Part shown: positions 1 through 64,000 of the stretch, piece after piece
Position numbering within the stretch: position 1 is the stretch's first letter
Layout: each line of letters opens with the position of its first letter
Source of the DNA: Hyphomicrobium denitrificans ATCC 51888
Lineage (GTDB): Bacteria; Pseudomonadota; Alphaproteobacteria; Rhizobiales; Hyphomicrobiaceae
DNA length: 64,000 bases
Assembly (NCBI RefSeq): GCF_000143145.1
Contig: NC_014313.1
Location: forward strand, 2,852,001 to 2,916,000
Reading direction: 5' to 3'
Translations under genes and position numbers: made by a program
Notes under the pieces: generated by a model
The model's input: the letters and a program-made list of their open reading frames with translations, nothing else
Told to the model about the DNA's origin: nothing
Databases searched by the model: none

Positions 1-1103
1 ATGCGAACCGGCATATTTCCGCCGCCGGATTGATCGCGCCGCAGCTCTCAGCGCCGACACCCGAACCTCGGAGCCGCGAAATCTCGGCAGAGATTTCGGC
101 CGCAGAAGCGAAAGCGATCGCTCGCCCGTCAACGCCGAACATCCCGAAGCCTGTGCAGCAATCGACGCCGTTGCAGCAACTGCCGCAGCAGCAGCCGACC
201 GCTTTCCAAGCGGCTCCGCAGCAGCGCTATGCAGCACCCGCAAGCTCGGCTCCGGTGCCACCCGCGCCGCCGCTGCCGCCGTCGCGCGGTCCTGAAATTT
301 CTCAGGCGGCGACGCCGATGGCTCGTCAGCCGCTTGGCCAGCAGCGGCCGTCGGCTCCGCCGCCAGGACAACCCTCCGGCTATCAGCCCGAGCGTGCCCG
401 CGAACCGCAACGCCCAGCGGCATCGCAGACGCCGCCGCCTCCGATGTCCGGGGCACCGCGCAGCGGTGAGCAGGCGACGCAGATCCAGCAGTCGATCGCG
501 CGCATTCACGAGGCTTGCCAGGCCCCGGCGCTGGCACCGGCGGAGTATCGCGTGCTGTTCGACGTCATGGCGCAGGAAGTTACAGCTAACGGACTTCAGG
601 GCGCGCAGACGCTCGTCAACATCACCCAGCGGGCGCGCGAGTTCGGCCTCGACGTCAAGCGCGACGACCTGCGCTTCATCTACGACGTCGTCAGCGAGAG
701 CGATCCGTGGTTCGAGCAGGGAACGAGCGCGACGTTGTTCGCGAGCCGCTTCCGCAATTTCGTCGTTGCGCGCTGCCGGAGTCAGGGCTTGAGCCTTTCG
801 GCTGACGAACTCGATCTCGTCGAAGCGTGGTTCTCGGCGCCGCAGCCGCCGGCCGCGTCTCGCGCGTTGCCGTACGGCGGCCGTGGGACACAGGCTCAGG
901 CTCAGGCTCAGGCTCCGTCCGCCCCGGCGCCGAAGCCGCATGCTCCGGCACAGACCTCCGGCGAGCAATGGTGGAGCCTCGAAGAGGGCCGCCAGCACAT
1001 CGTCGAGCAGCGGGATGCGGAGCAGAAGGGGCTCAACCCCTATACGCAGAACCAGAACGAAGAAGAATTTCCGCGCATCGTGAGATCGCGCTTCCGGGGC
1101 TAG
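1..1103 (+). CDS. Proline/glutamine-rich protein of unknown function (5' end outside window)
   Basis: The frame is already open at the left edge, so the true start lies upstream; about 366 residues are visible. The first ~150 are low-complexity Pro/Gln/Ala sequence. A compact, predicted helical segment follows (about residues 155-268 counted from base 30) with conserved-looking hydrophobic spacing and the motif SDPWFEQG. Another disordered stretch containing four tandem GCTCAG hexamers (about 893-916) leads to a short charged C-terminus. No family recognised. The helical segment might be a nucleic-acid or protein interaction domain, but that is speculation. The gene converges on phaB and ends just before a bidirectional terminator. 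Confidence 0.6.
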   Translation, partial: ANRHISAAGLIAPQLSAPTPEPRSREISAEISAAEAKAIARPSTPNIPKPVQQSTPLQQLPQQQPTAFQAAPQQRYAAPASSAPVPPAPPLPPSRGPEISQAATPMARQPLGQQRPSAPPPGQPSGYQPERAREPQRPAASQTPPPPMSGAPRSGEQATQIQQSIARIHEACQAPALAPAEYRVLFDVMAQEVTANGLQGAQTLVNITQRAREFGLDVKRDDLRFIYDVVSESDPWFEQGTSATLFASRFRNFVVARCRSQGLSLSADELDLVEAWFSAPQPPAASRALPYGGRGTQAQAQAQAPSAPAPKPHAPAQTSGEQWWSLEEGRQHIVEQRDAEQKGLNPYTQNQNEEEFPRIVRSRFRG

Positions 1104-1145
1104 AGGAGCGCTTCGCTCAACTCGCCCGTCGAAATGCAGACATAA

Positions 1146-1175
1146 AAAATGGCCGCCTCGAAAGGCGGCCATTTT
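1146..1175. terminator. Bidirectional intrinsic terminator between the first gene and phaB
   Basis: A perfect 12-bp inverted repeat (arms 1146-1157 and 1164-1175) closes on a six-base loop and has A/T tracts on both sides, so each strand reads as a GC-rich hairpin followed by U residues. It lies between two converging genes. Confidence 0.88.
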
Positions 1176-1201
1176 AATTTAGTGCTCAGCGACGCGGACG
1201 A

Positions 1202-1927
1202 TCAGGCGAAGTACTGACCGCCGTTGGCCGAGAGCGTCGAACCGGTGATGAAGCCCGCTTCGTCGGACGCGAGGAACACGACAGCGCGTGCGATCTCGTT
1301 CGGCTCACCGAGGCGGCCGACGGGGATCTGCGGAAGGATCGCCTTGTCGAGCACGTCCTGCGGGATCGCCTTGACCATCTCGGTTGCGATGTAGCCAGGG
1401 CAGATCACGTTGACGGTGATGCCGGCGCGTGCGCCTTCCTGGGCCAGCGCCTTCGTGAAGCCGATGTCGCCCGCCTTCGATGCGGAATAGTTGACCTGGC
1501 CCATCTGGCCCTTCTGGCCGTTGATGGACGAAATGTTGATGACGCGGCCGAACTTGCGCGAGCGCATGCCTTCCCAGACCTGGCGCGTGACGTTGAACAG
1601 GCCATTGAGGTTCGTGCCGATGACTTCGTCCCACTGCTGCTTAGTCATCTTGTGGAACATCGTATCGCGCGTGATGCCGGCGTTGTTGACGAGCACCTCG
1701 ATGGGTCCGAGATCCTTTTCGATCTGCTTGACCGCTTTTTCCGTCGTTTCGTAGTTGCCGACGTCGAACTTGTAGACGGGGATGCCGGTCTCGGCCTGGA
1801 AAGCCTGAGCCGCAGCGTCGTTTCCTGCGTAGCTTGCCGCGACCCGATAGCCGCTATTCTTCAAGGCGATCGAGATCGCGTGCCCAATGCCGCGCGTGCC
1901 TCCGGTGACGAGGGCGACCCTTGCCAT
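1202..1927 (-). CDS. phaB: Acetoacetyl-CoA reductase (SDR family)
   Basis: NADPH-dependent reduction of acetoacetyl-CoA to (R)-3-hydroxybutyryl-CoA, the second step of polyhydroxybutyrate synthesis, cytoplasmic. The 241-residue length is normal for PhaB. The N-terminus has the Rossmann motif GGTRGIG, then NNAG near residue 85, and the catalytic Ser with the YSASK motif near 138-155. The ATG start is preceded by a good AGGGAGA ribosome site. It follows phaA by 86 bases on the same strand, and that spacer holds a strong hairpin. The neighbourhood (phaA, phaR) separates it from FabG-type reductases of similar sequence. Confidence 0.93.
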   Translation of the reverse strand: MARVALVTGGTRGIGHAISIALKNSGYRVAASYAGNDAAAQAFQAETGIPVYKFDVGNYETTEKAVKQIEKDLGPIEVLVNNAGITRDTMFHKMTKQQWDEVIGTNLNGLFNVTRQVWEGMRSRKFGRVINISSINGQKGQMGQVNYSASKAGDIGFTKALAQEGARAGITVNVICPGYIATEMVKAIPQDVLDKAILPQIPVGRLGEPNEIARAVVFLASDEAGFITGSTLSANGGQYFA

Positions 1928-1971
1928 ACTTTTTCTCCCTGGATTTTTTGTATCGGATGACTGTGAGAAGA

Positions 1972-2000
1972 CGCGGCCGGATCATAGCGATCCGGCCGCG
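1972..2000. repeat. 12-bp perfect inverted repeat between phaA and phaB
   Basis: Arms 1972-1983 and 1989-2000 pair perfectly around a five-base loop. The hairpin sits in the phaA-phaB spacer just past the phaA stop. No U-tract follows directly on the minus strand, so it looks more like an mRNA-stabilising or attenuating element than a classical terminator. Confidence 0.7.
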
Positions 2001-2013
2001 CATGAGACGTTAA

Positions 2014-3204
2014 TCAGTCGCGAGCGACGCACAGGGCGACGCCCATGCCGCCACCGATGCAAAGCGTGGCAAGGCCCTTCTTCGCATCGCGGCGCTGCAT
2101 TTCGAACAGAAGCGTGTTGAGGATGCGCGCGCCGGAAGCGCCGATCGGATGACCGATGGCAATCGCGCCGCCGTTGACGTTGACCTTCTCCGTATCCCAG
2201 CCGAGGCCTTTGTTGACGGCGAGCGCCTGCGCGGCGAACGCTTCGTTGGCTTCGATGAGATCGAGATCGGCGATCGTCCAGCCGGCTTTTTCGAGCGCCT
2301 TCTTAGAAGCCGAGATCGGGCCCGTGCCCATGATCGACGGATCGACGCCGGTCGTGGCCCACGACACGATGCGGGCAAGCGGCTTGATCCCGCGCTTCTT
2401 GGCTTCTTCGGCGGTCATCAGAACGACGACGGCTGCACCGTCATTGATGCCCGATGCGTTCGCGGCCGTAACCGTGCCTTCCTTCGGATCGAAGGCGGGG
2501 CGCAGCTTCGCGATGCTATCGATGGTCACGCCTTCCTTGATGTACTCGTCCTGATCGACGACGGTCTCGCCCTTCTTCGTCTTGATCGTGACGGGCGTGA
2601 TCTCGTCCTTGAACTTGCCAGCCTTGCGTGCGGCTTCGGCTTTGTTCTGCGAAGCGACGGCGAACTTGTCCTGATCTTCGCGCGTGATCTGCCACTGGCG
2701 CGCGACGTTCTCGGCCGTCGTGCCCATGTGGTAGTTGTTGAAGGCGTCCCAGAGGCCGTCCTTCACCATCGTGTCGATGAGCTTGAAGTCGCCCATCTTG
2801 GTACCATCGCGCATGTGTCCGGCGTGTGCCGACTGGCTCATGCTTTCCTGGCCGCCGGCGACGACGATCTTCGCGTCTCCGGTCTTGATCTGCTGCATGC
2901 CGAGCGCGACGGCGCGCAAGCCCGAACCGCAAATCTGATTGATGCTCCAAGCGGGAGAATCCACCGGCACGCCCGCGCCGACGGATGCCTGACGCGCGGG
3001 GCCTTGACCCTGAGCGGCCGTCAGAACCTGACCGAGGATGACCTCGGAAACGTCGCCGGGCTGAATATTGGCGCGCTTGAGGGCGGCCTTGATCGCGATT
3101 TCGCCGAGCTTGGAAGCCGGCAACGATGCGAGCGCGCCGTTGAACGAACCGACTGGCGTGCGGGCTGCGCTTGCAATCACAATCGTCGAAGAATCTTCGC
3201 TCAT
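2014..3204 (-). CDS. phaA: Acetyl-CoA acetyltransferase (beta-ketothiolase)
   Basis: Condenses two acetyl-CoA to acetoacetyl-CoA, the first step of polyhydroxybutyrate synthesis. The 396-residue protein is the usual thiolase length. It carries the nucleophile loop [12 protein letters not shown] (Cys near residue 89), the signature [10 protein letters not shown], the catalytic His in [11 protein letters not shown], and the second catalytic Cys in [10 protein letters not shown]. The frame is open 17 codons further upstream, but the start at 3204 is chosen because a strong GGGAGGGG ribosome site precedes it and thiolase homology begins there ([10 protein letters not shown]). Transcribed with phaB; phaR diverges upstream. 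Confidence 0.95.
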
Positions 3205-3476
3205 AAGGCGGCCCCTCCCTGGGCAAACTTCTTTAATTTGTCGAATGTCTCGCACGACGCCGGAGCGTTCTTGGCATCAGGCAAAAGGCGAAGACACTTT
3301 GCAGTGCGGAGATATTTTCAGCAATTGCGACCTCTTGGCTAGACTGCCCAATCGTATTGCTCCGAGCCCGCCCAAAAGAGTGACAGAATCGGCTGGCGGG
3401 CGCCCCCCTCGGTGTGGTACGCTGCCGCAGTGCAGCAACAAGCGCCCAAACCATACGAGAAGAGAACGCTAACGCG

Positions 3477-4133
3477 ATGCTGAGCAACCCAGAACCTCAA
3501 ACCCAGGCTCCCAAACGCGAAGCCGTCGTCATCAAGAAGTACGCAAACCGGCGTCTATATAACACCGAGACGAGTACATACGTCACGCTCGAGGATCTCG
3601 CGAAGATGGTGCGCGGAGATCGTGACTTCGTGGTTTACGATGCCAAGAACGGCGACGACCTGACCCACGCTGTTCTTACCCAGATCATCGTCGAGCAGGA
3701 AAGCCGCGAGGGCGGACAGGCGCTGCTGCCAATTCCCTTCCTCCGCCAGCTCATTCGTTTTTACGATGACAGCATTGCGCGGATGGTGCCGAGCTACCTT
3801 CAGTTCAGCCTCGAGCATCTGGCGAAAGAGCAGGTGCGCTTCCGCGAGCAGTTCGCTTCGGCGTTCTCAAATCCCGCAGCCGCCTTCGAGTTCTATCAGC
3901 AGCAGGCGCGGCAGAACATGGCGATGTTCGAGCAGGCGATGTCGATGTGGGCCTCCTTCGGTTCGGCGGCGAGCGGACAACGCGGCGAAGGCAAATCGCC
4001 CGAGGCCGCACAGCCGCAGGCTCCGGCGCAAAGCGATGCTTCGACGGGAGGTCGCGACGAACTCAGCGAGCTGAAGTCGCAGCTTTCGGCCATGCAGCAG
4101 AAGATCGAGAAACTGTCTCAGTCGCGGCCCTAG
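3477..4133 (+). CDS. phaR: Polyhydroxyalkanoate synthesis repressor PhaR
   Basis: DNA-binding repressor that in related bacteria senses PHB granules and controls phasin and PHB genes. The N-terminal PHB-accumulation regulatory domain (residues ~20-80) is clear: IKKYANRRLYNTETSTYV, then a conserved VYDAKNGDDLT segment. The middle is helical, and the C-terminus is Gln/Ala-rich ending in a short coiled coil. The start at 3477 is preferred over an upstream in-frame codon because the conserved domain begins shortly after it and AGAAGAGAA lies upstream. 218 residues. It diverges from phaA across about 270 bases that should hold both promoters. Confidence 0.93.
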   Translation: MLSNPEPQTQAPKREAVVIKKYANRRLYNTETSTYVTLEDLAKMVRGDRDFVVYDAKNGDDLTHAVLTQIIVEQESREGGQALLPIPFLRQLIRFYDDSIARMVPSYLQFSLEHLAKEQVRFREQFASAFSNPAAAFEFYQQQARQNMAMFEQAMSMWASFGSAASGQRGEGKSPEAAQPQAPAQSDASTGGRDELSELKSQLSAMQQKIEKLSQSRP

Positions 4134-4165
4134 TTTCAGGGGTCGTCGATCGAGCAGACGGTCGT

Positions 4166-5923
4166 TCAAGGTTTCTTCGACACGTAGTCGGCGGCGTCGA
4201 TCGGGAGGCCGTAGTAGAACCCCTGCATGAAGTCGATGCCGGCGTCGGTCAGGTGCTTGACCGAGTGTTCGTCGCCGACCCATTCGGCGACCGTCTCCAT
4301 GCCGAAAATGCGCGCCAGATCGATCATCGTTTTGATGAAGATGCGGTCGCTGCTGTCGTTGGCGAGATTCTTTACGAAAACGCCGTCGATCTTGACGATG
4401 TCGACGTTGAGCAGCTTCAAGTTCTTGAATGACGTGTAACCGGCGCCGAAATCGTCGATCGCGACGCGGCAGCCGAATTCCTTCAGCGTGTCGACGAAGT
4501 TGATCGTCTGATCGAGGTCCTCGATCGCGACTGTTTCCGTGATTTCAACGATCAGTCGGCTGAGAATATCCTTGCGGCCATCGCTGAGGCGGCGCAGCGC
4601 TGCGATCCATTCCTTATCGGAGCAGGTCAATCCTGACACATTGAGCGAGAGCACCAGATCGTGATGCTTTTTCAGAAGCGCGATCGTCAGTTCCAGCGCT
4701 CGCCGATCGATCAAGCGCGATAATCCGAGTTGCTCGGCGACGGGGACGAATTCGCCCGCCGGAACGATCTGTCCGTCGGGCTTCTCCATGCGAAGCAGAC
4801 ACTCGTAGATTTCAGCCTTGCCGGACTTGGCGGACACCATCGGCTGCAGAACGAGGCGCATGCGGTTGTCGTCGAGCGCCTCGATGACGTTATTGGCGAT
4901 CGTCCTGTTACGGACGCGGACGCTTTCGCCGCCCGGCAGCGGTTCATAGAGCACGAAGCAATCGATCCGCTGCGAACGCGCCGCATCGAGCGCGCGAAGG
5001 GCAAAATTCACAGCGTCCTGGACCGAATTCGCCTGGTGCGGAATCACGACCGCGCCAATCGAAATCGTCGCCGACAGCTGGCCGGCCGATGTCTTGATCG
5101 TGGAGTCGCGGACCACTTTCAGGAAACGCTCGGCGGCAACGCGTAGCGCTTCGGGTCCGCATTTCATCATGATGATGCCGAACTTGTTCGACGCATAACG
5201 GCCGATGATGTCGCCGCCGCGCAGCTTGCCGCGAATGCGGCGCGCAACTTCGGAGATCGCTTCGTCGCCGGTCGCGATGCCGAAGGTATCGTTGATCACG
5301 GCGAGGTTATTCACCGACACCATCAAGAAGCCGCACGATTGCGGCTCGCGTTCGATACGGCCGAGAACGGAACCCAGCGCTTCGGTCAGGCGGATGCGGT
5401 TGAGCTGTCCGGTCAGCTCGTCGAAGTCGTTGCGGACAAGCTGGCGTTGCTGTTCGAGATAGTGATCGTCGATAATCCTGATCACGCCGCGGGCGTGAAT
5501 GGGATGGCCATCGGCGCCGGGCCACCAACGGCCATGATCTTCGACGCGGATCGTCTTCCAGCTTCGCGGGCCGCCTGGCGTGATGCGGTACTGAACACGA
5601 TAGGGCACGCCGCGAACGCGATCGGTTGCGACGCCGCCTGAAAAGACTTGCAGCCGATCCTTCAGGTTCTCCGGCGCGATGAGAGCATGGTAGGCTGCGC
5701 CGGTCGCGATTCTGGCGAGGTCACCGACGCCGAGGATCGCGGCAGCGTTGCTGCCCCACTCGATACGGCCGGAGACCAGGTTCCAGGCGTAAGCGGTTTC
5801 CTCAATAGATGAGAGGATGCCGACCAGGTCGAGATTGCCGGATTCTGTCAATGCTTCGCGCTTCTGATCCGCACCTGGATCAGCCACTTGCTCGTTCCCA
5901 GGGACGTTTGTCCGGGACGTCAA
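4166..5923 (-). CDS. PAS-GGDEF(degenerate)-EAL protein, probable c-di-GMP phosphodiesterase
   Basis: 585 residues with a PAS-like domain (~45-150), a GGDEF domain (~165-325) and an EAL domain (~340-580). The diguanylate cyclase signature is lost: GG(D/E)EF reads ASNKF at 244-248, so cyclase activity is unlikely. The EAL half keeps the expected acidic and basic residues: ECLLR (374-378), EITET, DDFGAGYTS (490-498), VKIDG and QGFYYG, so hydrolysis of c-di-GMP is likely. No membrane segment seen. Translation appears to start at TTG with GAGG eight bases upstream; no ATG lies near. It converges on phaR and stands alone. Confidence 0.87.
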   Translation of the reverse strand: MTSRTNVPGNEQVADPGADQKREALTESGNLDLVGILSSIEETAYAWNLVSGRIEWGSNAAAILGVGDLARIATGAAYHALIAPENLKDRLQVFSGGVATDRVRGVPYRVQYRITPGGPRSWKTIRVEDHGRWWPGADGHPIHARGVIRIIDDHYLEQQRQLVRNDFDELTGQLNRIRLTEALGSVLGRIEREPQSCGFLMVSVNNLAVINDTFGIATGDEAISEVARRIRGKLRGGDIIGRYASNKFGIIMMKCGPEALRVAAERFLKVVRDSTIKTSAGQLSATISIGAVVIPHQANSVQDAVNFALRALDAARSQRIDCFVLYEPLPGGESVRVRNRTIANNVIEALDDNRMRLVLQPMVSAKSGKAEIYECLLRMEKPDGQIVPAGEFVPVAEQLGLSRLIDRRALELTIALLKKHHDLVLSLNVSGLTCSDKEWIAALRRLSDGRKDILSRLIVEITETVAIEDLDQTINFVDTLKEFGCRVAIDDFGAGYTSFKNLKLLNVDIVKIDGVFVKNLANDSSDRIFIKTMIDLARIFGMETVAEWVGDEHSVKHLTDAGIDFMQGFYYGLPIDAADYVSKKP

Positions 5924-6105
5924 TTCTACAACCTCAAATCACGTCTTTCAGCGATCGGCACGCAAGCGTGGTCCAATATCGACGAATACTCTGCTGTAAA
6001 TCAGATTTCGCAATAGGCTGACCTAACAATGCCTGAAGCATTGTTCGAAATCAGACCGAATATCGCACGCGGAGCGCGCGGCCGTTCGAGGCCGCGCCGC
6101 GTCAA

Positions 6106-6510
6106 TTACTGGTCGGCGCCGATGTTGAGATCCCGGCGAGCGACACGAATACCGATGGTGTAACCGCCGATGACGTCGATCATCGTTGCGATCAGGATCA
6201 GGAAGAAAATGGACGTTGCCGCCTGTGGGATGGTCAGAAACTCGACGCCGACTGCAACAAACACGACCATCGAAAGCGCGTGATCGATCAGCGTCGACGT
6301 GGTCGTGAACGTGGATTTGACGATCTCGATGAAAAGCAGGATCAGCGTCGCGAGCAGAATGAAATCACCCCAGGTGAAAACCCACTCGCCGCCGCTCAAA
6401 AGCCGGAGATGAAAAATTTCTTTTGTCAGGGCTTCCAGTCCCATCGTCAAAACGATGGCGTTGTAGAGGACGAAAGCAAGGACCAAGAGCGGAATGGCTC
6501 TAACGGACAT
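6106..6510 (-). CDS. Small four-helix membrane protein, PsiE-like
   Basis: 134 residues with four hydrophobic segments (about 5-25, 45-65, 75-95 and 100-120). The overall pattern, including WGDFILLATLILLFIEIVKS and a basic C-terminal tail, recalls the phosphate-starvation-inducible PsiE family; the assignment rests on pattern only. An upstream in-frame codon would add 24 residues, but the start at 6510 has an excellent AGGAGA site at ideal spacing. It stands alone between rpmF and the EAL protein. The function is unknown even within the family. Confidence 0.7.
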   Translation of the reverse strand: MSVRAIPLLVLAFVLYNAIVLTMGLEALTKEIFHLRLLSGGEWVFTWGDFILLATLILLFIEIVKSTFTTTSTLIDHALSMVVFVAVGVEFLTIPQAATSIFFLILIATMIDVIGGYTIGIRVARRDLNIGADQ

Positions 6511-6605
6511 AAGTTTCTCCTGACAATATGATGCGCAAGCGCGCCCGGCTTTTTGGCACGCGCGCTGTGATTTGCCAAGCAAGCGCGCGTGTCAAAAATC
6601 AATAA

Positions 6606-6628
6606 GGCCGGCATCAAGGACGCCAGCC
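6606..6628 (-). terminator. rpmF intrinsic terminator
   Basis: Arms 6622-6628 and 6606-6612 form a 7-bp GC-rich stem (one G-U pair), followed on the minus strand by a T-rich run at 6594-6605. It lies about 30 bases past the rpmF stop codon. Confidence 0.7.
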
Positions 6629-6658
6629 TAGTCCAATTTAAGGCAACCGGAGAGATGC

Positions 6659-6844
6659 TTATTCGTCGGAAGCCGGCGGCAGGATCTGGCGGCCGCGGTA
6701 TTTGCCCGACTTGAGGTCGATGTGATGCGGGCGGCGACGCTCACCGCTGTCCTTGTCCTCGACGTAAGCCGGAGCCTTCAGGGCGTCATGCGAACGCCGC
6801 TGGCCCCGCTTCATCGGGGACGTCTTCTTGCGCGGAACTGCCAT
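6659..6844 (-). CDS. rpmF: 50S ribosomal protein L32
   Basis: 61 residues, the standard length for L32. The N-terminus [18 protein letters not shown] is diagnostic, followed by the basic segment ending in [16 protein letters not shown]. It lacks the zinc-binding cysteines of some L32 forms, as is usual in alphaproteobacteria. Structural protein of the large ribosomal subunit near the peptidyl-transferase region. Transcribed alone, with its own terminator downstream. About 200 bases upstream are non-coding and should contain a strong promoter. Confidence 0.97.
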
Positions 6845-7047
6845 TGTATTGCTCCAAATTGCCCCCGCGCGAAAGCTGCGGAGCCGCCGGACACGCGGCG
6901 GGGATGCCGAACGCTATATTGATTGTGGATTAGCCTGGCAACGCCGGACTTGGGCGACGCTCAGAACCCAGGGCGCGGCTTATACGCAAATTAGACGAGA
7001 AATGCCAGTCCCCCTGTAAAATCCGGCCGAAAGGGCCAAAACAGGCG

Positions 7048-8358
7048 TCAGATGCGGCGTCTTGGCAGGACACAGCTCGTCTGAACGCTTGCGGCCGCGC
7101 GCATCCGCATCTGGATGATGCGGGCGAGGCGCTGCATGCCGGGGCCGGGTTTGGCGGGGTTGCGCATACGCGGGTTGGGAAGCGCCACGGCGAGGCGGGA
7201 GGCCTCCCCGGCGCTCAAGCTCCTCGCCGGCTTTCGAAAGCGGGCTTGCGCCGCCGCTTCAATCCCGAATATGCCGGGCCCCCACTCCGCGATGTTGAGG
7301 TAAACCTCCATGATCCGCCGCTTCGGCCAAAGCGTTTCCATGAGCAACGTCAGCGGCAGCTCGACGGCCTTGCGCATGTAGCTTCTGGACGACCAGAGGA
7401 AGAGATTTTTCACGACCTGCATCGAGATCGTACTGGCGCCACGCGCCGCGCCGCTTCCGACGTCCGAGACCGCTCCGGCGAGCGCTTCGAAGTCGATGCC
7501 GTGGTGATCGCAGAAGCGGCTGTCCTCGCTGGCCACGACGGCACGAATGACGTTGGGCGAGATCTCCTCGATCGGCACCCATGTGCTCTCGATCCGCTCC
7601 CCGGAAAGCCATTGCTGCAGCATCAGCATCGATCCCGGCGGATCGACGAAGCGGTAGGCGGCCATCAGCGTCAGCACGATGACGAGCCAGCCGATGACGA
7701 GCCACGCTGCAATCCGCAGCAGTCTACGAAAGAGAGAGCGAGGTGCAGGCTCACCGGTCGCCGCCGGAAAACCCGTATGTCCTGCGCTTCCGTCAGCCCT
7801 GCCGGCAAAATCGGCTTGCAGCCCGGGGAAGGCGGCGTCCGGACGACGGGACGGCATTTCGAGCCTGGGTGCGCCGGGAATGAGGCTCCCGAGGTTCGGC
7901 GGCGGGGCGACGCTGGGTTCGGAAATCGGTTGCGGAGGTTCGTCCGGTTTCGGCGCGGGTTCTGGTTCTGGTGCTGCGACAGCCGTCAGCGAGCGGGCGG
8001 CGGCTTCCGCGTCGATGTCAGAGAACAGGGTATCGACGGGAAACTTCTGCTCGGCATCCGGAGCCGGCGGCAAAGGCGGCGGGCTCTCGATGGGCTCAAA
8101 CGCGGGGCCGGAACGCTGAAAAAAACGTGCCGGCATCGGCACCGGCACGGCGATGTCAGCTTGCGGGTCCGGGCGCGACGGAGTTCGAAACGCCAGAGGC
8201 GGCAAGGGTCGCGGGGGAATGAGCTGCGCCTGTTCGTATCGGGAGTCCGTGTGCACCCGCGCGAGCACCTCAACCGCCGACGCAAGCAGCCGATCCTCCG
8301 CCGAGGTTTCGACAGGCGGCGCGGCAGTTCGCTCTGATGTCTCCTGCGACCGATCCAT
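7048..8358 (-). CDS. mtgA: Monofunctional peptidoglycan glycosyltransferase with long Pro-rich cytoplasmic extension
   Basis: Polymerises lipid II into glycan strands on the outer face of the inner membrane (GT51 family). The order is a ~214-residue Pro/Ala-rich N-terminal region, one transmembrane helix (~215-237), and the GT51 domain. Motifs are EDSRFCDHHG (catalytic Glu), GASTISMQ, RKAVELPLTLLMETLWPKRR and EVYLNIAEWGPG. No transpeptidase domain follows, so it is MtgA rather than a class A PBP. Typical MtgA is ~230 residues; this one is 436 because of the extension. The start at 8358 is a choice; another in-frame ATG lies at 8406. Neither has a strong ribosome site. Confidence 0.88.
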   Translation of the reverse strand: MDRSQETSERTAAPPVETSAEDRLLASAVEVLARVHTDSRYEQAQLIPPRPLPPLAFRTPSRPDPQADIAVPVPMPARFFQRSGPAFEPIESPPPLPPAPDAEQKFPVDTLFSDIDAEAAARSLTAVAAPEPEPAPKPDEPPQPISEPSVAPPPNLGSLIPGAPRLEMPSRRPDAAFPGLQADFAGRADGSAGHTGFPAATGEPAPRSLFRRLLRIAAWLVIGWLVIVLTLMAAYRFVDPPGSMLMLQQWLSGERIESTWVPIEEISPNVIRAVVASEDSRFCDHHGIDFEALAGAVSDVGSGAARGASTISMQVVKNLFLWSSRSYMRKAVELPLTLLMETLWPKRRIMEVYLNIAEWGPGIFGIEAAAQARFRKPARSLSAGEASRLAVALPNPRMRNPAKPGPGMQRLARIIQMRMRAAASVQTSCVLPRRRI

Positions 8359-8412
8359 GCTTTGCTTATTCTGATTGCAGTGCGATACCGCGACGGCCGG
8401 TAACATCGAACA

Positions 8413-9366
8413 ATGGCCATGTTGAGTGCCGGGGCGGCCATACGAGGAAGGTTGAGGGTAGTGTCACAATTTCTTGTCCAGCTTGGCAATGCCGCAACGG
8501 CCGTCGAGGGTTTTCTCGCGGAATGCCTGACGGAACAACAGGCCAATGGGACGCCCCCTCGCCTGGCTGACGCGCTTCGCCACGCCGTGCTCGCAGGTGG
8601 CAAGCGATTCCGGCCGTTCCTCGTTTTCGAAAGCGCCGGGCTTTTCGGCGTGGCTCGCGATGCGGCGCTGCCGGCGGCGGCCGCGCTCGAATGCATCCAT
8701 TGCTATTCCCTCGTCCATGACGATCTGCCAGCCATGGACAACGATGAACTGCGGCGTGGGCAGCCGACTGTCTGGAAAGCCTACGACGAGTGGACGGCCA
8801 TCCTCGTCGGCGATGCGCTGCAGGCCATCGCCTTCGAACTCACGAGTGATCCCCGGCGTCATGACGATGCTGAAGCTCGGGCAGAACTGACGCATGCGCT
8901 TGCGATCGCGTCCGGAGCCATCGGCATGGTCGGCGGGCAGATGCTCGATCTAGAGGCCGGGCGTTTGCCGGATCAGCCCGCGGCCACGATCGCCGACATC
9001 GTGCGGCTGCAGGCCATGAAGACCGGGCGCCTGATTACGGTCGGATGCGAGATGGGGGCGATCCTCGGGCGCGCAAGTCCGAGCGACAGGGCTGCGCTCA
9101 AGACATACGGCGAGCATCTCGGAACCGCGTTCCAGATCAGCGACGATCTTCTCGATGCGGAAGGCAGCGCGGCGGATGTCGGCAAAGCGACCGGCAAGGA
9201 TGCCGCCGCAGGCAAGGCGACGCTCATCGGTCTGCTCGGAATTCAGGAAGCCCGGCAGCATCTCGATCGCACGATCGATGCAGCTGTCGCAGCGCTCGAA
9301 CCGTTCGACACAAAAGCAGAGCCCCTGATCGCCGCCGCGCGGCACATGGGCCAACGCGACAGCTGA
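8413..9366 (+). CDS. ispA: Short-chain polyprenyl diphosphate synthase (farnesyl/geranyl type)
   Basis: Condenses isopentenyl diphosphate with allylic diphosphates. Both Asp-rich metal motifs are present: DDLPAMDND in the SLVHDDLPAMDN context, and DDLLD. GGKRFRPFLV near the N-terminus binds diphosphate. Length (~300) and sequence fit the bacterial FPP synthase group, but product length cannot be read from sequence with certainty. The start is uncertain: ATG at 8413 or 8419, or GTG at 8461, which has GA-rich sequence before it and gives the more usual family N-terminus. It diverges from mtgA with a very short gap. Confidence 0.88.
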   Translation: MAMLSAGAAIRGRLRVVSQFLVQLGNAATAVEGFLAECLTEQQANGTPPRLADALRHAVLAGGKRFRPFLVFESAGLFGVARDAALPAAAALECIHCYSLVHDDLPAMDNDELRRGQPTVWKAYDEWTAILVGDALQAIAFELTSDPRRHDDAEARAELTHALAIASGAIGMVGGQMLDLEAGRLPDQPAATIADIVRLQAMKTGRLITVGCEMGAILGRASPSDRAALKTYGEHLGTAFQISDDLLDAEGSAADVGKATGKDAAAGKATLIGLLGIQEARQHLDRTIDAAVAALEPFDTKAEPLIAAARHMGQRDS

Positions 9367-9392
9367 TCAGGGGCTCAGCCGGGATCAATCGA

Positions 9393-10064
9393 TCAGAAGT
9401 GATAGTTGAGACCGACGCGGACGGTCTGAACGTCGTTGTTGATGCGTACGAAGTCGCCGTTGTCGGCCGTCAGCTTGGAATCGCCGAGACCGAGATACAG
9501 GTACTCAGCCTTCGCGCTCCAGTTCTGAGAGAACTTCCACTCCAGACCGCCGCCGACGGCATAACCCGTCAGCGTGTCGCTGCCGCGGAAGCTCTGGCCT
9601 TCGAGATTGGCGCGATGATCGACGTCAGCGACTGCGAGACCGCCCGTCGCGTAGAGCAGCCACGGACCGCTTGTGAAGCCGAGGCGGCCGCGAACGGTCG
9701 AGAACCAGTTCATATCGCTGCGCGCTGTATCACCGTCGAAGGTATAGGCCCGGCCACTGATGTCGGCGCCCTGGAAGTCACCTTCCAGACCGAAGACGAC
9801 CCGGCCGCGCTGCCAGTTGTAGCCGATCTGGCCGCCACCAAATCCGCCTTCCGGTTCCGTCGGACGCGCATCCGACCAGCCGTAGCCACCGTTGATACCG
9901 ATGTATGCACCGTCCCAAATCGCGGGCTGATAAACGGGCGCTGCCTCCGGCGGAGGATTGTAGGGCTGATACGGCCCAAGGTCAGCGGCCATGGCGCTGC
10001 CACTCGCAGCTGCCAATACCGTCGCGCTGCCAAGCAGCATCGACTTCAAATTCAACGCTCTCAT
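9393..10064 (-). CDS. Outer-membrane beta-barrel protein, Omp25/31 family
   Basis: 223 residues beginning with a signal peptide (Lys near the start, hydrophobic core, cleavage after GSAMA), then a short Pro/Tyr-rich linker and an eight-stranded barrel pattern ending in the C-terminal phenylalanine signature (VRVGLNYHF). Phrases such as WDGAYIGINGGYGW and QIGYNWQRGRVVFGLEGDFQ are typical of the Omp25/31 or RopB-like surface proteins of Hyphomicrobiales. Probably an abundant structural outer-membrane protein. It converges on ispA and is transcribed alone from the A/T-rich region at 10065-10247. Confidence 0.88.
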   Translation of the reverse strand: MRALNLKSMLLGSATVLAAASGSAMAADLGPYQPYNPPPEAAPVYQPAIWDGAYIGINGGYGWSDARPTEPEGGFGGGQIGYNWQRGRVVFGLEGDFQGADISGRAYTFDGDTARSDMNWFSTVRGRLGFTSGPWLLYATGGLAVADVDHRANLEGQSFRGSDTLTGYAVGGGLEWKFSQNWSAKAEYLYLGLGDSKLTADNGDFVRINNDVQTVRVGLNYHF

Positions 10065-10247
10065 AGTGTTTTACCCCGTAAGAACAGCCTCGTGGGCCTG
10101 CTTGCCCCCGACAACGCCTAACAGAATATAGGGTTCCATTTAGGCGGCACGGATGCGCTAATCGAGTAGCAGTCATGCCGCAAAATAATTGCTATTCCGT
10201 GAGTATTATTCTCAGCCCTTTAATCGCGGCTTTTACATTTTCCCGCA

Positions 10248-11570
10248 CTAAGCCCTAATCGGTACGCGTCCTTTTTCCGCGGCGAACGCCTCTTTGCGAG
10301 CCATTCTTCTGTCGCGAATTTTGAGCAGCGGCAGAACCAAATGCGCGAGACGAATTTCGCGCCGCGATTTTTCAGGATCTACAAGATGGGTGGTGGGCAG
10401 ACGTTGTGTAAACGAATGCTCCATCAGTGTGCCAATCGGGAACTCCAACTCGTCCTGCATCGCGATCATGCGCGCATATAAATCCGAGAGCGGCGTGATG
10501 AGGCGGCCGAAGCCGTTTCGCGCCTGCGCCCATCCGACAATATAAAGCCCGCGAAGTCCTGCCGGAAATGCGCCGCCGTAGACCTGCACGACATTGTCTT
10601 TCACCTCGATCAAGCCGTCGGGCAAGAACGGATACGATGCGTGAAATCCGGTTGCGGCGATAATCAGATCGTAGGCGCCGCTCGAACCGTCAGTGAACGT
10701 CACGATGTTGCCGTCGACGTGATCGATCGCGGGGCGCGGCTTCACGCGTCCCAAGCGAATGGCGCTCAAGAGATCGGTTCCGAATGCCGGGTGGCGGTCG
10801 AACAGTTTGTGATTGGGGTGTTGTAATCCGTAGCGGCGATAGTCGCCGATCGTGAGCTTGACCATCGTCTTCAAGAGCGCGCGCTGCACGAAGATCGGCA
10901 AGCCCCAGATCGGAACGTCGGTCAGCGGACGTCCGAGAAATGTTTTCGGCAGATACCAGTAGCCGGATCTCAGACTGATATCGCAGCTCTCGCCGAAGCG
11001 GCCGGCATCGCACGCCATGTCGACGCCCGAATTGCCGCCGCCGATGACGAGCACGCGCTTGCCCTGAACCTGGGAAACGTCGCGGTAATCTTTCGAATGA
11101 AGAATTTCACCGGCAAACGTGCCGCGAAATTCCGGATATCGCTTATCCCAATGATGGCCGTTGCAGACGACGACGCCTTTGTACGTTCGCGTTTCGCCGT
11201 CGGCGAATGTCACGGTCCAGCGGCTCGCGTCTTCCGGCACGACGGACACAACGCTCTTGTTGAACTCGCATTGCGGGAGCAGTCCGCGATCCCGGGCGAA
11301 CGCGTTGAGATACGACAGCATCTGGTCGGCGGAAGGAAAATCCGGGAACTCGTCCGGCATCGGATAGTCGGCGTACTCGGTCGCCTTCTTCGACGATACG
11401 ATGTGTGCGGAGCGATAGACACCGTGCAGCCAGTTGCCTCCGACGCCCGTGCCGGCATCGACGATGTCGAAAGGAATTCCCCGGTGCTTCAGCGCGGCGC
11501 CCATCGCGAGCCCGACCGGACCGGCGCCGATGACGAGGTGGCGTTCGGAGGTGCTGCTTCTGTCGCTCAT
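10248..11570 (-). CDS. Flavin-containing monooxygenase-like NAD(P)/FAD enzyme
   Basis: 440 residues with an FAD-binding GAGPVGLAMG motif near the N-terminus and a second nucleotide motif GGGNSGVDMACD (NADPH site). Between them lies FAGEILHSKDY, which matches the FMO/BVMO fingerprint FxGxxxHxxxY. This supports oxygenation at N or S, or Baeyer-Villiger type chemistry, but the substrate cannot be inferred. In methylotrophic relatives a similar enzyme is trimethylamine monooxygenase; the neighbours give no support for that here. No operon partner: the flanking genes are an outer-membrane protein and ispG, both well separated. Confidence 0.85.
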   Translation of the reverse strand: MSDRSSTSERHLVIGAGPVGLAMGAALKHRGIPFDIVDAGTGVGGNWLHGVYRSAHIVSSKKATEYADYPMPDEFPDFPSADQMLSYLNAFARDRGLLPQCEFNKSVVSVVPEDASRWTVTFADGETRTYKGVVVCNGHHWDKRYPEFRGTFAGEILHSKDYRDVSQVQGKRVLVIGGGNSGVDMACDAGRFGESCDISLRSGYWYLPKTFLGRPLTDVPIWGLPIFVQRALLKTMVKLTIGDYRRYGLQHPNHKLFDRHPAFGTDLLSAIRLGRVKPRPAIDHVDGNIVTFTDGSSGAYDLIIAATGFHASYPFLPDGLIEVKDNVVQVYGGAFPAGLRGLYIVGWAQARNGFGRLITPLSDLYARMIAMQDELEFPIGTLMEHSFTQRLPTTHLVDPEKSRREIRLAHLVLPLLKIRDRRMARKEAFAAEKGRVPIRA

Positions 11571-11742
11571 TCCGGATGAAATCCTTCGTGGACGTTTGAC
11601 AAGACGAACCGTCTAGCAAACCTGAAAGCGCCTGCGTCGGTTCATCTTCAGAAGTGGTAATCGCCGGATAACACTTAGCCCGGCCCGGCAAACGGCGCGA
11701 GCGAAGGATCGTCGCAAATGGCGGCGGCGCGATCCGTTAAGG

Positions 11743-11813
11743 CCGCTTAAGCGGTTGAATGATAAATCTTAATTTACGTGGGATCGACGCTGCCTATCTA
11801 TTCGGCAGCGTCG
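11743..11813. repeat. Palindrome and hairpin at the ispG 3' end
   Basis: Two structures lie side by side. One is a perfect 12-bp palindrome at 11743-11754. The other is a 10-bp perfect inverted repeat (arms 11785-11794 and 11804-11813) whose far arm encodes the last codons of ispG and whose loop contains its stop codon. The sequence after the hairpin on the minus strand is A/T-rich but has no continuous T-run, so it is at best a weak ispG terminator. The rest of 11571-11797 shows nothing else. Confidence 0.5.
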
Positions 11814-13063
11814 CTTTTCGCGATGCCGGGCGCTGCGAAGCGGCGGGCAATGTAATCCTCGACGATCGCCTTGAACTCGGTCGCGATATTCGGGCCGCGC
11901 AGCGTCATCGCCTTCTTGCCGTCGATGAAGACGGGGGCCGCGGGCGACTCTCCGGTGCCCGGAAGCGAAATGCCGACGTCGGCGTGCTTGCTCTCGCCCG
12001 GGCCGTTCACGATGCAGCCCATGACGGCGAAGTTCAGCGTTTCGACGCCCGGATACTGTGTCTTCCAGTCCGGCATGCGATCGCGGATCATGTCTTGTAT
12101 GTCGCGCGCGAGTTCCTGGAACACGGTCGACGTCGTGCGTCCGCAACCGGGGCACGCCGCAACGACCGGGACGAACGAGCGGAGGCCCATCGTCTGCAAC
12201 AATTCCTGCGCGGTGCGGACTTCCTGAGATCGGTCGCCGCCGGGCTCGGGCGTCAGCGAAAAGCGGATCGTATCGCCGATGCCGTTCTGCAGCAGAATGC
12301 CGATTGCGGCCGACGAGGCGACGATGCCCTTCGAACCCATGCCCGCTTCGGTCAAACCGAGGTGCAGCGCGTAACGGCCGCGTTGCGCGAGCATGTGATA
12401 GACGGCGATCAAATCCTGGACCGACGAGACCTTGCCGGAGACGACAATGCGGTCGGCACCGAGACCCATTTCCTCGGCGCGTTCGGCTGACAGCAGCGCC
12501 GACTGCACCATCGCTTCGTGCATGACGGCGCGCGCAGGCAGCGGTTCCGCGGCCTTTGCGTTCTCGTCCATCAAATGCGTGAGGAGTTCAGCATCGAGCG
12601 AACCCCAGTTGACGCCGATGCGCACCGGCTTGCCGTGCTTCATCGCCATATCGATGATGGCGCCGAACTGCTTGTCTTTCTTGTCCTTGAAACCGACGTT
12701 GCCGGGGTTGATGCGATATTTGTCGAGCGCTTCGGCGCAGTCGGGATTTTCGCCGAGCAGCTTGTGGCCGATATAGTGGAAATCGCCGATCAGCGGCACG
12801 GTCACGCCGCGCTTGCGCAGCTGATCGCGAATATGCGGCACGGCCTTGGCGGCCTCGTCGCGATCGACCGTGATGCGCACGAGCTCGGAGCCGGCGCGGG
12901 CCAGATCGGCCACCTGCTTCACCGTCGACGCGATGTCGGCGGTATCGGTGTTCGTCATCGATTGGACGACGACCGGCGCGCCGCCGCCGACGATCACGCC
13001 GCCAACGTTGACCGCGATAGTTTGATGACGCGGCTTCATCGTGATGCTGTCGCTGAGCGACAT
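11798..13063 (-). CDS. ispG: 4-hydroxy-3-methylbut-2-enyl diphosphate synthase
   Basis: [4Fe-4S] enzyme of the non-mevalonate (MEP) isoprenoid pathway that converts MEcPP to HMBPP. 421 residues. The N-terminal TIM-barrel part begins with [20 protein letters not shown], and FHYIGHKLL lies in the middle. The C-terminal cluster-binding part shows CPGCGRT and the third cysteine in CIVNGPGES. These features are decisive for IspG (GcpE). With ispA at 8.4 kb the window supplies two isoprenoid enzymes, but they are not co-transcribed. znuB ends 33 bases upstream. Confidence 0.97.
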
Positions 13064-13096
13064 CAGCCAACCTCTCCATGCCCCATTGGCGACGTT

Positions 13097-13900
13097 CTAG
13101 CCTTGTCTGAGGCTTCCCGCCAGAAGGGATATGGCCGCGACAGTGCACATCGCGATGACAATGCTCGGGCCGCCCGGCAAGTCACTGGAAAGAGACAGCC
13201 AAAGCCCGAAAATCGTGCTCGCGACGGCGATCGCGGCAGCCAGTAAAACCATGCGGGCCGGTGTTCCGGATAGCGGCCGCGCGGCCACAGCGGGAACGAC
13301 CAAAAACGCCATGACCAGCAAAATTCCCACGATCTTCATGGCGACCGCAATAACGACGGCGAGGAGAAGATCGAATGCGGCGCGGGTCAAACGCGGATTG
13401 AGACCCTCAGCCGTCGCCAGATCCTCGTGCAGGGATAGCCGGACGAGCGGCTCCCAGAGATAGAAAATCGCCGCCAGGACCACCGCTCCGCCGGCATACA
13501 CCCAAATCAGGTCGGTCGAGGTCACGGCGAAGACATCGCCGAAGAGATAGCTCATCAGATCGATGCCCGGGCCCTTGGCGAGCGCGATGGCGACGATACC
13601 GAGGGCCAGCGTCGCATGGTGTGTGAGCCCCAGGGCTGAGTCGAGCGGCACGACGCGCTGGCGGCCGAGCATCGTCAGCACTCCGACGGCCGCGACCGCC
13701 GCGATGACGACGGCCAGCGTCAGATCGATGTGGAGCGCAAGTCCCAGCGCCACGCCGAGAAGCCCGGCCTGCGCCAGCGTTTCGCCGACGTAGGACATTC
13801 GGCGCCAGACCACGATGCAGCCGAGCGGCGCCGCAATCAGCGCGAGGCCGACGGCGGCTAAGAATGCGCGCAGGACGAACGGCTCAGGCCAGGACAGCAC
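13097..13900 (-). CDS. znuB: Zinc ABC transporter permease
   Basis: Inner-membrane permease of the ABC-3 family (zinc/manganese uptake), 267 residues with about eight hydrophobic helices. Typical pieces are WRRMSYVGETLAQAGLLGVA near the N-terminus and KIVGILLVMAFLVVPAVAA towards the C-terminus. It directly follows znuC with no gap (znuC stop and znuB start abut at 13900/13901). Zinc rather than manganese is inferred from the adjacent zur and the His-rich ZnuC. No solute-binding protein gene (znuA) lies in the cluster, so it must be elsewhere. Confidence 0.92.
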   Translation of the reverse strand: MLSWPEPFVLRAFLAAVGLALIAAPLGCIVVWRRMSYVGETLAQAGLLGVALGLALHIDLTLAVVIAAVAAVGVLTMLGRQRVVPLDSALGLTHHATLALGIVAIALAKGPGIDLMSYLFGDVFAVTSTDLIWVYAGGAVVLAAIFYLWEPLVRLSLHEDLATAEGLNPRLTRAAFDLLLAVVIAVAMKIVGILLVMAFLVVPAVAARPLSGTPARMVLLAAAIAVASTIFGLWLSLSSDLPGGPSIVIAMCTVAAISLLAGSLRQG

Positions 13901-14788
13901 TCAGGAGCCTCGTCCGTCGGAATCGTCGGGCGCGAGCGGTTTCGGTTCGCCGGCGAGATCGTGGGCATGATCGTGATGGTGGCGGTAGACGCTCAACGAC
14001 GACGCCCCCTTCGGGCCGAAGATGCGCGCGTATTCGGTGTGCTGGGACACATGCTCCGGCTCGCCCGAGCAGCAGACGTGACCGTTGAGGCAGATCACCC
14101 GATCGCTTTTCGCCATCACGACGTGGAGGTCATGCGAAACGAGCAGGATGCCGAGGTGGCGTTCGTCGCGCAGCTTGCCGACCAGTTCATAGAGTTCGGC
14201 TTCGCCCGCGAAATCGACGCCGCTCGCAGGCTCGTCAAGGATCAGCAGGTTGGGGCGGCGCAACAGGGCGCGCGCGATCAGAACCCTTTGCGTCTCGCCG
14301 CCCGAAAGCTTGGACAATTGCTGGTGCGCGGTCCGGCGCGCGCCAACGTCTTCCAGGGCTTTTGCAATGTCTTTTGCAGGCACAGGCCAGCCAAGTGCGA
14401 GAAAACCCTCGACCGTCATCGGGATCGCGGCGTCAACTTCGAAGCGCTGCGGGACGTAGCCTATGCGCGTTGCAACCGGACGAATGATCTCGCCGCGATC
14501 CGGCTTGTCGATGCCGAGGACGAGGCGCACCAGCGTCGTTTTTCCCGCGCCGTTCGGGCCGATGAGCGTAACGATCTCGCCGGGCAGGACGTCGAGATCG
14601 ACGCCGGCAATCACATCGCGGCCGCCACGGCGCAGCCAAAGACCACGCGCCGAGATGAGCGCGTTGGCGACCGGCGCCGCATCGTGATTGTGTGCATGGT
14701 CGTGATTGTGGTCGTGGCCACAGCCCGCCGTGGCTGGCGAAGACGCGTGTCCGGTCTGTTGGGATAACGACAAACTCGATCTCTCCAT
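13901..14788 (-). CDS. znuC: Zinc ABC transporter ATP-binding protein with His-rich ends
   Basis: ATPase of the zinc importer. Walker A GPNGAGKTT, signature LSGGETQRVLIARALLRR, Walker B LLILDEPASGVD and the switch His in LVSHDLHVV are all present. Unusual are a His/Asp-rich stretch near the N-terminus (CGHDHNHDHAHNHD) and another near the C-terminus (YRHHHDHAHD), likely zinc-binding. The start at 14788 lies 14 bases past the zur stop; an in-frame ATG at 14827 would overlap zur. Co-transcribed as zur-znuC-znuB. Confidence 0.92.
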   Translation of the reverse strand: MERSSLSLSQQTGHASSPATAGCGHDHNHDHAHNHDAAPVANALISARGLWLRRGGRDVIAGVDLDVLPGEIVTLIGPNGAGKTTLVRLVLGIDKPDRGEIIRPVATRIGYVPQRFEVDAAIPMTVEGFLALGWPVPAKDIAKALEDVGARRTAHQQLSKLSGGETQRVLIARALLRRPNLLILDEPASGVDFAGEAELYELVGKLRDERHLGILLVSHDLHVVMAKSDRVICLNGHVCCSGEPEHVSQHTEYARIFGPKGASSLSVYRHHHDHAHDLAGEPKPLAPDDSDGRGS

Positions 14789-14802
14789 CGGCAAATGCGG
14801 GC

Positions 14803-15294
14803 TCAAGCTTTGCGACGGCCGGCGCATTCATGGCAGGTGCCGGATACCTCAGCGAACCGGACACGCGGCTCGAATTTCGCGGTGTGGGCGGCGGAGTCGA
14901 TCGCGCGAAAGATGTCGTCGCCGTCGACTTCCTGCACGGTGCCGCATTTCTCGCAGCTGAGGAACATCGGGCGGCGGCCGGTTCGCGGCCGGTGGAGCTG
15001 ACGGCAGGCGAAGTATGCGTTCTTGCTTTCGAGGCGGTGGACGACGCCGGCTTCGAGCAAGGCGTCGAGCGCCCGGTAAATTGAAATGGGGGCCAGCCGC
15101 GTGCCCTTCTTCGCAAGGCGATCCAGGACTTCGTAGGCGCCGACGCTCGCCTGCGTCGAGGCGATCTCCTCGAACACCTTGCGCCGCAAGTCGGTAAAAC
15201 GGAGGTTTTTCTCAGCGAAGATCGCGGTGGCCTGGTCGACGGACAGCTTGACCTTATCCCGTGAGCGTTGCACCTCACCTGTATCTGCTGTCAT
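14803..15294 (-). CDS. zur: Fur-family zinc uptake regulator
   Basis: 163-residue Fur-type repressor. The winged-helix region is followed by the dimerisation domain with two CxxC motifs: CEKCG and, at the end, CHEC, which build the structural zinc site. The linkage to znuC and znuB makes Zur much more likely than Fur, Mur or Irr. The start at 15294 has a good AGAGGA ribosome site; further in-frame codons exist upstream but lack one. The gene leads the operon it presumably represses when zinc is plentiful. Confidence 0.9.
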   Translation of the reverse strand: MTADTGEVQRSRDKVKLSVDQATAIFAEKNLRFTDLRRKVFEEIASTQASVGAYEVLDRLAKKGTRLAPISIYRALDALLEAGVVHRLESKNAYFACRQLHRPRTGRRPMFLSCEKCGTVQEVDGDDIFRAIDSAAHTAKFEPRVRFAEVSGTCHECAGRRKA

Positions 15295-15350
15295 GAACAG
15301 TCCTCTGGACCGCGAAAGTTCAGTCATCATGGCCCGCATTGGGCGGCTGG

Positions 15351-15364
15351 ACAATATAACATGT
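15351..15364. promoter_or_regulatory. Candidate Zur operator upstream of zur-znuCB
   Basis: An imperfect A/T-rich palindrome, ACAATATAACATGT, lies 57-70 bases upstream of the zur start. Its minus-strand core ATGTTATA resembles the half-site of known alphaproteobacterial Zur boxes (ATGTTATAACAT-like). The rest of 15295-15613 (319 bases between zur and the next gene, which diverges) shows no gene or other clear element. Confidence 0.4.
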
Positions 15365-15613
15365 CGTGACCGGCCGCTATTCGGTTCAACGCTCGGACAG
15401 GGCCTTGCGAACCTTTTTTGGCTCTCGAAGCTTGACGTTACCGGCGGATCGACCACATGCGGTTGCATGTCCTTCCCCCGAGGATTTGCCGACTTTCAAG
15501 GACTTTCGCACGGGTGCGATATTTAAAGGATGGTCTGCCGCCAATCAGCCGCGTCATTTGCGCAAAATGGCGGCCAGTGATTCGCCCGTGCCCTAGCTGG
15601 GATTTTGCCCCCG

Positions 15614-18600
15614 ATGGACGTCAAGCATCTGATTGACCTCATAAGTGAAAACGCCCGGCCGATCGGCACCGCGATTTTCCTGACGGCGGCCATTGCGCTT
15701 CTCTTGAGAACGCGCGTCGCGCGGCGGTTGCGCGACACGATCGAGGAAACGGTTTTCACGAACTGGCGGCTGGCGCTGCTCGGTACGACCGGCATCGTCC
15801 TCTCGGCGGCGGCCGGATGGCGGACCTGGGAAGGAATGTACAATTTCACCGGCGAGCCGCTGCTCTCCGGCATGGTGACGTTCGGCATCCAGGGCATCAT
15901 GCTGATCGTCGCGTGGCTGATCGGCGAGAGCTTCGCGACGGGCATGAACACGCGGGCGCGTAAAGCCGACTCTTCTTCGCTCGTCAGCGCGTCCGTGCAG
16001 CCGTGGCTCGGCAGCGCGATCGGGCTTCTGCTTTTCATCACCGGGTTCGTGCTGTTCCTGCAATGGACTGGGCAGACCGACGTCAAGCAGGCAAACGTCG
16101 AAGGCCTCGGCTGGGCGAATGCGGGCGACAAGTTCCTGATGATCGGCGCGGGCCTGCTGATGGTGGCGCTGTTCGCGCTCTATGCGGCCAACGATCTGGT
16201 GCGGCCGTATCTGCAGGTCGCGCGAGTCATCATCCGCAATTCAATGCTGTGGCTGATGTTTCTCGCCTGCATGGCGACGAGTGTGTTCTTCTCGTTCGAC
16301 AGCTTCTTTACCTCGATCTTCCCGCAGTCGGAGCGCGTTCGCGCGGCGGAGCTTCGCGCGCAGAACCAGGTTTCCGGCATCGTCACCGACATCGAGCATG
16401 CGCTCGCATCGCGCACCAACAGCTTGGCTGCGGACGTCTTCACGACCGACGCGTGGAAAGCCTATGACCAGGAACTCGGCGCGATCACGGAAGCCGCAGC
16501 GCAGTCTCAGGGCGCGATCGAGCGTTACGTGAATGCGCAAATCGAGGCGCGCAGCCGGGCCGTCAAGGAGCAGCAGGAGCGGATTTCTTCCGCCGAGGCT
16601 GGGCAAGCCGGACTCGCGGGACGCAAGACCTCGCTGACTGATGAAAAGTCTCGCCTCGCCGCAGAGCGTCCGGAGCTTGCGGCCGACTACGCGACGAAAA
16701 AATCCGAATTTGATCTGAAGACCAAGGACGTCGATGCGAAACGCGTCGAAGCGCTTGCGGAAGACAAAGGCGTCGAAGGCACGCTGAAAGCGGGCCGAGG
16801 TCCGATCTACCGCCAGCGGATGGCCGAACTTGCGATGGCGCAGGGCGCCGCCCAAATCGCGGGCGAGCGCATGAAAGACGCGCAGAAGCGTCTCAACACG
16901 GTCGAGACGCGGCTTGCGGCGATCGATGCGGAGCTGGCGACGCTCGACGGCGACCTCGCGAAATATAAAGGCGAAGCCGATACGGCGAAGCAGCGGATCG
17001 CTCTTTCCGATACTTCGGCGAAGGACGACAGCGGGCCGAAGATCGATCCGTCGAAAATCATGCCGACCTTCGACCGCGCGCGCTCAGAGTTCCGCGCCGA
17101 TCCGAATACGGCGCGCCTCGCGACCGTGCAGCGGTTCTGCAACGATATCTACGGCGCGCTGGCGGCAACGCCAGAGACGAAACCGCTGCTCAATGGCATC
17201 GACTGCGATCCCAAGACCGTTTCGGATGCCGCATCCGGGCTCTTCGCATTGCAGTCCGGCACCAAGGTTTTCCAGGAGACGTGCGTCGGCGGCGAGCATC
17301 TCGTCGAGAACAAATCGACGGACGATCTGTATGCGTTCGCACGCCGGTGCCTGTCGGACAGCGCGCTGCCGAGCGAGGATACCGCGGCGCTGCGCTCGAA
17401 GATCAATCAGATCGAGCTGTCGCGCGATGACAAGGCGCATCGCTTCGTCGTGACGCTCAACGCGTTTCAGGACGGCAACCGTCTCGCGTATCTGGCGCTT
17501 GCCATTGCCATTGGTCTCGATGGCTTGATTTTCATGTCCGGTCTGTTCGGCGCGAATGCCGTGCGCTCGCCGCTGTCGGATATCCCGAGCTACAAATCGC
17601 GCTCGGGATCGCAGCTGGAAGCGACGATCAACGCGGCGCTCGGTGCGCATCCCTATGAGACGGCGTGGCTGACGCTCACGTCGTTCAGGCCGATCACGAA
17701 CCAGGACGGATTTTCCGCGCTCGCCGATCTCAGCGCGATGGAACGCTCGCAGGCGGATCGCGTGCGCATGGTGCTGACGGCTGGCGCGGATATCGGCGCG
17801 GTCGAAACCGTCTCGCACAATCCCGAGCGCTACCGCGTGCGCAGCGAGCTGCGCGAATATCTTTCGAGCGTCGTCGACAAGCAATTCAAGACGGACGCTT
17901 CGGCAAAAGATCGGGCGCGCCTCGATCAGCTTGTATCTGCGGCGCTGGCTCCGCATCCGCGAGAGCATTCCGAAATCGTGCTCAACACGCTGGAACCGAT
18001 CCGGGAGACGGAAGGCTTCACGTCGATGGTGACGCTGACCGAAATCGCCAACGAGTACGACTCGCGAGTCGTTCGCCGCGTGATGAATGCGGGATCGGCG
18101 GTCAAGGCCGTTGCGCCGGATCTCAAGATCGATGATCGCTATTACATCCGGCCGACGCTCTACGAAACGCTGCTGACGATCCGGGCGACGGCACCGGATT
18201 CGCCGCAATACCGGCTTGAGCGCGCACGCGCCGAAGGCTTCAGGGATCAACCGGCCATCGAAGGCGGAGAACTGCATGCGCTTCAGCCCGAACTTCAGTT
18301 CGAGCCTCGTCCGCGCGAGATCGAAAAGCCGAGACCGGCTCTGCCGCGCATCAGTCCGCTGTCGGACGAAGAGCGCGCGCGGCTCGTCACGCACTACCGA
18401 GAGGCCCTGCTCGATGCGATCCATCTCAGTTCCGATGTCGTTGACAAACGGCTGAGCCTGCCGCAATCGCGCGATGCGATCCTCGAAGCCTGGAAGATGC
18501 TCAACTCGCAGAGCAAGAAGAACGAAAGCCTCGGCATTCTGCTGCGTGCCTTCCAAGACGAGCAGGATCGGGTTCTGAGCGAAGTCTATTCGAGGCTGCG

Positions 18601-18952
18601 CAGGGAAACCGATGGCGACGAGCGCAAGCTGTCATTGCTCGATGGCATCGACGGGCGCGTGCGCGACGACCTTCTTCTCTACATGCTGTTCCCGGAAATG
18701 GGGCTTGTCCGCTATTTGATCGAGGAACTGGAGGCTGCTGCGCAACCGGACGACGGTCTCGTCCACGGCGAGCAGCAGCTCAAGGATCAGCTGAGATCGG
18801 TGCACGAGGCGCTCGACACGCTGAACCTCGACAATCCGCAATCGTGGGACGAGATACGAAAGCGGCTCGCCGTGCGGTCTGGACCTGATCTGCGGAATTT
18901 CTTCAACAGATCAAACGACCGTGACGAGCCGTCCGATAACGATGACGTGTGA
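15614..18952 (+). CDS. Large multi-helix membrane protein with long coiled coil, unknown function
   Basis: 1,112 residues, not recognised. Six hydrophobic helices fill the first ~235 residues. A long charged Ala/Glu/Lys-rich coiled coil follows (~245-480). After it comes a segment with several Cys residues (FCNDIYG, GIDCDPK, ETCVGGEH, ARRCLS) that may be disulfide-bonded, and then a further membrane segment near 640-660. The last ~440 residues are soluble and contain a repeated pattern (SxIVLNTLEPIRETEGFTS against AWLTLTSFRPITNQDGFSA), each followed by an RVRxVxxAG-like stretch, suggesting a duplicated domain. The start is ATG at 15614; a TTG lies three codons upstream. No operon partner. Confidence 0.85.
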   Translation: MDVKHLIDLISENARPIGTAIFLTAAIALLLRTRVARRLRDTIEETVFTNWRLALLGTTGIVLSAAAGWRTWEGMYNFTGEPLLSGMVTFGIQGIMLIVAWLIGESFATGMNTRARKADSSSLVSASVQPWLGSAIGLLLFITGFVLFLQWTGQTDVKQANVEGLGWANAGDKFLMIGAGLLMVALFALYAANDLVRPYLQVARVIIRNSMLWLMFLACMATSVFFSFDSFFTSIFPQSERVRAAELRAQNQVSGIVTDIEHALASRTNSLAADVFTTDAWKAYDQELGAITEAAAQSQGAIERYVNAQIEARSRAVKEQQERISSAEAGQAGLAGRKTSLTDEKSRLAAERPELAADYATKKSEFDLKTKDVDAKRVEALAEDKGVEGTLKAGRGPIYRQRMAELAMAQGAAQIAGERMKDAQKRLNTVETRLAAIDAELATLDGDLAKYKGEADTAKQRIALSDTSAKDDSGPKIDPSKIMPTFDRARSEFRADPNTARLATVQRFCNDIYGALAATPETKPLLNGIDCDPKTVSDAASGLFALQSGTKVFQETCVGGEHLVENKSTDDLYAFARRCLSDSALPSEDTAALRSKINQIELSRDDKAHRFVVTLNAFQDGNRLAYLALAIAIGLDGLIFMSGLFGANAVRSPLSDIPSYKSRSGSQLEATINAALGAHPYETAWLTLTSFRPITNQDGFSALADLSAMERSQADRVRMVLTAGADIGAVETVSHNPERYRVRSELREYLSSVVDKQFKTDASAKDRARLDQLVSAALAPHPREHSEIVLNTLEPIRETEGFTSMVTLTEIANEYDSRVVRRVMNAGSAVKAVAPDLKIDDRYYIRPTLYETLLTIRATAPDSPQYRLERARAEGFRDQPAIEGGELHALQPELQFEPRPREIEKPRPALPRISPLSDEERARLVTHYREALLDAIHLSSDVVDKRLSLPQSRDAILEAWKMLNSQSKKNESLGILLRAFQDEQDRVLSEVYSRLRRETDGDERKLSLLDGIDGRVRDDLLLYMLFPEMGLVRYLIEELEAAAQPDDGLVHGEQQLKDQLRSVHEALDTLNLDNPQSWDEIRKRLAVRSGPDLRNFFNRSNDRDEPSDNDDV

Positions 18953-18965
18953 TTTCAGGCTTTGA

Positions 18966-19814
18966 TCAGAGGGCGAACGGAACGACGTTCTGGCGCTGCG
19001 TGCCTAGGCCCTCGATGTTCAGCTCGACCACGTCGCCCGCCTTCAGGAACTCTCGCGGATTACGCGCGGTGCCGACGCCCGGCGGCGTGCCAGTCGAAAT
19101 GATGTCGCCGGGTTCGAGAACCATGAATTCCGTGACGTAGGCGAGCAGGAAGGGAATGTTGAAGATCATCGTCGCGGTCGAGCCGGTCTGCTTGCGCACG
19201 CCGTTGACGTCGAGCGACATGGCGAGATTATCGACATTCGGGATTTCGTCCGGCGTCACCAGCCAGGGGCCGATCGGACCGAATGTTTCCGCCGATTTTC
19301 CCTTCACCCACTGCCCGCCACGCTTGCTCTGGAAGCTGCGCTCGGAAACGTCATTGCAAATGCAGTAGCCGGCGATGTAGTTCGCCCAATCCTTCGCTTC
19401 GACGTAGCGGGCGCGTGCGCCGATGACGAAAGCGATTTCGCATTCCCAATCGGTGTGGCGGGAATTGCGCGGGATCATCACATCGTCGTTCGGACCGCAG
19501 ATCGACGTCGTGGCCTTGTTGAACAGGATGGGCTCGCTCGGGATTTCCTGGCCGGTCTCCTTGGCATGGTCGGCGTAGTTCAACCCAATGGCGATGAAGT
19601 TGTGCGTGCCGGCGACCGGAGGTCCGAGCCGAACGCCTTCCGGCGCCTTCGGCAGAGATGACGGATCGATGGCGGCGAGCTTCGCGAGGGCGGCTGGCGC
19701 GAGGTTGGCACCGGAAAAATCGGGAACATGCGCCGAGAGATCGCGGATGGTTCCGTCGCGGTCCACGATGCCGGGTTTTTCCGCGCCATGCGCGCCAAAT
19801 CGAACGAGCTTCAT
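18966..19814 (-). CDS. Fumarylacetoacetate hydrolase family protein
   Basis: 282 residues of the FAH / 2-hydroxyhepta-2,4-diene-1,7-dioate isomerase group. The metal-binding set is visible in HTDWECEIAFVIG and CNDVSERSFQ, with GLNYADHAKE earlier and TGTPPGVG near the C-terminus. Enzymes of this type hydrate, hydrolyse or decarboxylate acyl-pyruvates and related compounds, and annotations of exact substrate are unreliable. It is transcribed alone and converges on the coiled-coil protein; nothing nearby points to an aromatic degradation pathway. Confidence 0.88.
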   Translation of the reverse strand: MKLVRFGAHGAEKPGIVDRDGTIRDLSAHVPDFSGANLAPAALAKLAAIDPSSLPKAPEGVRLGPPVAGTHNFIAIGLNYADHAKETGQEIPSEPILFNKATTSICGPNDDVMIPRNSRHTDWECEIAFVIGARARYVEAKDWANYIAGYCICNDVSERSFQSKRGGQWVKGKSAETFGPIGPWLVTPDEIPNVDNLAMSLDVNGVRKQTGSTATMIFNIPFLLAYVTEFMVLEPGDIISTGTPPGVGTARNPREFLKAGDVVELNIEGLGTQRQNVVPFAL

Positions 19815-20220
19815 AGTTGTTTTATCCCCTAGGCTTGCGACGGTGCTGGCATAGTCAGGGCGGATGACGCCCGCCGGGTGTCATAAACGATGCTCAAAGC
19901 GGCAACAATCATTGAAAGCCGACCCGGAACGCCGCGCATTTGGACTTATCGGCGCAGGCTGAGCGTTATTTCATTCGCATGCCGCGTGCGAACATGTTCG
20001 CAATTCGCGGGGTGATTGGGTGCTCGTCGCCAGAAAATATTATTGGCGAAATTTTGTCGGTCTCTGATCCGCGCAAGAACGATCGAAGAAAAAATTTCCG
20101 CGATGCAGACGTGCTGACCTTACCGAAAAGTATATGCGCCGTAAGAACCCGATCAGGCTCGCCGGAGTATCAAGCTCAGGCCTGGGCACCACCCAGGAAA
20201 CCCGATTGAGGAGAGATACA
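19815..20220. other. 406-base intergenic region with two palindromes
   Basis: No gene seen. An inverted repeat at 19864-19884 (10-base arms, one mismatch, one-base centre) lies just upstream of the FAH gene. A perfect 16-bp palindrome, TGCGAACATGTTCGCA, lies at 19987-20002. A/T-rich sequence after 20030 probably carries the promoter of the small secreted peptide gene at 20221. Confidence 0.55.
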
Positions 20221-20385
20221 ATGATTTCCAAGCTTGTGCGCGGCGCGGTTCTCACCGGCGTGCTTGTTGCTTTTTCCGCTCCGATCGTCGCCAACGCTGC
20301 CGATGCGCCGATGACGAAAGCTGACTGCAAGAAAGCAAAAGACATGAAGTGGGACAAAACCACAAAAACCTGCGTCAAGAAATAA
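20221..20385 (+). CDS. Small secreted peptide with two cysteines
   Basis: 54 residues: a clear signal peptide (about 1-29, ending ANAA) and a mature part of only ~25 residues rich in Lys with two Cys (ADCKKAKDMKW...KTCVKK). The start at 20221 has a very good GAGGAGAG ribosome site. The mature peptide could form one disulfide. Short secreted proteins of this layout are common in Hyphomicrobiales and have no known role. Its own promoter and terminator frame it. Confidence 0.75.
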   Translation: MISKLVRGAVLTGVLVAFSAPIVANAADAPMTKADCKKAKDMKWDKTTKTCVKK

Positions 20386-20408
20386 GACGTCTTCGGTTTG
20401 AATTCTAT

Positions 20409-20438
20409 TGAGGCGATGGGCGCAAGCTCGTCGCCTCA
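20409..20438 (+). terminator. Terminator after the small secreted peptide gene
   Basis: Arms 20409-20416 and 20431-20438 form an 8-bp stem, followed by ATTCGTTTT. It lies 24 bases past the stop codon. Confidence 0.65.
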
Positions 20439-20566
20439 TTCGTTTTGCGCATCCGGTTCCAAGTGTTTCTCATTATTTTTCTTGCGGCTTTTACTGAATT
20501 GGCGGCCTGACATGATACAGGCGCGCTGCTATCTTTCGATGACGCGCAACGAGTATGGAGTTCGTC

Positions 20567-21457
20567 ATGACGGCACGCCGCAGCCTGGCATCGGATATCT
20601 CCGGACTTACCAAGAAGCCGCCGCTCTCACGGCGCGACTTCATGAGCGCATCGGCGGCGATTGCCGCCGGCTACACACTCGCTGCCGGACCCGTTCGCGC
20701 CGAGGCAATCAAAACGGATACGAACGGTCTCGACGCCGGCATGAGCAACGTCAAAGTCGATGGCGGCGAGATGCCGTTATACTTCGCGCGGCCCGCCAAT
20801 GTCGCGAAGCCTCCCATCATTGTCGTCGCGATGGAGGTTTTCGGATTGCACGAGTACATCAAAGACGTGACGCGCCGTATCGGCAAACTCGGCGCGCTTG
20901 CCGTCGCACCGGATTATTATTTTCGCAAAGGACAACTGGCGGGCATCAGCGAAATTCGAGACCTGATGCCGCTCGTCAATGCAAAGCCCGATGCGGAACT
21001 GTTCGCCGATCTCGACGCGACGGTTCGGTGGGCCGAAGCTCAGGGCGGCGACAAGGACAGGATCGGCATCATTGGATTCTGTCGCGGCGGGCGAGCGGTT
21101 TGGGAGTATTGCGCCACCAACGACGACGTGAAGGCAGGCGTCGCGTTTTACGGATCGCTGATCGATCCCCCGACGCAGAAACAGCTTTGGCCGAAAAGCC
21201 CGATCGAGATCGCGCCGGAGATGAAGGCTCCCGTCCTCGGACTTTACGGGGCCGAGGACCAGGGCATTCCGCCAGCGCAAGTCGAGCGGATGAAGGCCGC
21301 GCTTGAGGCGGCGGGAAAAACTGCTGAATTCAAGATTTACCCCTCGGCGGGACATGGCTTCCACGCCGATTATCGCCCGAGCTACAATAAGGACGCGGCC
21401 GAGGACGCGTGGCAGCAAATGACGAACTGGTTCAAGAGATGGAAAGTCCTCGCATAA
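20567..21457 (+). CDS. Tat-exported dienelactone hydrolase family protein
   Basis: 296-residue alpha/beta hydrolase with a twin-arginine signal (SRRDFMSASAAIAAGY, cleavage near VRAEA), so it acts in the periplasm. The Cys-type nucleophile elbow GFCRGGR, the conserved Glu in VAMEVFG, the acid Asp in GAEDQGIP and the His in SAGHGFH make the Cys-Asp-His set of dienelactone hydrolases. Many such proteins with Tat signals are carboxymethylenebutenolidase-like with unknown substrates. The start at 20567 has GGAG at good spacing; an ATG at 20555 is possible. Confidence 0.88.
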   Translation: MTARRSLASDISGLTKKPPLSRRDFMSASAAIAAGYTLAAGPVRAEAIKTDTNGLDAGMSNVKVDGGEMPLYFARPANVAKPPIIVVAMEVFGLHEYIKDVTRRIGKLGALAVAPDYYFRKGQLAGISEIRDLMPLVNAKPDAELFADLDATVRWAEAQGGDKDRIGIIGFCRGGRAVWEYCATNDDVKAGVAFYGSLIDPPTQKQLWPKSPIEIAPEMKAPVLGLYGAEDQGIPPAQVERMKAALEAAGKTAEFKIYPSAGHGFHADYRPSYNKDAAEDAWQQMTNWFKRWKVLA

Positions 21458-21502
21458 GCTGCCCGTCTCTAGTGCTCCAACCATTCGACAAGAGGAAATG
21501 CG

Positions 21503-21700
21503 ATGGCTGACTCAGCGGATCTTATCGAGATCAACAAGCGGATAAGCCTCATCCGTGATAACCTTCGCGAGCTTGTCGAGCAGGCTGCTGCCTATTCCGG
21601 AGCAGCCGATGAAGGTTTGACGTCTGAGCGCATCGCACAGCAAGAAGCGCAACTTGCGGCCCTCCTCAAGGAACGCGAAATGCTATCCGGCGGCGCGTAA
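21503..21700 (+). CDS. Short coiled-coil protein
   Basis: 65 residues starting after a good AGAGGAA site, 45 bases past the hydrolase stop. The sequence is strongly helical and amphipathic (IEINKRISLIRDNLRELVEQ, then RIAQQEAQLAALLKEREML), ending in Gly-Gly-Ala. It probably forms a helical hairpin or dimer. The function is unknown. It may be co-transcribed with the hydrolase. Confidence 0.75.
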   Translation: MADSADLIEINKRISLIRDNLRELVEQAAAYSGAADEGLTSERIAQQEAQLAALLKEREMLSGGA

Positions 21701-21799
21701 CGTCGCGACGCCGTTTATGACGAGGGGCGAGCCTGAATCTCGCCACGGAGTGCAGCGATAACGCTGGCGAGCGGGACGTCACATATCAGGTCTGAGTGC

Positions 21800-22159
21800 A
21801 TGCCAATGAGCGATGCAAGCCGTTCGCTGCCCGCTGCTCTAACTATTCCCCGCAAAGCGACCATCGAAGGTTCACTCGAATTTCCCGGGCCACTCATCAT
21901 CGAGGGCACGGTGCTCGGCGACGTGCGCTGCACGTCCGTGACCATCGCCGAGCGCGGGATTGTCGACGGCGCGGTCGTTGCCGATGCCGTCACGGTGCTC
22001 GGAGAGGTGACCGGAGAAATCTTCGCGAACCATCTGACGCTGAAGAAAGCTTCTTCCGTCGCCGCGAACATTTTTCACAAACATTTGTCGCTCGAAGACG
22101 GCTGCTATTTCGAAGGAAAGTCGCGGCGTCATGCCGATCCGCTGCAGCTGGCGACGTAA
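21800..22159 (+). CDS. Bactofilin family cytoskeletal protein
   Basis: 119 residues with the repetitive right-handed beta-helix of bactofilins: ATIEGSLEFPGPLIIEGTVL, then GRxx-type turns and hydrophobic residues every six positions up to LEDGCYFEGKS. Bactofilins polymerise without nucleotides and scaffold cell-wall or stalk synthesis in alphaproteobacteria such as Caulobacter. Length is normal for the core domain with short tails. Start at the first ATG (21800) or the third codon (21806). Confidence 0.87.
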   Translation: MPMSDASRSLPAALTIPRKATIEGSLEFPGPLIIEGTVLGDVRCTSVTIAERGIVDGAVVADAVTVLGEVTGEIFANHLTLKKASSVAANIFHKHLSLEDGCYFEGKSRRHADPLQLAT

Positions 22160-22191
22160 CCCAGCATCCCGTTCCACGGCGGCGAGGAATT

Positions 22192-23133
22192 CTAGCGTTT
22201 GCGCGAGGCTCTCGTTTTCTCCGCGATAGCCGGCGCATTTATGTGCTCGCGCAAAAGCTCGGTCGCCCACTCGATGAATGCCTGAAGCCGGCCCGACAGA
22301 TGGCGGCGATGGGGATAGACGATGTGGATGGGCATGGGCGGCGAACAGTATTTCGGCAAAACCTCCACAAGCTCGCCTCGCCGCAAATGCTCGCGCACGT
22401 CATACGACGGCACCTGGATCAGACCCAGGCCTGCCAGGCAGCACGCGATCAGCATTTCTGCGTTATCGACCGCGATCGACGGCGGGACGTTGAGCGATTG
22501 CAATCCCTTCGCATCAACGTACTGCCAAGGTTCGGGCTTGCCACCCGACGGAGGCATGTAAGCAATCGTACGATGCTTTCGAAGATCGCTCGGCCGGACC
22601 GGCACGCCATTGCGATCCAGATAATCCGGGCTTGCACAATTGATGATGTCGAGGTCGCCGATCCGTCGCGCGATGAGATTGGAATCGGCCAGATCTCCGA
22701 CGCGCACCACGCAATCGATGCCTTCGAGCTGCAAATCGACCGTGCGGTCGGTGATGCCGATTTCGAGCGCGATGTTCGGATACTTCGAAACGAATTCCGG
22801 AACGGCGGGCGCGATGATCATTCGCCCGATGCGTCCCGGAACATTGACCTTTAGCCGTCCGCGCAGCTCGGCGTGCGCGGTTCGGAATAGGCCTTCGACT
22901 TCCTCATAGTCGTCGACGAGGCGGCTGCACTGTTCGTAGAACGCCACGCCGTCGTGCGTCGGTATTACACTGCGTGTGGTGCGGCTCAGCAGGCGCGCGC
23001 CGACAAGCTTCTCGAGTTCCTTGATCGCGATCGAAACCGTGGACCGCGGAATCGCGAGCGTTTCTGCCGCCTTGGTGAAGCTTTTGCAGTCCACAACACG
23101 AACGAACACACGCAGCCGCCCAAGCCTGTCCAT
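22192..23133 (-). CDS. LysR-family transcriptional regulator
   Basis: 313 residues. The N-terminal helix-turn-helix is seen in DRLGRLRVFVRVVDCKSF..AAETLAIPRSTVS, followed by an effector-binding domain of the PBP2 type (ARLLSRTTRS linker onwards). It belongs to the CrgA/AaeR-like subgroup by its pattern. The start at 23133 fits the family; upstream in-frame codons would add 38 residues without homology. It diverges from the SDR gene at 23268 and is likely its regulator, with the operator in the 134-base gap. Confidence 0.9.
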   Translation of the reverse strand: MDRLGRLRVFVRVVDCKSFTKAAETLAIPRSTVSIAIKELEKLVGARLLSRTTRSVIPTHDGVAFYEQCSRLVDDYEEVEGLFRTAHAELRGRLKVNVPGRIGRMIIAPAVPEFVSKYPNIALEIGITDRTVDLQLEGIDCVVRVGDLADSNLIARRIGDLDIINCASPDYLDRNGVPVRPSDLRKHRTIAYMPPSGGKPEPWQYVDAKGLQSLNVPPSIAVDNAEMLIACCLAGLGLIQVPSYDVREHLRRGELVEVLPKYCSPPMPIHIVYPHRRHLSGRLQAFIEWATELLREHINAPAIAEKTRASRKR

Positions 23134-23267
23134 GACGATTTCAATTGTTTGCAAATTCTGACCAGTGATGTCGAACTCAGCATATTTATACATGGATCGC
23201 AAACTGGAAAGGTGATGCCCATCGGATAGCCGATTTTCCGGCGACATCAGAGGAGCACGCGCACGCC

Positions 23268-24041
23268 ATGGCGGATCACCAAATCAAAGGCAAAACCGTC
23301 ATCATCGCGGGAGGGGCCAAAAACCTCGGCGGGCTGATCGCCAAGGATCTCGCAGCGCATGGCGCGAAGGCGATTGCGATTCATTACAATTCGAGCAGCA
23401 GCAAAGCTGACGCGGACGATACGCTGGCGGTCGTCAAGGCGGCCGGGACCGAGGGCGTCGCGTTGCAGGCAGATCTCACGACAGCGGGCGCGATGGAGAA
23501 GCTCTTCGCTGACAGCATTGCGGCGATCGGAAAACCCGACATTGCGATCAATACCGTCGGCAAGGTGCTGAAGAAGCCGATGGTTGATATCAGCGAAGCC
23601 GAATACGACGAAATGAGCGCAGTGAACGCGAAGACCGCATTCTTCTTCATCAAGGAAGCAGGCAAGGCGCTCAACGACAACGGCAAGATTTGCACGCTCG
23701 TCACGTCACTGCTCGGCGCATACACACCTTTCTACGCGTCCTACGCCGGAACCAAGGCGCCGGTTGAGCACTTCACGCGGGCCGCATCGAAAGAGTTCGG
23801 AGATCGTGGAATCTCGGTCACGGCCATCGGGCCGGGACCGATGGATACGCCGTTCTTCTATCCTGCCGAGGGCGCCGATGCGGTTGCCTATCACAAAACC
23901 GCGGCGGCGCTATCTCCGTTCTCGAAGGTTGGGCTGACGGATATCGAAGACATCGTTCCGTGGATCAGATTCCTCGTCTCGGACGGATGGTGGATGACCG
24001 GCCAGACGATTCTGGTCAATGGCGGCTACACGACGAAATAA
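23268..24041 (+). CDS. SDR-family oxidoreductase
   Basis: 257 residues, classical short-chain dehydrogenase. The cofactor loop is GGAKNLGG, NTVG replaces the usual NNAG, and the catalytic motif YAGTK follows VTSLLGAYTPFYASY. The substrate is unknown. Divergent from a LysR regulator, an arrangement typical of locally regulated detoxification or catabolic enzymes. Converges on gcvP with a hairpin (arms 24070-24079 and 24099-24108, perfect 10 bp) spanning the gcvP stop. Confidence 0.87.
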   Translation: MADHQIKGKTVIIAGGAKNLGGLIAKDLAAHGAKAIAIHYNSSSSKADADDTLAVVKAAGTEGVALQADLTTAGAMEKLFADSIAAIGKPDIAINTVGKVLKKPMVDISEAEYDEMSAVNAKTAFFFIKEAGKALNDNGKICTLVTSLLGAYTPFYASYAGTKAPVEHFTRAASKEFGDRGISVTAIGPGPMDTPFFYPAEGADAVAYHKTAAALSPFSKVGLTDIEDIVPWIRFLVSDGWWMTGQTILVNGGYTTK

Positions 24042-24089
24042 TGCAGCCGTCTACCCTGCACTGAGCCAGCGCGAACGCCTGCGGACCTT

Positions 24090-26939
24090 TCATTCCGCGG
24101 CGTTCGCGTAAGTTTCTATCGGCGGGCACGAGCATGCGAGATTGCGGTCGCCATAGGCGTTGTCGACGCGGTTGACGGGAGCCCAGTATTTGTCGACCCG
24201 GAACGCGCCGGGCGGGAAGCACGCGACTTCACGCGAATAGGGACGATCCCACTCGCCGACCAGATCCTCGACAGTGTGCGGCGCATTCTTGAGCGGATTG
24301 TTCTTGCGATCGCTTCGCCCTTCTTCAATGGCGCGCGCTTCCTCGCGGATCGACAGCATGGCGTCGCAGAAGCGATCCAGCTCGGCTTTGGTTTCCGACT
24401 CTGTCGGCTCGATCATCAGAGTACCGGCGACCGGCCAGCTCATGGTCGGCGCGTGGAAGCCTGAATCGATCAAGCGTTTCGCGATATCGTCCACCGTCAC
24501 TCCCGAGGTTTCGAGCAGCGGTCGCGTATCGATGATGCATTCGTGCGCGACGTATCCGTTTCGGCCGCGATAAAGAATAGGGTATGCCTTTTCGAGCCGT
24601 TTCGCGATGTAGTTCGCATTGAGAATGGCGATGCGCGTCGCCTGCGTTAGCCCGCGTCCCCCCATCAGCAATGTATAGCTCCAGGAGATCGGCAGGATCG
24701 ATGCGGAACCGTAGGGAGCCGCGGAAACGGTCATCTCGCGTCCATCCGTTTCCGGATGACCGGGAAGAAACGGAATGAGGTGCGATTTGACTCCAATCGG
24801 ACCCATGCCGGGGCCGCCGCCGCCATGCGGGATGCAGAATGTCTTATGAAGATTGAGGTGGCTGACGTCCGAGCCGATCTCTCCGGGTTTCGCCAAGCCG
24901 ACGAGCGCATTGAGGTTGGCGCCGTCCATATAAACCTGTCCGCCGCACTCGTGCGTGATATCGCAAAGTTCGCGAACGGTTTCCTCAAACACGCCGTGCG
25001 TCGACGGATACGTGATCATGCACGCAGCGAGCTGGTCGCGATGCGCGTTGGCCTTGGCGCGGAAATCCTCGACGTCGATGTTGCCGTTCTTGTCGGTACC
25101 GACGACGACAACGGACATGCCGCACATCTGCGCCGACGCGGGATTGGTCCCGTGCGCCGATGACGGTATGAGGCAGACCGTGCGTTTTTCGTCGCCCCGA
25201 CTTCTGTGATAGGCGCGGATTGCAAGCAGGCCTGCGTATTCGCCTTGAGCGCCGGAATTCGGCTGCATCGAGATCGCGTCATATCCTGTGATGACGCAAA
25301 GCTTGTGCGATAGATCGTCGATCAGTTCCTTGTATCCGACGGCCTGATCGGCCGGCGCGAATGGATGCATCTCCGCGAATTCCGGCCATGAGATCGGCAA
25401 CATCTCAGCCGTTGCATTGAGCTTCATCGTGCACGACCCGAGCGGAATCATAGAACGATCGAGGGCCAGATCGCGATCGGCGAGGCGGCGCATGTAGCGC
25501 GTCATCTCGCTTTCGGCGCGGTTCATGTGGAAGATCGGATGCGTGAGGTAGGCCGATGTTCTGATCAGGTTCTCGGGCAAATGGCTGGGCGGATATTCGT
25601 CCTTGTAACGGAGATCAAAGGCGCCAAATGCGCGCCAGACAGCTTCCAGCGTATCCGGCCGCGTGCGCTCGTCGACGGAGATCCCGATGCGATCCTTACC
25701 GACCTTGCGCAGATTGACGCCGTTATCGACAGCGTTCTTCATGATCAGGCCTTGGTAAGGTCCGACTTCGACGGTGATGGTGTCGAAGAAGCGCGCGGGC
25801 CGGATTTTGAATCCGAGACCGCTTAGCCCATCGGCGAGCCGGCAGGCGTCGCGATGGACACGCTGAGCGATGGCTCTGAGACCCGCCGGTCCGTGGAATA
25901 CCGCATACATCGACGCGATGACGGCGAGCAGCACTTGCGACGTGCAGATGTTGGATGTCGCGCGCTCGCGGCGGATGTGCTGTTCGCGCGTCTGCAGCGC
26001 CAGCCGGTAAGCCCGGTTGCCCCGCGCATCGACAGAGACTCCAACTAGGCGGCCGGGAAGGCTGCGCTTGTATTCGTCTCGCGTCGCCATGTAGGCGGCG
26101 TGCGGACCGCCGTAGCCCATCGGCACGCCGTAGCGCTGCATGGACCCGACCGCGATGTCGGCACCCATTTCGCCGGGTGGCTTCAAAAGGGTGAGCGCGA
26201 GGGGATCGGCCGCCACGATGCCGATTGCTCCCGCTGCGTGAAGCGCCTCCATGACGGGTGTGAAATCATGGCAATCTCCGCACACGCCGGGATATTGGAA
26301 GATCGCACCGAAAACTTCCGAGGGATCGAGATCGTTGAATGGATCGCCGACCTTCACCTGCCAGCCGAGCGGCTCGGCCCGCGTTTTGATGACGGCGATC
26401 GTCTGAGGAAAGCAGTCGCGATCGACGAAGAAGATCGATTTTTCGGATTTCGATACACGATGCGCCATCGCCATCGCTTCCGCCGCGGCCGTCGCTTCGT
26501 CGAGCAGCGAAGCGTTTGCAATGTCGAGAGCCGTCAAATCCGCAACGAGGGTTTGAAAGTTGAGCAATGCCTCGAGGCGCCCTTGGCTGATTTCCGGCTG
26601 GTAGGGCGAATAGGCCGTGTACCATGCGGGGTTCTCGAAAATGTTGCGCTGAATCGCAGGCGGCATCGTCGTGCCGTAGTAGCCCTGACCGATCAACGAC
26701 GTCAGCACGCGGTTCTTGCTGGCCGTTTCCCTCAAGCGATCGAGCGCACGCCTTTCCGACAACGATTTCCCGAAGTCGATCCACTCCGCCTGCCGGATCG
26801 ACTGCGGAACAGTTGCGTCGATCATTGCATGCAGATCGGACGCGCCCACGACAGCGAGCATCTCGGCGATTTCTTTCGCGCTCGGACCGATGTGGCGGCG
26901 GTTCGCGAAGTCGTAGGGATCGTAGTTATCGGCAGACAT
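24090..26939 (-). CDS. gcvP: Glycine dehydrogenase (decarboxylating), P protein
   Basis: Pyridoxal-phosphate enzyme that decarboxylates glycine and passes the aminomethyl group to the lipoyl arm of GcvH. 949 residues, a full-length single-chain P protein with both halves fused. The N-terminal half begins with [14 protein letters not shown]. The PLP lysine lies in [20 protein letters not shown] in the second half. The start at 26939 is chosen because homology begins there and AAGAGG precedes it; the frame stays open further upstream, overlapping gcvH. Last gene of gcvT-gcvH-gcvP. Confidence 0.97.
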
Positions 26940-26952
26940 GCGGCATCGCCTC

Positions 26953-27315
26953 TTAAGCAATGAGGTTTGCGTAGGCGGCTTCATCGAGGAAGCCATCGAG
27001 GTCGGCCAGGTTGGCGACGCGAAGCTTGTAGAGCCAGCCACGACCCAGCGGATCGGCCGAGATGATGGTCGGATCGTCGGCGACAGGCTGATTGATCTCG
27101 ACGACACTGCCGTCGAGCGGCGCATAGACGTCGGATGCTGTCTTCACAGACTCAACGACGGCGGCGGCGGCGCCCTTCTTCAAGCTCGCGCCGATTTTCG
27201 GCAACTCGACGAATACGAGATCGCCGAGCTGCGTCGCCGCGTGTTGCGTAATTCCGATGGTGGCGATGTCACCTTCGACATTCAGCCATTCATGCTCTTC
27301 GGTATATTTCAGCAC
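26953..27315 (-). CDS. gcvH: Glycine cleavage system H protein
   Basis: Lipoyl carrier of the glycine cleavage complex, 120 residues (normal 120-130). The N-terminus [10 protein letters not shown] is typical. The lipoylated lysine is in [17 protein letters not shown], followed by the invariant [10 protein letters not shown]. It lies between gcvT (35 bases) and gcvP (13 bases) on the same strand, so the three proteins are made together. Confidence 0.97.
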
Positions 27316-27350
27316 AGAGCGCTCCTTGATTTGCAGATAATCGATATGTC

Positions 27351-28499
27351 TTACGCGCGCCGGTAGCGGTGCGGCACGAAAGGCAAGGGCACGACTTTTG
27401 CGTCGAGCGGTTCGCCGCGCACGATGACCGTCAATGGCGTGTCCGCGCTCGCGTATTCCGGCGGAACATACGCGAGCGCGATTGGCTGCTTGAGCGTCGG
27501 CGAATATCCGCCTGAAGTTACGACGCCTATTTCATCACCCATTTTCGAAAGTATTTTAGCGCCCTCGCGCGCGGGCGCACGACCAATAAAATGAAGGCCG
27601 ACGCGGGTGCGCGCAGGCGATGCCGATATCTCGCCGAGGATACGCTCGGCGCCCGGGAATCCGCCCGTACGGCGACGTTTGGGTATCGACCATGTCAACC
27701 CCGCCTCGACGGGTGAGATCGTTTCGTCGAGTTCATGTCCATAGAGGCAGAGGCCCGCTTCGAGACGGAGCGAATCTCTCGCGCCCAGTCCGCACGGGCG
27801 GACTTCGTCGTTTGCGAGAAGCGCTCGCCACAACGTCACCGCATCGCTTGCGCCAACCGAGATTTCGAAGCCATCCTCGCCGGTGTATCCCGAGCGGCTG
27901 ACGAAACAATCGCAACCTGCGATCTGCGTGCGCGTCGCCTGCATGAAAGCGAGCTTTCTGCTGTCGGGGCATATCGGCTCGAGGACATCGCCGCTTTTCG
28001 GGCCTTGCAAAGCCAGCAGAGCGAGGTCCGGGCATGATTCAATCCGCGTACCTTCGCAAAGCTGGCGCGCGATGTGCTCGATATCGATGTCCTTGCGAGA
28101 CGCGTTCAGAACGAGAATGAGCCGGCCGCTTTCGTCCGACTCTTCCGGACGCGTCACCATCAGATCGTCGATGACGCCGCCTGAAGCATTGAGCAGCTGG
28201 GAGTAGCGCTGCTGCCCGGGCACGAGTTCAACGATATCCGCCGGAACGAGAGCTTCGAGCGCACGCGCGACGGTCTCGTGCTTGCCGTCGGCTGCCGTAA
28301 CGACGGCCTGCCCCATGTGGCTGATGTCGAAAAGGCTCGCGTGATTCCGAGTCCAGGTATGTTCGGCAATGATACCAAGCGAATACTGAACCGGCATTTC
28401 GTAGCCGGCGAACGGCACCATTCGCGCACCGGCTTCGACATGCGCGTCGTAGAGCGGAGTTCTTTTCAGCGGGGATTTTGACAGTTCATCAGCGGACAT
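27351..28499 (-). CDS. gcvT: Aminomethyltransferase, T protein
   Basis: Transfers the methylene group from aminomethyl-lipoyl GcvH to tetrahydrofolate and releases ammonia. 382 residues, the usual length. The N-terminal part has [21 protein letters not shown] and the conserved Asp in FDISHMGQ. The folate-binding part includes [13 protein letters not shown] and [22 protein letters not shown] lies eight bases before the start. First gene of the operon, downstream of a tandem glycine riboswitch. Confidence 0.97.
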
Positions 28500-28540
28500 T
28501 ATACGGCTCCAATGCGCTCGATAGCGCGTTCAAGAGCCCC

Positions 28541-28736
28541 CTCTGTCCTGTGACCTGAGATCATGGACGACGGCCGCCGATGGGCCTGCGTCTTACATCC
28601 GTCGGTGGGCTGAGTGTGAAAGCCGCTCAGCCTCTTTCCAGAGTGTCGTCGGAATACGGTTTGTTTGCCTGAGAGTTTCCGGGGCGGTTGCTCCTTCGGC
28701 GCCGGCTCAAGCTTTAAGCTGTCCGGACTCTTCCGC
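28541..28736 (-). ncRNA. Tandem glycine riboswitch controlling gcvTHP
   Basis: Read on the minus strand, the first aptamer (about 28736 to 28640) has GCCGAAGGAGCAA and GGAAACTCTCAGGCAAA, the hallmark core of the gcvT riboswitch. The second aptamer (about 28650 to 28541) has CACTCTGGAAAGAGGCTGAG, CACCGACGG and GATCTCAGGTCACAGGACAG. The two-aptamer layout, strand and distance (about 40 bases before gcvT) all fit. In this family glycine binding usually turns gcv expression on. No separate terminator is obvious, so control may act on the gcvT ribosome site; this is inference. Confidence 0.93.
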
Positions 28737-28750
28737 ATTCCATTGCAGTT

Positions 28751-28779
28751 ACGTAACCGCGTCGCACAAATAAGGTCAA
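28751..28779 (-). promoter_or_regulatory. gcvT: Candidate gcv promoter
   Basis: A perfect-looking -35 TTGACC (28774-28779, minus) is followed after 17 bases by a weak -10 TTACGT (28751-28756). Transcription would start just before the riboswitch. Confidence 0.35.
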
Positions 28780-28833
28780 CCCGACCAAAGTTGGGTGTGG
28801 AATGCGGGTCCCGCGCAGTCACACGTTATCGAC

Positions 28834-29280
28834 TTATGCCTCGGAACACTTCGGGCAGCGACAGCGTCCTGCGAGATGCATGTCGAAATATTCCTGCCCA
28901 TAGTCGTAGGAAAGCTCTTCGCCCGGCTCGATGGCACGGAGAGCGATTACATAAATGCGACGCCTACGGATCTCGATTTCGCAATTCGGCGCGCACGAAT
29001 GATTTATGAAGCGGGCGACGTTCGCGGGGATGTTGCCGTCGATCATGGTCGTATCGCTCGTCCAGAAGAGATACTTGCCGCGGTTCAACTTCATCTGCCT
29101 GGGCGTGGCCGGACGTCCGATATATTCGATGACGCACGAGCCCTTCCGAATGCGCTCTTCAGCGAAAAGCCCCCTGCCGCTGTGCGACCGGTGGACGGCA
29201 AGACGAAAGGGTGCAGGCATGAAGCGTTGCTTCATTGGGCGAGGTGACCAGACTTCATTTTCGAACAATTCGACGTGCAT
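28834..29280 (-). CDS. SET-domain protein (putative lysine methyltransferase)
   Basis: 148 residues with a complete minimal SET domain: SGRGLFAEERIRKGSCVIEY, FINHSCAPNC (S-adenosylmethionine site), ALRAIEPGEELSYDYG (catalytic Tyr) and a post-SET zinc motif CRCPKC at the end. SET proteins are mainly eukaryotic, and bacterial copies are taken to methylate protein lysines; targets are unknown. The start is uncertain: 29280, or internal ATGs at 29235 or 29220. It stands alone between the gcv riboswitch and a broken receptor gene. Confidence 0.85.
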   Translation of the reverse strand: MHVELFENEVWSPRPMKQRFMPAPFRLAVHRSHSGRGLFAEERIRKGSCVIEYIGRPATPRQMKLNRGKYLFWTSDTTMIDGNIPANVARFINHSCAPNCEIEIRRRRIYVIALRAIEPGEELSYDYGQEYFDMHLAGRCRCPKCSEA

Positions 29281-29523
29281 ACGGTGAGCACGCGAGCCGC
29301 ATCAAGCGGAAATATTCCCGGTGACGTTCGCCTGACATCAGCCGTCGAATTGAGTACGTATTCCCACGCGCTGCTCGATCCTTTCGCGAGCTATAATGTT
29401 AGAGACATTCCAGATCTCTGCTGCGGTAGATAACTTCACCGATCAACACTATATGGATGCGCTGACGCTCGGGTCATGCCATCGCCTGGGCTCACCTTCC
29501 TTTGTTTTCTTTTCAAGCTTTAA
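29281..29523 (+). pseudogene. Frameshifted C-terminal remnant of a TonB-dependent (heme-type) receptor
   Basis: Three pieces join if two compensating single-base shifts are allowed. In the first frame, to about 29405, stands SHALLDPFASYNVRD. The next frame gives TFQISAAVDNFTDQHYMDAL and TLG. From 29473 the first frame resumes with VMPSPGLTFLCFLFKL and a stop at 29521. The combined order (LxDxFASY, VDNxTDxxYxDALTLG, PxPGxTF, hydrophobic tail) is the normal end of a TonB-dependent barrel, close to HasR-type heme receptors. The rest of the receptor is missing: upstream lies the SET gene on the other strand. The heme oxygenase gene starts 14 bases after the stop. Confidence 0.6.
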
Positions 29524-29536
29524 TGAGATCACATCG

Positions 29537-30151
29537 ATGACAGACACTGCCGTTCTGGACAATCCGGCATCCACGCGCTCAAAGCGGCTGAAAGCGGCGA
29601 CGCAGGAAACCCATGACAAGCTCGATAAAGCGATCATGGCGGGCGAGCCATTCGCGAGTCGCGAGCGCTATGCGCTTTTCGTCAAGGTGCAGCACGGCTT
29701 CCACCGGGACATCGAGGCACTGTACGACGACGCGACGCTCGATGATCTGCTGCCTGATCTGAAGGGCCGCCGCAGGATCGCGCTCATCAAGCGGGATCTT
29801 GCCGATCTTGGAGCGCAAGCTCCGGCAATCGCTGCGCCGCCGATGTTCACGGCCGGCGCTTCGGTAGACCTGCCGACGGCGCTCGGCTGGCTTTACGTCG
29901 CAGAGGGATCGAACCTCGGCGCCGCGTTCCTGCTGAAGGACGCGCTGAAGCTCGGACTGACGGAAACATTCGGCGCTTCCCATCTTGCCGGCGCTCCGGA
30001 AGGACGCGGGTTGCACTGGCGCACTTTCACGGCGGCCCTCGACGATGTTTCGCTGTCGGATGAGAACGAAGCGCGCGTCATCGCCGGTGCGGAGGCTGCT
30101 TTCAACCGCGTGCATGGATTGGTGCGAGAGGTCTTTTCAGCCGCCGGTTGA
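29537..30151 (+). CDS. Biliverdin-producing heme oxygenase
   Basis: 204 residues of the heme oxygenase fold. The proximal heme ligand is the His near residue 26 in ATQETHDKLDKAI. The Gly-rich distal helix corresponds to ALGWLYVAEGSNLGAAFL. Cleaves heme to biliverdin, CO and iron, for iron acquisition or for supplying a bacteriophytochrome chromophore. No phytochrome lies in the window. The remnant of a heme-type receptor immediately upstream suggests it once belonged to a heme-uptake operon. The start at 29537 fits the family; an upstream in-frame ATG belongs to the receptor remnant. Confidence 0.87.
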   Translation: MTDTAVLDNPASTRSKRLKAATQETHDKLDKAIMAGEPFASRERYALFVKVQHGFHRDIEALYDDATLDDLLPDLKGRRRIALIKRDLADLGAQAPAIAAPPMFTAGASVDLPTALGWLYVAEGSNLGAAFLLKDALKLGLTETFGASHLAGAPEGRGLHWRTFTAALDDVSLSDENEARVIAGAEAAFNRVHGLVREVFSAAG

Positions 30152-30270
30152 CGCCAATGCGTTCCGTGGCGTGACGACTGAAGATCGAACGAAATGACCC
30201 TCTCTATCGTACGGCGCACCGCATGCGGTGTCGCGCACCGCGCGTAACCAATCTAGGGCAGCGAACATAA

Positions 30271-30304
30271 CTGACCCCACCCGCGATTTCGCGGATGGGG
30301 TCAG
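30271..30304. repeat. 15-bp inverted repeat downstream of heme oxygenase
   Basis: Arms 30271-30285 and 30290-30304 (one mismatch that allows a G-U pair) close on a four-base loop. It lies between the converging heme oxygenase and chemoreceptor genes. No T-tract on either side. It may be a factor-independent terminator-like barrier or a dispersed REP-type palindrome. Confidence 0.7.
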
Positions 30305-30341
30305 ACTTCGTGCACGATTGCTATTCGTCTAGCGCCGGCAA

Positions 30342-32708
30342 TCAGAAGTCTTGCCACTCATCCTTTTTGATGGCGGCATTGCCGGAGAATGCGCTGGCGA
30401 TCTTTCGACCTAGAGCGCGCACCGGAGACGCCGCAGGCTTTTCCGAGCCGGTTACCGCTCGTACGGCGGCCGATCCCTGATGCGCGCCGCCAGAGAGCTT
30501 GAACATGGTCAGAAGCTCATTGAGCGACGTTGCTTCCCGCGAAAGGCTGTGCGTGGCGGCCGTCGTTTCCTCGACCATTGCCGCGTTCCTCTGCGTATCC
30601 TGGTCCATCTGATTCATGGCCGTGCTGATTTGCTCGAGGCCGGAGGACTGTTCCTGCGCCGCTTCGACAATCGCGGCGACATGGCGGTTGATCTCCTGCA
30701 CTTCGACGACGATGGTTTCCAGAGCGCGGCCCGTCTCACCGACGAGTTCGACACCTTCGCGAACTTGATCGCTGGACGTGCCGATGAGCGCCTTGATCTC
30801 TCGGGCGGAATTGGCAGACCGCTGCGCAAGTTCGCGGACTTCCTGTGCCACCACAGCGAAGCCTCTGCCAGCTTCACCTGCACGGGCCGCCTCCACGCCT
30901 GCGTTCAGCGCAAGCAAGTTCGTCTGGAAGGCGATCTCGTCGATCACGCCGATGATATTTGTGATCTCCGAAGACGACTTCTTGATCGCTTCCATCGCCG
31001 AGACGGCACGCTGAACCACGGCGCCTGACTGTTCCGCGCCGGCCTTCGCACGGCTCACGAGTTCTCCGGCTTCCTGCGCCCGTTCGGTGGAATTCTTGAC
31101 CGTTGTGGTGATCTCTTCCAGCGCGGCAGCGGTTTGCTCCAGGGCAGCGGCCTGCTGCTCGGTGCGCTTCGCCAGATCGTCGGCGGCGGAGCGGATTTCG
31201 TCGGAGTTCGACTCGATGCCTCGGGCATTGTCGGCCACCTGCGTCAGAGCAGTTTCCAACTTCTGGGCCGAATTGTTGAAATCGTGGCGAACCTGATCAA
31301 GGGTTTCCGTGAACGGGGTCGCGATACGGAAGGACATGTCGCCATCCGAAAGATGAGACAGACCGGCCGCAAGGCTATCGACTGCAAACTTCACGTTCGC
31401 GGCGTCTTTCGCTTCCTGCTCGTGGCGAGCGAGTCGTTCCTTCTCGACCTTCGCCGCGTCTCGGGCTTCCTGCTCCTGGCGGGCAATGCGTTCCCGTTCG
31501 GCTAGGTTGCGGTTGGCTTCGGCTTCGCTTTCGAGCCGGGCCTTTTGCCGGTTGTTGTCGAGTAGAACTTCGAGCGAGCGGGCGAGATCGCCGATCTCGT
31601 CCTTGCTTTTGCTATCCTTCAATTCAAGCAGAAGATTGCCTTCCGCGATCTGCGCGGTCTCTCCGATGATGTTGGAGATACGGCCGATGAAGCGGCGAGC
31701 AATGAACCAACCTGCGAGCGCGAGAAGCGCTGCGGCCGTCGCGATAATCAGAGCCGCGTCCCGCATCATCGCGTTCAACTGCACAAACACTGTGCTCTTC
31801 GGAACGGCGACGATCGCGTACCAGGTTATTTCCGGCGTGAGTGTGACAGGCGACGCGACGGCCAAGTATGCCGTTCCGTCCGTAGCCGCGATTTGCTGTT
31901 CGACGCCTGGCTGAGCAATGAGTTTGTCCCAGCCGGCCGTCTCCGCGCTTTCGGCCAGTGTTTTGCCGACCAAAACCTCGTTCGGATGGCCAACGATTTT
32001 GCCCCCGCTACTGACCAGGCTGACGTAGCCCGTCCCCATGGGGTGAAGGCTCGCGAGTGCCTTGCTCGTATCGGCCAGCGAAAGATCAATGCCCGCAACA
32101 CCGAGCGCCTTGCCGTTCACGACAACCGGCTTTGAGATCGTCGTAAGCAGAACCTGCTTCCCGTCAATGTCGTAAGCATAAGGCTCGATAACGACCGTCT
32201 TCTGACGCGTGAAAGGCAGCTGATAGTAATCGCCGGGGCCGGGCACCGCATAATCGACGAGGGCCGTGTTGGTTATTTCTCCGTTGGTTCCACGGACGAA
32301 ATAGGGAACATAACGGCCTGTCGCATCATGGCCTTGGGCTTTGACGAAGTCGGCGTCCTTGCCGTCGAACGCGTTCGGCTCCCAGCCCGTCCAGATGCCG
32401 AGGATGTCCGGGTTGCTTTCCAGCAGATGACGCATGGTCCGGTCGGCCCTGGCGCGATCGGTCTCGCCACTGTCCTTCATGACTTCCAGAACCGAGCCCA
32501 GCGCGTCAGCGATGCGACCGGTACGCCCGATCCGCTTCTCAGTCGTCAGGGCTTCTGATTTTGCGATCTCCCGCATGCGATCAAGGCTCGTGCTCTTGAT
32601 GTCCTCATACGAGCGGTAGAACAGCACGGACGAAGCCGTGATCGTCGCGACCAAGCCGCATGCCGCGACTGCGAAAATATTACGACCGGTAGCCGAATTT
32701 AGCAGCAT
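30342..32708 (-). CDS. Methyl-accepting chemotaxis protein with dCache sensor and C-terminal tether
   Basis: 788 residues: transmembrane helix (~11-31), large periplasmic double-Cache sensor (~35-300), second helix (~310-335), HAMP, long coiled coil and the signalling hairpin around 585-605 ([20 protein letters not shown]). The last residues KKDEWQDF match the xWxxF pentapeptide that recruits CheR/CheB in alphaproteobacteria. The ligand is unknown; dCache sensors often bind amino acids or other small metabolites. The start at 32708 is preferred because AGGGA sits seven bases before it. No che genes are near, so it feeds a remote chemotaxis array. Confidence 0.93.
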
Positions 32709-32997
32709 TTCCATGTCCCTAACGCCGCGATCGGATGGGTGAGCATCCGTCGCGATCATTCTTTGAGGCCAAAAAACTTTCCCCACAGGCTATGCTGGTA
32801 TCCTTAATGAATTGACTCCGTATGCTGATGTTCCAAGCCGATGCGTGCGAAGAAGATGGGGCGCGGATGGGTCTGCCGCGGTGGTGAGGCGGTTCAGCAA
32901 TCGGAACGGCGGGTGCAAGTCGCCGCGACGGTTTATTGGCCTCGACCACTGCCCGGCCAAGGCTCGGAACTAGTTCCTCGCGGCATGAACGTCTGCT

Positions 32998-34347
32998 TTA
33001 AGCGGCTCGCAGGCGAACCGTTGCTATAAGTCCTGGCGCGCCGTTATCGAGCGTCAGGCTTCCATGCCAGGCTTCGAGAATATCGGCCACGATCGCGAGG
33101 CCGAGACCGGTTCCGTTTTTCCTCGTATCCAGACTGCGGCCACGCACCATCGCATCGGCCTGATGCTCTTCGGCTATGCCTGGGCCGTCATCCGCGACGG
33201 TGACGACGACGACACCATTTTCGGCACGGGCTGAAATGGAAACCTGTTTGCGCGCATGACGCGCGGCATTCTCGGTCAGATTCCCGAGCACTTCGGCGAG
33301 ATCATCGCCGTGAATAGATGCCATGAGCGTCTGCGGCGTATTCTTCTGCCAGACAACCTTCTGTCCTTCCGGCGTGCGCTCGGCGACGCGCACGACGCGA
33401 TTGATGACCGAGGCGACGTCCGTCGAAGCATCCTTCGCTGCGTAGGCGATACGCGCGCGTGCGAGTTCATGATCGACGTGCCGCCGCATGGCCTCGGCGA
33501 CAGAGGCAATATCGGATGCGATTCCGGCTTCGCCTTTGGACTTCAGCCTGTCGATCTCAACATTCAAAACTTGCAGCGGCGTCTTAAGGCCGTGCGCAAG
33601 ATCGGCCGCCCGTCCCTTCGCTTTTTCGATCGCCAGATCGCGAGCGTCGAGAAGATCGTCGATTTCCGCTGCGAGGGGCTGCACCTCGTCGGGAAATCCG
33701 TTTCCGAGCCGCTGCGCAGTACCGGTTCGAACGGCGCTGAGCTTTCCCCGGATTGCCGCAAGCGGCCGCAGCCCAATGCTCACCTGCAGCCAGAATGCGG
33801 CTGCGAGAAGTGCGCCGATCAACAGAAGAAACGGCAACAGATCGATGGCAAAGTTTCGGATGGAATTGCGAACCTCTTCGGCCTGCAACGCAACAGCTAT
33901 CAGAACGCGCTGGCCGCCGAGTTCCGCGGGAAGCTCAATATAGCGTTGCAACAGATACAGCTTCGCGCGGTGCGGTCCGACGATCTCCCGCCGATGGACT
34001 TCGTCGTTGATATTCGTCTCGGCGGGAAGGTCGAGGACATTGTCCCACAGCGATCGCGATCGAAGAACTTTGCCGCCCGGCGTCGCATCTATCTGCCAGT
34101 AGAGCCCCGAAAGCGGCGCCTCAAATCGCGGATCGGGAGGGCGGTGCGCGACGGCGAGATCGCCTGCCGGCGTCCGCACTATGCCTGACATCAACTGATT
34201 GAGATAGACGTTGAGTTCCGAGTCGACCCGGCGCTCGACGTGGCGTCTGAACAGCTCAGTCAGTCCGAATCCTGCGATGCCAAGTGCGATCGATATCGAC
34301 ACGGCACCTGCGATAAGGAGCCTGAGACGCAACGAGCCGAGGCTCAT
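32998..34347 (-). CDS. Sensor histidine kinase (PepSY-linked two-component system)
   Basis: 449 residues: two membrane helices (~10-30 and ~170-190) around a ~135-residue periplasmic sensor, then a HAMP-like linker, H-box DLAHGLKTPLQVL (His near 253), N-box ENAARHA, G1 DDGPGI and G2 GTGLGLAIV. The HGLKTP form of the H-box and sensor layout match the PhoQ/FeuQ-like kinases of Hyphomicrobiales. Its ATG overlaps the stop of the response regulator gene (ATGA). Third gene of PepSY-regulator-kinase. It is a paralogue of the kinase at 52248. Confidence 0.92.
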   Translation of the reverse strand: MSLGSLRLRLLIAGAVSISIALGIAGFGLTELFRRHVERRVDSELNVYLNQLMSGIVRTPAGDLAVAHRPPDPRFEAPLSGLYWQIDATPGGKVLRSRSLWDNVLDLPAETNINDEVHRREIVGPHRAKLYLLQRYIELPAELGGQRVLIAVALQAEEVRNSIRNFAIDLLPFLLLIGALLAAAFWLQVSIGLRPLAAIRGKLSAVRTGTAQRLGNGFPDEVQPLAAEIDDLLDARDLAIEKAKGRAADLAHGLKTPLQVLNVEIDRLKSKGEAGIASDIASVAEAMRRHVDHELARARIAYAAKDASTDVASVINRVVRVAERTPEGQKVVWQKNTPQTLMASIHGDDLAEVLGNLTENAARHARKQVSISARAENGVVVVTVADDGPGIAEEHQADAMVRGRSLDTRKNGTGLGLAIVADILEAWHGSLTLDNGAPGLIATVRLRAA

Positions 34348-35009
34348 GTCGAGGGTTCCGACACCATGTAACCGAACCCGCGCCGTGTCTCGATCGTTTC
34401 CTGCCCGAGCTTTCGGCGTAACCGCGTCACGACTGCTTCCAGCGCGTTCGCGTCCCGTGCGTCGTCATCGCCATAAAGATGCTCGATGAGTTCCGTCGGA
34501 GGAACGACCCGACCTTTGTGATGCATGAGATAGCCGATCAGGCGATATTCCAGCGGCGATACCGGGACCGGCGCACCATCGAGAACGACCCGCATCTGCC
34601 GGGTATCGAGAGCAAGCGGGCCCGCAGTCAGAATTGCCGAACCGTGGCCGACGGAGCGACGGATGAGCGAACGCACGCGCGCCATCAGCTCCTCGAGTTG
34701 AAACGGCTTGGCGAGATAGTCGTCGGCACCGGCATCTATGCCTTCGACGCGCTCTGGCCAGGCGCCGCGCGCGGTGAGGATCAGGACGGGCATCATCCGG
34801 CCTGTCGCTCGCCACTTCTTCAAAACGGACAAGCCGTCGATCTTGGGCAATCCGAGATCGAGAACGATAAGGTCGTAGTTTTCGGTGTCGCCGCGGAACC
34901 ATGCCGTCTCGCCGTCGCGCGCCGCGTCGACCTGAAAATGCGCTGCGCTGAGCGCCGTCACAATGCTGTGGGCAATCTTCGGCTCATCCTCGACCACGAG
35001 AATTCGCAT
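34344..35009 (-). CDS. OmpR-family response regulator
   Basis: 221 residues. Receiver domain with the acidic pocket EDEP, phospho-acceptor Asp in DLIVLDLGLPKIDG and Lys in DYLAKPFQ. The winged-helix DNA-binding domain follows (PLEYRLIGYLMHHKGRVV, then VTRLRRKLG). It starts on the last base of the upstream PepSY gene stop (TGATG) and ends overlapping the kinase start. Resembles PhoP/FeuP. Probable binding sites are the 11-bp-phased repeats at 35357-35374. Confidence 0.93.
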   Translation of the reverse strand: MRILVVEDEPKIAHSIVTALSAAHFQVDAARDGETAWFRGDTENYDLIVLDLGLPKIDGLSVLKKWRATGRMMPVLILTARGAWPERVEGIDAGADDYLAKPFQLEELMARVRSLIRRSVGHGSAILTAGPLALDTRQMRVVLDGAPVPVSPLEYRLIGYLMHHKGRVVPPTELIEHLYGDDDARDANALEAVVTRLRRKLGQETIETRRGFGYMVSEPST

Positions 35010-35335
35010 CAGTCGTCATCCTGGATGGTCAGGATTTTGGATGTCGCGGCGTCGACCTTGACCTCCTTGAGCTTGCCGTCAGGCGTCAGAACCTTGAATT
35101 CGTAGATGAAGCTTTTGACGCCCTTGGCTTCGAGTTCCACGCCAAGAATTTGGCCAGGAAACTCTGCCTTCAAAGTCTCGAGTATTTCGGTCAGCGGCCG
35201 GATGCGCCCTTCGCTCAGGGCCTGACGGGCCAGCTCGTGGTCCAGGTCGTCGTCCGCGATCGCTGGCGCCGCAACGGGTGCCGCGGCCAGCGTGAAGAGA
35301 AGACCAACGATAAGGCAGCGCTTCGATCGATACAT
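35009..35335 (-). CDS. Secreted PepSY-domain protein
   Basis: 108 residues: signal peptide (about 1-27, cleavage near APAIA) and one PepSY domain with the typical ILGVELEAKG..SFIYEFKVLTPDG..KEVKVDAATSKIL pattern. Such small periplasmic PepSY proteins often lead two-component operons and are thought to modulate the kinase sensor or protease activity. First gene of a three-gene operon joined to the regulator by a TGATG overlap. The frame stays open upstream, but the signal peptide fixes the start at 35335. Confidence 0.87.
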   Translation of the reverse strand: MYRSKRCLIVGLLFTLAAAPVAAPAIADDDLDHELARQALSEGRIRPLTEILETLKAEFPGQILGVELEAKGVKSFIYEFKVLTPDGKLKEVKVDAATSKILTIQDDD

Positions 35336-35356
35336 GGGACAATCTTCGCAAAAATT

Positions 35357-35387
35357 ACCTGACAATAACCTGACGCCGCTCATCAGG
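35357..35387. promoter_or_regulatory. Candidate response-regulator operator in divergent PepSY promoter
   Basis: ACCTGAC occurs at 35357-35363 and again at 35368-35374, exactly 11 bases apart, the usual phasing for OmpR-family dimers. An inverted TCAGG half-site lies at 35383-35387. The site is between the PepSY-regulator-kinase operon (minus) and the second PepSY gene (plus). Confidence 0.5.
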
Positions 35388-35470
35388 TCAGCATCAGCAG
35401 CAATCGGTGAGTATCGCCACGTGCTCGCAGCCGGCAAGCGGTTGCAGGTTAACCACATGGAGATTTCACG

Positions 35471-35749
35471 ATGCAAAAGTATCTGACGCTGCCGGCCATC
35501 GCTATGGCGTTCGCTCTCACGACCTCGGCGCACGCCGGCCATGACGGGCCGCGCCTCAACGTCCCTGCCGACAAATGGCTGTCGGTCTCAGAGGTTATCC
35601 AGAAGTTGAAGGCGCAGGGCTATAACGTCACCGAGATCGAAGCCGATGACGGCGCCTACGAATTCGATGCGATCAACGCCGATGGCGTCCGCGTCGAGGG
35701 ACATGCCCATCCGGCCACGGGCCAGGTCCTTCTTGGCTACGACGACTAA
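35471..35749 (+). CDS. Second secreted PepSY-domain protein
   Basis: 92 residues: signal peptide ending in SAHA, then a PepSY domain (WLSVSEVIQKLKAQGYNVTE, DDGAYEFDAINADGVRVE, HPATGQVL). It diverges from the PepSY-regulator-kinase operon and shares its promoter region, so it is probably a regulon member of that system. Function unknown; PepSY proteins bind partner proteins in the periplasm. Confidence 0.87.
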   Translation: MQKYLTLPAIAMAFALTTSAHAGHDGPRLNVPADKWLSVSEVIQKLKAQGYNVTEIEADDGAYEFDAINADGVRVEGHAHPATGQVLLGYDD

Positions 35750-35850
35750 AGATAAGCAACCACCGGCTTGGCGTCATCCGGCGCCAAGCCGCGACCGGCC
35801 CTCATCGTTTCTCGGCCGCATGCGAGGCACCTGCTCCTAGCGTCGCGACT

Positions 35851-36507
35851 TCACCAGCGGATTTTTCCGTTCGACGAGCGCTCGAGGGAGAGCCCGACGC
35901 GCTGGCAATTTCTGCTGGTCCACACCCTGCCCCAGACAATTCCCAACAAACCAACTCGCACGCATCCCAATTTCGCGGCGGCGCTCAGCGAGTGAGAATT
36001 CCATGCGTAGACGACCGAGATGATGCCGAGCCGTCCCCGCGCCGTGAATTCGTCGAGCGCGCTTTGCTTGCAGAGGGCGTGAAGTTGCTTGCCTCTATAT
36101 TCCGGTCTCGTGAACGCCCAGCGACTGTACGCATAAGCCGGATCGAAGCGCACGAAGATATCATCGACGAGGTGGGCGGAGCCCGGCGAAAACCAGAGAT
36201 AGCTCGCCAGTACGCCGTCGACGAACGTGCCGAAGCATTCTTCTCCTGATTTGAGAAGGCGCTCGACTTCCTCTGCATCAAGTCCGCTGCCCGTCACCGC
36301 CGCTTCCAGGCGCAGCCGGTCCGGAGTGACGAAACGGCACTCCGTGCCGCTCGGCACCGGCTTGCGAATAACAGTGCTGTCTTGCACCAAGAGGCAACGA
36401 AAGACTGAGACATCGAACAGTCGCTGGACGGATCGATAGGCATAGTGAGAGACGACTTGGCCAAGTCTTTGATGCGTGATCGCTTGTCTCAGATAACCTA
36501 TGTTCAT
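35851..36507 (-). CDS. GNAT-type acetyltransferase-like protein
   Basis: 218 residues. The C-terminal half shows an N-acetyltransferase fold: SYLWFSPGSAHLVDDIFVRF, then YSRWAFTRPEYRGKQLHALC in place of the acetyl-CoA loop R/QxxGxG/A, and WNSHSLSAAAKLGCVRVG near the end. The acetyl-CoA loop is weak, so the exact donor is uncertain. Its start overlaps the stop of the ATP-grasp gene (ATGA), a strong sign the two act together. Confidence 0.75.
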   Translation of the reverse strand: MNIGYLRQAITHQRLGQVVSHYAYRSVQRLFDVSVFRCLLVQDSTVIRKPVPSGTECRFVTPDRLRLEAAVTGSGLDAEEVERLLKSGEECFGTFVDGVLASYLWFSPGSAHLVDDIFVRFDPAYAYSRWAFTRPEYRGKQLHALCKQSALDEFTARGRLGIISVVYAWNSHSLSAAAKLGCVRVGLLGIVWGRVWTSRNCQRVGLSLERSSNGKIRW

Positions 36508-37649
36508 TGCGAAATCTGCTGCGCGGCAGTTCTCAACTTTGGGCTATTCGCAGCGAGTTCATGAAGAGCCAGCCCCGGCGCGGGTGGACCAATCACGGCG
36601 TCGTTCGGCGGGTCCCACCAGCGATTGCCTTCGACAATCACCGGCCCTTCAGGGGTCAGGGCAATATCCCAGCCTATCGTGCGAAGCGGCAGGAACGTCC
36701 GCGCGGCGCGAAGAGCGAGTTCGGTGACCGACGTCCAATCCGGTAGTCGAAAGCCTTCGAGTTCGGCTCCGGTGACTGGATGGCGGTGAACTTGAGTGGA
36801 ACCGATGCCGCTCGGGGCGGGGGCTTGCGCGGCACCGATGGTTCCGTCGGATAGCCGCACGCTCGCGACCAGGTTTCCTCCGACACCGCCCGCAAAATTG
36901 TCGGTGACACTCTCACCAATCGCGAGTTTCCATTCGGCATAGAGGCATTGGGCATTGCCGTCCGTATCGGTTAAAGTGACCAGCCGCACGGTTTGCAGAG
37001 TCGACGACCCCGTGAGTTCCACCAGCGCCGGGTGATTGAGCAGTCGCTGCTGGACGACGTACCGATCGAATTTAGGGTCGCCACAGCATTGGTCGTAAAG
37101 CGCGTCGGCCGACAGAAGACGTCCTTTGTGATCGCGAAATGACGCGCCTTCTCTCGTCCAGAGAGAGACGCCTGCTCCGTAGACTCCGAGCGCCGGCTTG
37201 GTGATGAACTGCGATGGGAGGTCAGGAGCGATATCGCGCAGCCACGCTTCACGCGTTGCGATGGCATGCCCCTCGGGCGCGCCGGCTGACAATCTGCCGA
37301 GCGTTGCGAAATGCTTCGGCACCGGAATGGCATGAGCCGCGCAGTAGGCATCGAAGACGCTCTTGTCCTCGGTAAGGGAAGTCAGTTCCACCGGATTCAA
37401 GCGATTTTGAAGCGCGAAAAGCTCTTCCTTGGTGAAACATCCGTCGAGCGAAGCCGGAGCAATTTCTGGGTCGGCCAATCCGAGCCGCAGTGCTTCGCCC
37501 GGCCGGAATCCCCTTCGCCAATACAGCGACAGCAGCCTTCCGCCGACCGCACCCCGGCTCAATCCATACTGGTCTGCGGCAACCCCGACATGGCGCGCCA
37601 ATTTCCGCAGGCGTCCAATGACAGATGGCCGAGTTACCGAGGCGTTCAT
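36504..37649 (-). CDS. ATP-grasp enzyme, sugar-transfer-associated type
   Basis: 381 residues. The ATP-grasp part has FITKPALGVYGAGVSLW (phosphate-binding region), a middle segment YVVQQRLLNHPAL, and a C-terminal metal-binding GPVIVEGNRWWDPP. This pattern matches the family called sugar-transfer-associated ATP-grasp, found near polysaccharide genes, where it is thought to join a carboxylate and an amine. No polysaccharide genes are near here. Translationally coupled to the acetyltransferase-like gene. The product is unknown. Confidence 0.78.
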   Translation of the reverse strand: MNASVTRPSVIGRLRKLARHVGVAADQYGLSRGAVGGRLLSLYWRRGFRPGEALRLGLADPEIAPASLDGCFTKEELFALQNRLNPVELTSLTEDKSVFDAYCAAHAIPVPKHFATLGRLSAGAPEGHAIATREAWLRDIAPDLPSQFITKPALGVYGAGVSLWTREGASFRDHKGRLLSADALYDQCCGDPKFDRYVVQQRLLNHPALVELTGSSTLQTVRLVTLTDTDGNAQCLYAEWKLAIGESVTDNFAGGVGGNLVASVRLSDGTIGAAQAPAPSGIGSTQVHRHPVTGAELEGFRLPDWTSVTELALRAARTFLPLRTIGWDIALTPEGPVIVEGNRWWDPPNDAVIGPPAPGLALHELAANSPKLRTAAQQISQ

Positions 37650-37835
37650 GCTCTCATACCGGTGCGATAGGTTCGAAAATTAATTCTCTAATGCGAGAAC
37701 CGCGGACACGTCGATAAAGGCCGTGTACGAAGCTTAATGAAAATGACAAATGCCTGGGTCCGCCCCGGCGATAGGTGAGCGGATCGCTGCTAAACCTACA
37801 ATGGTTCTACCGCACCTTGCGCCCGGCCGCCGCAA

Positions 37836-38495
37836 TCACTTTATTAGATGGTCGCTTGCGTGCTTGCCGTAGGTTCGGTGAGCTTTGATCGTCTGAAGCA
37901 CGTCGCGAAATCGAGGGTGATCGCCCCTGGCGAGCCATTCGAACAGCACCATTTCCAGGCTGACTATGGTGGCTCCCAGTTTTTGCAGCCGCTCGAAGGC
38001 GAGTGCGCGATCGATCTGCGAATGCGAGCCAGTCGACGAACTCACAATCCAGACACTGAAGCCAGCGCGCAACAGACCTGCGGCGGTTTGCAAAACGCAA
38101 ACGTGCGCCTCACAGCCTGAAATTACGATCTGCGTGCGTTTTGGATGATGCTTGATGGCATTCACAAGGCCATCGGCGCAGGCATCGAAGTGCACCTTGG
38201 ATAAAACGGTGCTGCAAAATTTCCGAACATCCGAATGGAGTGGCCCGATTTTTTCGGGCATCTGTTCTGTCCCGATGACCGGGATGCTCAGAACGTGCGC
38301 TGCTTCTCCGAGGTACACCGCGTCTGACAAAACGCGATCGCAATCATCAATGGACGGCAAGAGCCGGGTTTGGTGATCGATAAAAAGAAGTATCGACGTT
38401 TGCGCGCAAAGAAGGCCGTCTCGTTTATCGAACGAGCGGGACCCAACCGCTTTTTGGCGGACCCCGCTCGGCCGTGGTCTCGACGGGAGACGCAT
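37836..38495 (-). CDS. Isochorismatase-family hydrolase at the end of the urea operon
   Basis: 219 residues with the catalytic set of the family: Asp in LLFIDHQTRLLP, Lys in VLSKVHFDA and Cys in VISGCEAHVCVLQTA. This is the YcaC/nicotinamidase-like fold, which hydrolyses C-N bonds in amides, carbamates or ureides. Its ATG overlaps the porin stop (TAATG), so the two are co-translated. Placed after urea uptake and urease genes, it may split a nitrogen compound related to urea, such as an amide or carbamate; this is inference. Confidence 0.8.
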   Translation of the reverse strand: MRLPSRPRPSGVRQKAVGSRSFDKRDGLLCAQTSILLFIDHQTRLLPSIDDCDRVLSDAVYLGEAAHVLSIPVIGTEQMPEKIGPLHSDVRKFCSTVLSKVHFDACADGLVNAIKHHPKRTQIVISGCEAHVCVLQTAAGLLRAGFSVWIVSSSTGSHSQIDRALAFERLQKLGATIVSLEMVLFEWLARGDHPRFRDVLQTIKAHRTYGKHASDHLIK

Positions 38496-39607
38496 TAGTA
38501 TTGCAGTTGCAGGCCGGCGACGAATTGATCGACCGACGCGAGAGTCGGATCTTCGAAATCTGTTTTCGAATAGAGAAGCGAAACGCGTGCGTCACTGCCG
38601 CGGATGATATAGTTCACTCCTGTTTGCAGGCGTGAAATATCATAGGCATTCTTCGTCAGGAACTCTTCATAACGAATGACGGGCTGCAGTTTTCCAGGTC
38701 CGAAGTTATGATCGATGAGGAAGCTGGCGAGCACGAAATAGCTATCGCCATTTGCCAACGGTGTCGCTTTGTCATCGGTATCATAATGGTAGTACGCGCC
38801 TTCCAGCGTAAGCACGTTGTCGCCGAATACCTTCTTCTGCATCAGGCCGTCGACGTTCCATCCAAAATAGTGCCCTGGATCCAGCGCAGTTCCAGTCGCG
38901 CGGTCTTGAAACGACGTCGAGAATCCGACGGACAAAATTTCCTTCTTTCCGTAGTAGTCGCTCGCCACGTAATAGCCGGGCTCCGGATCCCAGAAGTCAT
39001 AACTGGCGCGGCCGACGTAGAGAAGATCTCCGCCTCCAGCCGCGCCAGTTGCACAAGGACTGTCGCCTCTACAGCCCTCGTAAGCACCTGCCCAATATTT
39101 GAACTTGCCGCCGCCCGTCTGACCCCAGATGGTCACACCATCGTCGCGACCGTTAAAGCGGTTCGGAAATGCGGAGACGATGGGATAATCCCAAACTCCC
39201 AAATAGTATGGACCGTCCAGGTTTGACCTGTCCTGCGGCAACACCATTCGGCCTGCCCAAACATTGAAGTAATCGTTGAATTCGAAGCGCGCGGTGGCAT
39301 CGAGAATGCGAATTCCATCCGGATCGCCGGGCAGATATGGGAATATGCCGCCGCTCGATTCAATTTCAGTGTTGAACGTGAATCCGACGACCTTATTGAA
39401 CTGTCCACTTGTGAGGATACGTGCGCTTTCGAGGAAGCCGTCGGTTTCGCCGTCCGTCGTTCTGAGGGACGCGCGAGCCGCTGCACCGATCGTAACGCTT
39501 GCACCATTTCCGAGGTCTATGGTCTCGCCTGCATGCGCCGAACCCACTCCAATCAATGCAAGTATGGTCGACGAAACACAGAGTCTTATTCTATAGCCGG
39601 TAAGCAT
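38495..39607 (-). CDS. Outer-membrane porin, FmdC-like
   Basis: 370 residues: signal peptide (cleavage near SAHA), then a beta-barrel pattern rich in aromatic alternation, ending VDQFVAGLQLQY with the aromatic C-terminus of outer-membrane proteins. It resembles phosphate-selective (OprP-type) porins. In Methylophilus the related FmdC lies in a short-chain amide/urea transport locus, which fits its position here. The start at 39607 has GGGGGAA before it. The cluster therefore encodes a route for urea or amides across both membranes. Two Cys (CRGDSPC) sit in a likely surface loop. Confidence 0.75.
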   Translation of the reverse strand: MLTGYRIRLCVSSTILALIGVGSAHAGETIDLGNGASVTIGAAARASLRTTDGETDGFLESARILTSGQFNKVVGFTFNTEIESSGGIFPYLPGDPDGIRILDATARFEFNDYFNVWAGRMVLPQDRSNLDGPYYLGVWDYPIVSAFPNRFNGRDDGVTIWGQTGGGKFKYWAGAYEGCRGDSPCATGAAGGGDLLYVGRASYDFWDPEPGYYVASDYYGKKEILSVGFSTSFQDRATGTALDPGHYFGWNVDGLMQKKVFGDNVLTLEGAYYHYDTDDKATPLANGDSYFVLASFLIDHNFGPGKLQPVIRYEEFLTKNAYDISRLQTGVNYIIRGSDARVSLLYSKTDFEDPTLASVDQFVAGLQLQY

Positions 39608-39652
39608 TAATTCCCCCATTGTTGAGATGTCTATTTTCTTGAGTGGAAGACG

Positions 39653-40252
39653 TCACATGGCCCCCGCCATGAGACCGGCTCCGACCAACGCCACGCCCGC
39701 CCCCAGCGAGCGCAGCACCACATCGCCGTAACGGCTCGTGATTCTTGTAATGAGAAGTCCGATGCTGACACCTGCCGCGTGCAACGTGGCGGTCATCAGC
39801 ATGAAGCCGGCTGCGTAAACCAGACCGTTCACGCTCTCCGGCATTTCTGTTCCGTGCGCATGGCCGTGGCAAAGTCCGAACGCTGCGACCAACGCCATCG
39901 CCGAGACCAAACCCAAGTGCGATCTGAAAGCGACCAGCGCTCCGAGCGTGAATACCGAAGCGGCAATGCCAAACTCCGTCAGACCGAAATTGAATCCGAG
40001 CACGCCAAGCGCTGCGCCAATCATCATCGAACCGACGAAGGACGCCGGAACCAGGTAGATCGCTCGACCCCCGAGCTGAGATGCGAACGCGCCCACCATC
40101 ACCATCGCAAGGAGATGGTCGATACCGAACAGCGGGTGTGCAAGACCGTTGGAAAATCCGACAGTCGGACCGAAACCGACATGTGCAGACGCTGCGTTCG
40201 CGAAAAACATGAAACCAGCAGCTAGGACAATTCTTCCTGTCAATGCATGCAT
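39653..40252 (-). CDS. ureJ: HupE/UreJ family membrane protein
   Basis: 199 residues with a signal-like N-terminus and about six further hydrophobic segments. The diagnostic HPLFGIDHLLAMVMVG and a His-rich loop GLCHGHAHGTE mark the HupE/UreJ family, proposed nickel permeases or accessory proteins in urease and hydrogenase loci. It follows ureD by 22 bases and should supply nickel for the urease. No NikMNQO or NiCoT-type gene occurs in the window. Confidence 0.88.
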   Translation of the reverse strand: MHALTGRIVLAAGFMFFANAASAHVGFGPTVGFSNGLAHPLFGIDHLLAMVMVGAFASQLGGRAIYLVPASFVGSMMIGAALGVLGFNFGLTEFGIAASVFTLGALVAFRSHLGLVSAMALVAAFGLCHGHAHGTEMPESVNGLVYAAGFMLMTATLHAAGVSIGLLITRITSRYGDVVLRSLGAGVALVGAGLMAGAM

Positions 40253-40274
40253 TGGTAATTCCTTTCAGTGATAT

Positions 40275-41150
40275 TTATTTTCTGCGTTTGTGGGGGACTT
40301 TCCCCAATGCCGACTGGACCGCGATGGAGAACAGATCGTCCGTAACAGCGCGCACAGCGGCGGCGCTTGAAGCCAGAATTTTGATGCTCAAACCGGCGTT
40401 GTTGGGCAGTTCGCTGACGCCCGCCACGCAGTCCATTCGGCGCAAAACTTTCGTTGCGATCGCATCGGTCGTGGGCAATCGCGCGCGCTTCCCAAGCATG
40501 AGGAAATTCGCGACGATCGTGAAAGGTCCGATTGGCGTCGTAGCCGCTGCGAAGTCCTGCCCCCCGATTTGGAAGCATTCCCGTACGAGCAATCGGCCAG
40601 ACGTGTCCCGAACAACGGTCTCTGAGCAAAATCTTCCAAACGTGCGTAGATTGTTTGCGAAGTCATGCTCCGTGAACGACTCGCCGACCATCAGCGCAGA
40701 CGTTGGGTGCAACGTAATGTCCAACGATGTCGCGTATTCAGCCCCGGGGAAAAACACCAATGCTTCCGGAACCAGACCTAGAAACGCGTCTTCTTCCATG
40801 TCGATCTGGGTGCATTGGCTAGCCTCACAGCCATAACAATCGTGAACGATTGTTGCCGCCTGCGTCGTGATATGCGCAGCCGTTCCCGCCCGCATCCTGA
40901 TTTGAGATGTGAGGCGATCCGATCGGTAGACGCCGCCTGACGACGACTGCTGATACACGGTTGTAAGCGCCGGGATGTCGGGATCGAGCGAAAACGGCCG
41001 GGTCAGATGAAACGGATACGACACGTACTGGCGTTCGATGATCGTGCGTTCGCCATGGCGCCCGAACGAAAGATCGAAGCGAGATCTATGATCTTGCTTC
41101 TCGCCGTATTGAGGGCGCCGGTCGACTTGTCCGTTCCAATAGACGTTCAT
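40275..41150 (-). CDS. ureD: Urease accessory protein UreD
   Basis: Scaffold that binds apo-urease and helps UreF and UreG insert nickel. 291 residues, normal for UreD (UreH). Recognisable segments are [30 protein letters not shown] and [10 protein letters not shown], with [12 protein letters not shown] later. The ATG overlaps the ureG stop (ATGA), so the two are co-translated. Confidence 0.9.
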
Positions 41151-41794
41151 CGGAACAAAACCTCCGACATCAGTCTGTCCGCAACGTCATCAATGCCTTC
41201 CTGCTGACGGCAGTTCGTGAATGCGAGAGGCCTTCCTCCGCGTGCCGCCGTTGCCTCGCGATTCATGAGTTCGAGATCAACGCCGACGTGCGGCGCGAGA
41301 TCGGTTTTGTTGATGACCAGAAGATCGCACTTGATGAGCCCCGGCCCGTTTTTACGCGGGATGTCGTCTCCGCCGGCGACGTCGATCACGAACATCCACC
41401 AATCGACGAGATCCAGCGAGAACGTCGATGCGAGGTTATCGCCGCCGCTTTCGATCAAGATCAGTTCCACATCTGGAAACTGCGCCTCGAGATCATCCGC
41501 CGCCGCGATGTTCAAGGTGGGATCTTCGCGAATAACGGTATGAGGACAGGCCCCGGCCTCGACGGCTGCAACGCGCTTCGGGTCGATCAAACCTGATCGC
41601 CGAATGCGGTTCGCGTCCTCCGCCGTCACGAGATCGTTGGTCACGATCGCGAGTGAAACGTTACGGCGCGCAAATGCGGGAATAAGACGCTCGATGAGCG
41701 CCGTTTTTCCCGAGCCAACGGGACCGCCGATGCCCACACGGGCCGCGCCAATCCTCAACTTTTCCGTGAGCGAATGTTGTGCAGACACGTTCAC
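41147..41794 (-). CDS. ureG: Urease accessory GTPase UreG
   Basis: GTPase that delivers nickel during urease maturation. 215 residues, typical. P-loop [14 protein letters not shown], metal-binding CPH motif in [13 protein letters not shown], and the guanine-recognition [10 protein letters not shown] are present. It lies three bases after ureC and overlaps ureD. Confidence 0.96.
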
Positions 41795-41797
41795 GGA

Positions 41798-43510
41798 TCA
41801 CCTCAACATATATCGTTGTGATAACGGCAGCTCATGTGCGGGCTCACAGGTCGCCAGCTCGCCATCGACGAAAACATCGAACGTCTGCGGATCGACGCGA
41901 ATGTCCGGGCAGGCGTCGTTGCGCAGCATGTCCTTTTTCGACAGGCGACGCGTTCCGCGTGCGGGCAGCAGGTTCTTTTTCAGGTCCAACGTCTTCGAGA
42001 TGCCGCGATCGATTGCGGCCGGGTTGACGAAGCATGCCGACAACGCCGGGCTGGCGCGGCCGAACGCTCCCCATTGCGGTCGCAGCGCCCTCGGTTCGCA
42101 TGTCATGAGAGACGCCGAGCTGTCTCCCATCGCGCCCCACGCGATGAAGCCGCCCTTGAGGATCAGCTCCGGTTTGATGCCAAAAAACGCCGGGCTCCAG
42201 ACAACGATATCCGCGAGCTTGCCGTCCTCCAGCGAGCCGATGTGATCGGCAATGCCGAAAGTGCGTGCCGGATTGATCGTGTATTTGGCAACGTACCGCT
42301 TGATACGCTCGTTATCGCCGAACGGCGTCGATTCCTCAGGCAGACGTCCCCGCTGACTTTTCATCTTGTCGGCGAGCTGCCACGTTCTACATATGACCTC
42401 GTTGATACGCCCCATGCCCTGACTGTCCGAGCCGAGCATCGAGATCGCGCCGATATCGTGAAGAATATCCTCCGCCGCGATTGTCTGAGCGCGGATGCGG
42501 CTTTCCGCGAACGCCACGTCTTCAGGGATTGCCGGGTTCAAATGGTGACAAACCATCGTCATATCGAGATGTTCGTCGAACGTATTGATCGTGTACGGAT
42601 TGGTGGGATTGGTTGAAGACGGCAGACACCAGGGAAGGCCCGCGACGCGAATGATGTCAGGCGCGTGCCCGCCTCCCGCGCCTTCCGTGTGGTACATGTG
42701 AATGGTACGCTCCGCGATCGCCGCTAGCGTATCCTCGACGAACCCAGACTCATTCAGCGTGTCGGTATGAATTTGGACGGGGAAGTCCATGTCGTCGGCA
42801 AGTGCGAGACAGGTATCGATCGCCGACGGCATCGACCCCCAGTCTTCGTGAAGTTTCAGCCCCAGGCAGCCGGCTTCGATCTGCTCGACGAGAGAAGCCG
42901 GCTTGTGCGAATTACCGCGACCGAGAAATCCGAAATTGACCGGCCACTGCTCCGCCGCCTGCAGCATTTTTCCGACGTTGAATGCGCCACCGCAGTCGAT
43001 GCCGACCGTGATTGGGCCGAGAGAACCGCCGAGCAGGGTTGTAATGCCCGACGCAATCGCGTGATCGCACAGCTGCGCGCTGTCGAAATGAACGTGCACG
43101 TCTATGCCGCCGGCCGTGGCAATCAATCCCTCGCAGTCGCGCACGGCGGTTGCGGCTGAAACGATCAGTCTCGGATCGACGCCATCCATAATGGCCGGAT
43201 TTCCCGCTTTGCCGATTCCGACAATTTTGCCGTCCTTGATGCCGAGATCACCTTTGACGATCCCGACGACAGCATCGATGACGGTCACATTGCAAAGCAG
43301 GAAATCCAGCGCTCCCTCAGTGCTTGTTACGCCAGCCGCGAGCCCGGCTCCGTCGCGAAGCGTCTTGCCGCCGCCGTGAAGGCATTCGTCGCCATAGCTC
43401 GCGAAATCTTTCTCGATCACCGCAACGAGCGAGGTGTCTCCCAAACGGACGCCATCCCCAACCGTGGGACCGTACATAGCGGCGTAGTCGCGACGTGAAA
43501 GTACAGCCAA
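41798..43510 (-). CDS. ureC: Urease alpha (catalytic) subunit
   Basis: Nickel-dependent hydrolysis of urea to ammonia and carbamate. 570 residues, full length. The nickel ligands are visible: [10 protein letters not shown], the carbamylated Lys in [10 protein letters not shown], and His in [13 protein letters not shown] and [13 protein letters not shown]; the flap Cys-His pair is seen in MVCHHLNP. All key residues present. It follows the fused ureAB by 15 bases. Confidence 0.98.
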
Positions 43511-43525
43511 AGTTACGTCTCCTTA

Positions 43526-44224
43526 TCAGCTCGTCCGGAAGCCGCGCTCACGCGCGCGTGTCATCGCCGCCGCTTTCACGGCAGGGTCTCGCGCAGATCC
43601 GTTGGTGAGCCCGTTCAACCCAGAAAGGTGCCGTTCGCCGCCGAATTCGGTGAGTTCAACGATCTTCTCTTGTCCCGGTTCGAACCGGACTGCAGTTCCG
43701 GCGGGGATATCGAGGCGCATGCCAAATGCGGCCTCTCGGTCGAAATCAAGCGCGCGGTTCACTTCAAAGAAATGATAGTGCGAACCGATCTGCACCGGCC
43801 GGTCACCCATGTTCGTGACCTTCAAGCTGGCCTTGCGACGACCGGCGTTGAGCTCGATCTCGCCGTCAATCGCCAGGATTTCACCTGGCGTGAGGGTCGG
43901 CTCGGCCGACGCGCCGGGCTTCGGCCGTAGTGGATCATGGACCGTGACGAGCTTGGTGCCGTCTCTGAATGTCGCTTCCACTTGCAGCATCGGCAGCATC
44001 GCGGCCACGCCGGGCATCACGTCGTCTTGCGTGAGGATCTGCGAACCGATCGACATCATGTCTGCAACGGACTTACCGTCGCGAGCGCCTTCCAGGATTT
44101 CATCGGAAATGAGCGCGACAGCTTCCGGATAGTTCAGTTTCAATCCTCTGCTCCGGCGCTTTCTTGCAAGCTCCGCCGCAGTAAAAATCGTTAAGCGTTC
44201 GAGTTCGGTAGGAGTAAGCAGCAT
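43526..44224 (-). CDS. ureAB: Fused urease gamma-beta subunit
   Basis: 232 residues that join two usually separate subunits. Residues ~1-100 are gamma ([20 protein letters not shown], then [20 protein letters not shown]). Residues ~108-215 are beta ([30 protein letters not shown] and [11 protein letters not shown]). A C-terminal tail of ~20 residues follows. The order matches the two-subunit ureases known from Helicobacter. The fusion seems genuine, as no stop or frameshift occurs between the halves. Confidence 0.95.
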
Positions 44225-44248
44225 ATGTTGTGACCTATCTCTCGCCCT

Positions 44249-44929
44249 TCAGTTCGAAAACAAGCGCTGCCCAGTCGCGCCATGCAGTGAGATCGCGATT
44301 TCCGAAAGCGGAATGAATGCCCGTAACGGCTCGTTGTCCGATATCGGCGAGCACGACTCTTCCGTGATGACCGGCAGAATTTTTGCAAGGTAAGCCTGCG
44401 CATCGATTGCGCCGACGAGGCCGAGACGAATGGCTGCCGTCGTCAGTGATGCCGCCGACTGGTATCCGCTCATCAGAACGGCATCGTCTTCGTCGATTTC
44501 GAGTGCATTCCAGAGCAGGCCCTGCGCAACCGCGATATGGCCGAGCGCTTTGCCGTCGCGAACCATGCTCCTGTATGCGCTTGCGTGAGGCGTCCCGATC
44601 CTTTCATGGGAGGTGAGCAAACCCATTCCGTTCCGGCGCGAGCCGATCCTGAGCGGCTCGCTTATTGTCGACGCCTCCACTTCCGCGTCGAGTTCCGCCA
44701 GGGCGTCGAGATCGCTTCCGAGCCTATAGGCTCTCGCAATCACAACGCGTTCGCTGGATGCCCAACGATGCACGATCTGTGCGTGGAGAAAATTCCACAG
44801 GTCGAACTTTCCCAGCCGATCCTGTTGTTGCGATAACGCCTCGAGCCCCTGGGAAAACGCGAAAGCGCCAGACGGGAACTGCGCGTCCGCATGCTGAAAG
44901 GTCCGCAGAATTTTATCGCGCGCTCTCAT
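44249..44929 (-). CDS. ureF: Urease accessory protein UreF
   Basis: 226 residues, all-helical accessory protein that recruits UreG to the apo-urease-UreD complex. Typical sequence FPSGAFAFSQGLEALSQQ near the N-terminus and conserved helices after it. Its ATG overlaps the ureE stop (ATGA). It lies upstream of ureAB. Confidence 0.92.
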   Translation of the reverse strand: MRARDKILRTFQHADAQFPSGAFAFSQGLEALSQQQDRLGKFDLWNFLHAQIVHRWASSERVVIARAYRLGSDLDALAELDAEVEASTISEPLRIGSRRNGMGLLTSHERIGTPHASAYRSMVRDGKALGHIAVAQGLLWNALEIDEDDAVLMSGYQSAASLTTAAIRLGLVGAIDAQAYLAKILPVITEESCSPISDNEPLRAFIPLSEIAISLHGATGQRLFSN

Positions 44930-45387
44930 TGGACTTCCTCGGCGGTTACTCGGCCGTCGCGCAGCATCGGTTCGATGCGGGCGATATAAGTTTCGACCGG
45001 CCCATCAAGGGAGACGAGAATATGTTCGTCCTCGAACCGCACGCGCCAATGCAGATTGCCGACGAGAAAGCCAAGCTCCACCGCGTCGCGCTTCGTATCG
45101 GGAACGACCCGAAGCCAGCGCTGCTCCTGCGCGCGGAGGACGATCGCCTTTTCATCCGTGAGATAGAGAATTGCCCCGTCGAACAGACGCTCTTGCCGCG
45201 ATAGGGCGATCGCCAGATCTTCACCTCGCTCCGTGCGAACGCGCAGTCGCCGGCGATCGAGATCGCTCGGCGCGACGCGCACCGTGTCGACGGCGATGCC
45301 GCGATGCTCGTATTCGTGAAGCTTGTGATGGAGATCCGGATCGTTTCGATCTCCGACAATTCGATCAATGAGCAACATGGCTTTCAC
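44926..45387 (-). CDS. ureE: Urease accessory nickel chaperone UreE
   Basis: 153 residues with the UreE N-terminal peptide-binding part and C-terminal metal-binding ferredoxin-like part (LGFLVGNLHWRVRFEDEHILV). It lacks the His-rich tail of some UreE proteins. The ATG overlaps the urtE stop, joining importer and urease genes in one transcript. Confidence 0.88.
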   Translation of the reverse strand: MKAMLLIDRIVGDRNDPDLHHKLHEYEHRGIAVDTVRVAPSDLDRRRLRVRTERGEDLAIALSRQERLFDGAILYLTDEKAIVLRAQEQRWLRVVPDTKRDAVELGFLVGNLHWRVRFEDEHILVSLDGPVETYIARIEPMLRDGRVTAEEVQ

Positions 45388-46079
45388 AAACCCATATGCC
45401 GATGAATGAGATCATTGGTGAGCTCGTTCGAAGCGCCCGAAACGCGCACGCGGCCCTTCTCCAGAATTGCGAAGCGATGGGCGGCACTGCGCGCGAATCG
45501 GATTTTCTGCTCGATCAGAATGATCGTCAGGCCATGCACGCGGTTGAGCGTCGTGATGGATTTTTCGATGTCCTCGACGACATTCGGCTGAATGCCTTCC
45601 GTCGGTTCATCGAGAAGGAGGACGCTCGGATCTGTCGCGAGAGCACGCGCAATCGCCAGCTGCTGCTGCTGCCCGCCGGAGAGATTTGTGCCCCTCCGGT
45701 GAAGGTGGTCCTTCAGCATCGGGAATGTATCCCACACGAGTTGCGGCACGGATTTGCGTCCGTCCTTGCGTGCGTTACATCCGAGCAAGATGTTTTCCAG
45801 AACCGTCAAGCCTGGAACAATTTCTCTGCCTTGCGGAACGTAGCCAAGCCCAAGGCGCGCCCGCGCATGCGTCGGCAGGGTTGAGATGTCTCTGCCCTCG
45901 AACTCTATGCGTCCCGTTGTATTGACGGTTATGCCGATAAGACTGCGAAGGAGCGTTGTCTTTCCAACGCCGTTTCGACCGAGAAGACAAAAGATCTCGC
46001 CCTCACGTATCTCCAGATCGAGATCGTGAATGATGTGGCTGGTGCCGTAATAGGCATTGAGATGATTCAATTTAAGCAT
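45384..46079 (-). CDS. urtE: Urea ABC transporter ATP-binding protein UrtE
   Basis: 231-residue LivF-type ATPase. Walker A GRNGVGKTT, signature LSGGQQQQLAIARAL, Walker B VLLLDEPTEGIQP; the EGIQP ending is typical of UrtE. The start at 46079 overlaps the urtD stop by eight bases (ATGCTTAA). Together with UrtD it energises UrtBC. Confidence 0.94.
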   Translation of the reverse strand: MLKLNHLNAYYGTSHIIHDLDLEIREGEIFCLLGRNGVGKTTLLRSLIGITVNTTGRIEFEGRDISTLPTHARARLGLGYVPQGREIVPGLTVLENILLGCNARKDGRKSVPQLVWDTFPMLKDHLHRRGTNLSGGQQQQLAIARALATDPSVLLLDEPTEGIQPNVVEDIEKSITTLNRVHGLTIILIEQKIRFARSAAHRFAILEKGRVRVSGASNELTNDLIHRHMGL

Positions 46080-46869
46080 GGCTGAGCGTCGCCGATCCGA
46101 GATAGGCCTCAACTACCGCCTGGTTCCGCTCAATTTCAGAAGCGGTGCCTTCGGCGAGAACGGCTCCCTGGTGCATCACGGTGATTTTTCGACAGATGCG
46201 TTTGACGAACGCCATGTCGTGTTCGATCACCAAAACCGTATGCGAGCCTGCGAGATCGAGAAGAAGCTGTGCGGTCTTGTCGGTCTCCGCCGCCGTCATT
46301 CCGGCTGCAGGCTCATCCAGAAGAATGATCTTCGGGTCTTGGCTCAGCACCATCGCAAGTTCCAGCCACTGCAGCTGTCCGTGCGAAAGCTCCGATGCTC
46401 TGCGGCCAAGCACGTCGCTTAATCCTGTCCGGGCGGCCACTTCGGCCTCCACGTCCGTTGGCCTTGGCGACCGCCACGAAAACAAGTTGGCGAACACGCC
46501 GGTTCGGCGGTTGCTTGCAACCTGAAGATTTTCGAGCACCGTCATCTCTTTAAAGACGCTCGGCGTTTGAAATTTGCGTCCAACGCCGCTCCGGGCGATC
46601 GCCGCTTCTCCGATGCCGGTGATGTTTCGATCCCGCAACCAAACCTCGCCTTCGGTTGGAAGCGTTTTTCCGCAAAGCAGATCGAGCAGTGTCGACTTTC
46701 CGGCGCCGTTCGCGCCGATGATGACGCGCAACTCCCCACGAGCGACGGCGAGATTGACTTTGTTCACCGCGGCAAAGCCGTCGAACTTAACGGTGAGGTC
46801 CTTAGTGCGCAGGACAGTCTCCGTGCACGGAACGCTATCGCTTTCGGAGATATTGAGGATTGCGTTCAT
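46072..46869 (-). CDS. urtD: Urea ABC transporter ATP-binding protein UrtD
   Basis: 265-residue LivG-type ATPase. Walker A GANGAGKSTLLDLLCGKT, signature LSHGQLQWLELAMVL, Walker B IILLDEPAAGMT. The SHGQ(L/K)QWLE signature and pairing with urtE identify UrtD. ATGA overlap with urtC. Confidence 0.94.
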   Translation of the reverse strand: MNAILNISESDSVPCTETVLRTKDLTVKFDGFAAVNKVNLAVARGELRVIIGANGAGKSTLLDLLCGKTLPTEGEVWLRDRNITGIGEAAIARSGVGRKFQTPSVFKEMTVLENLQVASNRRTGVFANLFSWRSPRPTDVEAEVAARTGLSDVLGRRASELSHGQLQWLELAMVLSQDPKIILLDEPAAGMTAAETDKTAQLLLDLAGSHTVLVIEHDMAFVKRICRKITVMHQGAVLAEGTASEIERNQAVVEAYLGSATLSHA

Positions 46870-47957
46870 TGGACGACCTCTTTCAGAGAACGAGGCTGCC
46901 TCAGTTTAGCGATCCACCCCTTCGCGATTCCGGCAATTCCTTCCGGCATGACGAGCACGACAAGCACGAACATCAGTCCGAGCACGATCGGCCACACCGG
47001 CTGGAGCATGACGTTTTCGCTCGCAACTGATCCGATGAAATTGACGATGAGCGCGCCGATGCATGCGCCGAGAAGCGAACTTCTTCCGCCCAAGGCCGCC
47101 CAGATCACCATCGAGATGCTGAACGACGTCGACATGAGCGACGGCGACGCGAACTCGGACGTGACTGCGAACAGCAATCCCGCAATTCCGGCGATAGCGG
47201 CCGAAAGGCAGTAGATGAAGAGCTTATAATTCTCGACGTTGTAGCCAAGATATCGAACGCGAGCGTCGTCTTCGCGGACCGCTTTTAGAACGTGCCCCAT
47301 CCGCGTAGACACGATGAGCCGCGACAGGAGCACGACGACGAGCAGCGCCGCCGCCACGAGATAATAGACGCTCTTTCCATAGGGATCGAATTCGATCCCG
47401 CCGACGCTCAACGGTGCAAGATCGGCTAGCCCATTGAAGCCGCCGGTAAGCGGCTGGTTGTTGATGATGAGCATCTGGCCGATCAGGGCCAACGCCAGCG
47501 TGATGATGCTTACATAGACGCCCGACGTGCGGCGCTTGAACATGACGTATCCAAGCACGGCGGCGATGACACAAGGCACCAAGATTCCCGCAAGCACACC
47601 TATCGAAAGATACTGGAACGGTTGCCAGAGGAACGAGCCTGGCGTCGCGCAGCAGAGATCCCGCGGCGCGTTCGGCTCCATGTTGAGCAACATGAATTGC
47701 GGTACGGGATTGTTGTCCGGCAGCGCCAATGTCAGAGACATTGAGATCATGTAGGCGCCAATTCCGAAGAACAGGCCTTGCCCGAGACTCAAGATTCCCG
47801 CGTAGCCCCACGAGAGGCTGATGCCGACCGCGCATATGGCATAAACGAGGTAGACGGCGATCCTATTTGTCCAGAAGCTGTTCAACGCAAATGGCAATGC
47901 GAAAACAACGGCAAAGAACAGAAAATAGGCCGCGAGTGTAATAGTGCGCTCTTTCAT
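46866..47957 (-). CDS. urtC: Urea ABC transporter permease UrtC
   Basis: 363-residue LivM-type permease with about ten helices; the WGYAGILSLGQGLFFGIGAY motif and the later EDDARVRYLGY loop are characteristic. The start at 47957 gives the normal N-terminus; the frame is open upstream into urtB. Follows urtB by 14 bases. Confidence 0.93.
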   Translation of the reverse strand: MKERTITLAAYFLFFAVVFALPFALNSFWTNRIAVYLVYAICAVGISLSWGYAGILSLGQGLFFGIGAYMISMSLTLALPDNNPVPQFMLLNMEPNAPRDLCCATPGSFLWQPFQYLSIGVLAGILVPCVIAAVLGYVMFKRRTSGVYVSIITLALALIGQMLIINNQPLTGGFNGLADLAPLSVGGIEFDPYGKSVYYLVAAALLVVVLLSRLIVSTRMGHVLKAVREDDARVRYLGYNVENYKLFIYCLSAAIAGIAGLLFAVTSEFASPSLMSTSFSISMVIWAALGGRSSLLGACIGALIVNFIGSVASENVMLQPVWPIVLGLMFVLVVLVMPEGIAGIAKGWIAKLRQPRSLKEVVQ

Positions 47958-47971
47958 AGTGTTTCCAAACG

Positions 47972-48862
47972 TCAGCGATTGCGGCTCACAAAAAGCCCCT
48001 GCGGCTTGAACAGCAGAATGAGAATGACGAATGCGAATAGGACGGTGCGGCCGTAGACATCGTTCGACCACGTCGCAACGAAGCTCTGAACTTCGCCAAG
48101 GATGCCTGCCGACAAAACCGTGCCGAGCAAATGCCCTACTCCGCCAGCAACGACGACCATGAACGCGTCGATGACGTAAGGCGCTCCCATGTCCGGCGAG
48201 ACTGTCTTGAAGCCGGAGACAAGGACTCCCGCTACGCCTGCAAGGCCCGACCCGTATGCGAACGCCAGTGCGTTGATGCGCTTATCGTTCACGCCGCATG
48301 CCGCGGTGATGTCACGCGCCGCCGAAACGGCTCTCAATTGGCTGCCAAATCGCGTCTTGTAGATCAGCCACCAGCTCACGAGTCCGAGGACGGCAGCGAC
48401 CCCAAAAACAAAGGCTCGATACACCGGGATGTTCGTTCCCAGAATATGCAGCGTTTGCTGAAGTTCGGGTGGAACCGGCACGTTTTGCAGATCCGAACCG
48501 AGACCGTCGATATGAATTCCGAAGAGTCCAAACCCAAAATGGATTCGGATCAGCTGCTGCAGAATGAGCGCGATGCCCCAGGTCGCAAGCAGAGTGTCAA
48601 GTAGGCGCCCATAGAGTGGGCGCACTACGAGACGTTCGATGGCGAGACCGAAAAGGGCCGCTACGAGAAAAGCAAGCGGCAGGCAGCTATAGATGCCCAA
48701 TCCCAAATGCTTTGACGCAAGAACCGTGACGTAAGCACCGATCATCACCATCTCGCCGTGAGCGAGATTGATGACTTTCATCGTGCCGTAGACAATGGCC
48801 AAGCCGAGCGCAACGATGAACAGAATGGACGCTATGCTAAGCCCAATTACAAAGGTTTCCAT
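47972..48862 (-). CDS. urtB: Urea ABC transporter permease UrtB
   Basis: 296-residue LivH-type permease. GLAIVYGTMKVINLAHGEMVMIGAY near the N-terminus (positions ~20-45) and the SAARDITAACGVN loop are typical. About eight helices. Lacks the long periplasmic N-terminal extension present in many UrtB proteins. Follows urtA by 51 bases. Confidence 0.93.
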   Translation of the reverse strand: METFVIGLSIASILFIVALGLAIVYGTMKVINLAHGEMVMIGAYVTVLASKHLGLGIYSCLPLAFLVAALFGLAIERLVVRPLYGRLLDTLLATWGIALILQQLIRIHFGFGLFGIHIDGLGSDLQNVPVPPELQQTLHILGTNIPVYRAFVFGVAAVLGLVSWWLIYKTRFGSQLRAVSAARDITAACGVNDKRINALAFAYGSGLAGVAGVLVSGFKTVSPDMGAPYVIDAFMVVVAGGVGHLLGTVLSAGILGEVQSFVATWSNDVYGRTVLFAFVILILLFKPQGLFVSRNR

Positions 48863-48913
48863 GCGAGTTCTCAGACAAAGGAATTACCACGCGAACGAAG
48901 ATTGGTGGTGCGC

Positions 48914-50158
48914 TCAAAGAGCGGCACCACTTACCTTGCAAACGCGCTTGTCTGCGGTTTCACCGACGCTCGAATACGGCAATGGGACGAGCGGCTCGGA
49001 ATATTGATCGACGATGTCGAACATGCCATCTGCGCGTGCTTTGCCGATACGCGGAGTGAGGAATGAATGAAGATTTTCAGAATCAATCGTGACTTTGCCT
49101 TGGGGCGCGTCGAATGACAGTCCGCCCACGGCGCCCACGACAGCCTTGGAAGAAACGTCGCCTGCCTTGGCTGCTGCCATGGCCCACATATGGACGCCCG
49201 TGTAGACCGCTTCCATTGCCGCGTGCGTTACGGAGTCTGGTCCGGCAAATTCCTTGAACGCCTTCACGAAGGCTTTGTTTTGCGGCGTATCCACTGTCTG
49301 GAAGTACGGCAGCGAAACATAGCTGCCCTTTGCATATTCCGGGCCCATCGCCCGGACCTCGACCTCGGTCGTGGTCGAGGCGCAGAGCGGAAGTTTTTCG
49401 AAGTCGTAACCTTGGTTCCGCAGCTCGCGATAAAACGCGACGATCGAGTCTCCGACCACGTTGGAGAAAATCACATCGGCGCCGCTCGATCCGATTTTGG
49501 AAACCATCGATGCCCACTCGGTGTGACCAAGCGGCAAGTACTCGTCGCCGACGACTTCCATTCCGATCTTGGCGCAAAGCGTTTTCGACGTCTTCGCCAT
49601 GCCGCGCGGAAATGCATAGTCGGAGCCAACAATGAAAAGCTTGTTTTTGCCGAGCTTATTTTTCAACCACGGAATTGAATTCTCGAGCTGCTGATTAGGC
49701 ACGGCCGAGCCGGCGTAGAGAACGCTCTTCGAGCATTCCTCTCCTTCGTACCAAGTCGGCCAAACGAGCAGTCCGCTGCGACGCTCGACGACCGGAAGAA
49801 CAGCTTTGCGGCTTGCGGTCGTGTAGCAACCGAATATCACCGGCACCTTATCTTCAATCGTCAGCTTACGCGCTTTTTCGCTGTAGGTTCTTGGCTCCGA
49901 TGCTGGATCTTCAATGACGGGGCGAAGCTGCTTGCCAAGCACACCGCCTTTGGCGTTGATTTCGGCAATCGCCATCAGCGCGCATTGGTTCATCGATTTT
50001 TCGACGATCGCGGTCGTTCCCGTCAGTGAGTAAAGAATGCCGACAGGGATCGTTTCTTCAGCTCGAAGTGCGCGAGAACCAAGTATTGTCGGCGCAGCCA
50101 ATCCACCCGCCGCAACTCCGAGAACTTTCATAAATTGACGTCTATCGGGATTTTTCAT
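48914..50158 (-). CDS. urtA: Urea ABC transporter substrate-binding protein UrtA, Tat-exported
   Basis: 414 residues of the Peripla_BP_5 / UrtA-FmdD-AmiC group. The N-terminus carries a twin-arginine signal (PDRRQFMKVLGVAAGG, cleavage near LRAEE). The body has IPVGILYSLTGTTAIVEKS, FGCYTTASRKAVLPVVE and PTWYEGEECS, all typical of urea/amide-binding members. AGGGAGGGG lies before the start at 50158. It follows the ANTAR-type leader and is paralogous to the AmiC-like sensor two genes upstream. Confidence 0.94.
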   Translation of the reverse strand: MKNPDRRQFMKVLGVAAGGLAAPTILGSRALRAEETIPVGILYSLTGTTAIVEKSMNQCALMAIAEINAKGGVLGKQLRPVIEDPASEPRTYSEKARKLTIEDKVPVIFGCYTTASRKAVLPVVERRSGLLVWPTWYEGEECSKSVLYAGSAVPNQQLENSIPWLKNKLGKNKLFIVGSDYAFPRGMAKTSKTLCAKIGMEVVGDEYLPLGHTEWASMVSKIGSSGADVIFSNVVGDSIVAFYRELRNQGYDFEKLPLCASTTTEVEVRAMGPEYAKGSYVSLPYFQTVDTPQNKAFVKAFKEFAGPDSVTHAAMEAVYTGVHMWAMAAAKAGDVSSKAVVGAVGGLSFDAPQGKVTIDSENLHSFLTPRIGKARADGMFDIVDQYSEPLVPLPYSSVGETADKRVCKVSGAAL

Positions 50159-50219
50159 TTTCGTTATTCCCCTCCCTTGGCGCTGCCGCTTTTTTCGCGG
50201 CTTGCGCTGGCCAAAAAAC

Positions 50220-50259
50220 AAAAAAAACCCACGTCCCCTCGGTGAAGAGAGAACGTGGG
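50220..50259 (-). terminator. Intrinsic terminator in the urtA leader (attenuator)
   Basis: On the minus strand a 7-bp stem CCCACGT/ACGTGGG (arms 50253-50259 and 50228-50234) with an 18-base loop is followed by eight T residues (50220-50227) and more T-rich sequence. It lies 60-100 bases upstream of urtA and downstream of amiR, so it would end transcripts before the urea operon unless prevented. Confidence 0.88.
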
Positions 50260-50299
50260 CTTCATAGCCTTGCGATACATGACGGCACTGTCGTGTATC
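50258..50299 (-). promoter_or_regulatory. Candidate ANTAR-binding double hairpin in the urtA leader
   Basis: Just ahead of the terminator, minus strand. Hairpin 1 (50299 to 50274) has stem GATACA/TGTATC, one mismatch, then GAC/GTC closing a hexaloop AGTGCC with the A1 and G4 expected for ANTAR targets. Hairpin 2 (50269 to 50258) is GGC/GCC with hexaloop TATGAA (G4 only), and its far arm shares two bases with the terminator stem. A further hairpin CGCTC/GAGCG with a seven-base loop lies upstream (50327 to 50311). Confidence 0.6.
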
Positions 50300-50351
50300 A
50301 GAAATGGAATCGCTCGTGTGCTGAGCGTTAGTTCACGACGATATAGGCACC

Positions 50352-50957
50352 CTACGGATTATTCGTCAATAGAGTGTGCGCTGCAATAATTGCGTCGGCA
50401 AGCTCATCCATTGAAATGCGTTTCGCCATCGCTTGTTGCCTGATGCATTCGTAAGCGGCATCTTCAGTCATCTCGCGAGTCTGCATCAGAATTTCTTTCG
50501 CACGGAGGATCTGTTTGCTGCTTCGAACGCGCCGCTCCAGCTTTCTGATGCGTTTGCTTGCGTTCTGCCTCTCGAGCCAAATCGAACGCGTGATCATGAG
50601 GTTAGTTAGTAAGCCAAAAGGCCTGATCGGCCGTTCGATCACACCGAGTGCACCGCACTCCAAAACGATTTGAACAGTAGACGGATCTTCGAAGGATATC
50701 ACCGCCAAAAGCGCCGGATCCAACGGTTCTACAGGCCGAAACAACTTTAAAATTTGCTCTCGGTGGGATGGCTCAATCGCGATGATGACCACCGATGCAG
50801 CGGGATTAATCTCCTCAGGCAGTGGCCATGTGGCCTCACATGTGCAGCCGATGCGATTAAGATGTTCAATGAGCACTTTGCCTTCCGCATCCGGCGGATG
50901 CAGAACCTGAATGCGCAAACCCTTTAGACTTTGAAGCAGCTCTCTGGACACCGGCAC
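50352..50957 (-). CDS. amiR: AmiR-like ANTAR-domain antiterminator
   Basis: 201 residues: an N-terminal pseudo-receiver (~10-125) with no phospho-acceptor Asp at the expected place (VVIIAIEPSHR), a short coiled coil, and a C-terminal ANTAR domain (~148-198: LRAKEILMQTREMTEDAAYE, then AMAKRISMDELADAII). This is the AmiR architecture: controlled by binding its partner, not by phosphorylation, and acting on nascent RNA hairpins. It follows the amiC-like gene by three bases and precedes the leader terminator of urtA. The start codon appears to be GTG. The name is by family; the inducer is inferred to be urea or a short amide. Confidence 0.87.
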   Translation of the reverse strand: MPVSRELLQSLKGLRIQVLHPPDAEGKVLIEHLNRIGCTCEATWPLPEEINPAASVVIIAIEPSHREQILKLFRPVEPLDPALLAVISFEDPSTVQIVLECGALGVIERPIRPFGLLTNLMITRSIWLERQNASKRIRKLERRVRSSKQILRAKEILMQTREMTEDAAYECIRQQAMAKRISMDELADAIIAAHTLLTNNP

Positions 50958-50960
50958 CCG

Positions 50961-52115
50961 CTACATTCCGTAATTGGACTGGGCTTCAGGCGTATGGCGG
51001 CTCTCGCAAGAGGACGTTACAAAATAAACGTCCGGTCGTATCCTGTTTTCTGATTGCCATACTATGTCGAACTGCCCGGCTTCATTTATGCGGGCAATGC
51101 GTGACCAAAGTTCGGTATGGTGGTTGTCTGGATCGATCCTTATTCGCCCCTGCGGGGCATCAAATTCCATCCCGCGAAGATGCTTGGCTATGAGTTCAGG
51201 ATCGTCGTCTCCAGCTAGTGCAAGCGCCTTTGCGAAAAGATGAACCTGGCAATAAACGGCTTCGGCGCTCGATGTAATCGGTGCGGAAGCGCCAAATCGC
51301 TCTTTAAAAGCGGCAACAAACCGTCGCGCTTCGGGAAGATCCAGGTTCTCAAAGAATGAAGCAGACGTTAGATGGCCGGCCACGATCTCGGGCAGGACGT
51401 TGGAAACTTCTGCTTCGGTCATCGTCAGGCTCGCGATCGGCGTGTCGCGCGGGTTCAGACCCGCTGCATGAAAACTCTCAAACAATTGCTGCGATCCCGT
51501 ACCGACCACGGTCGAGACGATGACGTCCGGCGCATGAACTTTTATGCTCTTTATAATTTTCTCGAAATCTTCGGCCGTCGACTCCACCGGCACGTAAATC
51601 TCGTCCACGACTTCCCCTTTGGACAGTTCCACCAGCTCCGAAATCACCCGGTTGTATTCGCGAGGGAACACGTAATTCGAGCCCACCAGAAGGAACCGGC
51701 TGCCGAACTTCTCGATAAGATATTTGGCTAGTGCGACGGCGTTTTGATTGGCGGCGGCGCCGCCGTAAAAACAACGGCTCGAGTACTCAAAACCCTCGTA
51801 AAATGTGGGATAAAATAGCAGTCCCCGGAAAGCTTCGATCTGAGGAAGAACGACTTTCCTTTCCGATGACATGTAGCAGCCGAAGACGATACGGACCCTG
51901 TCCTCCTTCAGCAGCCGGATCGCATACTCTTGATACTTGGGCGGCGAACAGCCCGGATCATAATGGATAGCGTTAAGATTTCGGCCCAGGACACCGCCGG
52001 CGGCATTGATTTCTTCAATTGCCAGGATCGCCGCGTTCAACTCCGACGTTTCAGCGCCCGCTGTCACTCCTGTTTTAGAGAACAGGACGCCAATTTTCCA
52101 TTCGCCTTCCGCCAC
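50961..52115 (-). CDS. amiC: AmiC-like ligand sensor (negative regulator of AmiR)
   Basis: 384 residues, close to the 385 of Pseudomonas AmiC. IGVLFSKTGVTAGAE, FGCYMSSERKVVLPQIEAF, PTFYEGFEYSS, VGSNYVFPREYNR and VVGTGSQQLFES match the AmiC plan. No signal peptide, so it is cytoplasmic. AmiC holds AmiR inactive until an amide binds. The start is set at GTG 52115 (GGGAAGG before it), which matches family N-termini; the frame is open to a TTG at 52223 that would add a Cys-rich 36 residues. Strong resemblance to UrtA suggests one arose from the other. Confidence 0.88.
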   Translation of the reverse strand: MAEGEWKIGVLFSKTGVTAGAETSELNAAILAIEEINAAGGVLGRNLNAIHYDPGCSPPKYQEYAIRLLKEDRVRIVFGCYMSSERKVVLPQIEAFRGLLFYPTFYEGFEYSSRCFYGGAAANQNAVALAKYLIEKFGSRFLLVGSNYVFPREYNRVISELVELSKGEVVDEIYVPVESTAEDFEKIIKSIKVHAPDVIVSTVVGTGSQQLFESFHAAGLNPRDTPIASLTMTEAEVSNVLPEIVAGHLTSASFFENLDLPEARRFVAAFKERFGASAPITSSAEAVYCQVHLFAKALALAGDDDPELIAKHLRGMEFDAPQGRIRIDPDNHHTELWSRIARINEAGQFDIVWQSENRIRPDVYFVTSSCESRHTPEAQSNYGM

Positions 52116-52247
52116 AGCCGCCTTCCCAGTAAATTCGTTTGTTATTTGCGATCCCGTGCAGGTGTCGCTTGGGCACAGCTTCACACAGTCGTTACGCGAA
52201 TTCAAACAGTGCGTTGGATTCAAAATTCACATTGTCAGTGACCGAGG

Positions 52248-53615
52248 CTAGACCCCAGCGACATCACTTGTATCCGCCGCCGGTAGCTTGAGCACAACCC
52301 AAAGTCCACCCATGCTCGATTTTTGAAGTTTGATGTCGCCACCATAGAGCTGCGCAAGATCTTGTACGATGGCGAGCCCGAGACCGGATCCCGCCTCGCG
52401 GGAATCCCATCGTTCGCCGATGTCGAACACGACCTCGAACGCTTCCGGCGGCAACCCCTTCCCATCATCTTCCACGTACAGATCGAAAGTCTTGTCGGAG
52501 GTCGGCCCATGGCACGAGATGCGAACACGAGATTTTGCGTGCTTGCAGGCGTTGTCGACAATGTTCGCCAGCATTTCATTGAGGTCTTGGGGATCGCAGG
52601 CGACTAGAAGACCATCGGAGACGTCGACGGTTATCGCCACACCGGTTTCTCCGTACAGTCGGCGAAGAGCGCTGGCGACCTCCTCCGCGCCTTTGCGAAC
52701 CTCTGCCACTGTGCCAGGGATCGACCGGAGGGCAACGGCACGGGCACGCGATATCTGGTAATCAATCTGGGTCTGCATTTTGCGACATTGCGTCAGGATC
52801 GTTGCTGACGATTGCGGCAGGCCGTTTTCCTCGATGCGATATGCCTCGTCCGTCAAGACGGCGAGAGGAGTCTTTAATCCGTGTGCCAAATTTCCAGCCT
52901 GCGTCCGCGCCCGCTGTATCAGCTCTGACGTCGAAACGAGTAGGGCATTAAGGTCGTTGACCAAGGGGAGGACTTCCAGCGGGTATGCACCGTCCAGCTT
53001 CCTGGAAGCGCCCGTTCGTACATCGGCCAATGAGCTTCGCAATGTGTTCAACGGCTTCAGCGCGTACAAGATCAGGAGTACAGCGCCTGCGATCATGGAT
53101 AATCCGAATCCGATCAGAGCCCACGACAGAATGCTGCGGAACCGAGACACGGCGACGTCGACGTGACGTTGATCGGTCCCGACAACAAATTGCACCGGCG
53201 TGCCGTCAATCGTCCCGTCCGTACGCGCGGCGAAGAGAACAGTACCTGTCGGTCCCGCGCTTTTGCCAGCGTGCGTGCCGGTACCTGCCGGAAAATCCGG
53301 TGGCATCGACAGCCAGGAATTTTCCAGAGAGGCCGACTTCGCGAGAACTTTACCCGCTGCCTGGATTTCCCAATAATATCCCGACATCGGGATGTCGTAG
53401 CGCGGGTCGCTGAGTTGACGTGAGAGACGAGGCGGCGCGCCGGGCTTGAATTCCGCCAAGTGAACGAGTTCATCCAGATGCTCGTAGATTTCGATGTAGA
53501 TCTGGTCGGACACGTGGCGCTTGAATACTCCCGACAGAACGAAACCCGCCGAGATCATTCCGATTGTAATCCACAGCGTGGCGGCCAGGATCAGTCGTTG
53601 TTTCAAGCTCGTCAT
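52248..53615 (-). CDS. Sensor histidine kinase of the metal-efflux two-component system
   Basis: 455 residues: helix (~8-28), periplasmic sensor (~30-165), helix (~170-190), HAMP, H-box NLAHGLKTPLAVL, N-box VDNACKHAKSRV, G1 DDGKGL and G2 GSGLGLAIVQDLAQLYGG. It is eight bases after the response regulator and diverges as an operon from the czcBA genes. The signal may be the exported metal, but the sensor shows no Cys and only scattered His, so the ligand cannot be read from sequence. Confidence 0.92.
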   Translation of the reverse strand: MTSLKQRLILAATLWITIGMISAGFVLSGVFKRHVSDQIYIEIYEHLDELVHLAEFKPGAPPRLSRQLSDPRYDIPMSGYYWEIQAAGKVLAKSASLENSWLSMPPDFPAGTGTHAGKSAGPTGTVLFAARTDGTIDGTPVQFVVGTDQRHVDVAVSRFRSILSWALIGFGLSMIAGAVLLILYALKPLNTLRSSLADVRTGASRKLDGAYPLEVLPLVNDLNALLVSTSELIQRARTQAGNLAHGLKTPLAVLTDEAYRIEENGLPQSSATILTQCRKMQTQIDYQISRARAVALRSIPGTVAEVRKGAEEVASALRRLYGETGVAITVDVSDGLLVACDPQDLNEMLANIVDNACKHAKSRVRISCHGPTSDKTFDLYVEDDGKGLPPEAFEVVFDIGERWDSREAGSGLGLAIVQDLAQLYGGDIKLQKSSMGGLWVVLKLPAADTSDVAGV

Positions 53616-53623
53616 GCCGCCGC

Positions 53624-54313
53624 TCAGTCCATCCGGTATCCGAGTCCGCGAACAGTGGTAATGACGTCAGCGCCGAGCTTCCGCCGCAAGCGGCTGATGT
53701 AAACTTCGATGGTATTTGACTCCCGGCTGTCCTCGAGCGCGTAGAGATGATCGACCAGCTCGGCCTGCGAAACGATGCGGCCAATGCGATGCATGAAGTA
53801 GGTCAGCATCTTGAGTTCACGCGCGGTCAATTCGATGCTCTCGCCGTTTTGGCAGACACGGTTCGATGTCGTATCGAGCGAGATGCCACCATGGCTGAGC
53901 ACCGGACTCGCAATTCCCGAGGCGCGCCGGATCAGCGCTTTAAGCCTTGCCGCAACTTCGGGGATGTGGAACGGCTTGGTGATGTAGTCGTCCGCGCCTG
54001 CGTTAAGACCGTCGACTTTCTCCGCCCATGTTCCACGCGCGCTGAGAATCAAAACGGGGAGCTTGCGATCGGACGCGCGCCAGCGCTTGAGAACGTCAAG
54101 CCCCTGCATCTGCGGAAGTCCGAGGTCGAGGATTGCCGCGGCGTACGTGTCGTCCAATCCCATGGCATAACCATCAGCCCCGTTGTCCGCGCGTTCGACA
54201 GTAAATCCTGCTCGCGCAAGACCGGCTACAAGTCGATCGGCGATTTCATCGTCATCTTCTATCAGCAGTATGCGAATGGGCGTCTCCCGCGTGTCCACGC
54301 TTTCTAGCAGCAT
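53624..54313 (-). CDS. OmpR-family response regulator next to RND efflux genes
   Basis: 229 residues: receiver with EDDDE pocket, Asp in AAILDLGLPQMQG, Lys in DDYITKPFH; winged helix ending VYISRLRRKLGADVITTVRG. Probable activator of the divergent czcBA-type operon, by position and by the phased repeats in between. The ribosome site region (CAGGAAGATG) overlaps one arm of the operator-like repeat, so autoregulation is likely. Confidence 0.93.
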   Translation of the reverse strand: MLLESVDTRETPIRILLIEDDDEIADRLVAGLARAGFTVERADNGADGYAMGLDDTYAAAILDLGLPQMQGLDVLKRWRASDRKLPVLILSARGTWAEKVDGLNAGADDYITKPFHIPEVAARLKALIRRASGIASPVLSHGGISLDTTSNRVCQNGESIELTARELKMLTYFMHRIGRIVSQAELVDHLYALEDSRESNTIEVYISRLRRKLGADVITTVRGLGYRMD

Positions 54314-54316
54314 CTT

Positions 54317-54371
54317 CCTGAATTGAACCTGAAAACGGCTGTCAGCCTTACTGCAGGTTCAATTCAGGTTC
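54317..54371. promoter_or_regulatory. 15-bp perfect inverted repeat of 11-bp-phased half-sites (operator candidate)
   Basis: CCTGAATTGAACCTG at 54317-54331 is repeated in inverse at 54354-54368. Each arm holds two half-sites 11 bases apart (CCTGAA at 54317 and 54328; AGGTTC at 54355 and 54366). It fills the gap between the response regulator and the RND adaptor genes and is probably bound by that regulator. Confidence 0.7.
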
Positions 54372-54431
54372 CTTTCAGCTCGGCATCGCATCTCCCCTTG
54401 GCGCGGCACCGCCGCGAAAAGGGATGTTTGG

Positions 54432-55487
54432 ATGCCTGGAAGAAATTTAGTTTTTCGCGTTCTGGCTATCATCGCCGTACTTGCGCCGGAGTCCGTTGCG
54501 GCAAAGGACGTAAGCGTTACACCTGAGCAGGTCAGACGTCTCAACATCAAGCTTGAACCCGTGCGATCTGCGAGCACGGAGACGGTCGCGGTCCTGCCCG
54601 GCACCGTCGTTCCGCCCTTGAACTCACGACTTGTTGCCGCCGCACCCTTCGCGGGCACGGTGAACCAAGTGCACGTGCTGCCCGGTCAACGCGTGCTCAA
54701 GGGCATGCCCATGATCACAGTTTCCAGCCGCGAATTGCTCGAAGCCCAAAGCCAGATCGCTCAATCGGAGGCTGAACTGCAGACGGCCGAGGCCGTCGCA
54801 CGGCGAAGGCGAACGCTTGCCGATAAAAACTATCAAAATCCCACACTGGCAGATGAAGCCGAGGCTCAGGTGGCGAAAATCCGCGCTGTTCTAGAGCAGC
54901 ATAAGCGCGCGACGACGCTGAACGGAATAATCGCCGGAGAGAATGGACAATACACCATCCCGGCGCCGTCCGATGGAACGGTGGCAGAAACACGCGTCAT
55001 GCCCGGCGACAAAATCGAGGCAATGGCCGCGACTGTCACCATCGACACCAGCGATGAGCTATGGATCGAGATACAGGCGCCCGCCGACGTCATTGCCAAC
55101 GTCAAACCCGGCGACGTCGTACAGATCACTGACGGGCCCGCGGGCAAAGTGGTTTCGGTCGGAGGCTCTCTCGATCGGTTGACGCGCTCCACGGTGATGT
55201 TTGCAAGCGTCCCTGCCGACTCCCGCCTACGCACCGGGCAGATGGTCACCGTTAGCATTCTGCGTCGGACCGTTACCGACGCTCTGAACGTGCCCTCCTC
55301 GGCCATCGTCAAAATCGGCAATCGGCCAGCGGTATTCGTGCGCAATGAATCGGGATTTACGCTCGTGGCGGTGGAACTGCGCGGCAGCTCTCCCAACAAC
55401 GCAACGATCTCAGGCTCGGTGACAAGCAAAGCGGAGGTGGCAACGAGCGGTCTACCCCAGCTCGAGCGGATGTTGGCTGGAGAGTAG
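54432..55487 (+). CDS. RND efflux periplasmic adaptor (CzcB/CusB type)
   Basis: 351 residues: signal peptide (cleavage near SVAA), barrel-sandwich halves (PLNSRLVAAAPFAGTVNQVH and YTIPAPSDGTVAETRVMPGD) around a helical hairpin (~95-155), then beta-barrel and membrane-proximal domains. Links the inner-membrane pump to an outer-membrane channel. AAGGGA precedes the start. Four bases before the pump gene. No extra His/Met metal-binding N-terminal domain. Confidence 0.9.
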   Translation: MPGRNLVFRVLAIIAVLAPESVAAKDVSVTPEQVRRLNIKLEPVRSASTETVAVLPGTVVPPLNSRLVAAAPFAGTVNQVHVLPGQRVLKGMPMITVSSRELLEAQSQIAQSEAELQTAEAVARRRRTLADKNYQNPTLADEAEAQVAKIRAVLEQHKRATTLNGIIAGENGQYTIPAPSDGTVAETRVMPGDKIEAMAATVTIDTSDELWIEIQAPADVIANVKPGDVVQITDGPAGKVVSVGGSLDRLTRSTVMFASVPADSRLRTGQMVTVSILRRTVTDALNVPSSAIVKIGNRPAVFVRNESGFTLVAVELRGSSPNNATISGSVTSKAEVATSGLPQLERMLAGE

Positions 55488-55490
55488 CGA

Positions 55491-58400
55491 ATGTTGCGCC
55501 GTCTGATCGAGTTCGCACTCACGCAGCGGATCTTTGTCCTTGCGATGTCCGGCCTTGTCGCGGCTGGCGGTTTCTACGCATGCCGGACGATTCCAATCGA
55601 CGCGTTTCCGAACATCTCGCCTGTTCAGGTGAAGATGATTCTGAAAGCGCCGGGCATGACGCCGGAGGAGGTGGAAACCAGGATCATCACCCCGATCGAG
55701 ATGGAGTTGCTTGGCATCCCAGGGCAAACGATCCTGCGGTCGGCGGCAAAGTACGCGATTGCCGATATCACACTCGATTTCGCCGATGGGACCGACATCT
55801 ACTGGGCACGCCAGCAGGTTGCGGAACGCCTGGCGGGCGTGCGCGGCGATCTGCCCAAGGATGTCACGGGCGGCCTGGCGCCGGTTTCGACACCGCTTTC
55901 AGACATCTTCATGTTCACGATCGAGGGCGGAGACCTGACGCTCGAACAGCGCCGAAGTCTGCTTGATTGGACGATACGTCCGGCGCTTCGTACCATTCCG
56001 GGCGTTGCCGACGTCAATGCTCTCGGCGGCATGGTTCGGACATTCGAAATCATTCCCAACCAAGCCGCGCTTGCGTCCGCAGGTCTCGGCATTCCGGATC
56101 TTGCCGCCGCCATCGAGGCGAACAATCGCAACGACGGCGCCGGGAGATTGATCGAAGGCGAAAAGGCACTCGTCGTACGCGCTCAGGGCGCCATCGAGAC
56201 GCCCAACGACCTCGCACAGATTGTCCTTAAACTGGATGGTCCGCGCGTGTTGCGTCTTGGCGACGTTGCGAAGATCCAGATCGGGAGTCTGACGCGATAC
56301 GGCGCCGTCACCGAAGACGGAAAGGGCGAAGCCGTTGAAGGCCTGGTCCTGTCGTTGCGCGGCGCCGACGCTAGCGCCATCGTCAAAGCCGTTCGACAAC
56401 GGCTCGATGATCTCAAGGCAAGTCTGCCGCCCGGCGTGCGGATCGACGTCTTCTATGATCGCTCCGATCTCATCGCCAGTGCGGTCGGCACAGTCAAAAA
56501 AGCACTGATCGAAGCTACCGTTCTCGTGGTGCTGCTGCTTGTCGCCTTCCTGGGCAACTTGCGCGCGGCGCTCGTCGTCGCTGTTACGTTGCCGTTCGCC
56601 GCTCTCATGACGTTCGTCATGATGCATCTCTTCGGCATGTCGGCGAACTTGATGAGCCTCGGCGGACTGGCGATTGCCATCGGCCTCATCGTCGATGCCG
56701 CGGTCGTCGTTGTCGAGAACACGGTCGAACGGCTTCAGCACAATCAAGTGCCGGCGGCGGTGCCAAAGCTTCACACTGTCTATCGGGCCGCGAGTGAGGT
56801 CGCTGTACCTGTCGCGGCCGGCATTCTGATCATCTGTCTCGTATTTCTGCCGCTGCTGTCGCTGCAGGGCCTCGAGGGCAAGCTCTTCGGCCCGGTCACG
56901 CTTACGATCATCTTCGCTCTGAGCAGCTCGCTGATTTTATCACTCACGCTGATCCCCGTTCTTTCCTCGCTGATGCTCAACGCCGGTCCGCATTCGGAAC
57001 CGCTGCTGATGCGGTTTCTCAATCGGGGTTATCGCGCGCTGCTCAAGTCCTGCCTTGCCTTCCCGCTGCCGGTTTATCTGGTCGCCGTCATGGGTATCGG
57101 CCTCATGGGCGTCGCGTATAGCGCAATCGGAAAATCGTTCATGCCGACGATGGACGAGGGCGCAGTGATTATGCAGATCACCAAGCACCCATCGATCAAT
57201 TTGCAGGCGAGCATCGAAGGCGATCTTCAAATCCAGCGCGTGCTGAAAGAAAAAGTTCCGGAGATCGAGCGCATCGTTGCGCGCGTCGGTTCGGACGAAT
57301 TGGGGCTCGATCCTATGGGCCTCAACGAGACCGACACGTTCATGGTTCTAAAGCCGAAGCACGAGTGGCGCGTCCCGGACAAGGCCTGGCTCCTGGAACA
57401 GCTTCGCGCCGCAATGGCCGATCTCCCGGGCTATGAATTCGCGTTTACGCAGCCAATCGAGATGCGGACCAATGAAATGCTGACGGGGGCGCGTGGCGAC
57501 CTCGCCGTCAAGATTTTCGGCCCAGACATCAAAATGCTTTCGGATCTTGCGGGGAAAATTCAGGCGACCCTGAGCAATGTCGCGGGCGCCGCGGAAGTTT
57601 CGACCGTCGCCAACGACACCGTCGACTATCTTCAAATCAATGTCGACCGCCTCTCGGCGGGCCGCACAGGCCTTTCGCCGACAAGGCTTCAGGACGAGCT
57701 TCGCTCAACTCTTGAGGGCTCCGCAGCAGGCATCGTCGCAGAGCCCGGACGCAGAACCAATATCATCCTGCGCGGCGCACAGACCGTTCGCGAGGCGCCG
57801 GAGATTTTTGCCGCGACGCAGCTCTCGTCGGGTGACGGAGGGCTCGTTCGCGTCGGCGATGTTGCAAAGCTCGAGCGCGTCGCGGGACCGGTCAAGATCG
57901 ATCGCGAGAATGCGTCGCGTTTTGCCATCGTGCAGGCTTACGTTACCGGCCGCGACCTCGTCGGATTTGTCCAAGAGGCTCAACGTGTCGTCGCCTCTCA
58001 GGTGCCGCTGCCCCAGGGCTATTACCTTGTTTGGGGCGGACAGTTCGAAAATCAGCGCCGCGCCGCTGCCCGTCTCGTCATCGTCGTACCGATTGCACTC
58101 GGCCTGATCTTTGGCGTCCTCTTCGCCGTGCTGCGCTCGATCCGGCAGGCGCTTCTTATCCTTGTCAACATACCGTTCGCTCTTGTCGGTGGCGTTCTCG
58201 CACTCTGGATATCCGGCGAATATCTGTCGGTCCCCGCTTCCGTCGGATTCATCGCACTTCTTGGCATAGCAGTGCTGAACGGACTTGTGCTTGTCAGCCA
58301 CTTCAATGAGCTGCTGGCCGCCGGCGCGAGCGTTGCCGATGCCGTGTTTGAAGGAGCGCTTCGGCGGCTTCGGCCGGTGTTGATGACCGCCAGCATCGCG

Positions 58401-58655
58401 GCGTTCGGGCTCGTCCCGTTGCTGTTCGCCAATGGCCCTGGGTCCGAAATTCAGAAGCCGCTTGCCATCGTAGTCATTGGCGGTCTCGCAACCTCGACCG
58501 CGCTGACACTCATTCTGCTGCCGATCCTATTCCGCCGTTTCGGAATTGCCGGAGAGCGCGCAGCCAACACAACCGGACAACTCGCATGGACAAACTCCTT
58601 TGCAGGCTCACGCTCGTCTGCCCTCCTGACAGCACCGACCGCATCGTCGAACTGA
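55491..58655 (+). CDS. Heavy-metal RND efflux pump (CzcA/CusA family)
   Basis: 1,054-residue inner-membrane proton antiporter, 12 helices. HME-type signs: PIDAFPNISPVQV near the N-terminus, GGLAIAIGLIVDAAVVVVEN in TM4, MPTMDEGAVIMQ, and QPIEMRTNEMLTGARGDLAVKIFG in the porter domain. The TM4 segment has the second Asp but lacks the DFGxxVD form of classical Zn/Co/Cd pumps and is closer to CusA-like variants; the metal therefore stays open. The last residues overlap the next gene by 70 bases. No outer-membrane channel gene (czcC/cusC) in the cluster. Confidence 0.92.
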   Translation: MLRRLIEFALTQRIFVLAMSGLVAAGGFYACRTIPIDAFPNISPVQVKMILKAPGMTPEEVETRIITPIEMELLGIPGQTILRSAAKYAIADITLDFADGTDIYWARQQVAERLAGVRGDLPKDVTGGLAPVSTPLSDIFMFTIEGGDLTLEQRRSLLDWTIRPALRTIPGVADVNALGGMVRTFEIIPNQAALASAGLGIPDLAAAIEANNRNDGAGRLIEGEKALVVRAQGAIETPNDLAQIVLKLDGPRVLRLGDVAKIQIGSLTRYGAVTEDGKGEAVEGLVLSLRGADASAIVKAVRQRLDDLKASLPPGVRIDVFYDRSDLIASAVGTVKKALIEATVLVVLLLVAFLGNLRAALVVAVTLPFAALMTFVMMHLFGMSANLMSLGGLAIAIGLIVDAAVVVVENTVERLQHNQVPAAVPKLHTVYRAASEVAVPVAAGILIICLVFLPLLSLQGLEGKLFGPVTLTIIFALSSSLILSLTLIPVLSSLMLNAGPHSEPLLMRFLNRGYRALLKSCLAFPLPVYLVAVMGIGLMGVAYSAIGKSFMPTMDEGAVIMQITKHPSINLQASIEGDLQIQRVLKEKVPEIERIVARVGSDELGLDPMGLNETDTFMVLKPKHEWRVPDKAWLLEQLRAAMADLPGYEFAFTQPIEMRTNEMLTGARGDLAVKIFGPDIKMLSDLAGKIQATLSNVAGAAEVSTVANDTVDYLQINVDRLSAGRTGLSPTRLQDELRSTLEGSAAGIVAEPGRRTNIILRGAQTVREAPEIFAATQLSSGDGGLVRVGDVAKLERVAGPVKIDRENASRFAIVQAYVTGRDLVGFVQEAQRVVASQVPLPQGYYLVWGGQFENQRRAAARLVIVVPIALGLIFGVLFAVLRSIRQALLILVNIPFALVGGVLALWISGEYLSVPASVGFIALLGIAVLNGLVLVSHFNELLAAGASVADAVFEGALRRLRPVLMTASIAAFGLVPLLFANGPGSEIQKPLAIVVIGGLATSTALTLILLPILFRRFGIAGERAANTTGQLAWTNSFAGSRSSALLTAPTASSN

Positions 58656-58945
58656 TGCTTTCGCTGGATCCGCCGATCCCAGGCTTCACAACGTGGGATG
58701 CGAAAGGCCATGGCTTTGGATTCGTAGGCGCTACGGTGAGCGAGCGCGTGCGGGGCCATGTCAAAAGAAGCCTCATAACCACGGTTATCGAGCGGGGCGA
58801 GGCAGAGCGTCTTTTGCAAATCATTGCGCAAAAAGCGCCGCTTCCTCATCTCACCTTTTGGATCGAGCCTGTCGAGAGCTTCGGACGCCTGCAGGCGTTG
58901 AAGCCGACCAGCACACATCCCGCCGATCGAGCGGCACACCAATGA
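58586..58945 (+). CDS. DUF3240-like accessory protein of metal RND locus
   Basis: 119 residues, no signal peptide. CRLTLVCPPDSTDRIVELML, followed by GFTTWDAKGHG and a ferredoxin-like (PII-like) alpha-beta pattern up to FWIEPVESFG, fit DUF3240, small proteins regularly found beside CzcA/CusA pumps. Two Cys and several His might bind metal. It overlaps the pump gene by 70 bases and is coupled to the next gene (ATGA). Confidence 0.75.
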   Translation: MDKLLCRLTLVCPPDSTDRIVELMLSLDPPIPGFTTWDAKGHGFGFVGATVSERVRGHVKRSLITTVIERGEAERLLQIIAQKAPLPHLTFWIEPVESFGRLQALKPTSTHPADRAAHQ

Positions 58946-59154
58946 GTCTCGATCTGCTCACCGAAACCGTTCTGACCTGCGCAGGGCCGCTTCTGTTTGT
59001 GGGGTGCGTCTGGGCTCTGGCGGTGTGGGCGCTCAACTTTCCCGATGCGCGTACGGAGTGGCACCGGCGGCTTATCTCAGCCAGTCCGCCGCCAAAATCA
59101 AAACCGACGACGGTTCGGTCCTTCAAGGACAAGACCAAAGACACAACCCGCTAA
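58942..59154 (+). CDS. Small single-span membrane protein in the metal-efflux operon
   Basis: 70 residues: one hydrophobic helix (~10-32, TCAGPLLFVGCVWALAVWAL) with two Cys, then a basic, Pro/Lys-rich soluble tail. The ATG overlaps the stop of the DUF3240 gene. Function unknown; its position suggests a helper of the pump. Confidence 0.65.
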   Translation: MSLDLLTETVLTCAGPLLFVGCVWALAVWALNFPDARTEWHRRLISASPPPKSKPTTVRSFKDKTKDTTR

Positions 59155-59170
59155 CAGTTGAGGAGAATCA

Positions 59171-59482
59171 ATGATGCACAGCATCACCGCACTAATGTTG
59201 TTGAGCACAATCGCGGGTCTGAGCGCTGGCGGCGGTGCCTTCGAACAAGCCAACGCTTCGCCCTTGAGCCCCTTGGCGAACGGCACGACTTTTGGAGGGT
59301 TAGTGCACCTTGCAGACGCGCGCGACTATCGGCACTGCCACAACATCCACACCCGCGTTTACTGCCACCGGCGCGATCGTCTTCCGATGAATTGGCCGCC
59401 GCTGTCGGATACGCCGAGCCAAGACAGAAAGAAACCTCGAGACGCATCTGAGCGCCCGACCCGCACGCTGGATAAGTCATAA
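59171..59482 (+). CDS. Small secreted Cys/His-containing protein
   Basis: 103 residues after a GAGGAGA ribosome site. Signal peptide (about 1-29, ANAS), then a mature part with HCHNIHTRVYCHRRDR that could bind metal or form a disulfide, and a charged tail. It is 16 bases after the preceding gene, so probably the last gene of the czcBA-type operon. Not a recognised family. Beyond it, 59483-59763 shows no gene. Confidence 0.65.
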   Translation: MMHSITALMLLSTIAGLSAGGGAFEQANASPLSPLANGTTFGGLVHLADARDYRHCHNIHTRVYCHRRDRLPMNWPPLSDTPSQDRKKPRDASERPTRTLDKS

Positions 59483-59763
59483 TTCAAGCGACAGCCGACA
59501 ATATCCGAACAGACAGAGAGAGGTCATGTGCATCGCGATCGCCGGGTCAGCTCTGTCAGGGACATCTGCAAAGGGTTCACATTTGCGACCTACACTGCGC
59601 AGTAAAACGCAATGGCGCCGATCACATCGTCTACTCGTTTTCCGATGCTGGACAGCGGAGACATTCCGCTCGCGGTTCAATGGCGATTTCATCGAACCCA
59701 AAAAATAGCCGGCGCCAACAAGTCAACCACCTCGCGGACTAATGCAGCAGAGTTGCTAGAAAC

Positions 59764-61116
59764 ATGCGTGTGATCAAATACTCTTTCTGGATGTTCTTGG
59801 CGGCGCTGACTGCGCTGTGGCTAGTCGCCGAGCCGAGGGCATTTGTACCGGATAGTTTCTTCGCTTTCCGCTCGGTGATGGTTCAATACTCGGGCATTCT
59901 CGCCATCGGCTGCATGAGTCTGACCATGATGCTCGCGCTTCGCCCACGATGGCCCGAGCCGTGGTTCGGCGGCCTCGACAAGATGTACCGTCTGCACAAG
60001 TGGCTGGGCATCGGCGCTTTGGTTATCGCCGTCTTGCACTGGCTATGGGCCGTTGGTCCAAAATGGGCAGTGAGCTTCGGGGTTCTTGAACGTCCGACTC
60101 GCGGACCGAGACCGCCCGCAGCGAGTCAGGTCGAGCAAACCTTCGCGAATCTCCGTCAGAGTGCCGAGCAGATTGGCGAATGGGCGTTCTACGCGGCAGT
60201 TCTGCTCATCTTCATCGCTCTCATCCAGCGCATTCCTTATCGATTCTTCTATCAGACCCACAAGCTGCTCGCCGTTGCTTATCTCGTGTTGGTCTTTCAC
60301 TCCGTCGTGCTCATCAAGTTCACCTACTGGTCGTCTCCGATCGGCATCATCACTGGGGTATTGATGGCGGGTGGCGTATGGGCCGCCGTCATCCTTCTCC
60401 TGGGACGCGTGGGCATTCACCGGCGCGTCGCGGGGCGCATCGCGTCTCTTGATTATTATCCCGGCGTGAGAGTTCTCGAAGCCGAGATCGATGTTCCCTC
60501 GGGATGGCCTGGCCATCAACCCGGTCAATTCGCGTTCGCCACGTCCGACGCAAGCGAGGGCGCACACCCCTACACGATCGCGTCCGCGTGGAACGCAACT
60601 AACCACCGCATCAATTTCATTGTGAAGGAACTTGGCGACCATACCCGCCGCCTCAAAGACAAGCTTTCCGTGGGGCAAGAGATCAGTATTGAAGGGCCTT
60701 ACGGTTGCTTCACGTTCGACGACGACCGCCAGCATCAAATCTGGATCGGCGCGGGCATCGGCATCACCCCGTTCATTGCCCGAATGAAATACCTCGCGGA
60801 ACTCCGCAAGAATGCCGGAGAACATTCTCTCCTGAGAATCGATCTCTTTCATCCGACGGCCGATTACGACGAGATCGCGGAGCGCAAGCTCAGAGCAGAT
60901 GCCGAGGCCGCTGGCGTGCGACTGCATTTTCTTGTCGATGCGCGTGATGGCCGTCTCAATGGCGAGCGGATTCGCGCCGAAATCCCGGACTGGCAGGAAG
61001 CGAGTATCTGGTTTTGCGGTCCAGTGAGGTTCGGCGACGCCCTGCGACGGGATTTTTCCCAGAAGCAGTTCCCTGTTCACGAGCGGTTTCACCAGGAACT
61101 TTTTGAGATGCGCTGA
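59764..61116 (+). CDS. Ferric-reductase-like flavocytochrome
   Basis: 450 residues. The N-terminal half has about six helices with His residues positioned as in ferric reductase / NOX heme domains (LDKMYRLHKWLG, VLHWLWA, FYQTHKLLAVAYLVLVFHSVVL). The C-terminal half is an FAD/NAD ferredoxin-reductase module (GQFAFATS, HPYTIAS, IGAGIGITPFIARM, WFCGPVRFG). It would move electrons from NAD(P)H across the inner membrane, to iron or another periplasmic acceptor. Stands alone, but near the metal-efflux genes. Confidence 0.87.
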   Translation: MRVIKYSFWMFLAALTALWLVAEPRAFVPDSFFAFRSVMVQYSGILAIGCMSLTMMLALRPRWPEPWFGGLDKMYRLHKWLGIGALVIAVLHWLWAVGPKWAVSFGVLERPTRGPRPPAASQVEQTFANLRQSAEQIGEWAFYAAVLLIFIALIQRIPYRFFYQTHKLLAVAYLVLVFHSVVLIKFTYWSSPIGIITGVLMAGGVWAAVILLLGRVGIHRRVAGRIASLDYYPGVRVLEAEIDVPSGWPGHQPGQFAFATSDASEGAHPYTIASAWNATNHRINFIVKELGDHTRRLKDKLSVGQEISIEGPYGCFTFDDDRQHQIWIGAGIGITPFIARMKYLAELRKNAGEHSLLRIDLFHPTADYDEIAERKLRADAEAAGVRLHFLVDARDGRLNGERIRAEIPDWQEASIWFCGPVRFGDALRRDFSQKQFPVHERFHQELFEMR

Positions 61117-61283
61117 GCGCTTGCCTCTCCGGGAGTAACAGGACTGGGCTTATCGGATACGATCTGCTCGACGACGCGATCGAGATAGACGAGTAGATCG
61201 ACATCCGGTCGCTCGAAGCGATTCCTCCGCCGCGGGACAAGATCGGCGGTGCGCGGTGCATCGCCGATCGAGCTTTATAGAAC

Positions 61284-62030
61284 TCAACCGATGGTGTAGC
61301 CGCCGTCGACCACGATCTCCTGACCGTAGATATTCTTGGCTCCCTCGGACGCGAGGAATAAGGCCGTCTCGGCGATATCATTCGCCTCTCCAAATGCTCC
61401 TGGCATCAGCCGGGCATTTATATTCTTGCCCACGGCGGCGAGGACGTCGTCGGGAAGACCGACCTTGCTCCATAGGGGCGTGCTGATGGGACCGGGCGCC
61501 ACGCAGTTCACACGGATCTTTCGTGGAGCGAGTTCAACCGCAAGCGTCTGCGCAAACGACTTCAACGCAGCCTTGCTGGAGTTATAAATCGCCAGCCCGG
61601 GGAATCCGACGGTCGTCAGGAACGTGGTGATGAAAAGCACGCTGCCGCCGCCATTGATATGCGGCAGGAATTTTCGCACAGTTTCCGTTGCAGCGACGAA
61701 ATTCAAGTTGAATTGATCGGCAATTGCGACCTGGTCGCTGTTTTCGAACGACACCACTTTCGCGCCCCCAGCATTGGGGACGACGACATCGACAGCTCCG
61801 AAGGCCTTGATCGTTTCCGCGACCAAACGATGGAGGTCCGCCGCTTTCGTAACATCACCAGGCACAACCAGAACGTTTTCCGGCGACTGCTTTTTGAGTT
61901 CCAGCAATCCCTGCTCCGAGCGGGCCATGACTGCAAGCCGATAGCCGGCGCCAAGAAACTTCTCCGCGATAGCGCGACCTATTCCGGTGCTCGCTCCTGT
62001 AACGACTGCTACTTTGTGCTTTCTTTCCAT
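61284..62030 (-). CDS. SDR-family oxidoreductase with Thr at the catalytic Ser position
   Basis: 248 residues. Cofactor loop TGASTGIG and VVPNAGG (the usual NNAG altered). The catalytic Tyr-Lys is in YNSSKAALK; 13 residues before the Tyr, where Ser is usual, stands Thr (VLFITTFLTTVGFPG). The family C-terminus GQEIVVDGGYT is intact. Substrate unknown. Divergent from an Rrf2 regulator, which likely controls it. Confidence 0.87.
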   Translation of the reverse strand: MERKHKVAVVTGASTGIGRAIAEKFLGAGYRLAVMARSEQGLLELKKQSPENVLVVPGDVTKAADLHRLVAETIKAFGAVDVVVPNAGGAKVVSFENSDQVAIADQFNLNFVAATETVRKFLPHINGGGSVLFITTFLTTVGFPGLAIYNSSKAALKSFAQTLAVELAPRKIRVNCVAPGPISTPLWSKVGLPDDVLAAVGKNINARLMPGAFGEANDIAETALFLASEGAKNIYGQEIVVDGGYTIG

Positions 62031-62382
62031 GTCCTGCTCATGCTGCTTGCTTGACGATGACTGTACTCATGCTTCGCGCGACAACCAGAACACCGCCTTG
62101 GCGCCAGGTTGGGCGATCCCGAATGGAGAGAGCTAGAATGGGGCATCGACCGTCGTCGATAGGGCCTTTTTTCGTTCCATGTAACGTAGACTAATAATGT
62201 CATCGTTATTCAGTCAACAAAAGGCGGACGAAATAAGTCTGCGTTATAACGAAGCAATTTTTTGCGCACTCCAGCCGGTGCTTGAAGCTTCGTAGAGGCA
62301 CCTGCGCCGGGTCCCGATCAAAGTCTGATCGCCGTCATCTCGGCTCTTGAAGAGTGTAACGTGGATATATAGCATCCCCTTT
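62031..62382. other. 352-base divergent promoter region between SDR and Rrf2 genes
   Basis: No gene seen. An imperfect inverted repeat AATAATG-N4-CGTTATT (about 62194-62211) and an A/T-rich stretch around 62220-62265 are candidate operator and promoter elements for the SDR and the Rrf2 gene. Confidence 0.45.
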
Positions 62383-62937
62383 ATGGCCTATATCGGAAAT
62401 GGCGTCGAATACGCTTTACACTGCCTTCTTTGGCTCACTGAGCCGGTCGAGCAACGACCGAGCAGCCGGGATCTTGCCGATCTGCAGGGAATCTCTCCTG
62501 CGTTCTTGGCAAAGATCTTTGCAAAGCTAGAGAAGGCCGGCATCGTTGAAGCAAGCGGCGGCATTCGCGGCGGTTATCGTCTTGCCCGGCCGACTTCAAA
62601 AATCAGTGTTTTGAATGTCGTCGACGCCGTCGAAGGCAGCAAGCCGCTTTTCGATTGCCAGGAAGTTCGGGGACGGTGCGCACTGTTTGAGAACAAGCCA
62701 CCTAAGTGGGCAACCAAAGGTGTCTGCGAGATCCACGCGGTGATGTTGCGCGCCGAGAAAGTCCTACGCGACGAACTTTCCAAGACGACTCTTGCCTCTC
62801 TGTCAGATGGCAAACGCATGCCCGCCGGCTTCCAAAATCAAGTGCGCACTTGGTTTGCCGATCGCCAGACGGCACGAGAAGATGCGCGCATCGCCGCAAT
62901 GCGATCCCGTGCAGGTCATGACGACAAGGAGCGATAG
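62383..62937 (+). CDS. Rrf2-family transcriptional regulator
   Basis: 184 residues. Winged helix typical of Rrf2: YALHCLLWLTEP, LADLQGISPAFLAKIFAKLE, GGIRGGYRLARP. Three Cys follow (FDCQEVRGRCALFENK, GVCEIH) in the region where NsrR/IscR-like members bind an Fe-S cluster; alternatively they sense redox as thiols. Likely regulates the divergent SDR gene. The start at 62383 gives the family N-terminus (MAYIGNGVEYA). Confidence 0.9.
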   Translation: MAYIGNGVEYALHCLLWLTEPVEQRPSSRDLADLQGISPAFLAKIFAKLEKAGIVEASGGIRGGYRLARPTSKISVLNVVDAVEGSKPLFDCQEVRGRCALFENKPPKWATKGVCEIHAVMLRAEKVLRDELSKTTLASLSDGKRMPAGFQNQVRTWFADRQTAREDARIAAMRSRAGHDDKER

Positions 62938-63053
62938 GTCGAGGTATTCCAGAGTCCATGTCCGCAGCTGGAGTTGCAGCCGACGTTCGGAGCGGTTCCC
63001 TGTAAGCGCCAATGACCCGAAGCGAACCTGAAGCCGTCGGGCAGGTCGCGCGA

Positions 63054-63584
63054 TCAGGCGGGAACGTAAGTCAACCTGATCGCGTCCTCGCCGATCAGAT
63101 CGCTGGCCTCAAGGCGGAGCCGCGGCCGGGGGCCCGCGAAGAATGGCGCGCCACGGCCAAGCACCACGGGGTGGAAGTAGAGTCGATACTCGTCGATCAG
63201 AGCAAGCTCGCTCAGGCTTCCAGCCAGCTTTGGTCCGCTGACATGAATCTCGCCCGCGCGCTCCGCCTTCAGCCCGCGGATCACCGCCTCGACGTTGTCC
63301 CCGACAAGCGTGGCGTTGGGGCCGACCGACGTCAATGAGCGTGACACGACCCACTTCGGTTGGCTCCGCCACGCAGCCGCGAAGTCTTGCAACTCCGGAG
63401 TCCATTCGGGATGGTCCTCGTCCCAATAGCGCATGATCTCGTACATGCGGCGGCCGTACACACTGCCGGTCACGCTGCGCACTTGCTCGATCCAGTGACG
63501 AAAGAGCATGGGACCGGGCGCAAATTTCTCGTGGTCAACATAGCCGTCCAGGGACACATTCATTCCGAAGACGATCTTTGCCAT
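63054..63584 (-). CDS. RibD C-terminal domain (dihydrofolate-reductase-like) protein
   Basis: 176 residues: KIVFGMNVSLDGYVDHEKFA at the N-terminus and DEYRLYFHPVVLGRGAPFF near the end are typical of stand-alone RibD-C / YwjB-like proteins. They bind NADPH and are of unknown substrate; a true role in riboflavin or folate synthesis is unlikely. Transcribed alone and converging with the Rrf2 gene. Confidence 0.88.
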   Translation of the reverse strand: MAKIVFGMNVSLDGYVDHEKFAPGPMLFRHWIEQVRSVTGSVYGRRMYEIMRYWDEDHPEWTPELQDFAAAWRSQPKWVVSRSLTSVGPNATLVGDNVEAVIRGLKAERAGEIHVSGPKLAGSLSELALIDEYRLYFHPVVLGRGAPFFAGPRPRLRLEASDLIGEDAIRLTYVPA

Positions 63585-63819
63585 GCCGCGAAATCTCCCA
63601 TTCGAGGTTCGTCGGCATGACCAACCGGCTGAACCGACGACCGGATTCAGATCATATTTTCCATGACTTGGTTAGCTACCGTCGCATCTGATCTCAGCGG
63701 CGTGTGGAGAGTTATAAATCGCATTGCGGAAAATATCTGTGCCGGCAACCGTCCTTTACTTGGCAACCGCCAAGCACTCGACTAGCGTTCGAGTAGGTTT
63801 GTTTTTACGGGGGGTTGCA

Positions 63820-64000
63820 ATGCGGATTTTCAAGTTAGGCTTCGCGGCCGCGGTTATGGCGTGCGCCCTTTCGGCGATGGCTCAGGCGGCCGATTGCACC
63901 AGGGTTGCAGCCATTGGCGATAACGTCACCCACGATTTGGCGGTGCTGTTCTCCACAAACGCGCTCAAGAATACAATCGCCGGGCGAGGGCTTATAGGGA
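63820..64000 (+). CDS. Start of a secreted protein (3' end outside window)
   Basis: 60 codons visible from an ATG preceded by a GGGGGG-rich ribosome site. A clear signal peptide (about 1-23, MAQAA) is followed by a mature start with one Cys (DCTRVAAIGD). Too little is visible for a family. The upstream 235 bases hold A/T-rich promoter-like sequence and no gene. Confidence 0.7.
   Translation, partial: MRIFKLGFAAAVMACALSAMAQAADCTRVAAIGDNVTHDLAVLFSTNALKNTIAGRGLIG

Follow-up and report, generated by a model that had tools for sequence, protein, structure and literature searches.

A predicted AmiC/AmiR-type antitermination switch ahead of the urea uptake and urease genes of Hyphomicrobium denitrificans

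The amiC-amiR-urt-ure locus

The window, a stretch of 64,000 nucleotides of Hyphomicrobium denitrificans ATCC 51888 (NC_014313.1, positions 2,852,001 to 2,916,000), carries on its minus strand a run of genes in the order amiC-amiR-leader-urtABCDE-ureEF-AB-C-G-D-J-porin-hydrolase. The first gene (50961..52115, with a GTG start at 52115) encodes an AmiC-like cytoplasmic ligand-binding protein, the putative sensor, in which a profile search identifies a Peripla_BP_5 domain; its best solved relative is Pseudomonas aeruginosa AmiC (1pea; 306.9 bits, 43% identity). On inspection, the translation from the GTG start, which begins VAEGEWKIGV, displays no export signal or leader peptide. The adjoining gene (50352..50957) encodes an AmiR-like ANTAR antiterminator with matches to AmiR_N (110.8 bits) and ANTAR (52.2 bits); an alanine is aligned at the phospho-Asp position of a true receiver, which denotes a pseudo-receiver domain. 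The pair thus has the hallmarks of the regulators of AmiC/AmiR amidase operons, namely an AmiC-family sensor without an export signal next to AmiR, and a pseudo-receiver lacking the phospho-Asp joined to an ANTAR domain. Compared with the RNA contacts given for EutV in passages of PMC8934654, the AmiR-like protein retains K143, Y164, R168, M172 and R175, has arginine in place of K147, and does not conserve N173 and R177.

Downstream of the leader lie the genes for a urea-type transporter, a urtA-type periplasmic binding protein (48914..50158), urtB (47972..48862), urtC (46866..48071 as the ORF is listed; it overlaps urtB and its true start is probably further in), urtD (46072..46869) and urtE (45384..46112 as listed). 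UrtB, UrtC, UrtD and UrtE each score above their NCBIfam cut-offs; UrtA, whose N-terminus appears twin-arginine-like on inspection, falls below its own (404.5 versus 492.75 bits). Profile matches further identify ureE (44926..45387), ureF (44249..44929), a gamma/beta fusion ureAB (43526..44224), ureC (41798..43510 as listed), ureG (41147..41794), ureD (40275..41150) and a ureJ/hupE-like gene (39653..40252), so that the structural and accessory genes E, F, AB, C, G and D of a urease operon are all there. The series ends with a porin-like protein (38495..39619; Porin_O_P, ExtI-like below cut-off) and an isochorismatase-family hydrolase with no known substrate (37836..38495). From urtA to the hydrolase the biggest intergenic gap is 51 nt.

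The genome holds a single urtA and a single urease; no FmdA and no AmiE-type amidase were found in it, the nitrilase-superfamily matches to AmiE being weak only. Urease is therefore the only recognised catabolic output, and since the operon contains no known amidase we do not class it as an amidase operon. An earlier note, made from the sequence alone, had recognised both regulators directly before a leader and the transporter, urease, porin and hydrolase genes behind it, and the domain and profile matches, together with the alanine at the Asp position, bear this out. The interval 50158-52115 to which that note assigned the circuit takes in amiC, amiR and the leader, and the downstream operon lies outside it.

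The leader RNA

Between amiR and urtA extends a leader of 193 nt (50159..50351, minus strand) whose fold as a whole has a z-score of -4.2. It includes an intrinsic terminator (50220..50263) with a stem of 17 pairs (50263-50224; -27.2 kcal/mol, z -6.2) and a T-run at 50227-50220; the hairpin-plus-T6 rule is satisfied at two sites in the window, of which this is the stronger. Upstream of the terminator, the P1 hairpin (50274..50299) presents the loop AGUGCC, with A1 and G4, on nine pairs interrupted by one C.A mismatch. The claim of a strong terminator preceded by hairpins, one of them with an A1/G4 hexaloop, thus holds. A second hairpin, P2 (50258..50269; GGC-UAUGAA-GCC), was not named in the earlier note. 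P2 overlaps the 5' arm of the terminator, the base of which contains the 3' arm of P2; its loop has G4, with U1 instead of A, and a possible U1-A6 pair would leave a tetraloop.

These features are those of the dual-hexaloop ANTAR motif in its 2012 definition as regards two hairpins of at least three pairs, the second over the terminator base. The strict form of that definition, as worded in passages of PMC3369931, has A1 and G4 in both hexaloops, which P1 fits and P2, with its U1, does not. The single-hexaloop site of the 2022 revision, described in passages of PMC8934654 as a G4 hexaloop on a short closing stem, is present in both P1 and P2, with the caveat of the U1-A6 pair in P2. The leader would work like a dual-hexaloop ANTAR motif yet departs from the strict 2012 definition. 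An Rfam scan at gathering thresholds placed no known family in the leader; the sole match was to a glycine riboswitch elsewhere.

Conservation of the arrangement and of the RNA hairpins

In a set of 80 related AmiR loci, found through amiR, AmiC adjoins AmiR in 79, and a terminator with P2 follows amiR in 74. The next gene is urtA in 51 loci, amiE in 23 and ureE in 4, with none in 2; the urtA or ureE arrangement accordingly recurs in 55 of the 80, to judge by record titles mostly in soil and plant-associated alphaproteobacteria, and this genome is not alone in having the circuit. The earlier note had named such synteny and covariation of the leader hairpins as checks, and a lack of hairpin conservation in relatives as a refutation; synteny, conservation and covariation are all found. 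The GGC-N6/7-GCC element of P2 occurs in 75 of 76 terminator-bearing leaders, window included. G4, although no requirement of the search, is present in every one of the 75 P2 loops found; A1 occurs in 19 of the 75 only, the window not among them. The spacing between P1 and P2 is near-fixed across leaders.

Covariation in P1 was counted in two alignments drawn from the 75 leaders in which both terminator and P2 are present. The first comprises 43 leaders not chosen for P1 and omits 32, of which 11 belong to the Rhizobium group and the other 21 are mostly near duplicates; two-sided changes in P1 number 58 versus 24.5 +/- 3.9 in shuffled alignments, while the number of P1 pairs with a two-sided change (9 versus 8.2) is not in excess. 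The second comprises 33 leaders, without the 15 of the window's clade, the 11 of the Rhizobium group and 16 more, and yields 56 two-sided changes versus 13.8 +/- 3.5, a count that leans towards structure because loci with an imperfect P1 (L052, L070, L083 and L101, with mismatches or an internal loop) are among those 16. The 43-leader count is hence the fairer figure. Invariant columns of the 43-leader set include the closing pair of P1, the G4 of both loops and the GGC/GCC of P2; P1 calling demanded a C-G closed loop with G4 and provides no independent test of that base, which these columns do. An A1/G4 P1 ahead of the terminator was not found in the Rhizobium group (L103-L112, L114). A third hairpin, P3, follows the terminator in 41 of 75 leaders, having been selected for at least four pairs before its pairs were counted; it is absent in the window and in its nearest relative, the Hyphomicrobium locus L047, and was rejected as part of the window's switch.

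A covariance model built on the 33 leaders, with the window's clade excluded, gives the window leader the top rank among nine matches in the window, with 17.8 bits and E 0.09. When E values up to 5 are admitted, the model picks out the leader position in 31 of the 47 loci that had been left out, including 13 of 14 in the window's clade. E 0.01 is attained in 15 of the 47, all outside that clade, and of the 61 matches listed from this search 30 fall away from the leader position. Genome-wide, with 150 of 3072 candidates scored, the window leader is not significant (E about 5, second among the five matches listed). The specificity of the model is too low to list AmiR targets across the genome.

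The proposed switch and its inducer

The two-protein sensor and the RNA terminator very probably act jointly as an on-switch for the urea uptake and urease genes. By analogy with P. aeruginosa AmiC/AmiR and with EutV, AmiC would hold AmiR in the absence of ligand, the terminator would fold, and transcription initiated upstream would halt just past amiR. An inducer, most likely cytoplasmic urea, would fill AmiC and free AmiR, which would dock on P1 and then on the emerging P2; P2 would thereby sequester a GCC close to the terminator's base and prevent the stem from closing, and the polymerase would continue through the transporter, urease, porin and hydrolase genes. A ligand-gated antitermination switch responding to some small amide or to urea is, in our estimation, highly probable, and for one that controls the urt-ure operon with urea as its main inducer we put the probability at roughly 0.6. 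Synteny and covariation support the AmiC/AmiR antitermination that the earlier note had proposed for this operon; its urea ligand we infer from the cargo.

The main competitor retains the switch and changes its ligand: the inducer would be formamide, acetamide or another short-chain amide, 'Urt' would be an amide/urea transporter of the FmdDEF kind, and urease would ride along. This has the binding pockets in its favour. Trp120, Gln144 and Asn246, reported in passages of PMC10392092 as important for urea in Prochlorococcus UrtA, are missing in both AmiC and UrtA of the window, positions having been transferred by way of chain 7s6e on the basis of motif and spacing, without aligning the Prochlorococcus protein itself. 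UrtA, whose score lies below the cut-off, has Tyr, Thr, Trp and Val at the canonical Trp120, Ser122, Gln144 and Asn246; sensor and transporter alike have an AmiC-type pocket (Tyr120, Thr143, Val246) and not that of canonical UrtA. Moreover, amiE is among the cargo in 41 of the 80 loci. Against an amide inducer stand the genome, with its weak AmiE matches and no FmdA, and the AmiC tree, on which cargo with urease and without amidase or nitrilase needs at least three changes (the tree being a quick one with a long-branch warning that includes L049, L050, L056 and L113). In addition, sensor and transporter of the window's clade both differ from most amidase-cargo loci at positions 144 and 192, where the window AmiC has Phe at each versus Pro and Tyr in P. 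aeruginosa AmiC. On balance we consider an amide inducer unlikely.

Between clades the pockets of sensor and transporter differ together, and in each of the 48 loci that have both proteins AmiC and UrtA carry the same residue 120; few changes underlie this agreement, which is suggestive of linked pockets and not proof. Phe144 was discarded as a marker of urea: it occurs also in the amiE-ure loci L087, L092 and L099, and the amidase-less L113 has Leu144, so that it is not diagnostic.

Transcription of the operon and further alternatives

Terminators are common at the ends of genes. The hairpin might accordingly just end the amiC-amiR transcript, with urtA expressed from a promoter of its own, for example under NtrC/sigma-54, and AmiR acting elsewhere or not at all. 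Sigma-70-like sites between amiR and P1 in relatives, namely in 5 of 7 nitrilase-type loci and 5 of 49 urtA leaders (L037, L043, L045, L046 and L054, the first four from the window's clade), could be read in this sense; they precede P1, however, so that the leader would still be transcribed, and neither the window nor L047 has one. Only 61 nt separate the T-run from urtA; they contain no promoter-like site and, on inspection, are unconserved relative to L047 except for the ribosome-binding region. A plain terminator would, furthermore, not need the near-fixed spacing of P1 and P2. We regard an independent urtA promoter as quite improbable. From urtA to the hydrolase no promoter-like site was found on the minus strand, in line with the earlier note, which had seen no other obvious promoter downstream of the leader, and an internal operon promoter was dropped as a candidate. 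Nor was a promoter recognised in the window upstream of amiC or of P1. The switch may act in place of NtrC control or over it, as the earlier note had suggested, and NtrC/sigma-54 control likewise gained no support from the sequence scanned: the 500 nt upstream of amiC in the window hold no -24/-12 site within three mismatches, and sites with at most two mismatches are not enriched upstream of amiC (12 of 77 regions, window included, versus 211 of 1540 random stretches).

Still more improbable is a decayed copy that no longer responds: the C.A mismatch in P1 and the missing P3 would fit it, whereas all reading frames are open, and the same order recurs in the nearest relative, L047, whose AmiR is 90% identical and whose P1 is fully paired. 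Control of the leader by the other ANTAR protein of the genome (3046116-3046277) in place of the neighbouring AmiR has the faintest chance, for although such a protein is present and ANTAR proteins are said in passages of PMC7496416 to bind RNAs that closely resemble one another, 74 of 80 loci, themselves found through amiR, have the leader behind amiR.

Relation to known systems

Urease control is usually described via nitrogen status, pH, nickel or DNA-binding activators. Urea-gated antitermination of the urt-ure operon, if true, would have a different control logic, in which the substrate gates uptake and urease together at the level of RNA. We also entertain, at somewhat less than an even chance, a wider picture of a horizontally mobile, self-regulated urea cassette: one binding-protein fold would be used twice, in UrtA for scavenging and in AmiC for sensing in the cytoplasm, their pockets co-changing by clade, and the RNA antitermination switch would make urease urea-inducible via a non-canonical urea pocket. 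Many relatives would have a layered RNA circuit, with a third ANTAR-type hairpin past the terminator and an additional attenuator ahead of amiC. Pairs of AmiC and UrtA whose pockets differ offer material on how a single fold can be adapted to urea, formamide, acetamide and other amides, and leaders that vary in P1, P2, P3 and the extra attenuator allow tests of models of ANTAR action.

The amidase operon of P. aeruginosa has the order amiE-B-C-R-S. The window shares with it an AmiC of 43% identity, an AmiR_N plus ANTAR protein with a pseudo-receiver, and, according to passages of PMC3369931, a leader terminator with hexaloop hairpins; it differs in its urt-ure cargo without amidase, and in that amiC-amiR precede the attenuator and do not stand behind an amidase gene. 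The Enterococcus faecalis EutV system, as portrayed in parts of PMC8934654 and PMC3369931, likewise has two hexaloop hairpins, the second over the terminator base, with G4 in both loops and a short near-fixed linker. Unlike EutV, the AmiR-like protein lacks the phospho-acceptor Asp, and the A1 of the P2 loop is a minority feature of the window's family.

Ramesh et al. 2012 (PMC3369931) had predicted ANTAR RNA matches ahead of nitrogen genes, those for urea transporters among them; for the urea matches the main-text passages mention neither AmiC/AmiR nor a urease, a ligand or an organism. Control of urt-ure would be a novel role for a circuit known from the catabolism of amides. The fmdCABDEF genes of Methylophilus methylotrophus, induced by formamide and urea according to the review PMC10781810, in whose text AmiC/AmiR are nowhere mentioned, similarly combine a porin with a binding-protein-dependent amide/urea transporter, and have formamidase where the window has urease. 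Amide cargo is linked to AmiC/AmiR or to urtABCDE also in the operons described in passages of PMC13209695, amiE-amiC-amiR-ABC transporter on plasmids and amiE-fmdA-fmdB-urtABCDE on chromosomes.

Regulators and promoter

The locus is best read as an AmiC/AmiR antitermination switch placed ahead of a urea uptake and urease operon, and all of the genes discussed here lie on the minus strand. Among solved structures the AmiC-like protein (52115-50961, minus) has P. aeruginosa AmiC as its best relative (306.9 bits, 43% identity), with urea-binding proteins scoring lower. The AmiR-like protein (50957-50352, minus) combines AmiR_N and ANTAR domains; its best solved relative is P. aeruginosa AmiR (1qo0_D; 131 bits with a profile), and in the alignment it carries an alanine opposite the phospho-acceptor aspartate of the neighbouring true receiver. 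The RNA-contacting residues of EutV given in PMC8934654 were placed on it by alignment, the numbering being shifted by two residues as judged from the letters. Of these, Lys143, Tyr164, Arg168, Met172 and Arg175 are conserved, Arg stands in place of Lys147, and Asn173 and Arg177 are changed.

A histidine kinase and an OmpR-type response regulator (52248-54313, minus) lie directly upstream of amiC, with 132 nt between the kinase gene and the AmiC-like gene; searched by tblastn against the 80 named loci of relatives, the two gave a single match, to the response regulator, in L074 on the opposite strand. The genome also encodes a second ANTAR protein (C1:3046116-3046277, plus, locus L001; 79 bits, open frame of 237 aa), which is perhaps NasT-like.

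No sigma-54-like site was found in the 500 nt upstream of the window amiC, and such sites are not enriched upstream of amiC in relatives (12 of 77 regions versus 211 of 1540 random stretches). Between amiR and the first leader hairpin, P1, sigma-70-like sites occur in five of seven nitrilase-type loci and, among 49 urtA leaders, in L037, L043, L045, L046 and L054; in the window and its nearest relative, L047, this interval measures only 49 and 42 nt and holds no such site. Transcription in the window may begin ahead of amiC-amiR or inside it, in which case the regulators would form the always-read head of the operon.

Structure and conservation of the leader RNA

The leader (50351-50159, minus) folds better than 200 of 200 shuffles (z -4.2). 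P1 reads GAUACACGAC-AGUGCC-GUCAUGUAUC with a single C.A mismatch, at a position occupied by a C-G pair in L047, and the second hairpin, P2 (GGC-UAUGAA-GCC), follows fourteen bases downstream of the P1 loop. The terminator (17 pairs, -27.2 kcal/mol) has the GCC of P2 close to the base of its own 5' arm, so that P2 and terminator are mutually exclusive, as PMC3369931 and PMC8934654 describe for the EutV system. Although U1 and A6 of the window P2 loop are able to pair and would leave a tetraloop, P2 is read as a hexaloop because G4 is present in 75 of 75 leaders with a P2 and unpairable combinations of positions 1 and 6 (G-A, A-C, A-A) occur; 42 of these P2 loops begin with U, 19 with A and 14 with G. 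Elsewhere in the window, a glycine riboswitch aptamer (28647-28745, minus) scores 63 bits.

In 43 aligned leaders, taken irrespective of P1, the invariant columns include the closing C and G and the G4 of P1 as well as the GGC/GCC and G4 of P2. Cells with two-sided changes in P1 and P2 number 58 versus 24.5 +/- 3.9 after shuffling and the covariation score is 0.265 versus 0.140; neither value was reached by any of 500 shuffles, and on both measures the structure outscores every slid version of itself, while the pairs with two-sided change (9 versus 8.2) show no excess. In 33 leaders without the window's clade, a set that leaned to well-paired P1, each of the five measures lies above every one of 500 shuffles, with two-sided change in 10 of 11 P1 pairs and 56 cells versus 13.8 shuffled. 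P2 is uninformative by covariation because its pairs hardly vary.

A covariance model built from these 33 leaders (R1) ranks the window leader first of nine matches within the window (17.8 bits, E 0.09; next 13.6 bits). With E up to 5 allowed, it hits the leader position in 31 of 47 loci that did not contribute to it, the 16 misses being L038, L049, L056, L084, L094, L103-L112 and L114, and at E 0.01 in only 15; 30 of the 61 matches listed in left-out loci fall off the leader position. Thirteen of the 14 left-out loci of the window's clade are matched (19.1 to 27.3 bits, E 0.015 to 0.70). Genome-wide, with 150 of 3072 candidates scored, the leader comes second of five listed at E about 5 and is therefore not singled out.

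Gene order and cargo in relatives

Scanning genome contigs with an AmiR protein alignment turned up 140 stretches encoding such a protein, and the analysis went on with the best 80. AmiC adjoins AmiR in 79 of these 80, the exception (L054) beginning at a contig edge; the closest named locus is L047 of Hyphomicrobium sp. AWTP1-10 (AmiR 90% identical). Downstream of amiR, 74 of the 80 have a terminator with a basal GGC-N6/7-GCC. Among the six without it (L049, L056, L060, L084, L094, L113), the covariance model matches L060 (35.1 bits) and, weakly, L113 (16.5 bits). L084 contains two divergent amiC-amiR pairs, one adjoining a urt cluster.

Classed by first gene and content, with genes possibly hidden where contigs or loci end early, the best 80 of 140 carry urtA and urease without amidase (15), urtA with amiE and urease (15), amiE without urease (14), urtA with nitrilase (12), amiE with urease (9), only urtA seen (6), ureE directly (4), urtA with amiE (3) or no cargo (2). 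In 199 genomes of the order sampled beforehand, AmiR_N is present in 44 at E 0.001 and over the cut-off in 40; AmiC is adjacent in all 30 loci fetched, and a UrtA of >=48% identity is the next gene in seven, the window's own included. By inspection, the other 23 include amiE in L004 and L009, nitrilase-like genes in L003, L005, L008, L015, L019 and L021, and hydantoinase-like genes in L006 and L011.

The operon and its probable inducer

From urtA to the isochorismatase-like hydrolase the largest gap is 51 nt and no minus-strand promoter-like site was seen; no other among the 13 terminator-like sites listed along that stretch has as many pairs as the one in the leader. UrtB-E score above their NCBIfam cut-offs and UrtA below. 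The genome (one contig, 3,638,969 bases) encodes one urease and two UrtA-like proteins, namely this UrtA and this AmiC; no FmdA-type amidase was found in it, and AmiE has only weak nitrilase-superfamily matches (E 3e-7 and 5e-7). Urea is the most economical inducer, since urease is the sole recognised catabolic enzyme of the operon and the genome lacks an AmiE- or FmdA-type amidase. A short amide is a less probable alternative.

In Prochlorococcus UrtA, according to PMC10392092, changes at Trp120, Ser122, Gln144, Tyr190 and Asn246 cut or abolish urea binding. At these positions, mapped through chain 7s6e, the window UrtA has Tyr, Thr, Trp, Tyr and Val and AmiC has Tyr, Ser, Phe, Tyr and Val; judged by these residues, the transporter is a non-canonical UrtA with a pocket nearer the AmiC type. 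Residues 120/144/192 in the 48 loci with both proteins pair AmiC YFF with UrtA YWF in 15 (the window's clade, urease without amidase), AmiC HLY with UrtA HHY in 12 (nitrilase cargo), and AmiC YLY, YQY or YLF with UrtA YYY in 21, comprising 16 with amiE, four with only urt seen and L113, which has urease but no amidase. The residues of sensor and transporter thus differ together between clades, though on a handful of evolutionary events. In a quick AmiC tree with long branches, columns 120, 144 and 192 being masked, the window's clade of 15 rows (support 99) joins L049, L050 and L056 (support 95), and urease without amidase or nitrilase takes at least three changes over 71 labelled rows; in L050, amiE lies 9 kb off in the opposite direction.

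Of six genomes searched for the isochorismatase-family hydrolase at the operon end (37836-38495, minus), only the L047 genome has a strong match (69% identity, coordinates adjoining the locus); three others gave weak matches only and two gave none. An amide-type substrate is possible.

Additional hairpins in relatives

A third hairpin, P3, with an A1/G4 hexaloop, C-G closing and at least four pairs, stands past the terminator in 41 of 75 leaders versus 57 of 2220 stretches drawn at random from the same loci. Its loop lies 18-54 nt past the start of the leader T-run (L035-L042, L044, L048, L051-L054, L057, L079, L081-L083, L085, L089, L091-L093, L096-L099, L101-L112, L114); it is absent from the window and L047. 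In 31 of these leaders, selected for pairing, two-sided changes fill 54 cells versus 27.9 shuffled, the pairs with such change showing no excess (7 versus 6.9). P3 looks like an extra ANTAR site. In L103-L112 and L114 an A1/G4 P1 upstream of the terminator was not seen; these leaders have a textbook P2 (A1, G4) and a textbook post-terminator hairpin, and two ANTAR-type sites may flank their terminator.

A second terminator, placed upstream of amiC and absent from the window, occurs in 23 of 77 upstream regions, 19 of the 23 with a P2-like hexaloop at its base on inspection (pre-amiC terminator loci L049-L053, L057, L083, L094, L103-L112 and L114), and probably serves AmiR autoregulation. A conserved hairpin without terminator, GAAAC-AGYGSC-GUUUC with an A1/G4 loop, lies about 93-111 nt before the AmiC match in L035-L042, L044-L046 and L048; such hairpins were counted in 16 of 77 upstream regions and in 125 of 2280 random stretches.

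Novelty and possible origin of the cassette

In the open-access literature searched, no description of AmiC/AmiR control of urea transport or urease was recognised; Ramesh et al. 2012 (PMC3369931) records ANTAR RNA hits upstream of urea transporters. The protein pair and the RNA logic are known, the cargo and gene order are new, and the ligand has probably been retuned.

AmiR_N is above cut-off in one of 79 sampled genomes of the family, the window's own, while 31 of the 79, own included, have a strong urease-alpha match (E <1e-40); in six sampled congeners AmiR_N is absent and urease-alpha matches are weak only. This sparseness in family and genus, together with relatives in Aminobacter, Mesorhizobium, Labrys and Aestuariivirga, suggests from distribution that amiC-amiR-urt-ure moves as one self-regulated cassette. 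Its G+C content of 56.7%, versus 59.6% for the window, is no more than a weak hint.
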